DNA from: Bryoerythrophyllum caledonicum
Lineage: Eukaryota > Streptophyta > Bryopsida > Pottiales > Pottiaceae
Direction: 5' to 3'
DNA: 64,000 nucleotides
NCBI GenBank assembly: GCA_963971425.1
Contig: OZ020515.1
Location: 9,130,291 to 9,194,290, forward strand
Shown one piece after another: positions 1 through 64,000 of the stretch (position 1 is its first letter; every line of letters begins with the position of its first letter). Under the pieces are notes generated by a model. That model worked only from the letters and a program-made list of their open reading frames with translations. It did not search any database and was not told where the DNA came from. The position numbers and the translations under genes are program-made.

Positions 1-244
1 CATACTTTATACAAGGGTTGGCAGTTGATTACAAGATATTCTATGTAGTACATAATGCATACAATGGTGGAAACTAAATATAGATGCTTCTACAATTGGA
101 CTTAGCACCAATAGTAAAAACACCTTTACTCTATACAATTAATGACATAACGTCTTACATCACCCTTAGAATATACTACTCTTACACATACACCATATAT
201 CAATTACCATACACAACTAGTATACTCTCATAAAGGCACACTAT

Positions 245-3200
245 CTACTCTATAGAATTTAGGGCTGCTTGCAAACGGTCGTCATCGATAGCTTCGGTTT
301 GCATTGCAATATATTGAAGTATGTGAGCCTTTGTTGATTGAAGAATTCCACTCCCGCTTTCAACCTGCATTCCAAATACATTGCGCTTTCTCCACCCGCT
401 GGCTCCGGACATGGTTCTTTCCGGTGTGTCTACCCATGAAAAAATGCATGCATCTTTCTCTACCCAACTGTGGCTCTCCCCAGATGGCTCCCAGAATGAA
501 TCCATGCAATTTGCATACCGTTGTGCAGAAGACCCATCTCCATCAACAACCCCCCTTTGGATGATGGGCCAATACCAACAAACCTTTATCTTAAATCTCC
601 ATCGGTATTTTCCTTCCTCAATCACTTTTCCTACATAGAATGGTACACCGCCTTCTATTTCTGCTCGATCAACACTCAAGGCTACAAATTGTCCACAACG
701 GATATCAGATTGTGGATTGAATGGTAGAAATGGGTCGTAATTACCTTCATACATTGAACCCTCTTCAGCTCGTTCCTCAACATAGTTGCGCTCTGTTCGT
801 TGAGCCTTGCACAGTGCTTGATTAGAGGGTCTTCCTCTACGACGACCAAAGTATACTCGAGCCTCGGCATTTGGGAACATGGCGACTACCTGCTCTACGA
901 CATCTATCTCGCGATTTTCTTCACTTGCACCATCCATTACATCCAAAGATGTACTCTCTGTAGGTCCGGTGTTGGAGAACTCTGAAGGCCAAAACGGTGA
1001 GGAACGATGCTCATTGATACAATCTTTGTGTGGAAATTCAGCTAAATAGAGTTTCAATCTCTTAGCCTCTACTTTTGCCTCACGATTCTTGTCCCCCTGC
1101 TGCAACCTTTGAATGCACCTTTGTTTGTATACTATGAAGTCATCCAACGCCTTCAACTCCCGTTCGTCCGCTGCAAATACTTGTGCAAACGATGGTCGCT
1201 CATCCCTACTTGGCAACGACCTCAAAGTTTCGTCCCTGCCTCCGGTCCCCATGGATCCTTGCAACAATGCTTGTGTTGTACTCGAACCTCACAAGTCCCT
1301 TCTCGGTTGTCCATATAGAATTGCATGTGGTGCGGAAATGTTATGCCCACTAATGAATCCTGACTTGTCAGTAAGTAAGGAGTTATGAACAATTTCCAAT
1401 TCCATACATTCTCTAGCAGCCGGGCGCTAAGAAATGCCTCCGTAGGAAATGTTCCTCGCTCTATAAGACTAATCATTTCCTTCAATGAGTCCACGTCCAA
1501 CCTCTTCAACATATTTGATATACAACAGAAGCATTGATCAATATCTTCGTGTGTATCACCTACTGTAAGAAACAATAGTTCCACCTCTTGAAAAAACCCC
1601 AATTCCACCATGTAGCACATAGACGAAACATATAAATGTTTTTGTTATCGCGTGTGCAGTTGTCCGCCTGAATTCACAATGTTGGTGGCAAAATGCCCTT
1701 CCTCCGCAGCACATCTCCTATCATGTACAACAATGTACTCACGACTTAGCTGCTATCGTGTTTGTGGTGAGCCCCAAACCACACGTCGCAATATAAACCA
1801 ATCCCATGTACAAGAGCACCACACAGATGGCTGTTCACAAACCAATGTTCAATGTTCTTCACAGTCTGCCGCATCCTTGGTACCATGTTCGTATTTTGGT
1901 CCATGCCATCCACTATGATGCACATGTACAACTGAGGGCTAATATAACACAACCTCTTGAATATCCAATAATGCCTACGTTCTTCCATCTGGTTGCGTAG
2001 ATGCAACATAAACAACTTCTTTATCTTTATTCTTACATCCGCATTAGTAGTTCCCTCCATGGCACAATTATACTCCCAACAATGATAACACTTTGAGAAT
2101 CACAAGAATGGAGGTACCTGAACGTGGGGGTACTTGATGCGCCACATCTTCCGGAACGAACTCATACAAATGGTTTCCCCATTACAAATTCTCTGGACCT
2201 CCTCGTTCACGTAATTAAATACATAAAATTTGGTTGTATTCATAGGAAGGAGAATGAGAGGTACCACTTCGTTGTCACTCTTATGGCGAATACAATGATG
2301 AGGTTGAGGACAACTAGCTTCATCAACAAACAATTTAAAGCAAGCCTCTACCGTAGACATTCTAGTGTTCTCTCTAATCGGATCTGAAAGGGTATTGCCG
2401 TGAATCAATGTCACTCTTCCATATATTAGACAGTCCTTCTTGAATTGCTTAAAACGCCTCTATGAATAGCCAACCCCAAGAGCGTAGCAAACATTACAAA
2501 CTTGTTTTCCATCTAACTTTGTTACAAACTTGTCTCGACGAGTTCCTTCCGTCCTTATGTAAAAAGAAACCAGCATCTGTCTCATCCACGTACTTTGTAT
2601 TGAAAACTCATTAGCCCATCTATTATATCGCATGTCCAATAGATACCTTGTTAGAATGTCCTCCAAACAGTTGCGTTTGCATCCTCCTGGTGCCATAGAA
2701 ATTTGCACGCTTCTAAGCGATACCTTAGCTCGTGCAGCTTCTGTCAATGATGGCTCTCTTGAGTCTCTCTTTCTCCTATTTTGCATAGAATAGAGACGAC
2801 GTGCTGGTCTAATATAAGCAGATCCATCTACATGGAGAAAATCTTGGATGTTTGAGGGAGTAGATTGAGAAAACGGCGAATTTTCATCTATGGCGTTTGA
2901 AGCATGACTACTGCGTTGAGACCTCTCGGTAGATCTTGGTGTATTGATGAACTCAGGAAAACCGAATTCTGGGGCGATTACTTGTGTAGGCGCTATCTGT
3001 GATCCAATGTCACCATGGATACTTGTAATATCAGGTTCTATAGCCACTACACGTAGCAAAGATCAATGCCAACAAATGATCAAGCCCACACAAATGCCAA
3101 GGCGTTCTCCTATAATCTCTCCGGTCCAATGCAATGCATCATCTACCCTAATGATACGCACCGCCACCTTGAATGAGAACAACTCCGATCCATTCAATTC

Positions 3201-3472
3201 CATGCCACTTTTTAATGCATGCTCCCTGGTTGCTAAGCCCACCAATCTCCTTCTTCAGAAAACAGTTCTACTGCCCTTTCTAATTCAGATGTCATGATCC
3301 CATCAGATCTCTGTTGAATTTGCCTTGCACGTGCTGCTCGTATTAATCGAGCCCCCATAGAGCTATTGGAATGCATATTATTCGTTTGGATGTGTGGCCG
3401 TATCAAAGAAGTATGAATCGTGCGGCTCTCCATTATCACTATTGAAAACATAGGAACATTATGGCTGCACAT
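245..3472 (-). pseudogene. DUF7869-type transposon protein, decayed copy A
   Basis: Reading leftward, open segments follow the order of DUF7869 proteins. A short N-terminus (3472-3233) is followed by a Ser/Arg-rich segment with a Cys pair (3059-2460), then a segment with the motif SSFRKMWRIKYPHVQVPPF (2414-2100). The core has IIVDGMDQNTNMVPR and LCGALVHG (2060-1746), then DNCTRDNKN near 1660, and FLTVGDTHEDIDQCF (1620-1222; the usual form is VGHTHEDIDQ). The tail (1267-245) has a VPFYVGKV...KVCWYWP stretch. The conserved D, DN and HED residues suggest an RNase H-like transposase, which is inference. Segments between 3245 and 1746 share one frame with in-frame stops; frame changes near 3240 and after 1746 may be introns or indels. 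It is not functional as read. The left limit may lie outside the window. Confidence 0.8.
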
Positions 3473-3651
3473 TAGTCAAAATACATGTACTAATTGTTAA
3501 CCTTTAAAGCACCATTCATCTGATAAAAGATATGTTTCTAAACACATATTTACTGTTCAAAATATGATGATGATATAGGACCTTTTGATAAAACAACTTT
3601 GAAATGAAAAAAATAAGAATTTGTAGAGCATGAACTTCTTGCACGGAGTCT

Positions 3652-4603
3652 TTAACCCTGAAGGTACAATGACAGTCTTACACTAAAAACACTTCAAAAT
3701 TGTTGGATGCTAGTGCAATGAACAAAAAAGGAAACAAAAACTTTTATTTCTAGTTTTGACCGTAGGATCTCAATAAAGACTTACTAAGTAATATATAAAC
3801 AAAATTTCATAAACTTTGACCGCACGGATTGAAAGATTATGGTGTTTGAAGTCAAGCATGTGGTTCATTTTCTTCCCTGCGTGCAGTGGATCAGTAGACT
3901 TTGACTTCACTTGGTGTCAAATTTTTGCACTACACAAGGTCTAAATCCATAACCATCTTATTAAGCATGATGTTAGTTCCTTATACACCAATTTTTAGAG
4001 GTAGAGAACGGGTGTAGCATATTCAAAACAACTGTGCAAGGAGTGGAAGTTCGGAATTTGTTAAATTCACACTGTAATTTTTTGTGAACTTAATATGTTT
4101 TAGATTGGTAATTCAAATGGTCAATAAGAGGTTTACAGCACGTATTGTTGTGGAAAAAGTAAAAAGTGAAAAATAAAAAGATATCTAGGTTTTACTTGGA
4201 AAACAAGAAGTTTTTTTGGTAACTTGCCCAACATTGGCTGATAATGTGTGAAAATCTTTGACCTGGGTTGGTATGCTATTTTTCACTAAAGACAAGAACT
4301 TATTTTGACAACATCAAGGGAAATAATATTATTTGCAAGTACTGAAAATCTCACATTCAACAGAGTGTCCTAGCAAAAGTTTTTGGATGTATCTGACTTG
4401 CCTGCTCTCCCCATTTGAAATTCAAAACCCTAAAACTTTTTGATCAAATGTCCAATTTAGGTAAAAATTGTTTTTCCACTAAAGTCTTGGTAATGCCTTT
4501 CTTCAGTAAAATTTTCAAAGAGAAATGTTGAAAATTGACACCATAGAAACCTGACTGAACTTTCAAAAAGCCCATTTTTGACACTTGATCCTTTAGGGGT
4601 TAA
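3652..4603 (+). mobile_element. TTAA-bounded inverted-repeat element, copy 1
   Basis: The left end reads TTAACCCTGAAGGTACAA. The right end, read inward on the other strand, is TTAACCCCTAAAGGATCAA. These are imperfect terminal inverted repeats that include TTAA at both borders. The interior is AT-rich without an ORF. It contains ACCGTAGGATCTCAATAA at about 3759, GCACGGATTGAAAGATTA at 3823 and CCAATTTTTAGAGGTAGA at about 3990. The same landmarks recur in order in copies at 11.4, 28.3 and 60.1 kb. A TTAA target with short TIRs recalls piggyBac or Kolobok elements, but no transposase ties it to either. Confidence 0.65.
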
Positions 4604-4785
4604 ATATGCTATACCTCGTCTGCATCCCTAAACATTGGTATAAAATGGAACTTATATCATTTTTGACATGATGATAATGAATCTAGATCATGTGTGATGC
4701 AATCTTTTGAATCCAAGTGAACTGAAACGAAGGGAATCCAGTGAATCTAGGGAAGAAAATGAACCATGTTGTCTACTTGCTATTA
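4604..4785 (-). repeat. Inverted partial copy of the TTAA-family repeat
   Basis: Read on the minus strand, 4785-4604 gives a match to 3855-4020 of the neighbouring element, with the landmarks GGTTCATTTTCTTCCCT, TTCACTTGG, ATTTTGCAT-like, and a 'TTAGTTCC...CCAAT...TTTAGG' tail. It starts directly after the right border of copy 1. It may be a second truncated insertion or the far arm of a larger foldback. Confidence 0.5.
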
Positions 4786-5230
4786 CTGACACCATTGAAA
4801 CTTGTTACAATTGCTAATAAAAAAAAGGATTTGTACATCCACATAAAGGTTATTCTACAAACAACATAGTATAGAAGATCGATCAACAATCAATTTTAAA
4901 CTTGTATAAAAATAAATGTTTACCTAAAGATACTTTGTAGGTGTTAGCAGTACACCCACTGATGCTTGATGGCGTTCAACATTAAATCACCATTCCGTCG
5001 TTGTTGAACATGTTTTTCAATCCTTTCCACTTTACCTGCAACACATGCATAAAATTCATATGGTAAACTATGTGATAAAAACTCCTAAGTATCTTCGTAT
5101 TACATATAGCCCAAAATTTTAATATAATATGTAAAAAGTGGGAACATAAGGAGAAACAAAGCAAAAGGTCCAAAGTTCAAAAGTCAAATTTTGACTAGTA
5201 AACTTGAGGCACAAGGTTCCAACATGGTGT
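4786..5230. other. No gene seen
   Basis: AT-rich intergenic DNA. Short ORFs here have no recognisable content. Confidence 0.5.
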
Positions 5231-6841
5231 GGGAGTCTAAAACTCCCACTTGGTTGCACCTAACAAAAAAATTAGTTAAAATAGGATTTTTAGTGTTAAT
5301 TAGATAGAAAAGTAGTTAGTGTTGTGTGGAATTAGATTAGATAACAAATAGCGAAAGTAGTGAAAAGCTTAACTCGTTAATTAGCATTATAGTGGTGATA
5401 AAACCGGGTCTTAAATTAATTAGTTTTGGTGCCCGGAAAACCTAAAAGAGGATATCCGGGAAAGTCTCCGGGACAAAGTTCCAAATCACTACTTAGTGCT
5501 AAATTAATTAGTAAAGTCTTTGCCAAATACATAGACTATTTAGTAGTGTTTCTTTGTAGTTTAGTTATTAGGTTTTCTTTCTACTTTAATTGTTGTAGAA
5601 AACTAAAATTCTTATTTGAAAGAGTAAGGATTTAATTTTATATGAGACAAAATTATAAAAAGGAGAAAAGAAAAACAAGAAAAGAAAAAGATTTAAAAAA
5701 ATTCATACCCGGGTATCAACCCGGGTATGAACTAGCCCGGGTACCAACCCGGATATGGGCTGATACCCGGGTACCAGGGTATCACCCGGGCAGCACCCCG
5801 GGTAGCTCCAGCCGCCTCCAACAGCCCTTCCCGAAATTTCCCTCCCCAAATTTTTCAAGTCTCGAGAAGTTTTCCTCTCTCCTCCAGACTTTCCTCTCCC
5901 CTTCCTTCTCTAAAATCTTTCTCCCCCCCCTCAAATTTTCTCCTCTATTTCCCTCTCTAGTTCTCTCTCTCTCATACTCTCTCGCTCTCTCTCTATTTGT
6001 TTGTTTTGGAGTTGGGGTTTTGAAGAAGAAGAGAAGGAGGTGCAACAAGGGTGCAAGTTGGAGTTTCAAAGAGAAGATTTGAAGAGGAGGTGGTGCAACT
6101 AGGAGGAAGAAGAAGAGGAGGCTTTTCAAGTGTCTTGAAGGTGGTGGAAGAGGTGCGCGAGCTAGGGTTTGGAGGAAGAGATGCACGTTTCTTAGGGTTT
6201 GGTGGTGGTGGACATTTCTAGGGTTTGTGGAAGAAGAGGAGATTAGTGGCCAAAGCGAGAAGATAAAAGAGACAAAGGAAGGAGGTTGCGGGTGCAACAA
6301 CCAAGGTGACTCTTATCCATGTTGGGTTTCTTTTGTTTGTGCAAAGTTCTTGTTTGTGAGTCTTTTCCTCTCTTGTCTACCGGGGTGACTCCCCGGTAAT
6401 ATCCTCTCCGGTCTAGTGAAAAAGTCCCCCCGGGGACTTTATCTAGACCTTATTGTATTGTTTACATGTATAGTTGTTGTCGATTGTCCTAGCCTTGTGG
6501 CAAGTTGTTATTTTGAGTTGTCTCTCTCCTCCTATCATTTTAGGTCTTGCCCACAATTCCTATCTTTTTCCTGGTCTTCCTGGTCAACCGGGAAAAACCT
6601 CTTTCTAAGTCCTTGTCTCCAAAGTCGTCACCTCGTTAGCATTGTATGTGGCCTTGTGTTGTTAGTATGTTGCTAGATATGTGAGATACCCATATCCACA
6701 TTTTCTAGCAAAGTGTTCCGGAGTTGTCTACCGGCGGACCGGTAGACTTGTGTTTCCGGGCCGGACCGGAGTTTGTAACAAGTTAATAGGGAGATTGGTG
6801 GAAGTACAGGCACTTCAAGAATTCCGTCGACCTTGGACAAC
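5231..6841 (+). other. Untranslated leader or promoter region of the CCGG-dense block
   Basis: Between 5400 and 6841 the composition shifts to CCGG/CCCGGG-rich, with a cluster of CCCGGGTA-type repeats at 5705-5810. It then becomes pyrimidine-rich (CTCTCTC at 5875-6000), then GAAGAAGAGG-rich (6020-6290). The CT-rich run resembles a plant 5' leader. Candidate splice acceptors occur before the ORF at 6842 (for example ...GGAAGTACAG at about 6808), so the transcript may start well upstream. No coding segment is supported here. Confidence 0.4.
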
Positions 6842-7999
6842 ATGGCTCTACCAGTGTCACTAACTCTTTCGAAGATAGATCCAAACAAGTGGGAGAGGAC
6901 TCCAAAGGGCATACAATTGGAGGAAGACCTCATCCGGATGGGGTGCCGGGGGTTTCACGAGAAGCCATGGGTATTTCAGAAAGGACATGCGGTGTCGGAG
7001 TTGCAACCTCTCGGGAACTCCCGGGGAGCTTATCGGGCAAATCACCGGTCTTGGACCGTAGATGTGTGGCGCGAAATGTACTCTCTTCGTCAAAAGAGTG
7101 AGTGGTCAGGCGCAGTCAACCGGGAGCTGTTGGAGGAACACGTGTCGCAACCTTACAATTCTTCAGAATTCTACCGGAGCGACCACTTCACGAATCACCA
7201 GTTGAGAAGGGCGGTTGAGTTTCTAAACCCAATCCTCCATCCCAACCGTCGTGAAAGAGTCACGGCCCGGTTGGCCACTGCCTACATCAAGGCATTTTTC
7301 GAAGAATCCTCCCCGGATTGGGGATCCTTGTTGGTAGAGGCAATCTTGCCTCAAATCCGGGTGGTTCGACAAGGTGGAGGCTCCAAGACTTTTCTGACTC
7401 CCTATCTCATGCATTTGTATGAGCACCACCGTTGTCTGGACCCGGATGAGCAGAAGATGTCGAGAGATGCGATGGGTCCTTTAGATCAACCTCCCCGGGG
7501 CCCTCCTCAACAACCGGAGACCCGGTTGGTGTTACCGGTAACTCCCAGGGATCCTTCGCAACTGGAGTCGCGATCAACTCTACCGGGGACTCCCCGGAAA
7601 GCCTCTTCATCTCAAGCAATTCCAAGGAAGGAGAGGACCTCCCGGTCTCACCGAGAGAGACCACCACAACCACCTGAGGCATCCAAGCGACTCACTCTCG
7701 TGGAGAACATCTCCAAGTTCTCCCGAGAGGTGGCCCGGGAGATCCAAGAGATGGAGATGAAAGTAAAGGAAGCAAAGAGTTTAAAAAGGGCTCTTCGGAG
7801 GATCTTTGAAGTGGAGGACAACCGGGAGATCTTACCGGCAGCCCGGGAGAAGCTAGAACTAGTGACCAAATTGAAGAAAGATCTTCGGGCCGCTCAGAAG
7901 GAGATCCGAGATTCGAAGGCGCAGTCCCAAGAGGCTATCCTATCATTGACCAAGAAGCTTGCCAAGAGGCCAAGTGCCACCACACCGTTGCAAGACTAG
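6842..7999 (+). CDS. Unrecognised 385-codon ORF, CCGG-dense block
   Basis: The start is set at ATG 6842 (AACATGG context). I do not recognise the protein. Residues about 1-215 form a folded-looking domain with WERTPKGIQLEEDLIRMG, DHFTNHQLRRAVEFLNPIL and FLTPYLMHLYEHHRCLDPDE. Residues about 220-280 are rich in Pro, Arg and Ser. Residues about 285-380 are charged and heptad-like, probably a coiled coil (ISKFSREVAREIQEMEMKVK). The layout of globular domain, P-rich linker and coiled coil resembles gag-like or plant-mobile-domain proteins of plant transposable elements, but no diagnostic motif is present. Codons use many CCGG words, unlike neighbouring DNA, which suggests a recent arrival or a distinct origin. 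A second ORF of similar style follows at 8024-8452. Confidence 0.5.
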   Translation: MALPVSLTLSKIDPNKWERTPKGIQLEEDLIRMGCRGFHEKPWVFQKGHAVSELQPLGNSRGAYRANHRSWTVDVWREMYSLRQKSEWSGAVNRELLEEHVSQPYNSSEFYRSDHFTNHQLRRAVEFLNPILHPNRRERVTARLATAYIKAFFEESSPDWGSLLVEAILPQIRVVRQGGGSKTFLTPYLMHLYEHHRCLDPDEQKMSRDAMGPLDQPPRGPPQQPETRLVLPVTPRDPSQLESRSTLPGTPRKASSSQAIPRKERTSRSHRERPPQPPEASKRLTLVENISKFSREVAREIQEMEMKVKEAKSLKRALRRIFEVEDNREILPAAREKLELVTKLKKDLRAAQKEIRDSKAQSQEAILSLTKKLAKRPSATTPLQD

Positions 8000-8023
8000 G
8001 GTTTACCCCGGAAGAAGAGCAAA

Positions 8024-8452
8024 TTGGTCCACACTAAATCTTGTTCTTTGGAAGAGGATGGTCCACCTACTCAAACACCGGTGAGTAGGGTGGATTTCCC
8101 ACCCTCCAAGGAGTGGGGTATGAAGGTCTATGAGAGAAAAAGAAACCTCCCAGTAACTCTTACCGGAAAGGAACTGGTAGACCTCCCTTCCTCAACCCCG
8201 GAGTCCTTGGTGGAATCTTCAGTGGCCATATTGATTGAGTTTAAGAAGACTCCGCGTGTATCTATAGATACACCCAACCTTCCGTTGGATACCGCCACTC
8301 CATCGGTAGACCTCCCTGAAGACATTCCCACTCCACCGGTAGATCTCCTGGTTGAGACATCCGACCTCCGGGGGGATTCTCTTAACCATGTTGGTACTTC
8401 CAGACGTAGTGCCAATCCCTATACGTCTCAATCGGAAGAGTCTTCCGGTTGA
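8024..8452 (+). other. Downstream ORF with Pro-Val-Asp-Leu repeats
   Basis: An open frame of about 140 codons without a clear ATG start, in the same CCGG-rich style as the ORF at 6842-7999. It contains degenerate repeats around TPSVDLPEDIPTPPVDL and many Ser, Thr and Pro residues, as expected of a disordered tail. Function unknown. The following 1.4 kb holds no convincing ORF. Confidence 0.35.
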
Positions 8453-8689
8453 GTCTTTGTTACATGTTATGTGTTGATTTACCTCACCGGTTGGTGAGAT
8501 GTCGTTTTAAGTTGCTAGAATTACACATTAGGGTGAGAGTAGTGATGTCGATGGGGCCCTATTGCGCACCCGGTCAGGACCACTTGAGTGGTTTCTCCGG
8601 CTACTTATTTTTGTTAGGAAAAGGTTCACCGGTCCCGGGACCGCCGGACCGGGAGTCTTCCAATTTACCGATCTACCGGTAATCTACCG

Positions 8690-8905
8690 GTGACTAGGCT
8701 ACTCTTGATTTTAGGATCTAAATGCCGTTTTGTCTCTTAGTGGAGCTACTTTTGGAGGGTAGCTATTGATTTTAGTGCACCTCCTAGATGCCGTTTTGTC
8801 CTTTTGCAATCTAGTTTTGGAGCGTAGCTATTGACTTTAGTGCACTCTTTAGATGCCATTTCCATCTTTTTGGGGATCTAGTTTTGGTGGGTAGCTAGTG
8901 GCCTT
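8690..8905 (+). repeat. Three imperfect tandem repeats of about 70 bp
   Basis: Each unit carries GGGTAGCTATTGATTTTAGT (or a close variant), then CTAGATGCCGTTTTGTC and ATCTAGTTTTGG. The units start near 8690, 8755 and 8825. They lie in the presumed 3' region of the CCGG-dense block. Confidence 0.6.
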
Positions 8906-9850
8906 TGTGTACTTAAGGGCCTTGGGCTGTTGTGTTATGTACTCTTCTCTTTGTTGATCTCCCCGTGTCTTGCCTTTATTGCTTGTGTCTAGAGTCTTTG
9001 TTGAGCTTGTGTGAGTAGATCGGGAGAGAGTTGAGTCCTCCTAGTGTGTCTTTGCTAGGTGTACAAAGTTGTGACTTGTTGTGTGTTAAGTGATTGAGTG
9101 TGAGTAGAGACATCCCGAGGGGCTAGGATATCCGGGTTAGCTAGGTAGAATGAGGTCCGGGAGTTGGGCTCTAGACTTTTCACCGGTGGGACCGGAAAGA
9201 GTTGCTTTACCGGATGGGATCCGGGAAGCCCACGGCTATTTAAGATAGCCTCTCTTAAGTGAGAAGTGTTTGGATTGATGGGGAGTAGGGAGTGACATCT
9301 CCCTTCTCTCGGTACACCGGGAGACATCCTGGCTAAGCCTGAGTCCGGAGAATACCGGGATTATTATCCTTGCACTGGATGAGTTCCGACGATCCCCGTG
9401 GAAGGTTGTTTTGCTCATATGATTTGCTTAGTACTAACTTGTTGTCAGACTTGTATCTTTTTGCTTTGATTCAGTGGGTGTGGTTGTAGTTGGAACCTGG
9501 GCTTGCGTGACCGGTTTACCAAGACAAGTTCCCGGTAAATTGTGAAGACCGGTAAACCGGCTACGACCTTTATAACTCTTTCAAGGTGTAGGGTTAGATT
9601 TTGGATATTGTGGCCTCTGGACTGCGAGAACGGAGGGCAGTGACTTTTCGGGCACTGAAAAAACTTACCAGAAATCTACTCTGACGCTCAACAGAGTTTA
9701 ACTGAAACACATGTGGTTACTTGTTACCGATTACTAAGGTACCGGGGAAGCCATCCTCCGGGATGTGCCGAGGTATTATGTCTAGATTGTTGTTAAGATT
9801 TAAAGAGTTTGATGCACGATAAAAATCCCTGGAAACGATCTGGTAAGGTG
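8906..9850. other. CCGG-rich non-coding tail of the block
   Basis: The CCGG/ACCGGT-rich composition continues to about 9770 and then reverts to AT-rich. No coding sequence, terminal repeat pair or target duplication was found that would define the block as a known element. Confidence 0.35.
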
Positions 9851-11395
9851 GGCTTGCTTAAGGTTAATTTCGGTTAATTTTGATAATAACGAATCACTAG
9901 ACTACGACACATGGATATAAGGTTTCTATGCAAATCTAGAAGTCATTTATCTTCCGGGTTTCTAAGGTGAGCTCTCTTGCAATCGAAACCTCTAGGCCAT
10001 GTGCATTTTAACTTCGTTCACTAATTTCTGTCAACTTTGTGTACTGTATAGGTTGGAGGAAATTTGCACATCGAGGAGATTTTTGCGAATTTGGTAAGCT
10101 TCTGACTTTGTTTCAATTCTGAATATGAAGAAGTCCAGGGTTAGGTTCATGTTGATTGAAGTTCAGTTAGAGTTACAATAGTGTTAGGTGAGTACCAATA
10201 TTTGAATACACAAATGAGGACACCAATTTGAGTACGTATGACATTGCAAATTCAACAAAGTTGAATGAATACACATGTAGCAGCCAATAACTAGTGAGTT
10301 CAGTTCACGTTCAACTGAAATAATTACACCAAAACCACACAGAATTGAAGTCAAGATAGTAGCTAGTAGTATGGCACTATATCCTCAGTATGGCACATCA
10401 ACGCACTACCTGAAACCCTAGCCACCACACCTAGGCACGCAAACCCTAGCCGTTGCATCCAAATCCTAGCTTCCGCAATCAAACCCTAGCTGCCCCAACC
10501 AAATCCTAGCCCCCATTTCCATGGAGTTCGCACGACACTTGATGGAGTAATCGTAGACTCGAGGTGTGCGCACGCACACCCTAAACTGCTTGTGCTCCTC
10601 CATCCATCCAAAAACGTCTTGGCCTTTATGAGTTTGCGTTGCGTGCCACATCTTGACAACGGTGAGGAAGAGCTTCGTGAGTTTAGGGTATCCTTTAAAA
10701 TCAGCACCTGATTGTTTAGTTAAGGCACCATTACTCAAAACCCTGAGCAATCCTTGTTGCGGCCTAGCAGTGCAACAACCCTCGTTTTTTCGCAGGCACG
10801 GCAACCCTCCTGGCACCCCTCGTTGCGGTGTGGCGCTGTGTGGCGCGGCGCGGGCGTGGGCTACTGTCTTCGTGGTTACTCTCTCCGGTTGCGGCTGCTC
10901 TCTCCATGGTTGCTATCTTTTTCACCATCCTTCACACCTATTCTCACATCCAAACTATTTTCCTTCTCTCTCCCAAACCCTAGCCGCCCACAACTTCTCT
11001 CCCTCACACCTCCCCTCCATTCCTCTCCCTCACAACTCTTCTCTCCTCACCCTCCGCCCTCACAAGCCCTTCTCTCACAAAACCCACAAGTCTCTCACAA
11101 GCCTCTCTCTCACACTCACAGCCTCCCTCACAACTACTGCCAGGGATGTGCGCGCGCACACCCCTCCTAGGACTATCCAAAGGTGCAAAGGATTGATATC
11201 CTTTATTGATGCCCGCAATTCCAAAACCCTAGCTCCAAACCCTAAATTGATATCCGAAATTGATACCGTGGTTGATAACCGGTTATGGTGCCCTGTAAGT
11301 TATACCGTGGTGGTGATACCCTCCATATTGATACCCCAAGTACCTTGGTCCATAAATGATGTAGAGAATATCTCAATAAAAAATCCTTAAAAATG
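9851..11395. other. Intergenic; CCCTAGC-rich and CT-rich stretches
   Basis: At 10410-10510 there are several AACCCTAGC/AATCCTAGC words. At 10920-11130 there is a CTCTCACAA-rich stretch. ORFs on both strands here are of low complexity and show no family motif. Confidence 0.35.
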
Positions 11396-11745
11396 TTTGT
11401 TTTAGTGCAATTAGCAAGGGAAAAAAATGAGGTTTTTTTGGTAGTTTTAACCGTAGGATCTCAATAATGACTTATTTAGTAATACACTCTCAAAATTTCA
11501 GAAAGTTTTATCGCACGGATTGAAAGATTATAATGTTTGAAGAAGAGGAAAAGCTCATTTTCATCCCTGTGTTTTCTGGATCAGCAGACTTTGACGTCAA
11601 TTGGTGTTCAATTTTTGCATTCTAAAGGGTCTCAATTAATTACCATAATGTTAAGCATGCTGTTAGTTTGCTACATACTAATTTTTAGAGGTAGATAAGG
11701 AGTGTAGCATATTCAAAAAAATTGTGCAATGAGTGGAGGTTCAAA
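11396..11745 (+). repeat. TTAA-family repeat, copy 2 (partial)
   Basis: It carries the landmarks ACCGTAGGATCTCAATAA, GCACGGATTGAAAGATTA, GGATCAGCAGACTTTGACG and TTTTTAGAGGTAGATAAGG in the same order as copy 1. Neither TTAA terminus is recognisable. It ends where the decayed gene at 11733 begins. Confidence 0.6.
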
Positions 11746-14700
11746 AATTCTTATTCCATATTAATAGTGACTATGGTTTTGTAATGATATACAGGTTTTT
11801 TGAGTGTTGCTTTATAGCACCACCAAAAATTGACAGAATCTGGGAGAGCCACGGTTGGTGGATAGCAGAAGTAGATGAGTCGAGCGCATTTTTGTGGGTC
11901 ACGGATTATCCCTTCGAGCTGGGGAAGCATACATCGGCGTTGGGAAAGAGTTTTGGCAAAATCCAAGCAATTACTCTTCGACATGATGATATGGTATACG
12001 TAACTTGCGCATTGGGTCTAGGTCAATCGGAGGTGAAGACTTCTCTTTTGAAAAAGTTGCTTCTTGCACATGTCCCTTTGAATCTTCTTCAAAATCTAGG
12101 TCAAGTGAAATTCCTCAATTCATTGTAGACGTTTTGGATTAAACATCTCTCTTGCGGTACGTAGTGCTAGACACAATAATGTTTAAGCCTCTTTAGCATT
12201 ATCACCGGAGATGGTGCTGAAGGCTAAGAAGATTATCAAGGAATATATTAGATATGAGGCATTACGGTAGAGGGACCCATCACGTGCAACAACTCAAGTC
12301 TCACCAGCGGAACCTGAAGAAACAAAAGTTTATCGAATTCTTGTTGAGCCGATGCAATTGGATTGGCGACCAATGGAGGAAGGGATGGGAAGTGGAGGCC
12401 AACATTCCTCCACAACTTCTGAGGTACAAACATTGCCCAATCCCCCATTAACGAGTAGACGCCCTACGAAGAGGCCACGGCATGTTGAGAGTGATGTAGC
12501 TTCTGGTTCACGAGAAAGCCCATGAAGTTTGGATCCAAGCGGGAGGAAATTGATTGGGAGAAGTGTAAGATCGGGTGGCAGGGTTCCTAGGTCGGGGCTG
12601 AAGATGTCTGATGGTCATCGTAGGGCCCCTGCATCTACATCGGGAGATTGAGCTGATTTGTCAGCCATGGCGTCGGAGGAAGAAGCATTTCACAACCTAT
12701 CAGACAGCGTACCAGAGGATTTTGAAGATAATGCGGAGATACCACATGATGTTCCAACTTCAATGTATTTAAAAGCACCAGTGCCTATAGCAAAGGATAT
12801 TGCAAAATGATCAGTGTGGGGGAATTTTGTGTTTAAGGCACACATAGACCGGATTGTCTCTGTGGAATATCCGGAAACGAACCACCGAGTTTTATCACAG
12901 AAGAGGGTCAGAGAAGTATTTAACCGCTAAATAGACCTAGAATCTGCGACTCTGGTGAGTAGATTGGTACTTCGACCGATCAGATACATCGAGAATACTA
13001 CCACTGATGATGGTGTCGTTGAGAAGGAGGAGTTGTCATTTTCGTTGGTAGAAACTGCACGAGAATTTGAGCACATGTTCATTACACATGGGAGTGCTTC
13101 TGCACATGGTGCCATAGGTTCCCAATATGCTTGGCTTCAAGATCATATCATTTGGGAACCGGTGGATGGGCAACACATAGTAGCAACTTGTAAGTTTGCA
13201 CACCAGCACTGCTGAGATGGTATTATGCCTTTAAATGAGTACCTAGACACGTTCGAGTGGCGGGAGGTTTCTTTTGTGGTGTATGATGATCACCGCTTTT
13301 ACATTGAGAAGTCTACGCGGATCAACGTAGCGGAGTTCTAGAGACAATCATATTCTACCATGGAGGAGAATTTGACGAAGCTTTGTCAGATTTGGGATCT
13401 ATACGGGAGGCCTGATAACACACTACGTGCGGACGATGCACGCAGGGCTGTTGTTTTGGTGAATGCAGCAAGTGCAGTACATAAATTGCCCAAGGGGGAT
13501 GGAGTTGTCACGGTGAAGAAGCTGACCAAAAACATGGAGGATCTGACAAATCATACATGAAATCTGAACAATGATTGCTTTGAAGCTATCATTCAAGTAT
13601 GCAAGGATTACGAGGACGGCATTCTCTTTTACTGTAAGGAGGAAGAGGACAAGTGAAAGGACATGGCGAGGAAGAAAGAGCTGGATCCGAATGTGGACGT
13701 ACGACCAACAAGAAAAGAGATAACCCAGAATTGGTTGAGGCCGTCAGGTAGAGTTTTGAATCCATATTATCTTCAGTTGGCAAAGTCTGCTGCAGTGAAG
13801 CCGGTGAAGGAGGACAGAGTAAGACCTCGTCAAACATATTACTTCAACGGTGTAAAAGACCCGAATCCACATCCTCGTACGATTTTTGGTGTAGTTGACC
13901 GCTATCACAGACGAGAAGTTGTGATGAATTCCATCCGTTGGTTGATGGTGAAGAACAAGGAAAGTACACCTAATTCCATGGAGTTCTTTTGTATCCGTGT
14001 ACGGAAGTATTTTCCAAAGAGTAAGAAACAACTTGATACTTTAGGAAAGCTTTTGAATGCTACCACAAAAACAACATAGACTGGTCATGTGCGGAGGAAG
14101 GTGTCTAAACTACAAGACATAGGCTACTTCATCACCTTTCATTAGGTTTCATTAAGGTGACATTGCAGTAGGGGGCCATGGATACATTGGACTGTCCGTG
14201 GATGTGGGAGGGTTGGCTATTGCTAATTGAGAATGGTAGATGGAAGTCAGGAGGCTAGGTCAGAATAAGACATAGAATCTTCTTCCGATTCGATATAGAA
14301 GAGAGTTATTCCGCACCGACTACATAGAGCTAGGGAAACCATGTTTGTCGGTGATTGATTGTCGGCGTGGCGGTGGGAGGTATGGAGATGGTCATCGGAG
14401 AGACGCCCAGTTATCTGCAGCTTTTGCACAGCTGACATTATGGATGACAAATATTGAACGATGGAACGTCATCTTCTTATTACCAACGGCCGTGTATGTA
14501 AACAAAGAGTTCTTCACAAAAGTGAAACTTCGAGAGGGCTGTACTATGCGACGTGGATGTTGGGCATTTGATCCCAACTTGGTTAATCCCTATGCTCTCG
14601 ATTTTACAAAGAATGGGTGTTTAGAGTAAGTAGTACAACCAATTGGCGATGTTGTGATTTGTATGCAACACCCTGTGGATACAACTCTTGGCCCGAACTA

Positions 14701-15451
14701 TGTTTCTGGAGACCTTCGACTTTCACTTGTATTCTTCGATCACTGGAGTGAGGCACGCCAACCCTCTGAAGTTCATTCACTTGAGAGATCTGCATTAGAG
14801 CTAGAAAGACTAGTGGGCTCATACTTGCCCCGTGGTTCAGGTTTAGTGGCATGTGACATATCTAAGGCCATTCCCACAATCCTTCAAGGAGATTTCCAGG
14901 GATCCGAGATTTTTATCATTGACGATTGTACAGACAGAGTTTCATCCATGTACAATGAGTTGTCCGACAATTTTCAAGGACAATTGTTGGTTAGGACTGG
15001 TGGAACAAGTACCGGTTGCAATATCGTACATGAGACCGAAGAGGCGATTGGTGGAGGGAGGAATGAAGACGACAATGAGGATGGCGGTGGTTTACATGAA
15101 AGATTGCCACGTTCAGGTACCACTGAAGATTCTTCATCTCGTAGTAGCCGGAGGTATAGGACTTCAGACACCGATGAAGTTGAAGTGAACCAGTCTCCTC
15201 CAAGAGAGAGAATTCCATCAACGCATCGGGCAGTCGGAGATACTTTATGGGAGACATCTGCAACACTTACATAGAAGATGCAAGATACCGGTATAGTGGA
15301 TGTTAGTTTGGCGGCAGTGGTAGGAGGGGGGCCTACATTTGATGGTCCTAGGTTGGAGCTGAAGGAAGAAGAATTGGATTCATTGGAATTTTTTCCGTGG
15401 AGAGGAGGATTTGACTGCCTTCTCAATCAGAGCCAGTTCAAAGACACATGA
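11733..15451 (+). pseudogene. Large unrecognised gene, heavily decayed
   Basis: Coding-like sequence runs for about 3.7 kb. A first segment (11733-12128) includes WESHGWWIAEVDESSAFLWV. A long single-frame stretch (from about 12200 to 14140) contains a basic Ser/Pro-rich part, MASEEEAFHNLSDSVPEDF (12667) and VLRPIRYIENTTTDD. A second frame (14345-15451) contains MRRGCWAFDPNLVNPYALDF and LVACDISKAIPTILQGDF, then an acidic, Ser/Arg-rich tail. The single-frame stretch holds about eight in-frame stops but no indel over nearly 2 kb. The frame change near 14150-14340 could be an intron. I recognise no domain and assign no function. It is immediately preceded by a TTAA-family repeat copy. Confidence 0.5.
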
Positions 15452-16970
15452 GACGTTCGGACGTACTCAGAGTGATACCTGACCAAGTTTGCCTTCCGTT
15501 CCAAGATCTAGCGTATCCGAGGACATCATTGCATTCAGCGGGCCTTCTCCTCAAAGTTAGAGATGTCCTTCAATATAGAGGATGGCTTTTTTTACAATGA
15601 TGATAGCATAAGGCATACGCGGGAGGGTGTTCCTCGCAATTACCCATATGTTGAGTGCGCGTCCATTAGCACCAAAGATGTGGAAGATCGTCCAGTGCAG
15701 GATCATGAACTGTCCGCTTGGTAGATAGCGCCATTGGACACGTGGAGGGAGTCGTTGCGGTTGAAGATGAGTTGTGAGCCCTGAAGCTATATACTATAAT
15801 AGAGCATGCACGCAGTTTAGGTGGCAAGTACGTTAGTATAATACAATTTAAGATGTGTCTATCGTTCGGTGGGTGGTATATATTTATATATTGGGTGGTC
15901 CATATGATATGTTTGATTTTAGAATCCCTCAACAAAAGTGTGGAATTGCTTGATTATGTATGTTTTTGCATTATAAAATACAGTGAGGTACTTTATACTG
16001 TCTTAGGAAATTGCATATATATTTTTGTATCTCTTACACATTGAATTTGTAGTGCAGTACTCTAAAATCCTATAATAACTCAAAACACATTTATAATCTC
16101 TTTGGGCACATGATTATAATTTTGTAGCACGATTTGCAAACTAGATTAGAAATCATATATTTTCTAAATAAAGGTAGCAAATATAAAAAATATATTTCTG
16201 ATATGAACATGAAGATGCCAATGTTTGACACGACAAACACCAAAATTTTGTGACAAAAAAAATACTAAACTTTTGCCAAATTTTGATTTATTTTAAAGTT
16301 ATAAGCAAATAACTTGTGGCTTTCTACCAGCAACCAATGCACTTGACTAAGTGCATAATTGCTTAATTGCGTGCTAAGTCTAGATGATGGTGACATAGAG
16401 GTAGTCATGTATTTCCCACAACCCTAAATATTTGTGATACAAACTTCAAATTATGTAGTAAATTGTAAAAATTGCTCAAAAATTGAATTCAAGTCCTTAA
16501 ATAATTTTATATGAACTTCAGTCCATTCAATGTCATGAAGATTCTGAAGCCTAGTCTACACTCCAATTTTGAGATTTAAAAAAGTTCCTAATGTTGAATA
16601 AGTTATTGCAATTTGAACTTTGCGCATATAACCATGGTTGGTTGATTTTCTAATTTTAGCCAGTCACAGAAGATTCATTTGCACTACAAATTTTGGCACT
16701 ATAATGTACACTTTTGATGAAAATTTCTGAAAGCATGAACATATTTTGTATTTGATAAGAATTTTCTTTAATTTTTTTGAGAAATCACCATAATCTCTAA
16801 AATTTCACAAAAAGATCTATGTTTTTTGTGACATGTACGAGACATGTGACCTGAGGGAAGGATAATACAATACATAAATTTCTACTCATTCTTAATGAAA
16901 AACAAGAGAACAGAATAGAATGAAAATTGGAATCGATGCCATGAACATAGGCTATGACGTTCCATGGCTA
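15452..16970. other. AT-rich intergenic DNA, no gene seen
   Basis: No ORF with recognisable content, no RNA gene and no clear repeat structure. Confidence 0.5.
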
Positions 16971-17438
16971 AGAGCATCTCCATTCCACACCGCAAACCGC
17001 CAAACTAGCAGTGCGAGGTGGTTGAGTGCCTACACCGCATGCCCCAAAATGGAGCATCGATGCAGGGATTAACAGTTATCCCGAGCCCCGAATGGGGAAC
17101 TGGGGTTCGACACCCAGCTCCCCAGGATTTTGCAGTTTTGGCCCCTCCACTTACCACATGCCACGTAGCATGCCAAGAGTGGCGTGGTCGGATTTTTTTT
17201 AATAAAAAATATTTCGATTTCTTTTTTTAAAAAAACAAAAGAAATCATTGGGATAAATTTTTATTTTTTTTAATATTTATAAAAATTTAAAAAATTAATT
17301 TTTTTTTTTTGGAGCTACCCGCCAACTGTAGCTGGCTGCGGATGCGGGGAGGGGAGGATAACTCATCCCCGTCTCCCTCGGCCCACGCCTAAATCTCCCC
17401 TGGCGTGGGAGTTTCCCCGCTAGGGATGGAGATGCTCT
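16971..17438. mobile_element. MITE with GAGCATCTCCA terminal inverted repeats
   Basis: The left end is AGAGCATCTCCATTCC (16971-16986). The right end is its complement, GGGATGGAGATGCTCT (17423-17438). The 468-bp interior is non-coding, with a T/A-rich core (17190-17310) and GC-rich arms. Termini of the GAGCATCTCCA type are common in plant MITEs. Flanking trinucleotides (CTA left, ACT right) do not form a clean duplication. A related right end is at 39963-39978. Confidence 0.65.
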
Positions 17439-17808
17439 ACTGAGACATGCTCAAATTGAGATGAGCCATGGCAAAACTTGGATAAGAAACATTCAATTCG
17501 AACAAAGTAGCAACTAGCGTGACTAGCACTCTCTCCTCTGAGGAACCACTTTTACCACATAACGAACGGATTCCCCTTTTCTCATCCAACAGTCTCATCC
17601 AACTCGCTTGCCTCCAAGAGTCTCGTCCGCCGGCTCTCCCAGTCTCATCCAGCCAAGAGTTGCAGACTTGACTCTCTGTCGCGGCGACGCCATTGGAAAT
17701 CAGCCGCGTCTCCGAACCGAATTACCGACGGCGGCCCAGATCGACTGCATTCTTGACTGACCAGTCAACCAGTCAAGGCTCCAAGCTGATCCAGCACCAT
17801 GCGAGCCC

Positions 17809-18115
17809 CATAAAAGGCCATGGAGCTTCGTGAATTTCTAAGAACACAGCTTCATCGCATCAGATCATCACGAGCTGCATCGACACAACGTCAAGCTAGC
17901 TCACATCTGCCTGCATTCTGACTCTTCCCGGCGGTAGCTACATACGAGAGCATCATTCTACCAGGCTCATTCCACCAGAGCCTTGGTTGCGCACAATCCT
18001 GTAATCAGATCTGGTCATTCCTAGACTTGTAGCTCACTCTATTAACTGGACCTTGACAAATACTTAGTTGATAGTATCGAGATTCTCAGCGCAGCAAAGC
18101 ATATCACCGGTGGCA
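17809..18115 (+). promoter_or_regulatory. TATA-like box and leader of the small repeat-peptide gene
   Basis: CCATAAAAGGCC at 17810-17821 sits about 300 bp before the ATG at 18116. The leader may contain an intron (donor GTAGCT near 17935, acceptor CTCAGCGCAG near 18097), which would explain the distance. Confidence 0.4.
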
Positions 18116-18346
18116 ATGGCTGGCGAAGGCGATGGAGGGTCATCCAAGTGGAACCCGCCCTCGTACACCGGCGATTGCGGCAACTGCGAGGGCGATGGTG
18201 GCTCGTCAAAGTGGAGGCCCCCCTCGCATCACGCCGAGGGCGACGGCGGGTCGTCAAGGTGGAAGCCTCCCTCGCACTGCTGCGGATTCGACGACAGCTG
18301 CGAAGGCGACGGAGGGTCGTCGAAGTGGAGGCCAGGAAAGTTCTGA
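18116..18346 (+). CDS. Small repeat peptide, four GDGGSSKW units
   Basis: The start is ATG 18116 (GGCAATGGC context). The peptide has 76 residues before the TGA. It is built of four units of the form EGDGGSSKWRPPS, with variants KWNPPS, RWKPPS and KWRPGKF, separated by Cys-containing linkers (TGDCGNC and HCCGFDDSC). There is no signal peptide or membrane segment. The repeat spacing is 15-24 residues and the amino-acid units are better conserved than the linkers, which suggests selection on the peptide. A TATA-like box and a possible spliced leader lie upstream. The function is unknown; a proprotein-like or metal/Cys-linked peptide is only speculation. A frame-shifted reading also looks Arg-rich, but the repeat structure favours this frame. 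Confidence 0.5.
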   Translation: MAGEGDGGSSKWNPPSYTGDCGNCEGDGGSSKWRPPSHHAEGDGGSSRWKPPSHCCGFDDSCEGDGGSSKWRPGKF

Positions 18347-19117
18347 GCCCAAGCAGCTAGGACTATTCGAACATCACTCCATAGAGAAGGGCGAAACGAA
18401 ACGACGTTGGCCCAGAGGGATGATCCGCACTGAAGCCGGTCTCGAAGAGACGGACATTGTTGAAGAGTCGACCCTAGCAGTGTTGATCATTCCTTCACCA
18501 GTTTAAAGCTTCTTCAGTTCTTTCTTTCATCTTTTCCTCGCGGGATCATTCAGACTTCCGAGTCGACCCCGGCGCAGCTCTCCGACATTCGGAGTAGGAT
18601 GTAGACTCCTTCCAGCGCTTACACACACACTTATCATTCTTTGGGACCCTGCATGGGAGCCCTCATTACTTAGACTAGCCACATTGTTTGGGTCCAGGCC
18701 AATACTGAATTGGTATCGATCAATGTACAGAGTCCTCAAATGACTTATAAACACCATTTCCTATATTTGCTAATTTGGTCGAACGACTATCTTGTATATT
18801 CACAGTCAGATTTTGAGGATGACTTCTAGAGCTGCATTGGAGGAGTGTTGACAGGTGTTTTCACGGCAATTCGATTTGTCTTGCTCAAAAACCTTTGCCA
18901 GTTTCTCTGATTGCAAGGTTATTGTTAGACCAGGAGACTTGGTTCGGAAAGATATGCAGGTGTCTGAAAGAGAAATATGTTGGGTATGCGTCACTGCAAT
19001 CAGCCGTCGACTTGCAAGAGGGGGCTGGTCCGGATCATATGGAGGAAACGAAAAACTCATTTACATTTTCGGTCGAAATCGATTGGCGTATTTTCACTGA
19101 CAGCGAACTTGTCGATT
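18347..19117. other. No gene seen
   Basis: Probable 3' region of the small gene followed by intergenic DNA up to the LINE tail. No supported feature. Confidence 0.4.
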
Positions 19118-19444
19118 TTTTTTTGGTTTTTTTTTTTTTTTTTTTTTTTTTGTCGCAATAACAAACGGAGTTTGAATTGCAAAGAACCGAGGGAACCAAC
19201 AACAAACGCGCGAAGACCCGCATCGCAGAGCCAAAGACCGTGACTCTAATGAAACTCACTAATCCAAACCACACGGGTGCCTCGTTCCCTAACACAAGGC
19301 TTTGTTGCAACCCCACATAGAGTCGAAGTTCATGGCGGCTTTGAACCTGTTCATCTCCAAATTGGCAATTTGAATTTTGTCCTTAGTAATCGTGCTGTAG
19401 TCGGTAAGCCCTTGCCAGATCATATTCTCAATTGTATAAGGAGT

Positions 19445-19684
19445 CTAGCGATGTTGATTGAAAACCCACTGGTCATTCCAAAGAGTCCTGATGTTGATGC
19501 CACAAAGGAGCAACCAAAATTTGCTGAGCTTCCCAAATTTCCTCGGAAGACAACATGCAGAAAAGGCCAACTGAAGATTGAGGATTCCCCAACACTGAAT
19601 AGTGGAGCTGCTCAAGTTCTGCAAGACTTTAACCACATAGAGCCACGCAGCACGCGCCTGCGGGCAAGACCAAAATCTATGCAC
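19445..19684 (-). pseudogene. LINE ORF2 C-terminal segment (RT-associated zinc-binding type)
   Basis: HRFWSCPQARAAWLYV matches the H-x-F/L-W-x-C-P-x-A-x-x-x-W signature found at the C-terminus of plant L1 ORF2 proteins. TLWNDQWVFNQ follows about 50 residues later, where TLWNERNDRVFN-like text is usual. Confidence 0.7.
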
Positions 19685-21222
19685 AATGCTTTTTGTTTTC
19701 CCACGATTGTAGACACTACAATTGGCATCGATGCCTTGGCAAACACGACTTCCCCACTAGTTCACAACAATGGCCACATGCCAAAGTTGCCAAATAAGGC
19801 CGGCTTCCTAGTCCACTCACTTGGTATCGCTGACATTTTTCCACTTGTTATTGAAGCAGGGGGGAAGAACCACGTTCTACTTTGTGATGACGAAATAAGC
19901 ACGCGGCCTCCTACGGCACAACAGTTGCCTGCCAAACTTGGTAGTGTAGAAGAGCAACAATTCTCCATTGGTCCACTTGACCTGAATTGGGTCCCATGTG
20001 AGCACGCTGGTTCTCCCATAGAAGAGAAGAGTCCCTCACTTGCATTTTATCAATATAACGCGCACCCTCTCCAACCGGCCACAAACTATAATGGTGTTGG
20101 GTTGCTTGCTGACCGGTCTCCAAAGTAAGATACACGCTTGAGCGGCAAGTGTGAAGAAGCCTCCATGCTCTTGGAGAGCCCAGGCACCCTATTGGCCGAT
20201 GTCCCTTCTTCCCACCATACCATCTCCCGTGAAAACACACAGTGGCATATGATTATGTTCATGTTCAAAGACTCCAAGCTAGTCGCTGCTTGTTGGCGTG
20301 TGGGTTCCCACAGTAATTCATTAGATCCTGGTCGGCTTGAGCCATTCCTCTATCATCTCTCAGGATTCACGTCCACTCTCTTCCGAACCGAACTCGGAGG
20401 CTGGTTTTTCAGAGTTAAGAATTATGTTTTCTGGTTGGGGCTAGAGGTCTATGGTGAACACTAGTCCTTGCCGTGTAAGCTGGGCAATTTTCTTCTTTGA
20501 AAATTCAAAATCCGTCATGACTGCTCTAGTCTCAATCCACACAGGTGTGCTCAACCATTCCTCTATGGTGTTTGCCTCGAGATGGTCAATTCCGTCACCA
20601 GAGCACGCCATGACAATTTTGTCCTATCCATAATCGAGATCCGTTGGGACCTTGAAAGCACCTATGAGATCCCCACAACATACACGGTGGCTATTTAGGC
20701 CCTCGTTTCGGTTGACATTGCAATAAACAGTAACGAAGTAGTGAATTAAAGTCTAACAGGCTTGGCATGCATGCAACAATAATTCACTTGCACATGAGTG
20801 TTGTCATGACTTCCATTGGGTCTACTACATTGAGTCCTTCTAATTCTCTTTTTTGTCATATGGCATTCCACGTGACTTTGGCTCTGGTGGAGTTTAGGGA
20901 CCATGCCCACATATAGTTTTGGATTTTCCCGGTCACCCGCTTATTTCCTGTGGAGTTCTCTCTTCAAAGCCCCAGATAGAGGAGAGTAGTTGACACTAGC
21001 ACACTATTTCCTATTATGATCCTAGTAGTGCTATTTGCTTTAGCTGTGGACCAATGCTCTAGCTTTTTATCAATTTATTCATCGAGGAAAAATATCAAAT
21101 TTGCTAAAGGTGTTTTAATCTAAGCCAAAATCCGTGCCTAATAGTTTGGAGATCTCTCCCTCTTGAGCCCATTTAAATCGTAGGTTGTCAATCCGCATAG
21201 GCCAAGATTGTCCATTACTTTC

Positions 21223-21801
21223 CTAATAATATGTAGTTGATTTGTCAAGATTCATTATTAATCCTGATGCATCACTAAATGTCTCTAATGTTATCAAGAC
21301 ATTTTGGACAATTTGTTGTGTTTTTGCTAACATTAAGGATGTGTTATCAGTGTATTGCATTACCACTTGAGGATTTTCTGCACCATGAATGTTTATTCCT
21401 TTAAACCTTTGTCTTACAACTTCATGTTTTGAACAAGAACTTAGGATTTCTCCAACTATTAGAAAATTACATGGAGCTAATGGCCATCCTTGCCTAACAC
21501 CCTGCTCGATGTTACAGGTCTCCGTGATTTGTCTATTGACACTTACACGGGCTTTAGCACCGTTAAACAATAAGGTGAGCATTTTCAAGAATTCTTGTGG
21601 GAAATCCATCTTTTCTAAGGCTTTGAACAAAAAATTGATATCTACACGGTTGGAGGCCTTGGAGAAGTCTAATTTCAGGAAGATGAGAGGTTGGTTAGAT
21701 GTTTTAGCATGATGGATTGTTTCGTGTGTTAGAAATATATTGTCTAAAATGAACCTCATTGGTAGGAATGTCGATTGGTCTAGACTGATCAATTCCATCA
21801 A
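21223..21801 (-). pseudogene. LINE reverse transcriptase core
   Basis: It contains LIFLKLDFSKASNRVD (RT motif A; usual D-F-x-K-A-F/Y-D), VRQGWPLAPCNFLIVGE (usual QGCPLSP) and MQYTDNTSLM (motif C; usual YADD). The C-to-W and A-D changes in these motifs indicate that the enzyme is dead. Order and spacing are those of plant L1 RT. Confidence 0.85.
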
Positions 21802-22090
21802 GATGGGCTAGAATCGTACATGGAGGGATTTTGCATAAATTTTATAGGACACGTTGAGAAGGGTGATGAGGCGCCTGTTGTTTAGGGTGCCACGTTCTCC
21901 TCCTTTATGGATTAATGCTATAAGCTCTTCCACCACGCTCCCGTAAAGCTCCCCCAGTTAAAGCCTCCTTTATCATGCCAAGGTATTTCTTGCCGATGGT
22001 AGGCCATAACATTCTATAAAATTCCGTCACAATAGGTTAGGCCCTAGAGCCTTTTTTGAGGCCAATTGTCGCATTGCGTAGGTTAGATCT

Positions 22091-22369
22091 TCAAGGATGA
22101 TATCTACCTTCAACATCTTTTTGATAGTTTGAGATAGCTTTGTGCAGGGTTCTGAGAGGGAGGCTTGTTGGGTGTCTTAGATCTTCCTTGATTGTAGCCT
22201 TTGTAAATACAACATGGAATAGAAATTGTAACGGACATTCTCCAATTCTAGTTGGCATGCCTGGTAGACATCGTCGAGATCTAGGAGCTCTGTGATGCTT
22301 GAGGGTGAAGCCCTTTGCTTGTAGGTGCTCAAAACATCCTTTGTCGGCTTGTCCCCCACCGTCTTCCAC
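22091..22369 (-). pseudogene. LINE ORF2 segment upstream of RT
   Basis: A decayed stretch between the hAT insertion point and the RT core. It is assigned to the LINE by position and strand. Little motif content survives. Confidence 0.5.
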
Positions 22370-22429
22370 TTTGTTCTTTCACGAGTTTATTGCCCTACCA
22401 ACTTCGAGTCTTTGGAATGGGTGGAGACT

Positions 22430-22437
22430 TCTCTAGC
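22430..22437. repeat. 8-bp target duplication, left copy
   Basis: TCTCTAGC directly before the hAT left terminus; identical to 27639-27646. Confidence 0.9.
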
Positions 22438-22689
22438 CAGGAATGTCTATTGTGTCGTGACAGGGACAATTTCCGTCACAATGTCACGATGTCACGACAC
22501 AATGACGGCATGACATTGTGACGGATCGTGACTTTACTGTGACGGGGCCATTTTGATGGCAGAAAACACAATTTTCACATTTACCTTCTGGAGAAACACG
22601 TTGGATTCAGAAAGGAATCTGCATGCCACATGTGCAGACATGTCATCAACTGCGGTAAATTCATGTCGCAGTAATTTTCAGCTTGGGCC

Positions 22690-22940
22690 GAAGGAGTGTC
22701 CGCGCCAATCCGCGCCTCACTTTGTCATCGAAGGCTGTCCGCGGGCAGTCCGCGGCCCTTCCGCGCTCAGTCCGCTGCTAGTCCGCGCTCAGTCCGCGGC
22801 CAGTCCGAACCACTGTCGCTTGTAGTCCGCGGGCAGCCCGCGGCAGTCCGCGCGATGTCCGCGGCAGTTCGTGGCAGTCCGCGGGCTGTCTCGGGCTGTC
22901 CGAGGCTGTCCGCGGCTACGTCCGCTGCTAGTCCGCGCCC
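22690..22940 (+). repeat. CAGTCCGC subterminal array, left
   Basis: Five exact CAGTCCGC words plus many one-base variants (TAGTCCGC, CTGTCCGC, TGTCCGCGG) are in one orientation. The array ends about 30 bp before the transposase TATA box, so it can serve both as a transposase-binding subterminal array and as a proximal promoter. Confidence 0.8.
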
Positions 22941-22969
22941 CAACCGCGCCTGCTCCATTTGATTTTCAG

Positions 22970-22978
22970 TATAAAATA
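22970..22978 (+). promoter_or_regulatory. TATA box of the hAT transposase gene
   Basis: TATAAAATA, about 150 bp before ATG 23123 and just downstream of the CAGTCCGC array. Confidence 0.6.
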
Positions 22979-23122
22979 GTGTCGTTCCAAGGCGATGGTG
23001 CTTAATCCTGCATAGTGGCTTTCAAGACCTTGGATTCTTTGTACAAGAATGCATTGCTCGAAATCCCATTGCTGAGGAGGGAATTGCTGACACGTAGTTG
23101 GCTTTGAGTTCAGTGCGACTCC

Positions 23123-24968
23123 ATGCCGCGTCGGAATTTTGTATGGGATCTATGGTACGAAGACATGGGCAACGCTCCTTCAAGAGCAGCACGACAAGTG
23201 AAGTGTCGGTTTTGTTCTCACTCTATGGTTTATAGAGCCGATAGGATGTTGTCGCATATGGGGTACCGTCATCCTAGTAATCTAGGTCGTGACGTCCAAT
23301 TGTGTAGGATGGTGCCTCCACATGTGCGTTTGTTGTTTCAAAGTTGTGATGGGATTGTTCCTAATCGTCCTGATGCTGCCAACGATGTACCATGTTCCCA
23401 ACAACGTGTTGATAACGAGAATGGGATTGGAGTGGAACACTTATTGACACAATCCGTGGTGAACGACCTGGAGCAGATTCAGAACTCCCAAACAAGTCGT
23501 GGCGTGGAATCCGTACACTTAGATAGGGAACCTCGAGAGCTACGTCAAGCGACCTTGCCTGAGGGCTTCAACATTTCCAAAAGGCATCTCTTGGACAAGG
23601 CTTGGTCTAGTGCTTTCTATGAAGCAAACATTCCATTCAATATCATTAGGCACCCTGCTTTTGTAAAAGCGGTTCAGGAAACTGCACGCGCACGAATGCC
23701 CGCCTACCATCCACCGACCTACAATGCCGTACATACGAAGTTGTTGACAAACAAAAAAATTGATGTACAAACGGCTGTCAATGTAGCCATGGGTAATGCT
23801 ATATCAAAGTATGGCGTTACAATATGTAGTGATGGCTGGGACAACGTTCAGAACCGACCTTTGCTAAATGTTGTTCAGTCATGCACAAAAGGGGATGTTT
23901 TCATAGGCACCATCGATACATCGGGAAATTATAAAGACCACTTTTATGTTGCTTCTCAAATCCGACCGTTTCTGCAAATGGTTGGACATGCAAATGTTGT
24001 CCAAGTATGCACGGACAATGCTCCAGTCATGGCGGCCGCATGTCGTGACATCATGCAAGAAATTCCACATCTCTATGTTCAAGGATGCGCTGCCCATTGC
24101 TTGGATCTTTTACTGGAAGATTGGGGCAAAGAAGCATGGGTACAAAGGATTGTTAAGAAGGCAAGGGTTGTTTGTTTATTCATCAAGAACCACCATGCCC
24201 CACAAGCAATCTTTCGAAGGTTATCACCCGATCTTTCTATTCGTTTGCCCAATGAGACACGGTTTGCAACAAACTTTCTCACGATACAACGCCTCCTCCA
24301 AGTTCGCCAGGCATTGGAGCGAATGGTGGTTGATGAAGACTGGCATGCTTTTCTAGCGGTATTGCGCACTCAAAATACAAGGGCACATGCAAAAGGCCTT
24401 TATGCACGACGCGTTATACGCTCGGATGGATTTTGGGATGTTTGTGTGAATTTTGAGTACATGGTGTTGCCGGTGGTACGTGCTCTTCGTGTGTTTGACG
24501 GCAATGCTCCCGCTATGTGTCATGCATGGAAGGTCATGCATGAATTGGGGATCCATGTTTAAGGATTCCGCAATGCCCCGTTCTGCTTGGAACAAGATTT
24601 GGCAACAAGGGCATTAGATGCCTTTAATGCAAGATGGAGGCTCATGATTACTGACCTTCATTGGGCGGGGGCTATGTTGAATCCTTCTTTGCGTGGATGG
24701 GTCCCGTTGCACGAGCATGAGCTTGCGAGACCAATCTTGAATGGTGTTCTTCGGAACCTAGTTACGAGGGAGGATGATCTAGGTTTGGTCCTCAATCAGT
24801 ACCAAGATTTCATTGAGAACAGAGGGACATTTGCAGATTCCATGCAACCAAATGTCTTGAATGTACCGCCCCATGAATGGTGGGATGCCATAGGAGGCGG
24901 GGCAAAGCAATTGCAGATTATAGCAAGACGCATCCTTGCTCAAGTATGTTCTGCTTCGGCATGCGAAC
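23123..24968 (+). pseudogene. hAT transposase (BED finger, DUF659, hATC)
   Basis: Start ATG 23123 (MPRRNFVWDLWYEDMG). A BED zinc finger at about residues 33-52 has CRFC and H-x-x-Y-R-H. The DUF659 catalytic region follows at about residues 195-330, with KYGVTICSDGWDNVQNRPL, VCTDNAPVM and GCAAHCLDLLLEDW; the Asp residues of the first two motifs fit the RNase H-like DDE centre. After an in-frame TAA at 24560-24562 the same frame continues with the C-terminal dimerisation domain (WWDAIGGGAKQLQIIARRI ... SASACE), which runs into the N gap. The stop removes the dimerisation domain, so this copy is probably dead unless read through. Confidence 0.9.
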
Positions 24969-25168
24969 NNNNNNNNNNNNNNNNNNNNNNNNNNNNNNNN
25001 NNNNNNNNNNNNNNNNNNNNNNNNNNNNNNNNNNNNNNNNNNNNNNNNNNNNNNNNNNNNNNNNNNNNNNNNNNNNNNNNNNNNNNNNNNNNNNNNNNNN
25101 NNNNNNNNNNNNNNNNNNNNNNNNNNNNNNNNNNNNNNNNNNNNNNNNNNNNNNNNNNNNNNNNNNNN
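24969..25168. other. Assembly gap, 200 N
   Basis: Exactly 200 N. It hides the end of the transposase and the beginning of the kinase-like ORF, so whether they are separate genes or a fusion cannot be seen. Confidence 0.99.
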
Positions 25169-25202
25169 ACAAGAAAAGAGCAAGGACAAGCCATTTGGAT
25201 GC

Positions 25203-26601
25203 AATGAGCAAGGAATTTAAGTGCAGGGTTGTAGCAGATATATTATTTTGGATGATAGAGAAAGGTCTATCCAAGTTGGAGAAACGGTACTTGTGTAACG
25301 GCGCTACAGGACTAGAAGCTATGGAGGCAAGATTGATACTCATTATCCAAAATATTGCCAATGAAGTAAATTTTCGCGAAGATAAATTGAGACATTCAAT
25401 GGATACATGGCCCAGCTTGTTTGCCAAACAAGCTATTCACAACCCCGTGAAGACTATTTGGGATGTCTATTACAAGGAAGATGTAAGCGAACAAGCAATG
25501 GAAGTGAAGTTATTGTTTGAGAGACTCAAAGAGGGGGTAGAAGCAATCAAGCCGAAAGGGAGAACTAACCTCGCTATTCCTTGGATTGATCAAGATTTGG
25601 TTGCGCGGGTTGCGAGTAGAGGTCGTGAAGGTGTAGTGTGGCTTCCAATGCATGCGGAGGTAAAGGCGTTGGATACTAGAAATTATGAAGGAGGCTTTGG
25701 AGTTGTCCGTCGTGTCAGTATTGACGGTGTAAGTTGCATTCCAGCACACATGGAGTTTGCGGGGAAAACAATGAAGGAGGATAGTCGTGAAAAAAACCGG
25801 GAGAAATGTTCAATTGAGGCGTTAGCATGTCGAGTGGACCATGCAGGGGTTATAAAAATCCAGTACCTGGATAGAAGAACACACGAGTCGTATACTCTAT
25901 GGTGGAACGGTGGCTCACTAGCATCTATTTGGAGGATCGATTCAAAATATGAGGAGGAACACGAAGATGATATTCTTAAAACAGCTGGAATCAACCTTGA
26001 GGCTCGTATGGAACTATGCGTGTATCGTAAAAATCGGGCCTATTTAGCATGGGCACTACCGTGCATCATGGATGTGATACTTTGCCAGCGCATTTTGCAC
26101 AACGACTTAAGCCCCAACAATGTTATGCTTCATTTTCCGCAAGAGAAAAAAGATGTAGTGTACATCGGAGTGTGTGATTGGGGAATGGCATCATGGGACG
26201 GCGAAGACAAGATGTCAAACTACAGTCGACCCTCTAGTACAGAGCTCGGTGCTTTCCGAGCTAAGTATCGTCATGCTGCCCCCGAGCTATTCCATGTATA
26301 TGGGAAGCCCGGAATACCAACGTCACCGAGGAGAATGGGAATAAAACATAAGCACAACCATAGATCTGAGGCGTATGCAGTGGGGTACTTGGCAAGGAGG
26401 ATCTACAACCGCGATTGCTCTTCAAGCTTGTTCCAAAAGAACAAAGATCTGAGTTCATTGTCCAAGCCATTTGAGCAAGCCATGGACGAGTTGTTGAAAC
26501 CCGATCCACTAGAGAGATCAACCGTCACGCATGTAGTAGACTTGTTGAAAGGACCGCCCTACAACCTAGCTACACCATGGGATTTCTTCCGCAATGAGTA
26601 G
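25203..26601 (+). CDS. Kinase-like protein carried inside the hAT element
   Basis: The frame is open from the gap to TGA/TAG-free 26601; the first visible ATG is 25203 but the true start may lie in the gap. An N-terminal helical region of about 150 residues precedes a protein-kinase fold. A Gly-rich loop GGFGVVRRVSI is near 25690, and a lysine in EFAGKTM near 25760 takes the VAIK position. The hinge region is YTLWWNGGSLASIW, the catalytic loop is HNDLSPNNVMLHF near 26098 (H-x-D-x4-N), the metal loop is CDWGMA (DWG for DFG), and AAPELF stands for APE. All catalytic residues are present, so activity is plausible. This copy looks undamaged. The family is noncanonical; its nearest relative here is 31987-33567. 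Substrate and role are unknown. Confidence 0.8.
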
Positions 26602-26899
26602 TATATAGTATATTGTGATTTCATAGTCCTTAGATACTGTAGGGTATGTAGCATCTTCTCTATGTTGTGAAGTGTTGTCTAATTTGTATTCGGTTATTTG
26701 CAAGAAGAGAATGCCTTTTTGGACTTCCCTGTAATTTTGAATGAAGAACACCTTTGTACAAATTGTTTTGAATTGGTCTCCCAATCCGCCCTTTGTATCT
26801 TCAGAAATAAAAATGGAATAACGTAATTAAAAAATATCCTAACTACCATATCAGCGCTCCCCCACTCCCAATCCGCGTTGCATTGGCGCCCCCACACCT

Positions 26900-27345
26900 A
26901 GGCCGGTGCGAGTCCGCGATCAGTCCGCGGCCAGTCCGCGGCAGTGACCGCGATCAGTCCGCAGAAGTGTTCGCAGCCAGTCCGCGGCAATGTCCGCGGC
27001 CAGTCCGCAGCAGGGTCCGCAGCCAGTCCGCGGGTTCCCATCCAGTCCGCTGCGTATCCGAAGCCAGTCCGCGGGTCCACATCCAGTCCGCTACGTATCC
27101 GCGGCAGTGTCCGCAGCCAGTCCGCGATCAGTCCGCAGCAGTGTTTGCAGCCAGTCCGCGATCAGTCCGCAGCAGCGTTTGCAGCCAGTCCGCGGGTACA
27201 TATCCAGTCCGTTGCGTATCCGCAGGCAGTCCGCGGGTCTGCACTCAGTCTGCGTGTCCAAGTTCAATCCGCTGTGTATCCGCAGCCAGTCCGCGGCAGT
27301 GTCCGCACGCAGTCCGCGGCATGTCCGCGGACGGTCATCGCATGT
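26900..27345 (+). repeat. CAGTCCGC subterminal array, right
   Basis: About 17 exact CAGTCCGC words in one orientation with variants, partly arranged in higher-order units of roughly 45 bp (CCAGTCCGCGGGT...CCAGTCCGCTGCGTATCCG). It lies between the kinase-like gene and the right terminus. Confidence 0.85.
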
Positions 27346-27638
27346 CGACGTGCAGTCTGCTCTTAAACTGCTCCCTCTGAAAAACCCCCCAACCAAATTG
27401 ATTTTCACTCAAAGGTTAATACAACACAGCAAAGGGTAAAAGTGGTGAGAGACACGTAAGATGTCAATGCCACATAGGACGGCCACGTCGACGCCGAGGT
27501 AACATATATACCATACATAGGGTTAAAGTTCAGCTTTGACCCTAGGTTGACTCTATTGAGTCGTGACGAGAGGGTCCGTCACGACAGGTCACGTCATGAC
27601 GGCACGTCACTGTCACAATGTCACGATAGACAACCCTG

Positions 27639-27646
27639 TCTCTAGC
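27639..27646. repeat. 8-bp target duplication, right copy
   Basis: TCTCTAGC directly after the hAT right terminus. Confidence 0.9.
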
Positions 27647-27664
27647 CTGTTTCTCCTGGGAAAC

Positions 27665-28134
27665 TTAGTCATCAGGGTTTTGATGGAGATTGTTCCTAGC
27701 TTTCTCTAGGGCCAACCTTGCCTCTTCTTCCATTAAGCAGCAATCCTTTGCTTTCTCTTTGCAAAAAGTCTTGTACCACTTTAGGACCCTTCTAACTTTT
27801 CCAAAAAACCTAAGGTGAAGAGGGCAAGCTTGCCATCTCTCCTTGAGTTCCTTTTCCACGTGTTCATCCTTGAGATAAATTGTATTCATCTTGTATTTGA
27901 ATCCTTTGGGTGGCAATTGGTCTAATTCTATGTGAAGGATAACTTGCAGATGGTATGAGTGTCGGCTATTTCTGAAAATCTCATATATTTTGATGTGCCC
28001 CTTTTGGTTACCCCAAGGGAAAAGAAAGGTGCAAAACCCGTCCAATTATTTAAGAACTCTATCCGTTCTACTACGTCAATTGTCCCACGCAAAGATAATT
28101 GGTTGGTCGTGATTGAAACAGTCTTTGGCACCAT
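27665..28134 (-). pseudogene. LINE endonuclease end and linker
   Basis: Fragments include SLRGTIDVVERIEFLNNW, RHSYHLQVILHIELDQLPPKG (the position of the usual SDHxP motif) and FFGKVRRVLKWYKTFCKEK followed by an ALEKARNNL helix. This is the typical end of the L1 endonuclease and the start of the linker to the RT. Confidence 0.7.
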
Positions 28135-28290
28135 AGAAAGCTTTGAATAAATTAAAATCTTGTAACTCTCTATAAGAAACTAATGCACTTAAAATAACAT
28201 GCAGATTATGTCTCTCCCTAGTTCTAGGGAGGAAGGCGAAATGGAAAGTACAACTCTTGTACTTTGACGGCATGCTCTCTAATAAGGAAT

Positions 28291-28974
28291 ACCTTTATTA
28301 GCTCCCTATTAGTTTTGGAGCAAACATAAGAGTGTAGAAAATTATTTCCTTCCAAATTAAAAAAAATATTCCTTGTCTTTAGTGGAAAATAACGCTTCAA
28401 CTCAAGTCAAAGATTTTCACATATTGCCAAAAATATAACGGGCAAGGTACCAAAAACAAAAATGTCTTACCACATAAAACTTAGAGATTTTAACTTTTTA
28501 TACTTTTGATTTTTTCCACAACAATATGTGGTGTAGACCTTCATATTGACCATAAATATACATCAATCTAAAACATATCAAGTATCTAAAAACTAAAACG
28601 TTACTTGCCCATTTTTTAGCTTCCACTACTAGCATTGTTGACTTGAATAAGGTACACCCTTTTTCTACCTCTAACAATTGGTGTATAAGGAACTAACATC
28701 ATCCTAAACTACCATTAGTAATGGATTTAGGCCTTATCTAGTGCAAAAATTTGATACCAAGCAGTGAATAGCATGGGAGCTATGCAAGCCTTTCAATCCG
28801 TGTGGTTAAAATTTATGAAATTTTGTGGGGACATTAACAAAGAAGTATTTATTGTGATCCTACGGTTAGATGTAGAAATAAAAAGGTTTTGTCTCCATTC
28901 TTAGGCATTATACTATAGCCTCGCAGTTTTGAAGTGTTTTTGGTGCAAAAATGCCTTGGTCCTTTAGGGATTAA
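28291..28974 (-). repeat. TTAA-family repeat, copy 3
   Basis: On the minus strand it begins TTAATCCCTAAAGGACCAA (border at 28971-28974) and carries all landmarks of copy 1, including CACGGATTGAAAGG, AATTGTTAGAGGTAGA and ATTGTTGTGGAAAAA. The far terminus is missing where it meets the truncated 5' end of the LINE. Confidence 0.65.
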
Positions 28975-29225
28975 AAATGTTTGGAGGTTTAAAACTTGTT
29001 CTCACCATTTTTTTTAATACAAACGCACAAATCCTTATGAGGCTTAAGCACATCCATAATCACACAGATTAACACTACTATTATCAAGTAGAATGTAGAC
29101 AGTACTATTCATATTTTTTTTTAGAATCCATAATGAAATACGAAAATGGGAAAATACATTAAACGCTAAAAGATGAAGCATTGTAAGAAAATTGTCTCTT
29201 GGCACCGCAAAAATAAAAAATACAC
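28975..29225. other. No gene seen
   Basis: AT-rich 3' flank of the RING gene. I looked here for the left terminus of a hAT-type element matching the right end at 34278 and found none. Confidence 0.4.
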
Positions 29226-31511
29226 CTAGTCAATATTCATCGGGCTATTAGTAGTGCCACTCGCCCCTGCCTCATTGTCGTGTGCCCCTACGTGCATAGG
29301 GAGATCTTCATCTAAGCCCAATATAAGTCTACGAGACGCCGATCGTGTTCTCCTCGCTGGTCCATCTTCATCCAACACGGCCCTTAGGATTTGGGATTGC
29401 ATGAGCTGGTCGAGCGCTTGTCGTGTCCCTAGACTGTGCACATCGAGCAAGAAGTCGATTCCGTCATTTCGGAAAATTTCTTTCCACTCTGATTCCGATA
29501 ATTGTCTTAGTTCTTGCGGGTCTGGTTGGTCAACGTCGTGAGAAATGCGATCCCCGTTGTCGTCTGTGATGCGAACCCCGTCAACGGCCCACAACCATTG
29601 CCGTGGATGAGGTCCGAAACGAAATTGCTCCCCGTTCTCGTCCCAATGGCCATTAAAGCATTGGTAGAAGAAATTTCGTTTTCCTTGACCGTATTTGTCC
29701 TTTAACGGGATCAAATTCTTGCACACCCGGACAATCTGCTCCGGGTCCCTTTCCCAACCCCACTCGTTTGAGAGGTGTATCTTATCCAACGAGTGCATCT
29801 TCAGTTTCCAGCTCCACACCAAATCTTTTCCCCACATATGTGATTGATCATGAGCGTTCGTCACATTGAACTCCCAATGCGGGGGCATGTATGGAACTAA
29901 TCCAAAAAGTTTGTACAATCGCTCGTGAAAAGGGGCCTTGCACAATGAGCACCGCCGGCGTACGACCATCAAGCTAATCAAACAAAATGGATGGTATAAG
30001 TGCTTACAAGTGCCTAGATGCATCCCACCTTCTGGACCAAATGGGTTTAGACAAATTGAGCAAGTCGTACCGTCGGATACGAAGCTCGAAGGTTGTGGCC
30101 ACAATAACATGGGTTTGCCCCAATGATCGAGGGTAGATGAAACCTCCTTTTTGAAATCCCATTTGTAACGGGACCAATCGATGGTTGTTTGCCCACCAGC
30201 GGTTTTCACCATCGCCATTTCATCCATCTTGAAAAGATCATCTACGAGGGCCCACGATGTCAAACCAAACACCCTCTCCTGGTTGTTTTCGGTATAGTTG
30301 TTGTCGATTTTTTGGAATTCCGCCACCAATTGTCGGGACCAATCGACCGTGACTACGCATGCCAACTTCCATTGATAGTAATGTTCTACCAACACATCCA
30401 AGCGACTTTGTAGTCTTGAATTCTCTTCAAGCGCTTTAGCGAGCTCTTTGCCGCCGTCACCCCCCACACCCTTTTCTTTGTTGACCATAGCTTTGTCTGC
30501 GTTGGTAAGGGCCTCATCAAACGACAATGAATCGTCTTGGGTTGACACGTGTACAAGCACTTCTTCCTCCCGTCGTGGATTCCGATCTTCTGTGGTCATT
30601 GTACTAGTTTGAAGGGCAAGTCGGAGCTCCTCCATATCACGTCGTTGCTGGTCAATAACAATGTTTTTATCATTGACATCAACTCTCAACTTGCAAGCCT
30701 CATTGTGCAATGACAATAGTTCTGTTGTCTTCCCTTCCAATTGGTTCAGCAAGGTTTGGATAGTGTTGGCAAAAATAGCATCAGTAGAGGCTTCTAACCT
30801 TCGATCAACAACCGCGGGGGATTGTACCTGAGCCCCAACTTCATTAACGGTATTGTTAACGACTACGTTAACCGTTTGTTCCGCCCTCCTTCGTTTGGTG
30901 CGCGCTTGTGTCCTTTGGCTCCTTGTGATTGGAACGTGGGATCCGTCAGAGTCTGTATCCGTGTTTGAGGGATCGGTCTCGTACGTGTCGACCGGTTCAG
31001 TCTTCGCCATCGATTTGCCCAATCCGCCTTCTGGATACCTCCGTGTCCCCATTGGAATCAATCCATTTGCCGGAGAAGGAACTCTTATGCTATCTCCCAT
31101 GGCTTTCAAGGTGGACCAATCCACCGTCTTGCCCAACTTTACCTCCGCATGGACACCTCGCGCAAAGAAGAGATTTACTTCGTTGCGTTTGATATAAGGG
31201 ATGTCGTACAAGACCTGGTATACTTCAATGCACCGATTTTTGAACGCCTCGTCGGTGCACTTCCATAAATTTGCCTTGTGAAAGCGTCGGTGATTATTGT
31301 GTCGCTCCTCCGGGAAAGCCTTGTCGATATGGCACCACTCGATGAAGTTTGCGCAATCCTCGAAACTCCATGGCTCCGGAACTTCTTCCCAACCTTTAAA
31401 AGCCAATTTAACAGGATTCCGAAGCACATGCAACCTCTTCCGCTGCTTGTTTCCCGATCGTAGTCGACTCTTGTCTCGTTCTTCTTTATTCATTTTTACC
31501 AGCGTGGCCAT
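29226..31511 (-). CDS. RING-H2 finger protein with a lineage-specific N-terminal domain
   Basis: An intact 761-codon ORF (MATLVKMNKEERDKSRL). Residues about 40-165 form a domain shared with the genes at 57537-55761 and 62005-63237: WSFEDCANFIEWCHIDKAFP, then W-x-C, an E-V/L face, and KTVDWSTL. A basic patch RTKRRRAEQ near residue 210 could be a nuclear signal. Residues about 245-305 form a probable coiled coil. A RING-H2 finger lies at about 482-524 (C-x2-C-x14-C-x-H-x2-H-x2-C-x10-C-x2-C: CSIC...CKHLYHPFC...CSLC). The C-terminal part (WGWERDPEQIVRVCKNLI) is unrecognised. RING fingers of this form are typically ubiquitin ligases; substrate unknown. It shares a promoter region with a kinase-like gene on the other strand. 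Confidence 0.85.
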   Translation of the reverse strand: MATLVKMNKEERDKSRLRSGNKQRKRLHVLRNPVKLAFKGWEEVPEPWSFEDCANFIEWCHIDKAFPEERHNNHRRFHKANLWKCTDEAFKNRCIEVYQVLYDIPYIKRNEVNLFFARGVHAEVKLGKTVDWSTLKAMGDSIRVPSPANGLIPMGTRRYPEGGLGKSMAKTEPVDTYETDPSNTDTDSDGSHVPITRSQRTQARTKRRRAEQTVNVVVNNTVNEVGAQVQSPAVVDRRLEASTDAIFANTIQTLLNQLEGKTTELLSLHNEACKLRVDVNDKNIVIDQQRRDMEELRLALQTSTMTTEDRNPRREEEVLVHVSTQDDSLSFDEALTNADKAMVNKEKGVGGDGGKELAKALEENSRLQSRLDVLVEHYYQWKLACVVTVDWSRQLVAEFQKIDNNYTENNQERVFGLTSWALVDDLFKMDEMAMVKTAGGQTTIDWSRYKWDFKKEVSSTLDHWGKPMLLWPQPSSFVSDGTTCSICLNPFGPEGGMHLGTCKHLYHPFCLISLMVVRRRCSLCKAPFHERLYKLFGLVPYMPPHWEFNVTNAHDQSHMWGKDLVWSWKLKMHSLDKIHLSNEWGWERDPEQIVRVCKNLIPLKDKYGQGKRNFFYQCFNGHWDENGEQFRFGPHPRQWLWAVDGVRITDDNGDRISHDVDQPDPQELRQLSESEWKEIFRNDGIDFLLDVHSLGTRQALDQLMQSQILRAVLDEDGPARRTRSASRRLILGLDEDLPMHVGAHDNEAGASGTTNSPMNID

Positions 31512-31986
31512 GGGTGGGGAAAATTTGAATAATATATGTGATGCAAATGGATGAAGTCCTCACACGACGCCCACAACCAACTCAATTAAGAGGTGGATGA
31601 AGAGGGAGTATGTGAGGCGGGGACAATTAGAGGTGTGCACGATATTATATAGCCAATAGACAAAGCACTGGTCTAGGGTCCCCGGGCAGGGGCGGGGACG
31701 TCTCCGCCCCCTACTGGGCAGGGGCGGAGACGTCCCCGCCCCCTACTGGACAGAGGCGAGGACGTCTTTGCAAAAGGAATTCTACACCATATAAATAGGG
31801 GACATTTTGTCCTTATTCTCTGCCAAGTCCACTCCCTAGGCCTCACGTGTCAGTTCGCTTTGCGGCCTGAAAGTGAGTTTGGTGGGTGATCGGGCTTGGC
31901 CCATTTATTGTACCCAGACTCTTTGCGGTTTTTTTAAAAACCATCAACTTGGAATTTCGGCCACGGTAGGGAGTTGACAATCACAT
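31512..31986. promoter_or_regulatory. Bidirectional promoter with GACGTC palindromes
   Basis: Between the divergent RING and kinase genes. A minus-strand TATA (CTATATAATA, 31643-31652, with ATTGG just upstream) faces the RING gene, and a plus-strand TATA (TATAAATAGG, 31790-31799) faces the kinase gene. Between them, at 31684-31767, are two full and one degenerate copy of GGCGGGGACGTCTCCGCC-type palindromes joined by CCTACTGG. The ACGT core suits bZIP-type factors; that link is inference. Confidence 0.7.
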
Positions 31987-33567
31987 ATGGCGGGAGAAGG
32001 AAGTAGGTCGATGGAGAAGCGCCCAGTATTTATGGACTTGGATGATGTTGATGAGACGGTTCTTCCGTCCACCAACACGGAGTTGACTTCGGGATCATTG
32101 AATCCGTCGTCATCGAGCAGGAAGAGGCGGAAGAAGTCACCAAATCCGGATATGCCCCCGCACGAATACATGGTTGAATGTAGAGGGATTGCCGTCGAGT
32201 TTTACAAGCGTCGGACGACAGGGGCGTTGACGAGGAGCTATTTGACCCACAACGAAGAGGGATACCACAAGTTGACGGTTGACATGCGACACGAATTAAT
32301 GTCAAACCTTGATAAATCTGAGAAATTTAATAATTTCTCAGATTATTGGTTGCATTCGGAGTGGTTGGACACACAAGTGACCGCACTGACCACCAATATC
32401 GTTGCGAACTGGTGTTACGTCACAGGGAAGAAGGAGGATGAGAGCACCTGGAACCTGGAGGAGCGCGCACTAGTGGCGAACATGAGGATGATCCAGGGCT
32501 TCGTTCAACAGTACTCTTCTTCCCATAAGAAGAAACTAGCTCCTTGGAAAGCGACTATTGAGGAACAAATTTTGGCTCACTACGTTGGTGGAACTTTCAA
32601 GTGGCTTGAAAGTTGCGCTAAAGTGATTCCAATGCCAGGGCAGAGCGCGGTGGGTGGCTATGGGGCTGTACGGAAGGTGATGATAACCAAATTGGAAAAC
32701 ATTCCAAATTGGATTTACTTCGCCGGAAAGACTCTGACCAACACCAACGAGAGGGAGAAGCGCCGAAACATCATCAACGAGGCTAGAGGGTGTCCGGTAG
32801 TACATCCAGGGATCATTAGACTTGCGTACATCCACCCGAAAACTATGGAAGGGTACACGCTCTGGTGGAATGGGGGATCTCTGGCTTCTTTTTGGTCGAA
32901 GTTTGACTCGAAAGTGGACGAAGCATTGCCATTTGAACGGATTGAGATGCATCCGAATACCGGGTTGTCAATCCAAGAGCTTCGGTGGGTAAAAACTTAC
33001 CGCCAAAATCGAGTGAACCTCGCGCTATCATTGCTTGTCATTGTGGGAAAATGCCACGACGCAAATTATATACACAATGACATCTCTCCATCGAATGTTT
33101 TGCTCCACTTTGATGAGTGGAAACCCGATACGGTGTACATCGGAATTTGCGATTGGGGGCTTTCTAGTCGGGTTGTGGAGAATGAGCCATCAAGGTATGG
33201 TTATCAATTCAAGGAGGAGCTTCAATAAGAGAGAGAGCGGCGACGGTTTGTGGCACCAGAACTGTTCTATAATTTTGGACCGCAGGACTCCACCAACTCG
33301 CTTGAAGTCATGCAACGGTCACACCTCTACTCGAAGGCAGTAGATGCATTTGCGGTGGGTTGAATTTGTGAAAAAATTTGGAAAGAAGATTGGGACACTT
33401 CGTATTTCACCAGCAAAAACACGGAGCAATATGTAAACTTGAAGCTAAAACTTACAGCGTTGCAAAAACAACTGCTCGAAGAACGGTCTTCTGTACCAGA
33501 TGTTTTAGACACATTAATGAAACCCCCCCACAACTGGACTATGCCTCTATGTTGTTACCGACAATAG
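31987..33567 (+). pseudogene. Kinase-like gene paired with the RING gene, two in-frame stops
   Basis: Start ATG 31987 (MAGEGSRSMEKRPVF). A helical N-terminal region of about 200 residues is followed by a kinase fold: GGYGAVRKVMI near 32650, YFAGKTL near 32720, PVVHPGIIRLAYI, YTLWWNGGSLASFW, HNDISPSNVLLHF near 33073, ICDWGLSS near 33150 and VAPELFY. The catalytic residues are all kept. It is a paralogue of the kinase inside the hAT element (the same WWNGGSLAS, HND-x-SP-x-N and CDWG words). The frame is broken by TAA at 33226-33228, before the APE motif, and by TGA near 33361; otherwise it is continuous to TAG 33565. The decay looks recent, because no indel is seen. Confidence 0.8.
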
Positions 33568-33980
33568 TTTTTTGTTAATTAGCTGCATTAGTTTCGCATG
33601 TGGTGGTTAAATAGGCAATACGGCATCTTCGTAGAAGAATATGTGTAATTGGCAATTGCCATACGTTATATTTTAATCAAAATTGGATACGTCCAAATCT
33701 TAAATTCTAAATCCGAGATTTGCATTTGTTCAAGCACAAATAACAATTGATACACTATTGATACACTAAATGTGCACAAGTGAAAGAAATAAATTTATTA
33801 TTTCTACAAAAATTGATACATAGTGTAGTAAATGGCATTTAGTGTCCGGTTATGTCACTACACTAAGTGCCTCATTTGCAATTGGTGTATGGGTTCACAT
33901 TTAGTATATACTACAGTAAACATAAATTTTAGTTTACCAACATATGGTCAATAGTTAAACACTATTAACTAATTCATAAA
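33568..33980. other. AT-rich flank, no gene
   Basis: Contains several ACTAAATG/CATTTAGTG words, also seen near 38550-38590. No gene. Confidence 0.4.
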
Positions 33981-34074
33981 GGGGCGGAGACGTCCCCGCC
34001 CCTGCACTAGTAGAGGCGGGGACGTCCCCGCCCCCACACAGGCAGGGCGTGGACGTCTCCGCCCCACCTCCCTC
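33981..34074. repeat. Second GACGTC palindrome array
   Basis: Three units of the GGCGGGGACGTCCCCGCC type, matching the promoter array at 31684-31767. The two arrays flank the kinase-like gene. Confidence 0.75.
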
Positions 34075-34189
34075 TTGCCATTAGTCCCCAATCCTATTCA
34101 CACATGACCCTCTCCTACGTGGCAGCTATGTGGTGCCAACATGGCTGCCACGTCGCCTGTTTTTTACCTAGTGGGTAAGTCAACCCTCA

Positions 34190-34278
34190 GTTGACTTACG
34201 CGGACGGGCGAGAGCTCTACCGGACGGGTGAATCGGACGGACGGGCGTACCGGACGTTCGTCCAGTATGACAACCCTA
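34190..34278 (+). mobile_element. Right terminus of a hAT-type element
   Basis: Read inward on the minus strand it starts TAGGGTTGTCATACTGGACG, then has several CGGACGG words. The TAGGGTTGTC start matches the hAT end at 27638 and the end at 55760. It interrupts the DUF7869 gene B coding frame. The left terminus of this element was not found; the body probably includes the kinase/RING pair, but that is inference. Confidence 0.6.
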
Positions 34279-35525
34279 TGCATCATGGTAAGAACCTCCT
34301 GGAGCGACGACTTTGATCGAAATCGGTTCAGGTAGTATAAGTCCCGATGTGAGAAGGCAGAATCGATGTGAACCTGCATCTTCTTTTGCCGTAGCAGCGA
34401 TGCTTGTGTTCCAGGTTGAGTAAGCTTCTTCTGATCCTGGTATTTGTCACACGTAGAACAACGGGCGAAGTTGTCTCCACCTCTCTTGGCATAGTACTCA
34501 GGAAAGCTCACTCGCCGAATCTTACTCAAGCTTGAGGTTGAGATTGGCGGCAATCCACAATCAGCGAGATGATTATCAAGATGCGGTATCTGATCCTTCC
34601 ACTTAAAACTTGCAGGAAGGACCTTTGCCAGAGCCTTCTCACCCGATGGGAGAACACGGGACTTGTGAGGCATGTGGTCCGCACGTCTATCGAGAATGGC
34701 TCCAAGAGCGGCAGTAGCCACAACCGTATGACCTCTAGGCTTACGCAAACCGGTATTCCCATGGTGTTGAGCCGCATGACCAGCGGCAGCGTCCTTCGCA
34801 TTCCGATAGAAAGTACTCGAACTTACACCCATGATTTTCATCCAAGCATGGGCACAAACGTCCACACCCTCTAGGGTCACAACCTTCCTACCCGAAGAGT
34901 TTCTATGAAAGTGTCTATGAACGTCGAGTTTGATATGATTTCTAAACTGCACAATGGTCTCACAGTACAAGCGCATCCGAAGGACTTTTATTTTATCTCT
35001 AGGATAGTGTTGTACACAGTTCTCACTGCAACAACTATTGCTCGCAACTGCGTTAATGGAAAGAGGGGTCATGAGAAATTCAGCATTCCTGGACACTGTT
35101 GGACGTGTATTCCTTGAGGAATTGTCGTACGAACGGGAGCTCCCACCTAGAGGTCAGTTACGCTCAACCAACCAGACATTGTAAACGTCCCTAAGGCAAT
35201 GATCAAAGAGACTCACACCGTCTAAGAAGACTTGTTGAATAGGCCAGGACTTAAACGAGTACCTCCACTCATCAGGAGCTTCCTCCAGAACAAAAGTACT
35301 GGACACCTGTACTACAACATTCGAATCCCCAATAAGACCAGAGGAACCTAGAATTGCATTAGACCGGACATTGCGAACCAACCCCTCTGCAACGCAAACA
35401 CCCAAACCATTGTGAAGCGAAACAGTCATCCCGACCCAGAGACGGCGAGGAATAACATCAAACTCAGGAAGGTCAGGGTTCACGGGAGCGTCAACATGAA
35501 CATCGTCGTCCTCCGAAGACGACAT
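34279..35525 (-). pseudogene. DUF7869-type transposon protein, copy B, cut by a hAT end
   Basis: Starts at ATG 35525 (MSSSEDDDVHVDAP). The first part (to 35154) is a small domain with PRRLWVGMTVSLHNGLGV. The same frame continues after a TGA into the N-terminal part of a DUF7869 protein: SNSCCSENCVQHYP, VCAHAWMKIMGVSSSTFYRN, AAQHHGNTGLRKPRGHTV, DRRADHMPH, and a FARCSTCDKYQ zinc-knuckle-like segment near 34440. It ends at the hAT terminus at 34278, before the catalytic core. It is a different subfamily from copy A. A palindrome array lies immediately upstream (35684-36098). Confidence 0.7.
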
Positions 35526-35683
35526 TCTGCATTCCAATGAGGTAAATATTAAATAACCATGCCAAATAAGAATGGGTGAATACCTTGTAGGAATAGACAT
35601 CAATGAAGAAGCATATGAAGAGGTAAAGTCTGGCGCTTGAAAATACATTTGATACAAGTGAATTGACATTGAAGAACAGACAA

Positions 35684-36098
35684 ATTTAGCTCGACTCGAG
35701 GTAAACTGATGCGGTATTATATGACAAGTAGAAAATTTAATGCGATTAGTTTTAATCCGAATATGAAATAATCTCAACCTCGATAGTGACAATTTGGCCC
35801 GATCCGACCTGATTTAATGACTATAAGACGCAATGTAATTTTATCCCGAGTCGAGTTAAAAAGACGTAGAAAATAAGGTAGATCAGTTTAGCTCGAGTCG
35901 AGATAAACTGTCCTTCGAAAGAAAGTAAGACAGTTTAGCTCGAGTCGAGCTAAACTGTCGAAACATTATAGTAGGACAGTTTAGCTACATACGAGCTGCA
36001 CTGTCCTACAATATTGAATCGACAGTTTAGCTCGACTCGAGCTAAACTGACAATAATGATATTGACCGACAGTTTAGCTCGAGTCGAGCTAAACTGTC
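35684..36098. repeat. Palindrome array 1 (TTAGCTCGAGTCGAGCTAA)
   Basis: Seven units, near 35684, 35842, 35886, 35931, 35977, 36022 and 36069. The four best extend to ACAGTTTAGCTCGAGTCGAG followed by CTAAACTGT, a near-perfect dyad. The centre alternates between GAGTC and GACTC. The later units are spaced about 45 bp apart. The array lies 160-570 bp upstream of the DUF7869 copy B start. Confidence 0.9.
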
Positions 36099-36715
36099 CT
36101 TCCGTGATTCTCGGCGCCTTTGTCAGGATTCGTATGGGAAAACTCTTCCGCCTATCAATCTGACTCTCTATATACTACAACCCAAATCTTTCCGTTAGTC
36201 GTCAAGAAACTTTCACTGATGCTTCAAAATCACAGTAGCAGCTGGAACCAGCGCAATGACCCTACACACTGTCACATCCTAATTGCTAGAGACTGTGCAC
36301 GGAGAATGCAAGAAGTATACATTGTGTACCTTATGAAGAAGACAACCGGTACGTTGTTGCCTCACCTGCTCAACCGTGCGCAACCTATAGGTGTTGCCCT
36401 CTTCAAGCTCCGACAGTCGTACTACCTCCAAGCCTCTCCACAACAACCTTGCACAACAACCAAAGTAAGAAGGAAACAAATGAAGAAAGTTTTCGAGTAT
36501 CGGCGAGGTCACTCACGGACACACGAACGTTTCAGAATTGGCGGGAGGAAACTTCAGAATTGGCGGGGGGGAGGGAACTTTTTCACAGCCCCTAAAAAGT
36601 GCAAATTCGAAATCTTAGCGAGAAACTGAATCAACTATTTCCCGGTTGACTAAAATAAGGAAAGGTCAATACCTCGAATATACTCGCACATGCGAGTTAT
36701 ATACACGGTTTTAGG
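36099..36715. other. No supported gene
   Basis: One 169-codon plus-strand frame exists but has no ATG at its start and no family motif. Confidence 0.35.
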
Positions 36716-36855
36716 GTAACGCTCAGGGTTTTGGATAGGTTTAGGTTTAGGGTTTAGGGTTAGGGTTTAGGGTTTGGAGTTTCGGATTTAGGGTTTGGAG
36801 TTTCGGGTTTAGGGTTTGGAATTTAGGTTCAGGTTTAGGGTTCATGGTTTAGGAT
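36716..36855 (+). repeat. Interstitial telomere-type repeats
   Basis: Degenerate TTTAGGG/TTAGGGT units (GGTTTAGGGTTTAGGGTTAG and variants such as GGTTTGGAGTTTCGGGTTTA). This is the plant telomere motif, here degenerate and internal. Confidence 0.75.
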
Positions 36856-38270
36856 CCTTGGTTTAGGTGATATCTTCTGATGCCAATTCATTTCAATATA
36901 ATAATACTTTGAAGATTCATGATATTGACAATTCAACTAAGGTATAGGGAAATGTAGAGAAGATATTGAGATGATTAGAAATAGTTTTTATTACAATCCA
37001 AATAGGACTTATCTATTATGTTGAAATCAAAGACCTTAAGAGACGAGTAGCATTTAAAAAAACAAAAAAACATATTATATGTGCACGTGTATTTTTAGCC
37101 AAAACAAATGAATTCAAACATGCTTTGGACATCATTTCTTTGGGGTTTTAAAAATGTGCATCATGTAACTATTTCGTCATCAATTTAGAATGTGCATTCT
37201 TTGGCAAGAATCCCAATGTCCCCATGGTCTGGATTTGCAATTGAAATTGGTTACTTTCCACTTAGAGGTACTCAAAGACTTGAAATGTGCGCAAACTAAT
37301 ATTTCAATTAAAATATCTTATTCTTGAGTTCACATTGTATTTTCATGACTTTAGGGTGTGGCAATCTAAGCATGACATAAAAGATGGAAGATTTCTTGAC
37401 CATATACAATTTATTTCATATTTTGACGTGAAATTGAAGACTTTGTCATTTGTAAAACATAGAGAGTGGAACAATATTAAAAGATTTAAATAAGAAACAG
37501 AGAGACCTCCTCATGACAAAAAAAGGATAATCAAAATATAAAATATAACCAATACAAAGTATATCACTTAGTGCATCAGGCATAATTTAATGTTCATAAT
37601 GTAAGTAATTTTGAATTTATTTATACATGCAAAAATGGAATAATTAGTTTTTGAGCACGTTCTAGTGGTCGCAAATTATATTTTAAATTCTCAAAATTTT
37701 GTAGAAGGATGATAAAAGTAACGAGGCATATTTATAAGTAATGTATTTTCTCAATGAGAGGCATATTTATAAGTAATTTATTTTCTCAATGAACGTCTTC
37801 ATTAAAAGTTATGCGAGCCAAAAGAGAAACTTCTCGATTGCCGGCACGACGAGCAACCTAAAAAACCTTTTGCTATGACACAGTATGGAATGTGGTATTT
37901 TCAATACATAGAAGTAATATTAGAACAAATGATATTGTGAAAAAATATGGTATTTTTCTAGTGAAAAATAAGTTTACATATTCATTCATCTATTTTTCAC
38001 ATTGTCACATATTAGTGATTTAGGGTACTAAGAATACTTAGACTTCATATCCACTAAAAACTAGGGGATCGTCATATTTTTTTGTTTTTTAATATTACTA
38101 TTGGAGATTTAGATCCACATATTATGAAAATCCTTTTAAAATTCAAAAGATTACTATTCCACTTGTGAAATACTTATCCATAAAGAGAAGTACGGAGTTC
38201 AAAATGATTGTTTGTAGAAGTGGAAATACACATTGCACATACATCAGATCGGTTTTTAGCAGAGGTGTGC
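36856..38270. other. AT-rich intergenic DNA, no gene
   Basis: Only short AT-driven ORFs. A 40-bp direct repeat (AGGCATATTTATAAGTAAT) is at about 37725 and 37762. Confidence 0.45.
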
Positions 38271-38274
38271 ACCA

Positions 38275-38480
38275 TCACTACATGCAGTGAACTAAAAGGA
38301 GTGTGTGCACACACTTTAGCTCCACTCGTGCTAACGTGTGCCTCATCACTAGGTGCAGTGAACTAAAAAGATAATATGCACAGATTAGCTCTACTAGAGC
38401 TAAATTGTGCACCATCACTAAATGGAGTGGATTAGAAAGCAAAAATTCACTATGTAGCTCCAGTATACAGAAGATGGCTT
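38275..38480. repeat. Palindrome array 2 (diverged)
   Basis: Three units with a spacer containing GTGCACCATCACTA and AGTGAACTA. The dyads read TTAGCTCCACTCGTGCTAA-like and TTAGCTCTACTAGAGCTAA, older versions of the palindrome in arrays 1 and 4. Confidence 0.6.
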
Positions 38481-39589
38481 CTAGAGAAGTGGAAACTAAA
38501 TAGGAATGCACACAGTAATTGTAAAATTTACAATAAGTGTAGTGACAAAACTATATTACACTAAATGCCAACTACTATACTAAATGTCAAACCTAGTAAA
38601 TAGTAGAACATAAAGTTTTTTACTTGTGGACAATTACTGTAGGGAACCTTAATCATGATTTGATTACATCTTGAGCATCATAGTAAAGAAGGGTTGAGTG
38701 CATGTAGAAAAGGAAGAATTTGCAAGAAAGAGCTTGGGAATAAGCGGACGTAGGTATGGAGCAGAAGGAAAATATAAAAAATTGGACAAAGTAGACTGTA
38801 AAATATGGAGGAAAAATGTAACTACAAGTAGAAGACTGGAAATATAAGAACATTCTTCTGGAAACGAAACTGAGAAAAGAAAGGAATATTGGAAAAGGAA
38901 AAAACTTAAACATACAATAAATATAGGAATACAAGTAAAATACTCATTAGATATCCATCACATAATACGCATTCAATGTGCATTACATATTCAATAAATA
39001 TTAATTAAATACTCATTAAATATTCAAATACACATTAATTTTACATTAGAAATTTATGCACTATTCATTAACAGTGCATTTAATACTCTTTAAATAATAA
39101 TTAAATATATAAATATTAATAAACTATCATAAATATACTTTTAAAACTTCCAACATTCAATAAATAAAATTCCAATATTCTTTAATTGTGCATAAAAGTT
39201 ACAGATATACCAATATACATGAATTATCCTCTAAAAAATCATTACAAAGTCATTAGTTATTGGCTAAATATTTGATTACACATTAAATATTCATTAGATA
39301 ATATTAAATAATGTAAAGAAAATGCAAGAGATGGGAATGAGAATAGTTGTAGATAAGAGGATATGAAATTGAGAAAGAAGATGAGACGAAGAATAAATGC
39401 ATGGCGACCGGTAGGCTGAAGACTTTGAGCTTATACTATTTATCAAGTATCAAAATTGTGTGCTAGGGAAGAGTTTTGATAGAGGGCTATTACGAAATGA
39501 ACTGTAGTAGGTGAACGAATGAGGGATAATATTCAGGACAATGGTGGCTAAAACTAGTTGCCAACTTGTTGACAAATAGTATACTAGAA
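38481..39589. other. AT-rich DNA with degenerate ATTAAATATTCA repeats
   Basis: At 38945-39310 there are many imperfect CATTAAATATT/ATTCATTAAATA words. No gene. Confidence 0.45.
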
Positions 39590-39978
39590 AAAAATAATCT
39601 CCACCGGGGCCGAGTGACCGGAATGCAAGAATAAACACGGTAAAGCCAACTCCGTGAGGCCTAGGCCGGTGTCCCGGCCCACTGGAGTGGCGGCGCCGGT
39701 TCCTCTAAATAGTAAATTTACAAAAAGTATAGGGGACACCAAAATTCCCCAAGAGCATGTGTTCAAGCATGAAATTACACGAGGGAATTAAAAGAAATCA
39801 ATAAAAACCTCCCAAAAAATTAGCCTACTATGGCATTAGTGCTGGGCGCTGGCGTTCCCTCACAGTGGCCAATTCGGAGACGGTGCGGGGGGTAAAGGGT
39901 GACCCCCCTCACTTCATCTCAAACTTGGGCACCTTCCCGCTGGCGTGGAAAATTCTCCGTCAGGGGTGGAGATGCTCC
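39590..39978. mobile_element. Probable MITE related to the one at 16971
   Basis: The right end GGGGTGGAGATGCTCC (39963-39978) and the preceding GCTGGCGTGG...TTCTCC match the right end of the 16971-17438 element. The left end (ATCTCCACCGGGGCC near 39597) is only weakly similar, so the left limit is uncertain. Confidence 0.4.
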
Positions 39979-40029
39979 AACAATTGTATTTGTACCGTTA
40001 CAGTAAAAGCAAAATGAAGTGAAAAGTAC

Positions 40030-40150
40030 AGAAAAAATTCACAATTTAGCTCTATTAGAGCTAAAGTGTACACCATCAGTAAATGTAGAGAACTATAAAG
40101 CTATAAAGCCACTTTAGCTCCATTAGAGCTGAAGTGTGCACTGGCATTTA
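40030..40150. repeat. Palindrome array 3 (diverged, two units)
   Basis: TTAGCTCTATTAGAGCTAA and TTAGCTCCATTAGAGCTGA, with the same GTACACCATCAGTAAATG-type spacer as array 2. Confidence 0.6.
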
Positions 40151-40289
40151 CTTTTTAATTATACAATTGCAAGATGTGGTCTTAACATACTTATTGTCTG
40201 TTTGATTGTCATAGAAAATAATATCAAACTCATAAAAAAGCAAAACTTGAATTCAAAGTAATAGAATCTTAAAATCGTAGCTTTAAAAC

Positions 40290-40530
40290 TCTCTTAAGTG
40301 TGCTTCACCTAATAATTGGTGTAGGAGGAACTTATATATATCGATGGTAATGAATTTACTCCTTGTGTGATGCAAAAATTGAAATCGAGTGAAGTGAAAG
40401 CCAACTGATCCACTAAAACCATGAAAGAAAACTAAACACTAAATATTGTAAACGTTCACTTTCGTCCAATTTAAGTTTGTGTATTATTGAGAAAATGTCA
40501 ATTTAGAAGTTTTAATTGAGATCATACGAA
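40290..40530 (-). repeat. TTAA-family repeat, copy 4 (partial)
   Basis: On the minus strand it has GTGGATCAGTTGGCTTTCAC, ATTTTTGCATCACACAAGGA and CTACACCAATTATTAGG, in the order of copy 1. No terminus is preserved. Confidence 0.5.
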
Positions 40531-41149
40531 TGAAATTGGAAATAATCACTTTCCTTTTGCTACGTGTTCGTTGCCCCAAAATATGCAAAATTGTAGTGTT
40601 AATGGCTCCGAAAAATTGTGTTGGAAATTTATGAGTACACAAATACTACAGGCGCGTAATATCTTGAACTTATTCTGGTAAAATTAAATTGGCTTCTTAA
40701 AAGTCCGGGTATCAGTAACGAAGGTGAATGATTTGTGGAGCATCCGGCATAATACCCGGGAGTTACACCCCAATATCGCAAACGGTATCCTGAGGGTATT
40801 TCGGGACCACCAAACGGCCACAGGGTTTCGACCCTCACGACTTTAGGTGGCCCAGAAACTTCCCCACGAAGTCGTGGCGCGAGCCATTTTTCTAGTCTTT
40901 TCGTTGCAGTCCAGGTTTTCCGTGTATTTCCAGGCGTTGATGTTTTGTGAGTTTTGTGAGTTGATGCGTTCGTTTGTATTAGTTTCGTTATCTACAGGGA
41001 TTGTTATGTTTTTACACTGTAGCGCTGCGTATAGGTTCCGCGTGCAATTTCTGGAGTCTAGGGTTTCCTGCGCATAGGGTTTGTAGGACGTGCGATTTGT
41101 TGTTGTGTGACTTCGTGTACACTGTAGCGCCAGAGTTTAGGGCTGTTTG

Positions 41150-41345
41150 CGTGAGATTGTGTGAGATTTGTGAGAGTTTGTGTGAGTTTCTGCGAGTGTG
41201 TGTGAGTTTCTGCGAGCGTGTGTGAGTTTGTGTGAGTTTCTGTGAGTGTCTGTGAATTTCTGTGAGTGTGTGTGAGTTTCTGTGAGCGTGTGTGAGTTTC
41301 TGTGAGTGTGTGTGAGTTTCTGTGAGTTTCTGTGAGCACGTAGAG
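41150..41345 (+). repeat. GTGAGTTTCTGT tandem repeat in a presumed leader exon
   Basis: About fifteen imperfect units of 10-12 bp (GTGTGTGAGTTTCTGTGA). It precedes a splice donor (AAAG/GTAAGT at 41428/41429), so it probably lies in the 5' untranslated exon of the gene starting at 41934. Confidence 0.6.
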
Positions 41346-41544
41346 TCTGAAACGGCCGTGCGTGGAGGATTGACGTGAACAAGTAACAAGACTTCCAGCT
41401 TTTCCAGTCGGATTTCTCAGTTTTAAAGGTAAGTGCACTCATTCAGTCTTGCATTTCTTTTGATATTTGTGTAGTTTTGCTTTTGATATGATGTGTTGAA
41501 ACATAATATATGTGTAGCATTGCTTTTGATGTATGTGTCACTAC

Positions 41545-41850
41545 GTAGATGAGAGTGTGTATTGGTTTCAATGTGCTGGTTTGAATGTGATGATTTGAAT
41601 GTGGTGATTTGAATGTGGTGGTTTTGTGGTGGTTTGTGGATATTTGTTGTGCTAGTTTAAATGTGCTGGTTTGTGCTGGTGTAAATGTGCTACTTTCTGC
41701 TAGTTTGAATGTGCTGGTTTCAATGTCATTGTTTCAATGTGCTGAATTCAATGTGTTTATTTCAAAGTGCTGAATTTCAATGTGCCCATTTCAAAGTGTT
41801 GATTTCAATGTGAAAGATTTCAATGTTTTGGTTTCCATGTGCTACTTTGA
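41545..41850 (+). repeat. TTTGAATGTGCTGG degenerate repeat in intron 1
   Basis: Repeated TTTGAATGTG(A/C/G)TG and TTTCAATGTGCTGA words, lying between donor 41429 and acceptor 41886. Confidence 0.55.
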
Positions 41851-42050
41851 TTGATTTTGTGTGTGGGTTTGTAATTGTTGTTGCAGGAAGTCCAGTTCCA
41901 GCAGAATTTGTCTGGGATTAAGGTTCATAAGCAATGGCTGAAAGGTAAAATCCATACTCTCACCCAGGAGCCCTAAACCCTACGCCTTCAGTATCATATA
42001 ACGAATGACGAATCTGTACAATCTGCGATAAATACGCTATTCATTGAACA

Positions 42051-42445
42051 CAGTTTAGCTCGAGTCGAGCTAATGTGGGAAATCCATATTGCACTATTGT
42101 CCACACTTTAGCTCGACTCGAGCTAAAGTATGCCTCCACTGTGCACTAATATCCACACTTTAGCTCGACTCGAGCTAAAGTGGGCCATTTCTGTGCACCT
42201 TTGGCCACACTTTAGCTCGAGTCGAGCTAAAGTAGACCTTTTCTGTGCACATTTGGCCACACTTTAACTCGACTCGAGGTAAAGTGTGATCAATGAAGCA
42301 AACACGAAAGCGCACTTTGGCGCAACTAGAGCGTAAGTGTGCCAAATGTGCACAGAAAAGTCCCACTTTAGCTCGACTCGAGCTAAAGTGTGGACTATAA
42401 TACACTATCGAGGTCACATAATAGCTCGACTCGAGCTAAAATGTA
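42051..42445. repeat. Palindrome array 4, inside an intron
   Basis: Eight good dyads (near 42053, 42107, 42160, 42211, 42264, 42365 and 42422, plus a divergent one at 42313). The core is CACTTTAGCTCGACTCGAGC followed by TAAAGTG. Period is about 52-54 bp, with spacers containing TGTGCAC and TTGGCCA. Isolated dyads follow near 42560, 42916 and 43241. Confidence 0.9.
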
Positions 42446-42676
42446 CGACTGTGTACGTCTTCGGTTGCGCTAAAAGCGACTCCTCAAAATAAAATCTTAA
42501 TATAAACTCTTAAACACTCGGTTTAAAATAAAACATGGCCTCTCTGTAAAGCCTACACACTTTACCTCGAATCGAGCTAAAGAGTGAGACAATAAACATA
42601 AAGAACAACTCAAACACAACAACATTCGGACTTTACACAGTCCAAATGTATAGTAATCCAATGATACCGACGACCC

Positions 42677-42836
42677 AACTCATGTCCACTTCTCGTTATA
42701 TTTTCACATGTGTGCAAGAGCTTCAGTCTCGCTTCCACCACTTGAGAACCTCAAAGAGTGATGTTCGTGAGTGATTGAAGCGTGAACTGAAGCTCTTTCG
42801 CAGTTCTGAGAGTTAAACGAGAAGTAGCCATGATTT
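42677..42836. repeat. Intronic imperfect hairpin, copy 1
   Basis: Arms pair over most of about 65 bp: AACTCATGTCCACTTCTCGT with ACGAGAAGTAGCCATGATT, and GCAAGAGCTTCAGTCTCGCT with GCGTGAACTGAAGCTCTTTC. The loop is near 42755. Confidence 0.75.
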
Positions 42837-42999
42837 GAATAGAAATGTATAGGAAAGTCGTTTGAATGAATACTGCAAGTGTCAGAACTGTTCAGCTATG
42901 CATTCCATGCATGAGCACTTTAGCTCGAGTCGAGCTAAAGATGAAGCTAAAACTTGAATACAACATTGATACATTGGTGTAATTGCAGTCTCCTAACTC

Positions 43000-43162
43000 A
43001 ACTCACGTCTACTTTCCGTTCACCTCTCATAAATCGTGCAAGAGCTTTAGTCCCGCTTCAACCACTTGAGAACCTCAAAGAGTGAGGTTCGTGAGTGATT
43101 TAAGGGGGAACTGAAGCTCTCCCACATTTCTGAGAGTTGAACGAGAAGTAGGCATGAGTTGA
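43000..43162. repeat. Intronic imperfect hairpin, copy 2
   Basis: Same structure and largely the same sequence as copy 1 (GCAAGAGCTTTAGTCCCGCT with GGGGGAACTGAAGCTCTCCC; ACGAGAAGTAGGCATGAGTT at the end). The two are about 320 bp apart, each next to a palindrome unit. Confidence 0.75.
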
Positions 43163-44318
43163 TTGTAAGTGTCTAAGAGAACGTTCTAAATGACTAAATT
43201 TTGTTGTAGAGTATTACTCACATACTTGAATAACGGTACACTTTAGCTCGAGTCGAGCTAATGTGTGACCTCGCCGTCCTAATCGGATGATCAATAGAGC
43301 AATCTAATATCTTTGCTCTATTTCGTATTTGTGCAGATCTGAGAGGGACATGATGATGTCGCAGCTGCAGCACTTCTTCCAGCCAAAGCCTGTCGACGTT
43401 GACGATGACGATGGGGACGACAACAACCACTTAGATTGCTGGGAGTTGAAGGATCCATCGATGACACTGAAGTGGACGCTTCTGTGGGCGACCTGTACGG
43501 ATCATTAAGTGTTTGGTCAGACCTTCGCTGGTGCTATCGTCGATCCCCAGCACATCGACTTCAAGACCAAAGTTACTGATGTAGTCCACGAAGATAACGA
43601 TTGCGTTAAGTTGTCGTGTGAGACGACCACTGAGTCCTTAGATCCGTATTTCTTTACTATTATAGTAAACAATAGTTCATCTCCCTTTTGTATCTTGGAT
43701 TTGGTCGATTCTCTTAGGTCTTCCAAATTTGAGGAAATACTGACTCAGGTCGAGCATGAAATCTCCCTTAAGAAATGGGAGACTAGTAGCGGTCAGCCGC
43801 TGAAAGCAAAGGCTATAGCTAATAAACTGCGCGTCATTCTATCTAGAATGAGTACCTTTGCCGCTCTAGATAAGGCCAAGAATATCGCGGCAAGACGCCC
43901 GATAGAACTTTCAACGGTTTCGGGGGCCGTGACCGGTACCCAAGACATGAGTCAAGCGTCGGTACCGGTAAGAACTCCAGGTGCGAGAACAAGTCGAAGC
44001 ACTCTGCGCAATACACTGTCTGCTTCCCCCGTCAAGAAGCGCTCAGCTGCGAAGAAGCCGGAGACCTCTTCAAGAAAGAAGTCGAAGCTCGTATCGGAGG
44101 AGGAGCTAGCCAATTCCATGGCCTCTGCACTCTCGGAGCTCCCCAAGGCGCTCGGATACGGAGAGACAATCGACTACAACAACGTCCAACAGATTTACCA
44201 GAAATTCTGGACGGAGTGTCAGAGCTGCTTTTTCAAAGGCGACAGAGAGATGAAGATCGAGCTTGACGTGATGAGGTTGCATAATGCATCGCTGGAGTGG
44301 ACGATCCGTGAGTTCGAG

Positions 44319-46624
44319 TGTGAGCCGCAAAAACGGCTCACGGTGATGAATGGACCTCACGTCGGGTCCATTAAGGCTAATGAGTGGTGAAAATGGGTTA
44401 TCCCATGGACTAGCTCGTGGTTTTTTGATTAAAATGACCAAGTGGCCTTTCCCCTCACTAAAAGAGGAGCCATTTATGGGCAATCGTGGAATTTATGTAG
44501 TTAGCCAAAAAGGAAGAAAAAAAAAGGGAATAAACCAGAAAAGAAAAGCAAAGAGAGAAGGGAAAAAAGACAAAAGAAAATTAGAAAAAAATTAAAATGA
44601 GTAGTGGTGGAGAAGAATTTACCTCCTATCGAGTTGTAGACCGTATTCGGTCACGATGAAGAAATCACGAAACCAAAAAAATGGGAGAAGAAGAAGGAGG
44701 ATGGTGAGGAGAAAAGAAAAAAGAATGGGGCGTTAAAAGCCCTTAAAAAAATAGTCAAAAGGGTCCAAAAAGAAGTGGAAAAAAACCCTCACCAATCACT
44801 AAGTAAATTAGGAATTCCCCCAAGCAAGGGAAATTCAAGCTAGGTAGAGTTAGATTTTTTTGCATCCTTGAATTTAGCTTAATAGCTCACTTATTGAGAT
44901 CATGCACACACATGTGGCATGGAGTCAAAGTTTAGATTTAGATATTCCTTGGTTAGTGGGACACCCACTTGTGTTAAATGCAAGGGTGGCTAGTGATTTA
45001 TTAGCTTTTTAGTTACTAGTTGTTTAGTGTGACCATTAATGTGCCCACCCAAAATGGCGGCTGTGAACGACGAAGGGAACGACCTTGGGAACAAAGAAGG
45101 AAGCAAGGGCCTTGGGGTCACCCCCTTGGAGGGCGCTCATTCGAAGTGTGGGAGGTAGGAGTTAGAGAGGTGTGTGGTAGGAGCTAGAAAACCGAGAGAG
45201 GTGTGTGGAAGTGAGAGAGAGGTAGGGTTCCAGATTTCCCCCTCCTGTGGGCTGGAATGTGATTCAATCGTTGCGAAAAGAAGAGAGTAGATAGATTAGA
45301 AAGTTGGCTTTCCAACAAGCTCAAGAACGTGCGGATCGAAGCTGTGACGACGAAGATACGGGCGGCGGAGCGAGGACGACCAGCTGGAGGATCGGTGGCG
45401 GATCTCATACGGCCTCAGATTTTCCCTTGTCAGTAGCGGAGTTCTTGTCCAATCGAGCTAAGAGTTTAGGACTAAATAGATTAGAGCGTTGGCTTTCCAA
45501 CAAGATCAAGAACATACGGATCGGAGCTGTGACAACGAAGATACGAGCTGCGGAGCGAGGACGACCAGCTGGAGGAGCGGCGACGGATCTCACTTGGCCG
45601 CCTCCGATTTCCCCTTGTCAGTCGCAGAGTTCTTGTTCGATCAAGCTAAGATTTTAGGACTAGATAGATTAGAACGTTGGCTTTCCAACAAGATCAAGAA
45701 CGTACAGATCGGAGTTGTGACGACGAAGATACGGGCTGTGGAGTGAAGAGCACCAAGAAGAGGAGGACGACCACAGCACAAGAACGACCACGAACACGGC
45801 AGAGGGTGAATTGAGCTAGATCAGGGAGCCTTCTTCCTCTCCCAATTGATTCATTATCTTCTTGATTGCATGTGGAGAAGGAACCCTAAATTTTCTAGTT
45901 ACAAAAAATCACGCGGAAGCGCTACCAAATTTTCACTAGGATTAGGGTTTGCTATCAACTCAACCAAACAATCGGTTTAATCTACAATAGTAAGTGAAGG
46001 CAGCTGGAGGCTCATGCATGGTATAGTGTTTGAGTAGGGCCACTTGTGTGAATGCATGTGGTATACACGTGAATTGTGGTGCACGATTTTGAATAAACAT
46101 GTATGTTAAGTGTGCACTGCTGGTCGTTGGCTGTGAGTCCCGGATTGAGTCAACCGGTTAATTGAAGGCTGCCATCGTGTTAAGCAAGAAAAACTAATAA
46201 GAATACAAAAAACAAACGTAAAAAACGGAGTCATAATCACGAAGATAATGAAGAATTAAACTTTTAACATAAAAAGAGGAGCCTGTCTGCTGGTTGCTGC
46301 TGTCAGGGTCGCACTTGGGCCTGGAATTGGTGGTTAAGGTGCTAATCAAGTTCACAAGGCGAAATTGAACCTAATGGAGCTTTAAAACATTGGAAACGGA
46401 GCTGTGAGGGGGAATTTACGCTTGTCTAAAGGTTGGATTCAACCTAAGGCTCAATTCAGCCATCACATCACTAATTATTAATGAACCCTCTTAAGTGACC
46501 ACGCCTTGGGTCATCATGCTTGTATGAATGCTTAAGTATGTTTGCACAAGGGGCTGCATCCCATATGTAGGATCTTGTGTTCAAGATAAGCCACCCCATT
46601 AGGGGGCGGTTTATTTGGCTCACA
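44319..46624 (+). mobile_element. LTR of a Ty3/gypsy fossil, plus orientation
   Basis: Starts TGTGAGCCGC and ends GGCTCACA, so the termini are inverted TGTGAGCC/GGCTCACA. Immediately after the end is TGGTGCGTCCGCCGGGAG, a plausible tRNA primer-binding site. This makes it a 5' LTR of a plus-strand element. It inserted in the coding part of the gene at 41934. The matching copy at 48465-50977 is in the opposite orientation. The LTR contains the 186-bp tandem repeats at 45300-45740. Confidence 0.8.
45300..45745 (+). repeat. 186-bp tandem repeat inside the plus LTR
   Basis: About 2.4 units beginning near 45303, 45489 and 45675 (GTTGGCTTTCCAACAAG ... GACGACGAAGATACGGGC). The other LTR has about 3.4 units. 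Confidence 0.8.
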
Positions 46625-48464
46625 TTTTGGTGCGTCCGCCGGGAGGAGGCGTGTTCATGGTTTGATTGTGCTAATTGTTCTATCGTTGGATGTAAGGTAC
46701 AAACGCAATTAGCCTTATGGCATATGGAGCAGCATAGGGCAACTTGAGGTAAGTGCCCAATTTACTCATGAATGGTTAAGTTATTGTTGGATGGTGAATG
46801 ACTTGTAAATGTTTGAAAGTATGGTGAGTGCATGGATGCCAAGTTGTGTTTAAAGGTGGGGGTCTAGAAGGGAGTGTGGAGTTCCCGACCCTCTAACCAC
46901 AAAACACCTTGTGTTGGGGGGATCCCCTTCTAGGCTTGTGGCTTGAGTTGAGCAAGGGGCCTAGGGGTGAAAGGTTGAGGCCCTCCCACGGAAATCCACG
47001 AGGATTTCCAGTGAGCCCCTAGGTCGAAGGGGAAGGGTGCAAGTGCCCAGGTTTGGGACAAGGGCGCCCCTTCCTTCCCCCGCGCTTGACTAACCACCAA
47101 GGTAAGAACAACTTGGTGTAACTGGAATGGTTGAATCAAAAGTTGCAAGTTAACGCTATGTATGTGTGAATGAGCCACTTGGAGGAGAGTTGGAGTCGTG
47201 GACGCATCCAAGACGTAGGGGTGCTGTTTGGAAGGAGCGCTGCGTACGGTATGTGCACTACACCCTCTTTGTAGGACCACGAGTAGTAAATAGGACCAAC
47301 TTGGATGTGGTGACCACACTAGGGTTAGAAAACCCTGATTTCCCACTTGAGCCGTGAGGAACACTTGCCTTAGAACCGCTAGGTTTGGCCAACCACAAAA
47401 TTGCATGCAACAAATCTTGTGCTAACAAGTGGATTGGCTGGAGTTGCTTCAAGGTAAGTTATCCCCCTCTATAACATTGTATGTGACTTATTGGTTGGCC
47501 TTAGCATCGATAGAGTGCGATTAGGTCCACGGTCGACTTCAACTAATGGTGACAGGGTGGCTGGAGATGCATCGAGGTATGTCTTCTTCACAGTGATAAC
47601 ATTGTATACACACCTTGTTGCATGCCGTCCCGTGATTGAGTCGATTTCCTCCTAGTGGATAATGCCTAGTTCAAGGTGGTAAAAGGTGGAAGGGGGGATA
47701 CCAAAGATACCGAGGAACCCCACCTTTTATCAAATTGAGGTCTGGGTCAGCCCCACAGTAAGGATCTGTACCGTGTGGCGCCAGTTGGGGGACAGCTTTC
47801 CAACGCGGTGATGCTCGTGGAGACATCCCTCAATTTAGTTAGCTTTTTGTCGTTTGCCCTTGGAGGATAGTCCTTAATAAGATTCTTCGGCGGCTTCATC
47901 GAGCTAAAACTCCACCACTAAAAATTGGGTCTTGGTCTTGGGTCAGTCCATCCTCGTGATAGAATCGAGAGTAGGAGTGTTGGAAACATCCACTCACCGA
48001 TCGAATTAGGCCGTGCTTCGTGTAGTTTCACCCATGGCCCTTAAACCTTGGATGGAAAATCTTTCGGGGGAACATGACCATCATCAACACACAACAAGAT
48101 CTTAATCTTAGACTTTAGAGTAGATGTCCCGTGCCACAAGGTCCCAAAAACCTTCCCTCACACCACCGTGGGAACCGGCGAGTGAAAGGACTAGGTCTAG
48201 GGAACTCACTGAGGACACGGCGGAAGGATTCTTGGAGGTTCAGCTAGAGGTTATCCCAGCTCCTCCCCTTCTTTTTCCCCCATCTTTCCTTATCCCTGCA
48301 TTTGATCCAGTGAACACCACCAACACCACTAGTCCACGAGGCAACACCTCAGCCCCTACCATGGCCTCTGGAGGGCCACCCCCGGTTCGGCCTCCCATCA
48401 ACCTCTTGGTTCAGCCAAGGGGTTTACCAATTGTAGTACCCGAGGGCTTACAGGCGGCGCCTAT
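46625..48464 (+). mobile_element. Internal leader and gag start of the plus-strand gypsy fossil
   Basis: Follows the plus LTR. A long leader is followed from 48124 by a Pro/Thr-rich ORF (MSRATRSQKPSLTPPWEPAS), compatible with a gag N-terminus. The element is incomplete: its internal part meets an oppositely oriented LTR at 48465. A second primer-binding-like word, TGGCGCCAGTTGGGGGAC, is at 47777 and is unexplained. Confidence 0.6.
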
Positions 48465-50977
48465 TGTGAGCCAAATAAACCGCCCCCTAATGGGGTGGCT
48501 TATCTTGAACACAAGATCCTACATATGGGATGCAGCCCCTTGTGCAAACATACTTTAACCATTCATACAAGCATGATGACCGAAGGCGTGGTCACTTAAG
48601 AGGGTTCGTTAATAATTAGTGATGTGATGGCTGAATTGAGCCTTAGGTTGAATCCAACCTTTAGACAAGCGTAAATTCCGCCTCAAAGCTTTGTTTCCAA
48701 TGTTTTAAAGCTCCATTAGGTTCAATTTTGCCTTGTGAACTTGATTAGCACCTTAACCACCAATTCCAGGCCCAAGTGCGACCCTAACAGCAGCAACCAG
48801 CAGACAGGCTCCTCTTTTTATGTTAAAAGTTTAATTCTTCATTATCTTCGTGATTATGACTCCGTTTTTTACGTTTGTTTTTTGAATTCTTATTAGTTTT
48901 TCTTGCTTAACACGATGGCAGCCTTCAATTGATCATTTGACTCGACCCTGGACCTCCCAGCCAGCGACCAGCAGTGCACCTTCAACATATGACTTTATTC
49001 AAGATCATGCACCACATTCCTATGCATGTATCACATTCATTCACACAAGAATCCACCCCAGCCTTACTAAGAGGGAGCCTCCAGCTGTGTTCACTTACTA
49101 ATGGCGCTCTAATCGGTTATTTAGTTGAATATATAGCAAACCCTAATTCTACCGAAAAATTGGCAGCGCTTCCGCGTGGTTTTTGTATTTAGAAAATTAG
49201 GGTTCAAGTCATACACATGGAATTGAAGAGGTTCGAGGGAGAAAAGAAAAGGGGCTCCCTGAGTTAATTCGGTTCACCCTCCATCCTTAGCCTTCGACTT
49301 GCTTGGTCAGCTCGTGATCTTGCTCCTCTTGTTCAGCTCGTGATCTTGCTCCTCTTGTTGGTGCTCTTCACTCCGCAGCCCGAATCTTCGTCGTCACAGC
49401 TTCGATCCGCGCGTTCTTGAGCTTGTTGGAAAGCCAACGTTTTAATCTATCTACTCCTAAAATCTTAGCCCGATTGGACAAGAACTCCGCTACTGACAAG
49501 GGAAAACCTGAGGCCGTATGAGATCCGCCACCGATCCTCCAGCTGGTTGTCCTCACTCCGCCGCCCGTATCTTCGTCGTCACAGCTCCGATCCGCGTGTT
49601 CTTGAGCTTGTTGGAAAGCCAACGTTCTAATCTATCTACTCCTAAAATCTTAGCCCTATTGGACAAGAACTCCGCTACTGAAAAGGGAAAACCTGAGGCC
49701 GTATGAGATCCGCCACCGATCCTCCAGCTGGTCGTCCTCACTCTGCCGCCCGTATCTTCGTCGTCACAGCTCCGATCCGCACGTGTTTGAGCTTGTTGGA
49801 AAGCCAACGTTCTAATCTATCTACTCCTAAAATCTTAGCCTGATTGGACAAGAACTCCGCTACTGACGAGGGAAAACCTGAGGCCGTATGAGATCCGCCA
49901 CCGATCCTCCAGCTGGTCGTCCTCACTCCGCCGCCCGTATCTTCGTCGTCACAGCTCCGACCTGCGTGTTCTTGAGCTTGTTGGAAAGCCAACTTTCTAA
50001 TCTATCTACTCTCCTATTTTCGCAACGATTGAATCACATTCCAGCCCACAGGAGGGGGAAATCTGAACCCTACCTCTCTCTCTCCTTCCACACACCTCTC
50101 TCAGTTTCCTAGCTCCTACCACACACGTCTCTCACTCCTACCTCCCACCCTTCGAATGAGCGCCCTCCAAGGGGGTAACCCCAGGACCCTTGCTCCCTTC
50201 TTTGTTTCCAAGGTCGTTCCCTTCGTCGTTCACAGCCGCCAATTTGGGTGGGCACATTAATGGTCACACTAAACAACTAGTAACTAAAAAGCAATAATTC
50301 ACTAGCCACCCTTGCATTTAACACAAGTGGGTGTCCCACTAACCAAGGAATATCTAAATCTAAACTTTGACTCCATGCCACATGTGTGTGCATGATCTCA
50401 ATAAGTGAGCTATTAGCTAATTTTCAAAGGTGCAAAAATCTAATTTAACCTACCTAAATTGAATTCCCCTTGCTTGGGGTAATTCCTAATTTACTTAGTG
50501 ATTGATGAGGATTCTTTTCCACTTCTTTTGGACCCCTTTAACTATTTTTTTAAGGGCTTTTAACGCCCCATTCTTTTTTCTTTTCTCCTCACCATCCTCC
50601 TTCTTCTTCTCCCATTTTTTTGGTTTCGTGATTTCTTCATCGTGACCGAATATGGTCTACAACTCGATAGGAGGTAAATTCTTCTCCACCACTACTCATT
50701 TTAATTTTTTTCTAATTTTCTTTTGTCTTTTTTCCTTTCTCTCTTTGCTTTTCTTTTCTGGTTTATTCCTTTTTTTTTTCTTCCTTTTTGGCTAACTACA
50801 TAAATTCCGCGATTGCCCATAAATGGCTCATCTTTTAGTGAGGGGAAAGGCCACTTGGCCATTTTAATCAAAAAACCACGAGCTAGTCCATGGGATAACC
50901 CATTTTCACCACTCATTAGCCTTAATGGACCCGATGTGAGGTCCATTCATCACCGTGAGCCGTTTTTGCGGCTCACA
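48465..50977 (-). mobile_element. LTR of a Ty3/gypsy fossil, minus orientation
   Basis: Inverted copy of 44319-46624 with the same TGTGAGCC/GGCTCACA ends. By eye it is very similar, with few mismatches per hundred bases. It is about 200 bp longer because it carries about one more 186-bp repeat unit (49380-50000). It lies downstream of the minus-strand pol and therefore acts as that element's 3' LTR. Confidence 0.8.
49380..50000 (-). repeat. 186-bp tandem repeat inside the minus LTR
   Basis: Units start about 185 bp apart (CTTGTTGGAAAGCCAAC near 49425, 49610, 49796 and 49980). Confidence 0.8.
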
Positions 50978-51121
50978 CATGGCGGCCATCTGGGACAACT
51001 CGAAGAGGCAGAGAACCCACTCTTGTTCATGGGCACACGGTCAATATCTACTTTTTTTGTGTTTGAATGACCCATGGCAGTACCAAAATGTGGAGGTCCA
51101 CTTGTGAAGGTCGTGAACAAA

Positions 51122-54100
51122 TCACACCTTGTACTCTTTGCATCGGTTGCCCGATGTTCGCGTGGGGAAATCCTCGCCGTTCAGGGTTTGAAGTTGAACG
51201 GAGTTGTTGGGGAAGACCTCCTTCACGAGATAGGGTCCCAACCACAAAGCATCGAACTTCCCTGGAAAATCCAATCTCCTCGCGTCTTGAAGGAGGACTA
51301 GCATTCCCGGTCTCAATGACCGGACCTTGTTCCGTTTGTCGAAGGCAATCTTCCTCCTTCGTTGGATGGCTTCCATGTTTTGGGCGCTCCACCGGCGCAT
51401 CTCGTCGAGCTCCTCCAATCGTTCTAACCGATCGGCTAAGGACGTGGCCATGGACCATCGTTCGGTCACGACCACTCGCAGAGAGGGGATCTCGAACTCG
51501 ATGGGTAAAATGGCTTCAATGCCATACACCAATGAGAAGGGAGTAGCATGGGTGGTCACTTTGAACGTGGTTCGGTAAGCCCATAACGCGGCGGGGAGTT
51601 TCGTGTCCCAATCCCTCTTGGAATCGGTGACCGTTTTCCTCAAGATGTTCACGAGGGTTTGGTTGACCCGTTCGGTGTGCCCATTGGTTTGAGGGTGATA
51701 AGGGGTGGTCTTACGATGATTGATCTTGAACCGGTTGGTCATGGCTTCGATCACCTCGTTCAAAAAATGCTTCCCCCTATCACTAATGAGGATTTTGGGA
51801 CATCCGAACCGGGTAATGATTTTCTCGAACAAGAATTTGGCCGCATGATTAGCATCATTCGTTTTCACGGCTCGAGCCTCTGCCACTTGGTGAGATACTC
51901 GGTTGCCACCACAATGTGCTTCATCCCACTAGAAGAGCTCGGGTGCACTTCCCCCACATAATCAATACCCCACTTCTCGAATGGGACCAAGGGCAAGGAT
52001 ACTCGTAGTGGCATGCTCATTCGAAGGTCATTTCGGGCATACCGTTGACAAGCGTCGCATCGCTTGGTGTACACATGGGCGTCTTGAGATAACGTGGGCC
52101 AATAATAACCCGCACGAAGGACTTTTTGGGCCGTCAAGGTCCCAGAGAAGTGTCCTCCACACGCACTGTCATGGCAAGCTGAGAGGATCGTGGGAATTTC
52201 CACGGACGTCACACATCGACGTAGCAAGCCGTCCACCCCCCGACGGTACAGTTTGCCCCCTACTATGGTAAAGTGGCGGCTATGGAGGCGAACCTTTTGA
52301 CGCTCGTTTTTGGACAATGAGTCCGGTAGAAGGTGGGTGGTGAGGAATTCGGCCACCAGATAGTACCATGAAGGAATGGAGGATACTTTGAACAAGTCCT
52401 CATCTATCAAGGCTTCATCAATGGGGACAATACCGGGTTCCTCTGAGAGGCGTGAGAGGTGATCCGCTTGAAGGTGCATCCGCCCCGGGCGGTATTCCAC
52501 CGTGTAGTCAAACTCCTCTAAAAGTAAGACCCACCTCGCTAAACGACCACTCAAGTCCGCCTTGTTGACAAGGTATTTGATGGCCATGTGATCCACGTAG
52601 AACACTACGGGGTTGAGTAACAAGTAGTGGCGAAACTTCTTGACCGAAAAGACCATTGCCAAGCACTCACGTTCGGTGGTGGTATAGTTCTTTTCGGCGG
52701 GGTTCAATTGCCTACTTGCAAAAGCAATGGGGTGGTCTTTGCCATTAAGGCCCACCGGTTGGCACAATGTGCTTCCCACAGCCACCGCCGAGGCATCACA
52801 ATAGACGTGGAAGGGCAATTCCCAATTCGGGGGCCTCAAAACCGGGTAGGTGGTTAATTCCCCCTTCAAGACGTCGAAGGCCTCTTGGCAATGGGGAGTC
52901 CACTCGAACCTTACGTTCTTTTGGATAAGCCTAGTGATGGGCATGGCCTTCGTGGCATAGTCATGGATAACCTCCCGGTACCACCCTATGTGTCCTAGGG
53001 TTTTTTGTATCTCCTTGACATTCGTGGGGGGGTGTAACTCCACGATAACCTTCACTTTATCGGGATCCGGCTTTCGACCATCCTTGGATACCACGAACCC
53101 TAGCAAGACTCCCCGTTCTACGGCAAGGAAGATTTTCTCGGGATTGAGGGCAATACCGGTGCGCCTACACCGTTCAAAACTTTGTCTCACGCACGTGAGG
53201 TGGTTGTCCTTCGTGGACTGGGTGCTAAAGTCATCAATGAAGACGGTCATGGATTTATGCAAGAGATCTGAGAAGGCATAAGTCATGGCCCTCTGAAATG
53301 CGGAAGGGGCATTACAAAGCCCAAAAGGCATGACCAAATAGATGAACGTGCCCCATGGGGTAGTGAAGGCGGTCTTGTGATAGTCCTCTGGGGCAATGGA
53401 GATTTGATTGTAGCCCGAGTAGCCATCCATAAACGTATAAAGATCATGACCACCTACCTCCTCCAAGATGGTGTTGATAAATGACAAGGGGAAGTGGTCT
53501 TTTTGGGTGTGATGGTTGAGTTTCCTATAGTCAATGCACACCCGTAGCTTCCCGTTTTTCTTTTTAACCAACACCATGGGGGATACCCAATCGGATATCT
53601 CTACGGGTTTAATGAACCCCGCTTGGAGGAGCTTCTCCAATTCGGCCTTGACAATGAGCTGTAGGTTAGGATTCATACGCCGCTCCTTTTGTCTAATGGG
53701 AGTAGTGCCTGGGAGAAGGGGGATGTGATGTTGTGTTACCGCCAGGGGAATGCCCTTGAGGTCTTTGTACGACCACGCAAAAATGTCCCCAAACTCGACC
53801 ACTAGTGCTTTGTATTTCACCATCTCCTCCTCGGTCAACCCAACGCCCACCTTAATACTACGGACCTCATCCTGCTCATGAGAAACCACCATCAACTTCC
53901 AATCATCATGATGAACGTGTGGTTGTTGGGTAGGTCCCTTGTACCAATCATTCGGAACTTGGGGGTATGTTGCCCCCGAACCACTAGCTAGGATACCGGT
54001 GGATGTCCTGCGGAAGTGGAGAGATGGGTTGAGAGGGCCTTCGTCTCCCAAAACCTCCAATTCGTCCCCTTGCGTGCCCTCCACATCCATTCCAAACACC

Positions 54101-54880
54101 GCCGAGGGTTCTAGGTCATCGAGGAGGGGAACTAGGCTAAGTTCCAACCCGGTTTCCCTTCCAATGAGCTCACTCTCCATGAAATGCACGGACATGGCTT
54201 CATCCGCGCTCGAGGTAGGGTGCTCCCTCAACCAGTCTACAAATTCTCCGGTGGGAACCCACTCATAAAGGCCCGGTCCCATGCTTTTAAATGGCATTAC
54301 GTGGGCCTTCGAGGGTTGGGCTCGATCCACCGCCTTGTGGGGCACAAACCTCACCCGTTTAGGAGGCTCCTTTGATAGTACCTCTTGTGATTCATCCTCC
54401 GACGAGCCCATGCAACCACGGCATATTCCTAGCCTACTTGGTTGGATATGGACTGTAGTAGGATTCTCCAGTGGACCATAGGTGATGTTTGGTTTTGGCC
54501 CCCCCCATTCTACCGTGGCATTGGCAATCCGCAACCAAGGCCTATCTAGTAGCAAGGGGTATGCTTCCTTGTTGGAGTGCATTCGGATGACTTGGAAGGT
54601 GAGGGAATACTCAACCCCCCCCGTGGTCACTTTACAACCACTAATTTGGCCTAACGGGGCCTCCGAGCTTTGATTAGCCATGTTGATGATGTACGGTGAA
54701 GGTTCTGTGATGTCAAGGCCTAGTTTCTCCATGGTTGAGAGGGGCATGATGTTCAACCCACTACCACCGTCTACTAGTACATTAGGTACGATCTTGTCCA
54801 CAATCGAAACCTCGATTTGTACCGCCTTGACCTCGATATTGGGGTGTGCGGATTTAATATGTGAATGTTGTTGGTTGATT
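51122..54880 (-). mobile_element. Ty3/gypsy pol fossil (Tat/Athila-like)
   Basis: Read leftward, in order: aspartic protease (LVDGGSGLNIMP), reverse transcriptase (VCIDYRKLNHHTQKDHFP, FGLCNAPSAFQRAM, VFIDDFS), RNase H (FHVYCDASAVAVG, TTTERECLAMVF), the integrase zinc-binding region (CGGHFSGTLTAQKVLRAGYY, CDACQRYARND) and the integrase core and C-terminal region. This is the Metaviridae order of parts. The FIDDFS form, the long LTRs and the lack of a visible chromodomain point to the Tat/Athila side, with moderate confidence. Pol is nearly whole, with about one break. Gag and the 5' LTR of this element are not seen in the window. The good preservation suggests moderate age. Confidence 0.9.
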
Positions 54881-55368
54881 GATGTTGAGTAGAATGCACA
54901 TATGAAGCCCCGGCCTATGGCACGGTTCTAGTGCAATTTTTATTCATGTGTTGTATTGCAAAGTATGTTATTGTGTATGTTGTTGTGAATGTTGATTGCA
55001 TTTGAAAGGGTCTAGTAACTTGGATTTTTACTAGACGGCGTGATAAAAAGTAAAGTAAAAAGTAAAAAGTGAAACCTAGTTTAACTTAGAGGTAAAGTCT
55101 AGTTTACCTAGGTAAAAAAAAATTACTTGAGTTGAAAGTATTTACTTGGATGAATTTATTTACAATTGTTGATCATTTTGCAATATGTACTAGCATTGTG
55201 ATGTAACGGTGATTTTTGCCCATCTCGTGATAAATAAAAGATTAACATTTTTCATACACATTGCGACATGAAGCTCATGCATGATACGAAGTGCAAGGGC
55301 GCGCACGACCCCTGAATTCAATACCCGTACGCGCGCGACCCCAAAGGCCACGCGCCCGGCCCAGCCCC
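54881..55368. other. Flank upstream of pol; GC-rich at its end
   Basis: AT-rich to about 55285, then abruptly GC-rich (GCGCGCGACC) before the gap. No gene. Confidence 0.4.
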
Positions 55369-55568
55369 NNNNNNNNNNNNNNNNNNNNNNNNNNNNNNNN
55401 NNNNNNNNNNNNNNNNNNNNNNNNNNNNNNNNNNNNNNNNNNNNNNNNNNNNNNNNNNNNNNNNNNNNNNNNNNNNNNNNNNNNNNNNNNNNNNNNNNNN
55501 NNNNNNNNNNNNNNNNNNNNNNNNNNNNNNNNNNNNNNNNNNNNNNNNNNNNNNNNNNNNNNNNNNNN
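55369..55568. other. Assembly gap, 200 N
   Basis: Exactly 200 N, inside a CGGACGG-rich stretch. Confidence 0.99.
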
Positions 55569-55760
55569 GCGGAAAACAACGGACGGCCGTGCCGTCCGCC
55601 CAAGCGGACGGAATGGTCGGACGGCCGGGACTGCGGACGGCTATTTACCCCCGGGTAATTTGACAAAACGGGTTATGTCACCGGACGTCCTGATAGGCCG
55701 GAGGACGTCCTCCGTCCTGACGTCTGGACGTCACGGACGTCGAGCGTCCTGACAACCCTG
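55569..55760 (+). mobile_element. Right terminus of a hAT-type element with CGGACGG words
   Basis: Inward on the minus strand it begins CAGGGTTGTCAGGACGCTCG, like the ends at 27638 and 34278. CGGACGG/CCGTCCGC/GGACGTC words fill the visible 190 bp. It interrupts the 3' end of the gene at 57537-55761. The left end is hidden, in or beyond the gap. The candidate duplication is GTTCTCGT (55761-55768); its partner was not found. Confidence 0.6.
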
Positions 55761-57537
55761 GTTCTCGTTCCATGGTGTGTCGTCCACCGATCTCAATGTC
55801 CTCCGCAGTGTCTCTAGTTCCGCTTGTGCCTCGTCCCTCTCCTTATTTGCCACCTCCAACTTCTGTGACATCGATTCCATCTCCCCCTCACCTTCCACTA
55901 TCGCCTTCCCTTTTCCAGGCATTGCTGGCCGTACTTGGCTACTCCCAGCTAGTACTGCCAATTGAACAGAAGATGGCTCAGCCGGTCTTTTAGATTTGAT
56001 CGGTGTGGCATCCTCTGCATCGTTCCCTCCAAACTTGGAAAGAGAAAGGTCGTCAGAAGTTTCAGCGTTGTCGTCAATGACTACCACATCCACCTCACGA
56101 ACCTGCGCATCCATCTTCTCCGACATCCTTGTAACGCGTCTCCTACTGGCCTCCAGCATACGCTTGTATTTTCTAATTCCCATTTAAGGTGTCCAGTGAG
56201 GGTTTCATTTTTATAGGCCTCCTCCTCCATATCCATCACTTTCTGAGTTAGCGCGATCATGTCTTTTAACATTGGCGTTATAGAGGAAGCCAACGTGTCG
56301 AAGCCAACGTGTCGAAGCCATCAGTGGCTCGTAGCACACTCGGAGTGATTGTTGAAAACGTATGAGCCATATCTAGAAGATGAGGAGCCATTGCTGCAAG
56401 AATTTCGGCCCCGTCCACCAAATTACGTGCCACTCTCACTATTCCATGTATTTGGTCCCATTCGTTCGAATCAATTGGCAGATCGATTGGATGACCAAAT
56501 TCTGTTACTTGAGCGCACGCTTCAGCCCACTTAATACTCAAGTCGAGCAAGCCTTTCAACTTATCCTTGTTTGGCATTGTTCAAAGCATTTCTTCAATAC
56601 TGGAAATCAAAGTATCCTTGTCAATGATCAGGTCCTTGGAATTTGGTTCCAATGCTTCCCGCGTTGAAGTGCTTGGCCCGGCATCCATTGTCTTTGGTGC
56701 CATGCCTTCCAAAGTTTGAACGTTTGGAACAACGGTTTCTTCTCCATCCATATTCTCCCCCCCTCGTTCCGCGTTACCATGGTCTTCACCTCCTACAATT
56801 ACAATATTCGGAATATCTGATTATACGGGGTCTTCTACCGTCGTTGTCTCCACACTCTCTTTGGGAATTGTGGTTGACAATATATTGTCGACCACAATAT
56901 CCAAATGTTTGTCAGACTCCATCACAACGGCAACCTCCTCCACCGATGGTTGTATATTCGGCACGGTATCCACCACGGTCATCTGACGAGGCTTTTTCTT
57001 CAACTCCTCCAAAATAGCCTTGGTCATGGTCGATTCAGGATTGAATAAATCAGGAATATGCTTTTGTTTTTGCCCAATCCTAAGCGGATATTGTTTTGTA
57101 GTCGGAAACGTGCTCCAAATCACCTTTCGTTTCAACACGACCTCGGTGTATACCATTGATAGAAGGCTATAATTGAAAAATCCTTTGCTTCTTGGGCGAT
57201 TTCCAAACAAAGCCCGCCAAACCTCCTCTGCACGATAAATGAAATGATCATCTTTGCACATCCACGGCTTGCAAGTAAAGTAAGTCGTATGACTTATGTG
57301 GCAATCTCTTGGCCAAAGTTTATCGATGTGGTACATCTTCACGTATTTCTTGCATGTCTTGGATACCCAGTAATCCTCCATTTCAGCCTCCCAACCTTCC
57401 TCCGCCTGAATGTCTTCATTGTCCAAAATCTCCCACCGTAGATCATGAGTAGCACCTTTTTGTTTGAACCGTTTCTTCGACTCTCCCGTTCCAATTTCAC
57501 TCACATCTTCCACCACAATCTGCTTCTCCGTCGCCAT
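55761..57537 (-). pseudogene. RING-gene N-domain paralogue 1 with C-terminal coiled coil, decayed
   Basis: Starts at ATG 57537 (MATEKQIVVEDVSEIG). Residues about 40-175 are the shared domain: CKKYVKMYHIDKLWPRDCHI, PWMCKDDHFIYRAEEVW, NYSLLSMVYTEVVLKRKVIW, HIPDLFNP. The frame then has a TAA at 56821 and, after an acidic/Ser-rich linker, a TGA near 56578. It continues in frame (KDKLKGLLDLSIKWAEACAQ) to about 56290, where the frame changes. The end (56183-55761) is a charged coiled coil (KLEVANKERDEAQAELETL) cut by the hAT-type terminus. No RING finger is visible. The upstream CCGTCCGC array and TATA box resemble those of paralogue 2. Confidence 0.65.
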
Positions 57538-57617
57538 GATACCGCTTGCTTTTAAAAAAACAAACGCGGAAACTCCGGTATTAATTTGTGAATGAATGGT
57601 TTGGGAAATTAAAAAAC

Positions 57618-57890
57618 GGTTTATACGGTCACAATAAAAGGACCCCCATCTCCTCACCTAGTAAGAGCAACAAGTACAGAAAACTGTAACTGCAGCACAT
57701 CCGACTCGGCATGAGAGGAGAGGAAATGAGGAAAAAAGAAGTGGCCGTCCGCATGTATATGCGGACGGCCGCCTAACCTATCCGGGCGGCCGTCCGAACC
57801 CGCGGACGGCCAATCGGTCGGCCAATGGGCCGGCCGTCGGCCGAGCCTAGCCGACCGCGCCACCCGGCCGTCCGCCATTCTTGCATCCGC
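57618..57890 (-). promoter_or_regulatory. TATA box and GGCCGTCCGC array upstream of paralogue 1
   Basis: On the minus strand, a TATA-like CGTATAAACC is at about 57628-57619. Upstream, at 57740-57890, are about ten GGCCGTCCG/CGGACGGCC words in both orientations, including the dyad GCCGTCCGCATGTATATGCG. Confidence 0.6.
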
Positions 57891-59639
57891 CTGGGACTGT
57901 TTTTTTTTTGGTTCTTGTTCCAAATTTTTTTCTTTTTTTTTCCTTCTTCTTACCATTCTTTCCACCCCCCAAGGACGTTTAGGGGATAATGTTAAATTGT
58001 ATTTGGATTGAAAATATGTTTGAAAAAGTAAAACTAGATTCGAAATCGGAGATGGAAAAGAGCACCCTTAGGTTTAGGGTTAAGGGTTTAGTATATATGA
58101 AGGGGCTAGTTTTTAAGTTATATGTAAGAAATATGTTACATTACACCAATTCTTTGCGATGTGAATGCCACGTGGAAATTGTTGAAATTTTTGGATTGAA
58201 ACATTGATAAGTTTGTAATAAACTTGCTTTAAAAAATGGGTCCATTTCAAACATGGGTGACTTTGAAATTCTACAAAACTACAATTCAAACTCATCTTGG
58301 CATTGCGGACCTTTATCGTTCTAGGATTCGAACCGGATACTGCATAGAATTTCAATAGTGGACCAATTAAATTTGTAATTTATGTGAAGGCGTTTAGGGT
58401 CGTTCAGTTTTAATGTATACAGTGGCAAACAAAACTGAGTACAATTTTTACTCACTTCCATTCAAAAAATCATACCATGAGTATAGGTGGGCAAAACCGA
58501 AATGTGTACAAGTCAAAGTTGTAGTACATGATGTATTACACAATGCTAAAAAGTTTGAGGTGGAGTTCAATTGTGGTTTGGAAGATATCAAATGCCCAAA
58601 TAGAGTATGTCTTCATACTCACTTTTGTTCAAGATTGGTACGAGAGCTTTCAAAATATACAGAATTTGGAATGAAGCCAATTTTCTTTAGTGTTGTCTTT
58701 ATGGTATTGTTAACCATCATCTTGAACATGTGTAGGCCTTTCATCAATAGAAATCAACCTTTGTGTGCTTGAGATAAATCTCAAATTGTGGAAAAATAGA
58801 TGTTTTCTTGTGAAAATGGCATTTGATAATCCTTTGTGGAATTGATAGCATGGAATATTAGTGGGCATCATAAGTGACAAACATGAATCAATATTGGCCA
58901 TTATTGCATGCATTTCATTTTGTATTTGGATTTTTTTAGTATTCAATAAACTCCTTAATAAACTTGATTATGCATATTGGAATAATGTGATGGTTTTCTT
59001 CTTTGACCTTATTGATGTCACAATGCTCATCAATGGAAGCTTTCCATCCACCACTTCGATTTCACTTACTTGCATTTTGATGACTTCGTATCATAAAATA
59101 CTCAACGCTCGATTTTGCCCCTTCTTTGATTTTCATACCAAAAATAGTTTTAATTGCATTCTTGGTATTGAACATGTTATTCTTCTTATTGAACATGTTG
59201 GATACCAAGAATACAATCAGCATAAATACGTTTCTGGAATTTGGTGTAATGTTATGCTATGCCATGCTTACACAATTACTAATATGACCACATTGGATAT
59301 TATGTTTTGTTCATGTTGGAGATTAGAATGGAAATACAAAGAGAAGAAAATGTTAGACGGTAGATGTAGAAGAGAAGTGTAGGAAATTAGAGAGGAGTAG
59401 AAAGAAAATAATTCAAAAGGAAGAGAGGGACAACCAAATAAAAATGAAACTAACAAGTAAACTAGAAGGAGAAGAGAACGAGAGAGAGATTGGGACAATT
59501 ATAAATGTACACCTTATTAAATTTGAAACATCTTGTTTTCTCTTGTATAAGATGTGTTATAAACCTTCTCATTCATTGTTTGGATAAACATTCTAAAAGA
59601 TGTCGGGTGCACAAAGAAGTGAAATGTGAATTGGCCATG
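57891..59639. other. AT-rich intergenic DNA, no supported gene
   Basis: Two plus-strand ORFs (58413 and 58861) are AT-driven and hydrophobic without motifs. TTATCCCCTAAACGTCCTTG (minus strand, 57990) looks like a TTAA-family terminus. A small hairpin (ATTCTTGGTAT / ATACCAAGAAT) is at 59155-59215. Confidence 0.4.
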
Positions 59640-60050
59640 TTTGAACCTCCACTCCTTGCACAAATTTGTTTGAATATGCTACTCCCGTTTCTTACCTCTA
59701 TAAATTGGTGTATATGGAATTATCATCAAGCTTCACAGAACAATATAAAATTATGAACTTTTGGATTGGATCAGGGTTTAGGGAAAGAAAAGTCAAAGTC
59801 TACAATACCAGTCAAGGATGGAAGAAAATGAGCAATTTTTTTTTACTTTACAGACTATAATCTATCAATCCATGCGGTGGATTGCAACCATAAGAGCATG
59901 GTGTGTTCATTTAGAAGTCTACTTTAGTATCTTACGATTTAAATTCTAAAGATCACTTGAAAAATGTGATTGCTATGCCTCTATTTCGATGTGACGGTTA
60001 TGGACTAGTTTTTTAGCTAAATTGGCCATGTTCCTTTAGAGTTTCAAACA
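59640..60050 (-). repeat. TTAA-family repeat, copy 5 (partial)
   Basis: On the minus strand it has ATGGATTGATAGATTAT, ATACACCAATTTATAGAGGT, GGGAGTAGCATATTCAAA and GTGCAAGGAGTGGAGG, all landmarks of copy 1. A terminus-like CCTTTAGAGTTTC is at 60032. Confidence 0.55.
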
Positions 60051-60089
60051 AGGGTAAAATATTTAGACCTTGCATATTACTTAAATATG

Positions 60090-60670
60090 ATACGAAGTGT
60101 TGTCAAAGTCATAGTGTCCCATGAATATGGATCAACGCAGGGAAGAGAATAAGTTGTTGTTTGGATTGTAAACCCCATGATTTAACTATCCATGCGGTCG
60201 ATAGGAACCAAATATATGAACACGCCATATTGTATTAGTTGCAAACTATCGCAAGAATCGATAGATTATAGTGTCTATGTAATGTTTGAAGTACATGAGT
60301 TCCAAATCTTTTACCATTGTCTTAAAAGTTAGGCATCATGTTCATATCCAATACACCAATTTCTAGAGGTAAAAGAGAGGTGTAGCATCTTCGAGATAAT
60401 TCAACAACAAGTGGAGGTTCAAGATTGGCCAATTCACGTTACAATCACTTGTGAACTAAATATCTTTTAGAATGCTTATCCATATTCCAATTGGTCAATT
60501 AAAGTGTGTACATCACATCTTTTAGGAGAACAAAAGAAGAAGTGAAAAAACAAAAATAAATTGTAAGTTTTCTTGACGAAAAGAAGAAGTTTTGTTGCAC
60601 ATTGCACAAAAAATGGTGAAATGATTTTACTTCGAATAAAATGCGAATTTACAATGAAGACCATCATTTT
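60090..60670 (+). repeat. TTAA-family repeat, copy 6 (partial)
   Basis: ACACCAATTTCTAGAGGTAA, GGTGTAGCATCTTCGAGAT, ACAAGTGGAGGTTCAAGATT and a later TTTTCTTGACGAAAAG-type tail follow the order of copy 1. With copy 5 it forms a diverging pair. Confidence 0.55.
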
Positions 60671-61379
60671 TTTGGGAAACGTTTAAAGAAAAAAATATTT
60701 CAGTCTTCAGATGAGTATGTAAAACCTCAATGAGTGAATGTCAACAGACAATTCTATAAAAGGATTTTAGATGCCAGTGTTTTCCTTTTTTGACTATGGG
60801 TGGTACTAAATTTGAAACCACAAATCTACAGAAAAATTTAATTAATACATTCAAATAGCTCTTCCTAGGGACAAAGTAACATAAAAAATTCGAAAGTTGT
60901 TTCTTCATATTTGCAATCTAGAAACCTGCCCAAAATTAAAAACTCGCCGCGAAGGAGATTTAGTCATGTAGAGGCCAAAAATCCTCCCATACAAAGTTAT
61001 ACCTATGCCGTGGGCAATGTACCCTTGGCCCTTGGAACATTCTGCCCGTGGGCCATTCCAATTTCCTCCTGGTGAGTCAAACATAAAAAAAGGAAACGAG
61101 CATCTCTTACATGTTATGTAAGATATTTTCAGTGGAACCATTCTTAAGAAACTATGTAAATATGTGCTTCCACGCGCACAATGGAATATCCGCGTGAATG
61201 CACACAAAATCTTCCCGACATTCTTCCGACCATTAATGCACGTGACTGGATCTCCAGATCTGGATTGCACGTGCAAAGTCAACCATCCCAGAAAAGGAAG
61301 TGGAAGACAAGGGAAGGGAGATGAGAGGGGAGAGAGTTGGAAGGGGAGGGGGCTCAAGGAAGTGGAGGAGTGAAGAGGG
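60671..61379. other. No gene seen
   Basis: Flank of the paralogue 2 promoter. ORFs here are shadows of the GC-rich array. Confidence 0.4.
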
Positions 61380-61626
61380 GAGGCCGACCGATCGAGGTCG
61401 CCCGCGGAAGACCTCGGCCGTCCGATCCGACGGCCGCGGACGGACTCTGCGGCCGGATCCGATCGGACGGCCGAGACAGATCCGACGGCCGTGGCTGCGA
61501 CCATCCGTGGCGGCATCATGGCCGTCCGATCGGGCGATACGCCCGAGGCCGTCCGCCATCGGACGGCTCGGACGACTTGCCGACCGTCCACCGAGGCCGT
61601 CCGCCACTCGCGGTCGGCATAAAAGG
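61380..61626 (+). promoter_or_regulatory. CGGCCGTCCGATC array and TATA-like box upstream of paralogue 2
   Basis: Over 20 GGCCGTCCG/CGGACGGCC words, many extended to CCGTCCGATCCGACGGCC, at 61395-61615. They end in CATAAAAGGCGG (61619-61630), a TATA-like box about 380 bp before ATG 62005. Confidence 0.65.
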
Positions 61627-61740
61627 CGGACGGCCGACCTTTCTCCCACACTCTAGTGGGCGAGCTGGTCGCTTTGGCATATTCTGCCAAATCGCTTGCG
61701 CCCCCTCGAGTGGTGGGATATTTCTTATTTTTTAATTCGT

Positions 61741-61963
61741 TTAACCCCTAAACGACCAAAATCTCCTTCGAGTGGATTCCTTGATTTTGGGGCAGGTTCC
61801 TAAAATTTGGAAACAAATAAATTTTCTCTGAATTTTTTATTCTACATTGCCTTTGATAAGAGCTTCGTGGACATATTTTTATTTTATTTTTTGGATTTCT
61901 GGTTTGAAAGTTAGTATCACTTATAGTTTTTGAGGGAAATTGTCAAGGAACTTTAGGGGTTAA
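61741..61963. mobile_element. Short TTAA-bounded MITE
   Basis: Left TTAACCCCTAAA (61741-61752) and right TTTAGGGGTTAA (61952-61963) are a perfect 12-bp inverted repeat enclosing 223 bp. The termini match the family at 3652-4603. It sits between the promoter array and the start of paralogue 2; it may be an insertion in the leader. Confidence 0.6.
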
Positions 61964-62004
61964 TTCCCATTCATTCATTTAATTGTTTGTTCTAGTTAGG
62001 GAAG

Positions 62005-63237
62005 ATGCCAAGGTCCAACCGGCCCGTTGCTCCAAAGGGCAAAGCGCCCGAGATGGATTGGGACGCAACGGACGATCCAGATGTTGTTGCGGAGTACGGA
62101 TGGTAGGACGAGGAAGAGAGGTTGTGGACTTGCACCATGTGCAAGAGGTACGTGAAGATGAAGCACCTCATGAAGTTGTGGCCGAGGGCACAAGCGAGGA
62201 TATCAGGGCCGCGGCGCGAAGGTCTAGCGAGCAATTGTCTGAGCGACCATTTCCGCCATCGATATCATGAGGTCACTACTGCGGTGGGTGTGCGTAACTC
62301 GAGGCCGGAGATCATGTTGTATTCGAACATGGCGATGGTTTGGGCGGAAATCGTCCTACACAAGGATGTGGACTGGCGCACCGTGGCGGGCCGCAATGTC
62401 AGCCTGATGGATCGAACTGCCCATTTTATACCAACCACCTGGAATCAACCGAGTGATTGTTGGCCACGTTGGTCAAACCGAAGATCCGGGGACGATCCCG
62501 ATGCCCACCAACAACAGCAGACACCTCCAGAAGAGTACGGGGGACATAACTACAACGACTACAACCGTGGCAATGATATGGGTTCCACGCCTATAACATT
62601 TGGTGGGGGGAGTGGCAGCCATTACTACGAAGGCGGCCAATGTGGTACAGGGATCAACACCCCTCAGAGCTATACGCCAACGCATCCAAGGGATACGTAC
62701 GAGTCTCGTCGTAATTCCCTCGGAGAAGAGGAAGAACATACCACCCCACACTCTGCACCCGTCTATCACGACGAATATGGCGGTTCTTACCATGCATATG
62801 GCCGTTCTTTGGATGGCGGCCAATGTGGTACAGGGACCAACACCCCTCAGAGCTATACGCGAACGCATCCAAGGGATACGTATGAGTCTGGTCGTAATTA
62901 CCCTGGAAAAGAGGAAGAACACAACACTTCAAATCCTGGACCCGTCTATTACGACGGATATGGCCATGCTTACGATGGATATGGCCGGAGCTTAGATAGG
63001 AGAGACAACACACCTCCATCAACGTTTCCACCTCGTCAGAACGAAGATGCTGAGTTTGAAAGACAAATGCATGAAGCCACAATACAAAGCCAGAACGAGT
63101 ACATCCGTAGGCTCGAAGATGAATCTCACTACATGAACAGGCAATACAATAACTTGTATGATGTTTATTCAAGCGGGCCGTACTCAAGTGGCGCTGGGCC
63201 AAGTCAAAGACGTGATACTGACTCAGATTCCGATTAA
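62005..63237 (+). CDS. RING-gene N-domain paralogue 2, with Tyr/Gly-rich repeats
   Basis: The frame from ATG 62005 (MPRSNRPVAPKGKAPEMDWD) has a TAG at 62104-62106. The next ATG in frame, 62137, opens an uninterrupted 366-codon protein, so it may still be expressed without its acidic leader. Residues from there hold the shared domain (CKRYVKMKHLMKLWP, NMAMVWAEIVLHKDVDWRTV, FIPTTW). Two tandem repeats of about 61 residues follow (GGQCGTGINTPQSY ... YHAYGRSLD; DNA 62632-62815 and 62815-63000), then a coiled-coil-like end (NEYIRRLEDESHYMNRQYNN) and an acidic tail DTDSDSD. No RING finger is present. The repeats are Tyr/Gly/Ser-rich and probably disordered. Function unknown. Confidence 0.6.
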
Positions 63238-64000
63238 TCATACATGGTCTTTGTGTAATGTAATCCATGTGGATAATGTCTTCATGTGAGAACAATGTTG
63301 ACTATTTTGTACATTTAGAAGGTCATTTTTTAAGATCTTCTAATCGATGTTTATTAAATATTTCTACGTTGCGGCCATGTCAATGTGGATGATGAATGTA
63401 CAATGCATGCTACATGTTTCCAAATGAATTTTATTGATAATTTTTTAGTATAAGTGGATGTGTGGAATGAGAAATTTTTATACATTCCAACTTTTCATTC
63501 ACCTCATAAAAGTTAAAGAGTATTTCATATCATTACATGTTAAATAAATTTTTTTTTCAACCTGTACCTCTAAAGTTCCTTGAGTATTTCTGACCTAGAA
63601 GTTAAAGCAAGAAGAGAAACGCCGCTCCGCAAAGGGGCCGGCGTGAATAAAGAATCTGTTTGTTCCATCACTAAGACCATGCCCACCAGACACCCTGTCA
63701 GGAGGGCTTGGTTTCTTTTCCATTTTGTGTTGGTGTAGTAGAATGGACATGGCCTGTTGAATGGCAACAATGTTAATAATACTGAAAGTGTGTGAAATTG
63801 TTGCGATGGAGATTTTAAAGGTATCTCAAAAGGATATTTATAGATGGGATAAAGGTGGTGGCACGAGCATCGGCAGTGATTACAATAAGCGGGTCCATTT
63901 TCCATCCGAGGACAATGATGTCATTAATAAGGGGTTGCTGGGTTGGTATTCATTTATTTTGTTTTCAATTGTTTCTGGGGAGAATCTATCATTACAATAT
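63238..64000. other. 3' flank, no supported gene
   Basis: AT-rich. A 111-codon minus-strand ORF (63905-63570) has no motif and no upstream signals. Confidence 0.4.

What the first reader, a model, noticed from the sequence alone, without database searches (positions are those of the whole stretch)
22438..27638. A hAT transposon that carries a kinase-like gene
Seen: matching termini, a perfect TCTCTAGC duplication, a transposase and, before the right terminus, a kinase-like ORF with all catalytic residues. Known: autonomous hAT elements normally encode only the transposase. Inferred: the kinase is cargo mobilised with the element and may act on the transposase or on host silencing. The N gap hides whether it is fused to the transposase.
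Basis: partly seen in the sequence, partly recalled or inferred. Interest (0 to 1): 0.9.

Follow-up and report, generated by a model that had tools for sequence, protein, structure and literature searches.

The report
Giant jumping gene carrying a kinase
The element is a real plant-type hAT jumping gene, and relatives in the same genome show that the kinase is one of at least four genes in a 19-23 thousand base multi-gene element, most of which appears to be hidden here by an assembly gap.

Summary
Confirmed and enlarged. Window 22438-27638 is a hAT element with a perfect 8-bp TSD, a DUF659/hAT transposase (one in-frame stop) and a protein kinase ORF. It is probably not a 5.2-kb two-gene element: the 200 N look like a placeholder. 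A gapless relative (C9, 19,243 bp) carries transposase, two RING-finger genes and kinase between the same kind of termini; a C2 copy (19,197 bp, with its own 200-N gap) shows transposase, RING-A and kinase, and a third locus shows RING-B at the place of that gap. All 6 copies with both ends in hand have 8-bp TSDs (4 perfect, 2 with one mismatch). The kinase is a separate gene, not a fusion. Kinase and transposase hits are linked far above chance. Kinase, RING and transposase genes are under purifying selection between two clades (omega 0.22-0.31), so the extra genes look like working parts. Arrays at the ends recur in front of accessory genes, with clade-specific motifs. The kinase's target is unknown; I favour control of the transposase or of host silencing. 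Literature search was largely blocked.

The parts
22430..22437 (.). left target-site duplication TCTCTAGC
22438..22450 (+). left terminus CAGGAATGTCTAT (CAGGGTTGTCTAT in the other left ends seen)
22733..22939 (.). left subterminal array of about 11-bp units (AGTCCGCGGC type)
23108..24967 (+). hAT transposase, 5' part of a frame of about 1101 codons in other copies; in-frame TAA at 24560-24562; cut by the gap
24969..25168 (.). 200-N assembly gap; in relatives this place holds the transposase C-terminus, RING-A, an AT-rich spacer, RING-B and the kinase N-terminus (about 14-17 kb)
   Evidence: content and length for the window copy are inference
25171..26601 (+). protein kinase ORF (476 codons of an about 650-codon gene); N-terminal helical domain plus kinase domain
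26911..27330 (.). right subterminal array, same motif as the left one
27626..27638 (-). right terminus (CAGGGTTGTCTAT on the minus strand)
27639..27646 (.). right target-site duplication TCTCTAGC
29229..31511 (-). RING-finger protein ORF of a second, diverged relative in the window
31984..33567 (+). kinase gene of the second relative, broken by two in-frame stops
34262..34278 (-). right terminus of the second relative (TAGGGTTGTCATACTGG); its left end was not found

Best explanation
The window holds one copy of a giant, multi-gene hAT transposon, probably of a plant (19.2 kb in a gapless clade B copy; about 21.5-22.9 kb by inference in clade A). Order: left end with repeat array, transposase, RING-A, AT-rich spacer, RING-B, kinase, right array, right end. 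SHOWN: termini, 8-bp duplications, gene content of relatives, different insertion sites, linkage, purifying selection between clades, kinase fold and conserved catalytic residues. INFERRED: the transposase cuts and pastes the whole unit. The kinase and the RING proteins (probable ubiquitin ligases) are made from promoters that lie beside the same lineage-specific arrays as the ends carry, so one element-coded binding protein could coordinate them. They act in trans as a regulatory module, either modifying the transposase (its long C-terminal tail has acidic, Arg/Gly and Ser-rich stretches) or marking host silencing factors for modification and turnover. I put about 0.95 on the anatomy of the family, 0.85 on the accessory genes being functional for the element, and 0.35 on the silencing/transposase-control role.
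For: Copies with both ends and TSD: C2 19,197 bp, GTCATGGT on both sides, with transposase, RING-A and kinase; C9 gapless 19,243 bp, CATACATG/CATATATG, with all four genes; L010 AAACCTGT, L028 GTCAGATG, L022 GAGTCCGC/GAGTCAGC (no transposase visible beside its gap), plus the window. Right end (up to 2 mismatches) downstream of the kinase in 19 of 20 fetched kinase loci, with 19 different flanking octamers. 42 of 89 kinase hits have a listed transposase hit within 40 kb (1.45 expected for uniform placing), 38 of these 42 with the transposase upstream on the same strand, identity correlation r = 0.97 over the 38; on contigs of known length 36 of 69 against a mean of 1.0 and a maximum of 5 in 500 circular shifts. 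RING-B lies within 10 kb of a listed kinase at 45 of 60 places, upstream in 44 of the 45, at 0.9-1.64 kb from the start of the kinase query in 33 of the 45. Omega between clades: kinase 0.22-0.24, RING-B 0.28-0.29, RING-A 0.28, transposase 0.30-0.31; synonymous divergence 0.88-0.92, 0.87, 1.24 and 0.60-0.61. Array motifs CAGTCCGC (44 in the C2 copy, 0.34 expected from base composition) and CCATCCGC (57 in the C9 copy, 0.41 expected). Other data sets: transposase P0125 (75%) and kinase P0002 (76%) both have 15,563 bp as longest source contig; kinase P0004 begins with 120 residues 83% identical to a transposase tail.
Against: The window copy itself shows only transposase and kinase; the gap content is inferred from relatives. 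In the C2 copy RING-B is not seen but inferred from L011. No copy that I held whole has all genes open: the C2 transposase is broken; in the C9 copy transposase, RING-A and RING-B carry 1, 1 and 2 stops in the aligned part and only the kinase is open, and that kinase has Lys in place of the alpha-C Glu. Within clade A constraint looks weaker (pN/pS kinase 0.42, RING-B 0.66, transposase 0.74). Hit lists are capped (89, 89 and 60 scored of 2032, 2552 and 3324 candidates), so the share of copies lacking the kinase is unknown; 47 of 89 kinase hits have no listed transposase within 40 kb. The C3 probe found no kinase. No expression, activity or silencing data. RING model too weak to use (pLDDT 47.6). 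P0002 and P0125 on one contig rests on equal contig lengths only.
Confidence: 0.62

Rival explanations
1. Passive cargo: host kinase and RING genes were captured once and hitch-hike without a role in transposition.
For: Gene capture by DNA transposons is common (established knowledge, recalled); the kinase domain is a real eukaryotic protein kinase by fold; constraint within clade A is weak.
Against: Omega of 0.22-0.29 for kinase and RING genes between clades, no weaker than the transposase's 0.30-0.31; the same genes near the right end in two clades at dS about 0.9; a second deep kinase lineage also beside a RING gene and a (C/T)AGGG end in the same window.
Confidence: 0.1
2. The window copy is a genuine short two-gene element: an internal deletion joined the transposase to the kinase and the gap is really about 200 bp.
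For: The gap edges fall inside the two ORFs; internal deletion derivatives of hAT elements are common (recalled); a fused transposase-tail/kinase ORF exists in another data set (P0004).
Against: Each of the short copies that I held (window, L010, L028, L022) has a gap of exactly 200 N inside, as does the C2 copy; no gapless short copy was seen among the 20 fetched kinase loci.
Confidence: 0.12
3. Self-limiting control: the kinase mainly restrains or times transposition (for example by phosphorylating the transposase) and has nothing to do with silencing.
For: Transposase tail with Ser, acidic and Arg/Gly stretches; the shared arrays suggest co-regulation.
Against: No substrate evidence; RING partners point as readily to protein turnover in the host.
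Confidence: 0.25
4. Neighbouring unrelated elements (a hAT beside a kinase-bearing element) give a false composite.
For: The window holds several other transposons, and 4 of 42 kinase-transposase pairs are not in the expected order or strand.
Against: The kinase lies within the TSD-flanked unit in 6 of 6 copies; circular-shift control; identity correlation 0.97.
Confidence: 0.02

Closest known systems
hAT superfamily (Ac, Tam3, plant DUF659-type hAT elements)
   Same: 8-bp TSD, short TIRs beginning CAGG, DUF659 plus hAT C-terminal dimerisation transposase, subterminal repeats
   Different: Known autonomous members are recalled as about 2.5-5 kb with one gene; here 19-23 kb with at least four genes, and arrays also in front of accessory genes
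[quoted passage not shown] start of abstract, passages and section 4.1 seen)
   Same: DNA transposons that carry conserved enzyme genes, some with a kinase gene, one lineage in hAT, with conserved gene order
   Different: Fungal; dioxygenase rather than RING proteins; the alpha-kinase is in IS3EU, whereas here a Pkinase-fold kinase is in hAT; the hAT7 TSD is 7 bp
VANDAL/VANC anti-silencing system of Arabidopsis MULEs (recalled; the paper could not be opened)
   Same: Plant DNA transposon with an accessory protein besides the transposase and sequence motifs in the element (recalled)
   Different: Different superfamily and, as recalled, unrelated proteins; anti-silencing not shown here
Pack-type elements (host gene fragments between transposon ends; recalled)
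   Same: Non-transposase genes between TIRs
   Different: Here the genes are long, open in part of the copies, constrained between clades, with the transposase in the same unit

Membership tests
hAT superfamily | 8-bp target-site duplication | tested here: met
   6 of 6 copies with both ends in hand: 4 perfect, 2 with one mismatch
hAT superfamily | short terminal inverted repeats of the CAGG type | tested here: met
   window ends CAGGAATGTCTAT and CAGGGTTGTCTAT; same motif in the other copies
hAT superfamily | transposase with DUF659 and hAT C-terminal dimerisation region | tested here: met
   L031: DUF659 3.5e-34, Dimer_Tnp_hAT 5e-11, both above cut-off; window copy: DUF659 2.4e-34, dimer region cut by the gap, 0.002 and below cut-off
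hAT superfamily | cut-and-paste transposition by this transposase | not testable with these tools
   no experiment
Eukaryotic protein kinase (Pkinase) | catalytic Lys, alpha-C Glu, catalytic-loop Asp/Asn, metal-binding Asp | tested here: met
   K199 and N317 invariant, E216, D312, D336 at least 90% in 42 sequences; HRD reads HND and DFG reads DWG; one C9 copy lacks the Glu
Eukaryotic protein kinase (Pkinase) | kinase fold | tested here: met
Eukaryotic protein kinase (Pkinase) | phosphotransfer activity | not testable with these tools
   no assay
RING-type E3 ligase | RING zinc ligands | tested here: met
   C496, C499, C514, H519, C522, C533, C536 invariant in 9 sequences; the further His after C514 is missing in P0124; zf-RING_2 27.7 bits against cut-off 27.3 for RING-B, below cut-off for RING-A and the window 29229-31511 ORF
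RING-type E3 ligase | ubiquitin ligase activity | not testable with these tools
   no assay
Pack-type transduplication element | non-autonomous element with unconstrained host gene fragments | tested here: not met
   transposase in the same TSD-flanked unit; omega 0.22-0.29 for the extra genes between clades
Anti-silencing accessory system (VANC-like) | loss of methylation or silencing on element copies | not testable with these tools
   no expression or methylation data

The most novel reading that the evidence does not exclude
A plant hAT lineage has become a giant, virus-like self-governing element: its own kinase and two RING proteins form a signalling and protein-turnover module that disarms host silencing or meters transposition, wired by lineage-specific DNA arrays shared between its ends and its own promoters.
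Probability: 0.3. Interest if true: 0.9.

Novelty: new variant of a known kind. Interest (0 to 1): 0.74.

Why it matters
If it holds, hAT elements are not limited to small single-gene units: some (probably plant) lineages carry 19-23-kb multi-gene hATs with a conserved kinase and RING proteins. That gives a directly testable case of a transposon coding for post-translational control of its own enzyme or its host, and a warning that assembly gaps can make such elements look like short two-gene ones.

Tried and rejected
Fusion of kinase and transposase: rejected, relatives start the kinase separately. Short element by deletion: disfavoured, the short copies held have 200-N gaps. Clean empty site: joining the flanks gave no frame longer than 63 codons across the site, so this test was uninformative. 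Left end and TSD of the second relative (34278): not found. Further genes in the spacer between RING-A and RING-B: no long ORF conserved between clades, only short similar stretches in several frames. RING fold: model too weak, not searched. Kinase in viral contigs: no match. Probe of the C3 transposase copy for its kinase: 809 bp of element, then unrelated sequence, inconclusive. Origin of the kinase from a named kinase family: not resolved; the PDB profile search gave a spread of general kinases. Host species: not established; the closest named transposase is from the moss Ceratodon purpureus (53% identity over 54% of the query), other named hits are seed plants, besides one entry labelled as a bacterial MAG.

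Rows dropped before counts: one search used 89 of the 90 rows (a second piece of one place left out); one search used 60 of the 70 rows (10 second pieces left out); the clade counts leave out 2 of 89 transposases (58% and 61%); one search used the 69 kinases and 72 transposases on contigs whose length I had.
Full report
What was checked. The element at 22438-27638 is real: matching termini and a perfect 8-bp duplication TCTCTAGC on both sides, a combination not met in 300,000 random draws. It holds a DUF659 transposase with one in-frame stop and, about 1.0 kb before the right end, a kinase ORF with Pfam Pkinase at E 7e-7, slightly under the curated cut-off in this truncated copy and above it in a longer copy.

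The gap. The N run at 24969-25168 is exactly 200 long, like the other gap in the window. The two closest relatives of the kinase are 647 and 654 aa and carry a G/S/R-rich leader ending in a KKRAR stretch, not transposase sequence; in 14 of 89 rows the open frame of the kinase is given as 657 codons (some with stops inside). So the kinase is a separate gene and its first part is missing in the gap.

Copies in the same genome. The window lies in a 437-Mb assembly (G000). The kinase gave 89 scored places of 2032 candidates, the transposase fragment 90 rows from 89 scored of 2552 candidates; two main groups stand out, A at about 80-100% and B at about 67-79% kinase identity. I fetched 20 kinase places (rows 2-23, leaving out two on small contigs). 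19 of 20 have the right terminus about 1.06-1.47 kb after the kinase stop, each followed by a different octamer; in L015 no right terminus was found.

Copies with both ends. On C2 (L032-L034) left and right ends are 19,197 bp apart with GTCATGGT on both sides, including one 200-N gap in the kinase N-terminal region; transposase (broken), RING-A and kinase are seen. On C9 (L035-L037) a gapless copy of clade B is 19,243 bp with CATACATG/CATATATG and holds all four genes, with 1, 1 and 2 stops in the aligned parts of transposase, RING-A and RING-B and an open kinase. L010, L028 and L022 have TSDs AAACCTGT, GTCAGATG and GAGTCCGC/GAGTCAGC, but each contains a 200-N gap; in L022 no transposase is visible beside the gap. 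L011 shows what lies in the C2 gap: the same anchors are 3,888 bp apart there and hold a 747-codon RING gene. By this arithmetic clade A elements are about 21.5-22.9 kb, and the window gap stands for about 14-17 kb if nothing was deleted (inference).

Gene content. Transposase (frame of up to 1101 codons), RING-A (about 715 aa in C2), an AT-rich spacer (GC 0.33-0.34) without conserved long ORFs, RING-B (about 745 aa) and kinase. In clade A RING-B is on the kinase strand; in clade B it is on the opposite strand. The C2 copy also carries a fragment of a second RING-A-like gene. Seven RING ligands are invariant in 9 sequences.

Linkage. Of 89 kinase hits 42 have a listed transposase hit within 40 kb, 38 of them with the transposase upstream on the same strand; kinase and transposase identities to the queries correlate at r = 0.97 over these 38. 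47 of 89 have none listed. On contigs of known length the count is 36 of 69 (32 in the expected order and strand) against a mean of 1.0 (0.2) and a maximum of 5 (2) in 500 circular shifts. The reverse count is 23 of 58 clade A and 15 of 29 clade B transposases with a listed same-strand kinase downstream within 40 kb; because the lists are capped these are lower bounds. RING-B: 45 of 60 places have a listed kinase within 10 kb, upstream of it in 44; 25 of 60 have a listed transposase within 25 kb.

A result against. For one copy with an open transposase frame (C3) I fetched 6.5 kb near the expected kinase place: 809 bp match the element's spacer, the rest does not match it, and no kinase or right end was found. 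That copy is interrupted or truncated; it neither proves nor excludes kinase-less elements.

Selection. Nei-Gojobori omega between A and B: kinase 0.22-0.24 (640 codons), RING-B 0.28-0.29 (712), RING-A 0.28 (686), transposase 0.30-0.31 (920-927). Synonymous divergence is 0.88-0.92, 0.87, 1.24 and 0.60-0.61, so the accessory genes do not look younger than the transposase. Only one B copy was available. Within A the ratio pN/pS is weaker: kinase 0.42 (22 copies), RING-B 0.66 (15), transposase 0.74 (6), as expected if many copies are dead. Of the 20 fetched kinases 9 have no stop in the aligned part.

Arrays. Clade A uses CAGTCCGC (44 times in the C2 copy, 0.34 expected from base composition), clade B CCATCCGC (57 times in the C9 copy, 0.41 expected); the A motif occurs 6 times in the C9 copy, the B motif 0 times in C2 and once in L011. 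The A motif clusters in both subterminal regions, before RING-B and before the kinase (C2 and L011); the B motif in both subterminal regions, before RING-A and between RING-B and kinase. Before RING-A in C2 the array is only degenerate. Conserved placement with changing sequence is what a co-evolving element-coded binding protein would leave, but no binding was tested.

Other data sets. Transposase P0125 (75%) and kinase P0002 (76%) both list 15,563 bp as longest source contig, most simply the same contig. Kinase P0004 starts with 120 residues that are 83% identical to the tail of transposase P0130, as a deletion derivative with both genes in one orientation would. The kinase tree has two deep lineages; the window holds one of each (the second sits on a long branch).

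Second relative in the window. RING ORF 29229-31511 (minus), kinase 31984-33567 (plus, two stops), GC-rich palindromic arrays and a TAGGGTTGTC terminus at 34278 repeat the clade B layout. Its left end was not found, and no transposase match other than 23108-24967 was found in the window.

Mechanism. Shown: one mobile unit with kinase and RING genes that are constrained between clades. Inferred: the kinase and RING proteins modify the transposase or host silencing factors. I cannot separate these. [quoted passage not shown]). That autonomous hATs normally code for the transposase only, and the VANC system, are recalled and come from no call.

Noticed in passing
window 29229-34278: A second, diverged RING + kinase element with its own TAGGG right end and GC-rich palindromic arrays; left end not found.
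   Followed up: partly
window 55760 (minus strand): Another right-end-like terminus CAGGGTTGTCAGGACG close to a 200-N gap at 55369-55568.
   Followed up: no
window 56824-57657 (-) and 62107-63234 (+): ORFs similar to the N-terminal domain of the RING proteins or to each other, without a RING hit in Pfam; perhaps parts of further relatives.
   Followed up: no
window about 44.1-46.8 kb and 48.1-51.1 kb: Near-identical inverted segments with tandem repeats of roughly 185 bp spacing.
   Followed up: no
window 34167-35813 (-): ORFs without a convincing Pfam hit, the first running into the 34278 terminus; possibly another element's transposase.
   Followed up: no
window 21226-21807 and 51125-54927 (-): LINE-like reverse transcriptase (RVT_1 8.9e-18) and a Ty3-like pol with RT, RNase H and integrase hits.
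   Followed up: partly
L035:2-526: The C9 copy sits at an ORF that resembles another hAT transposase by eye.
   Followed up: no
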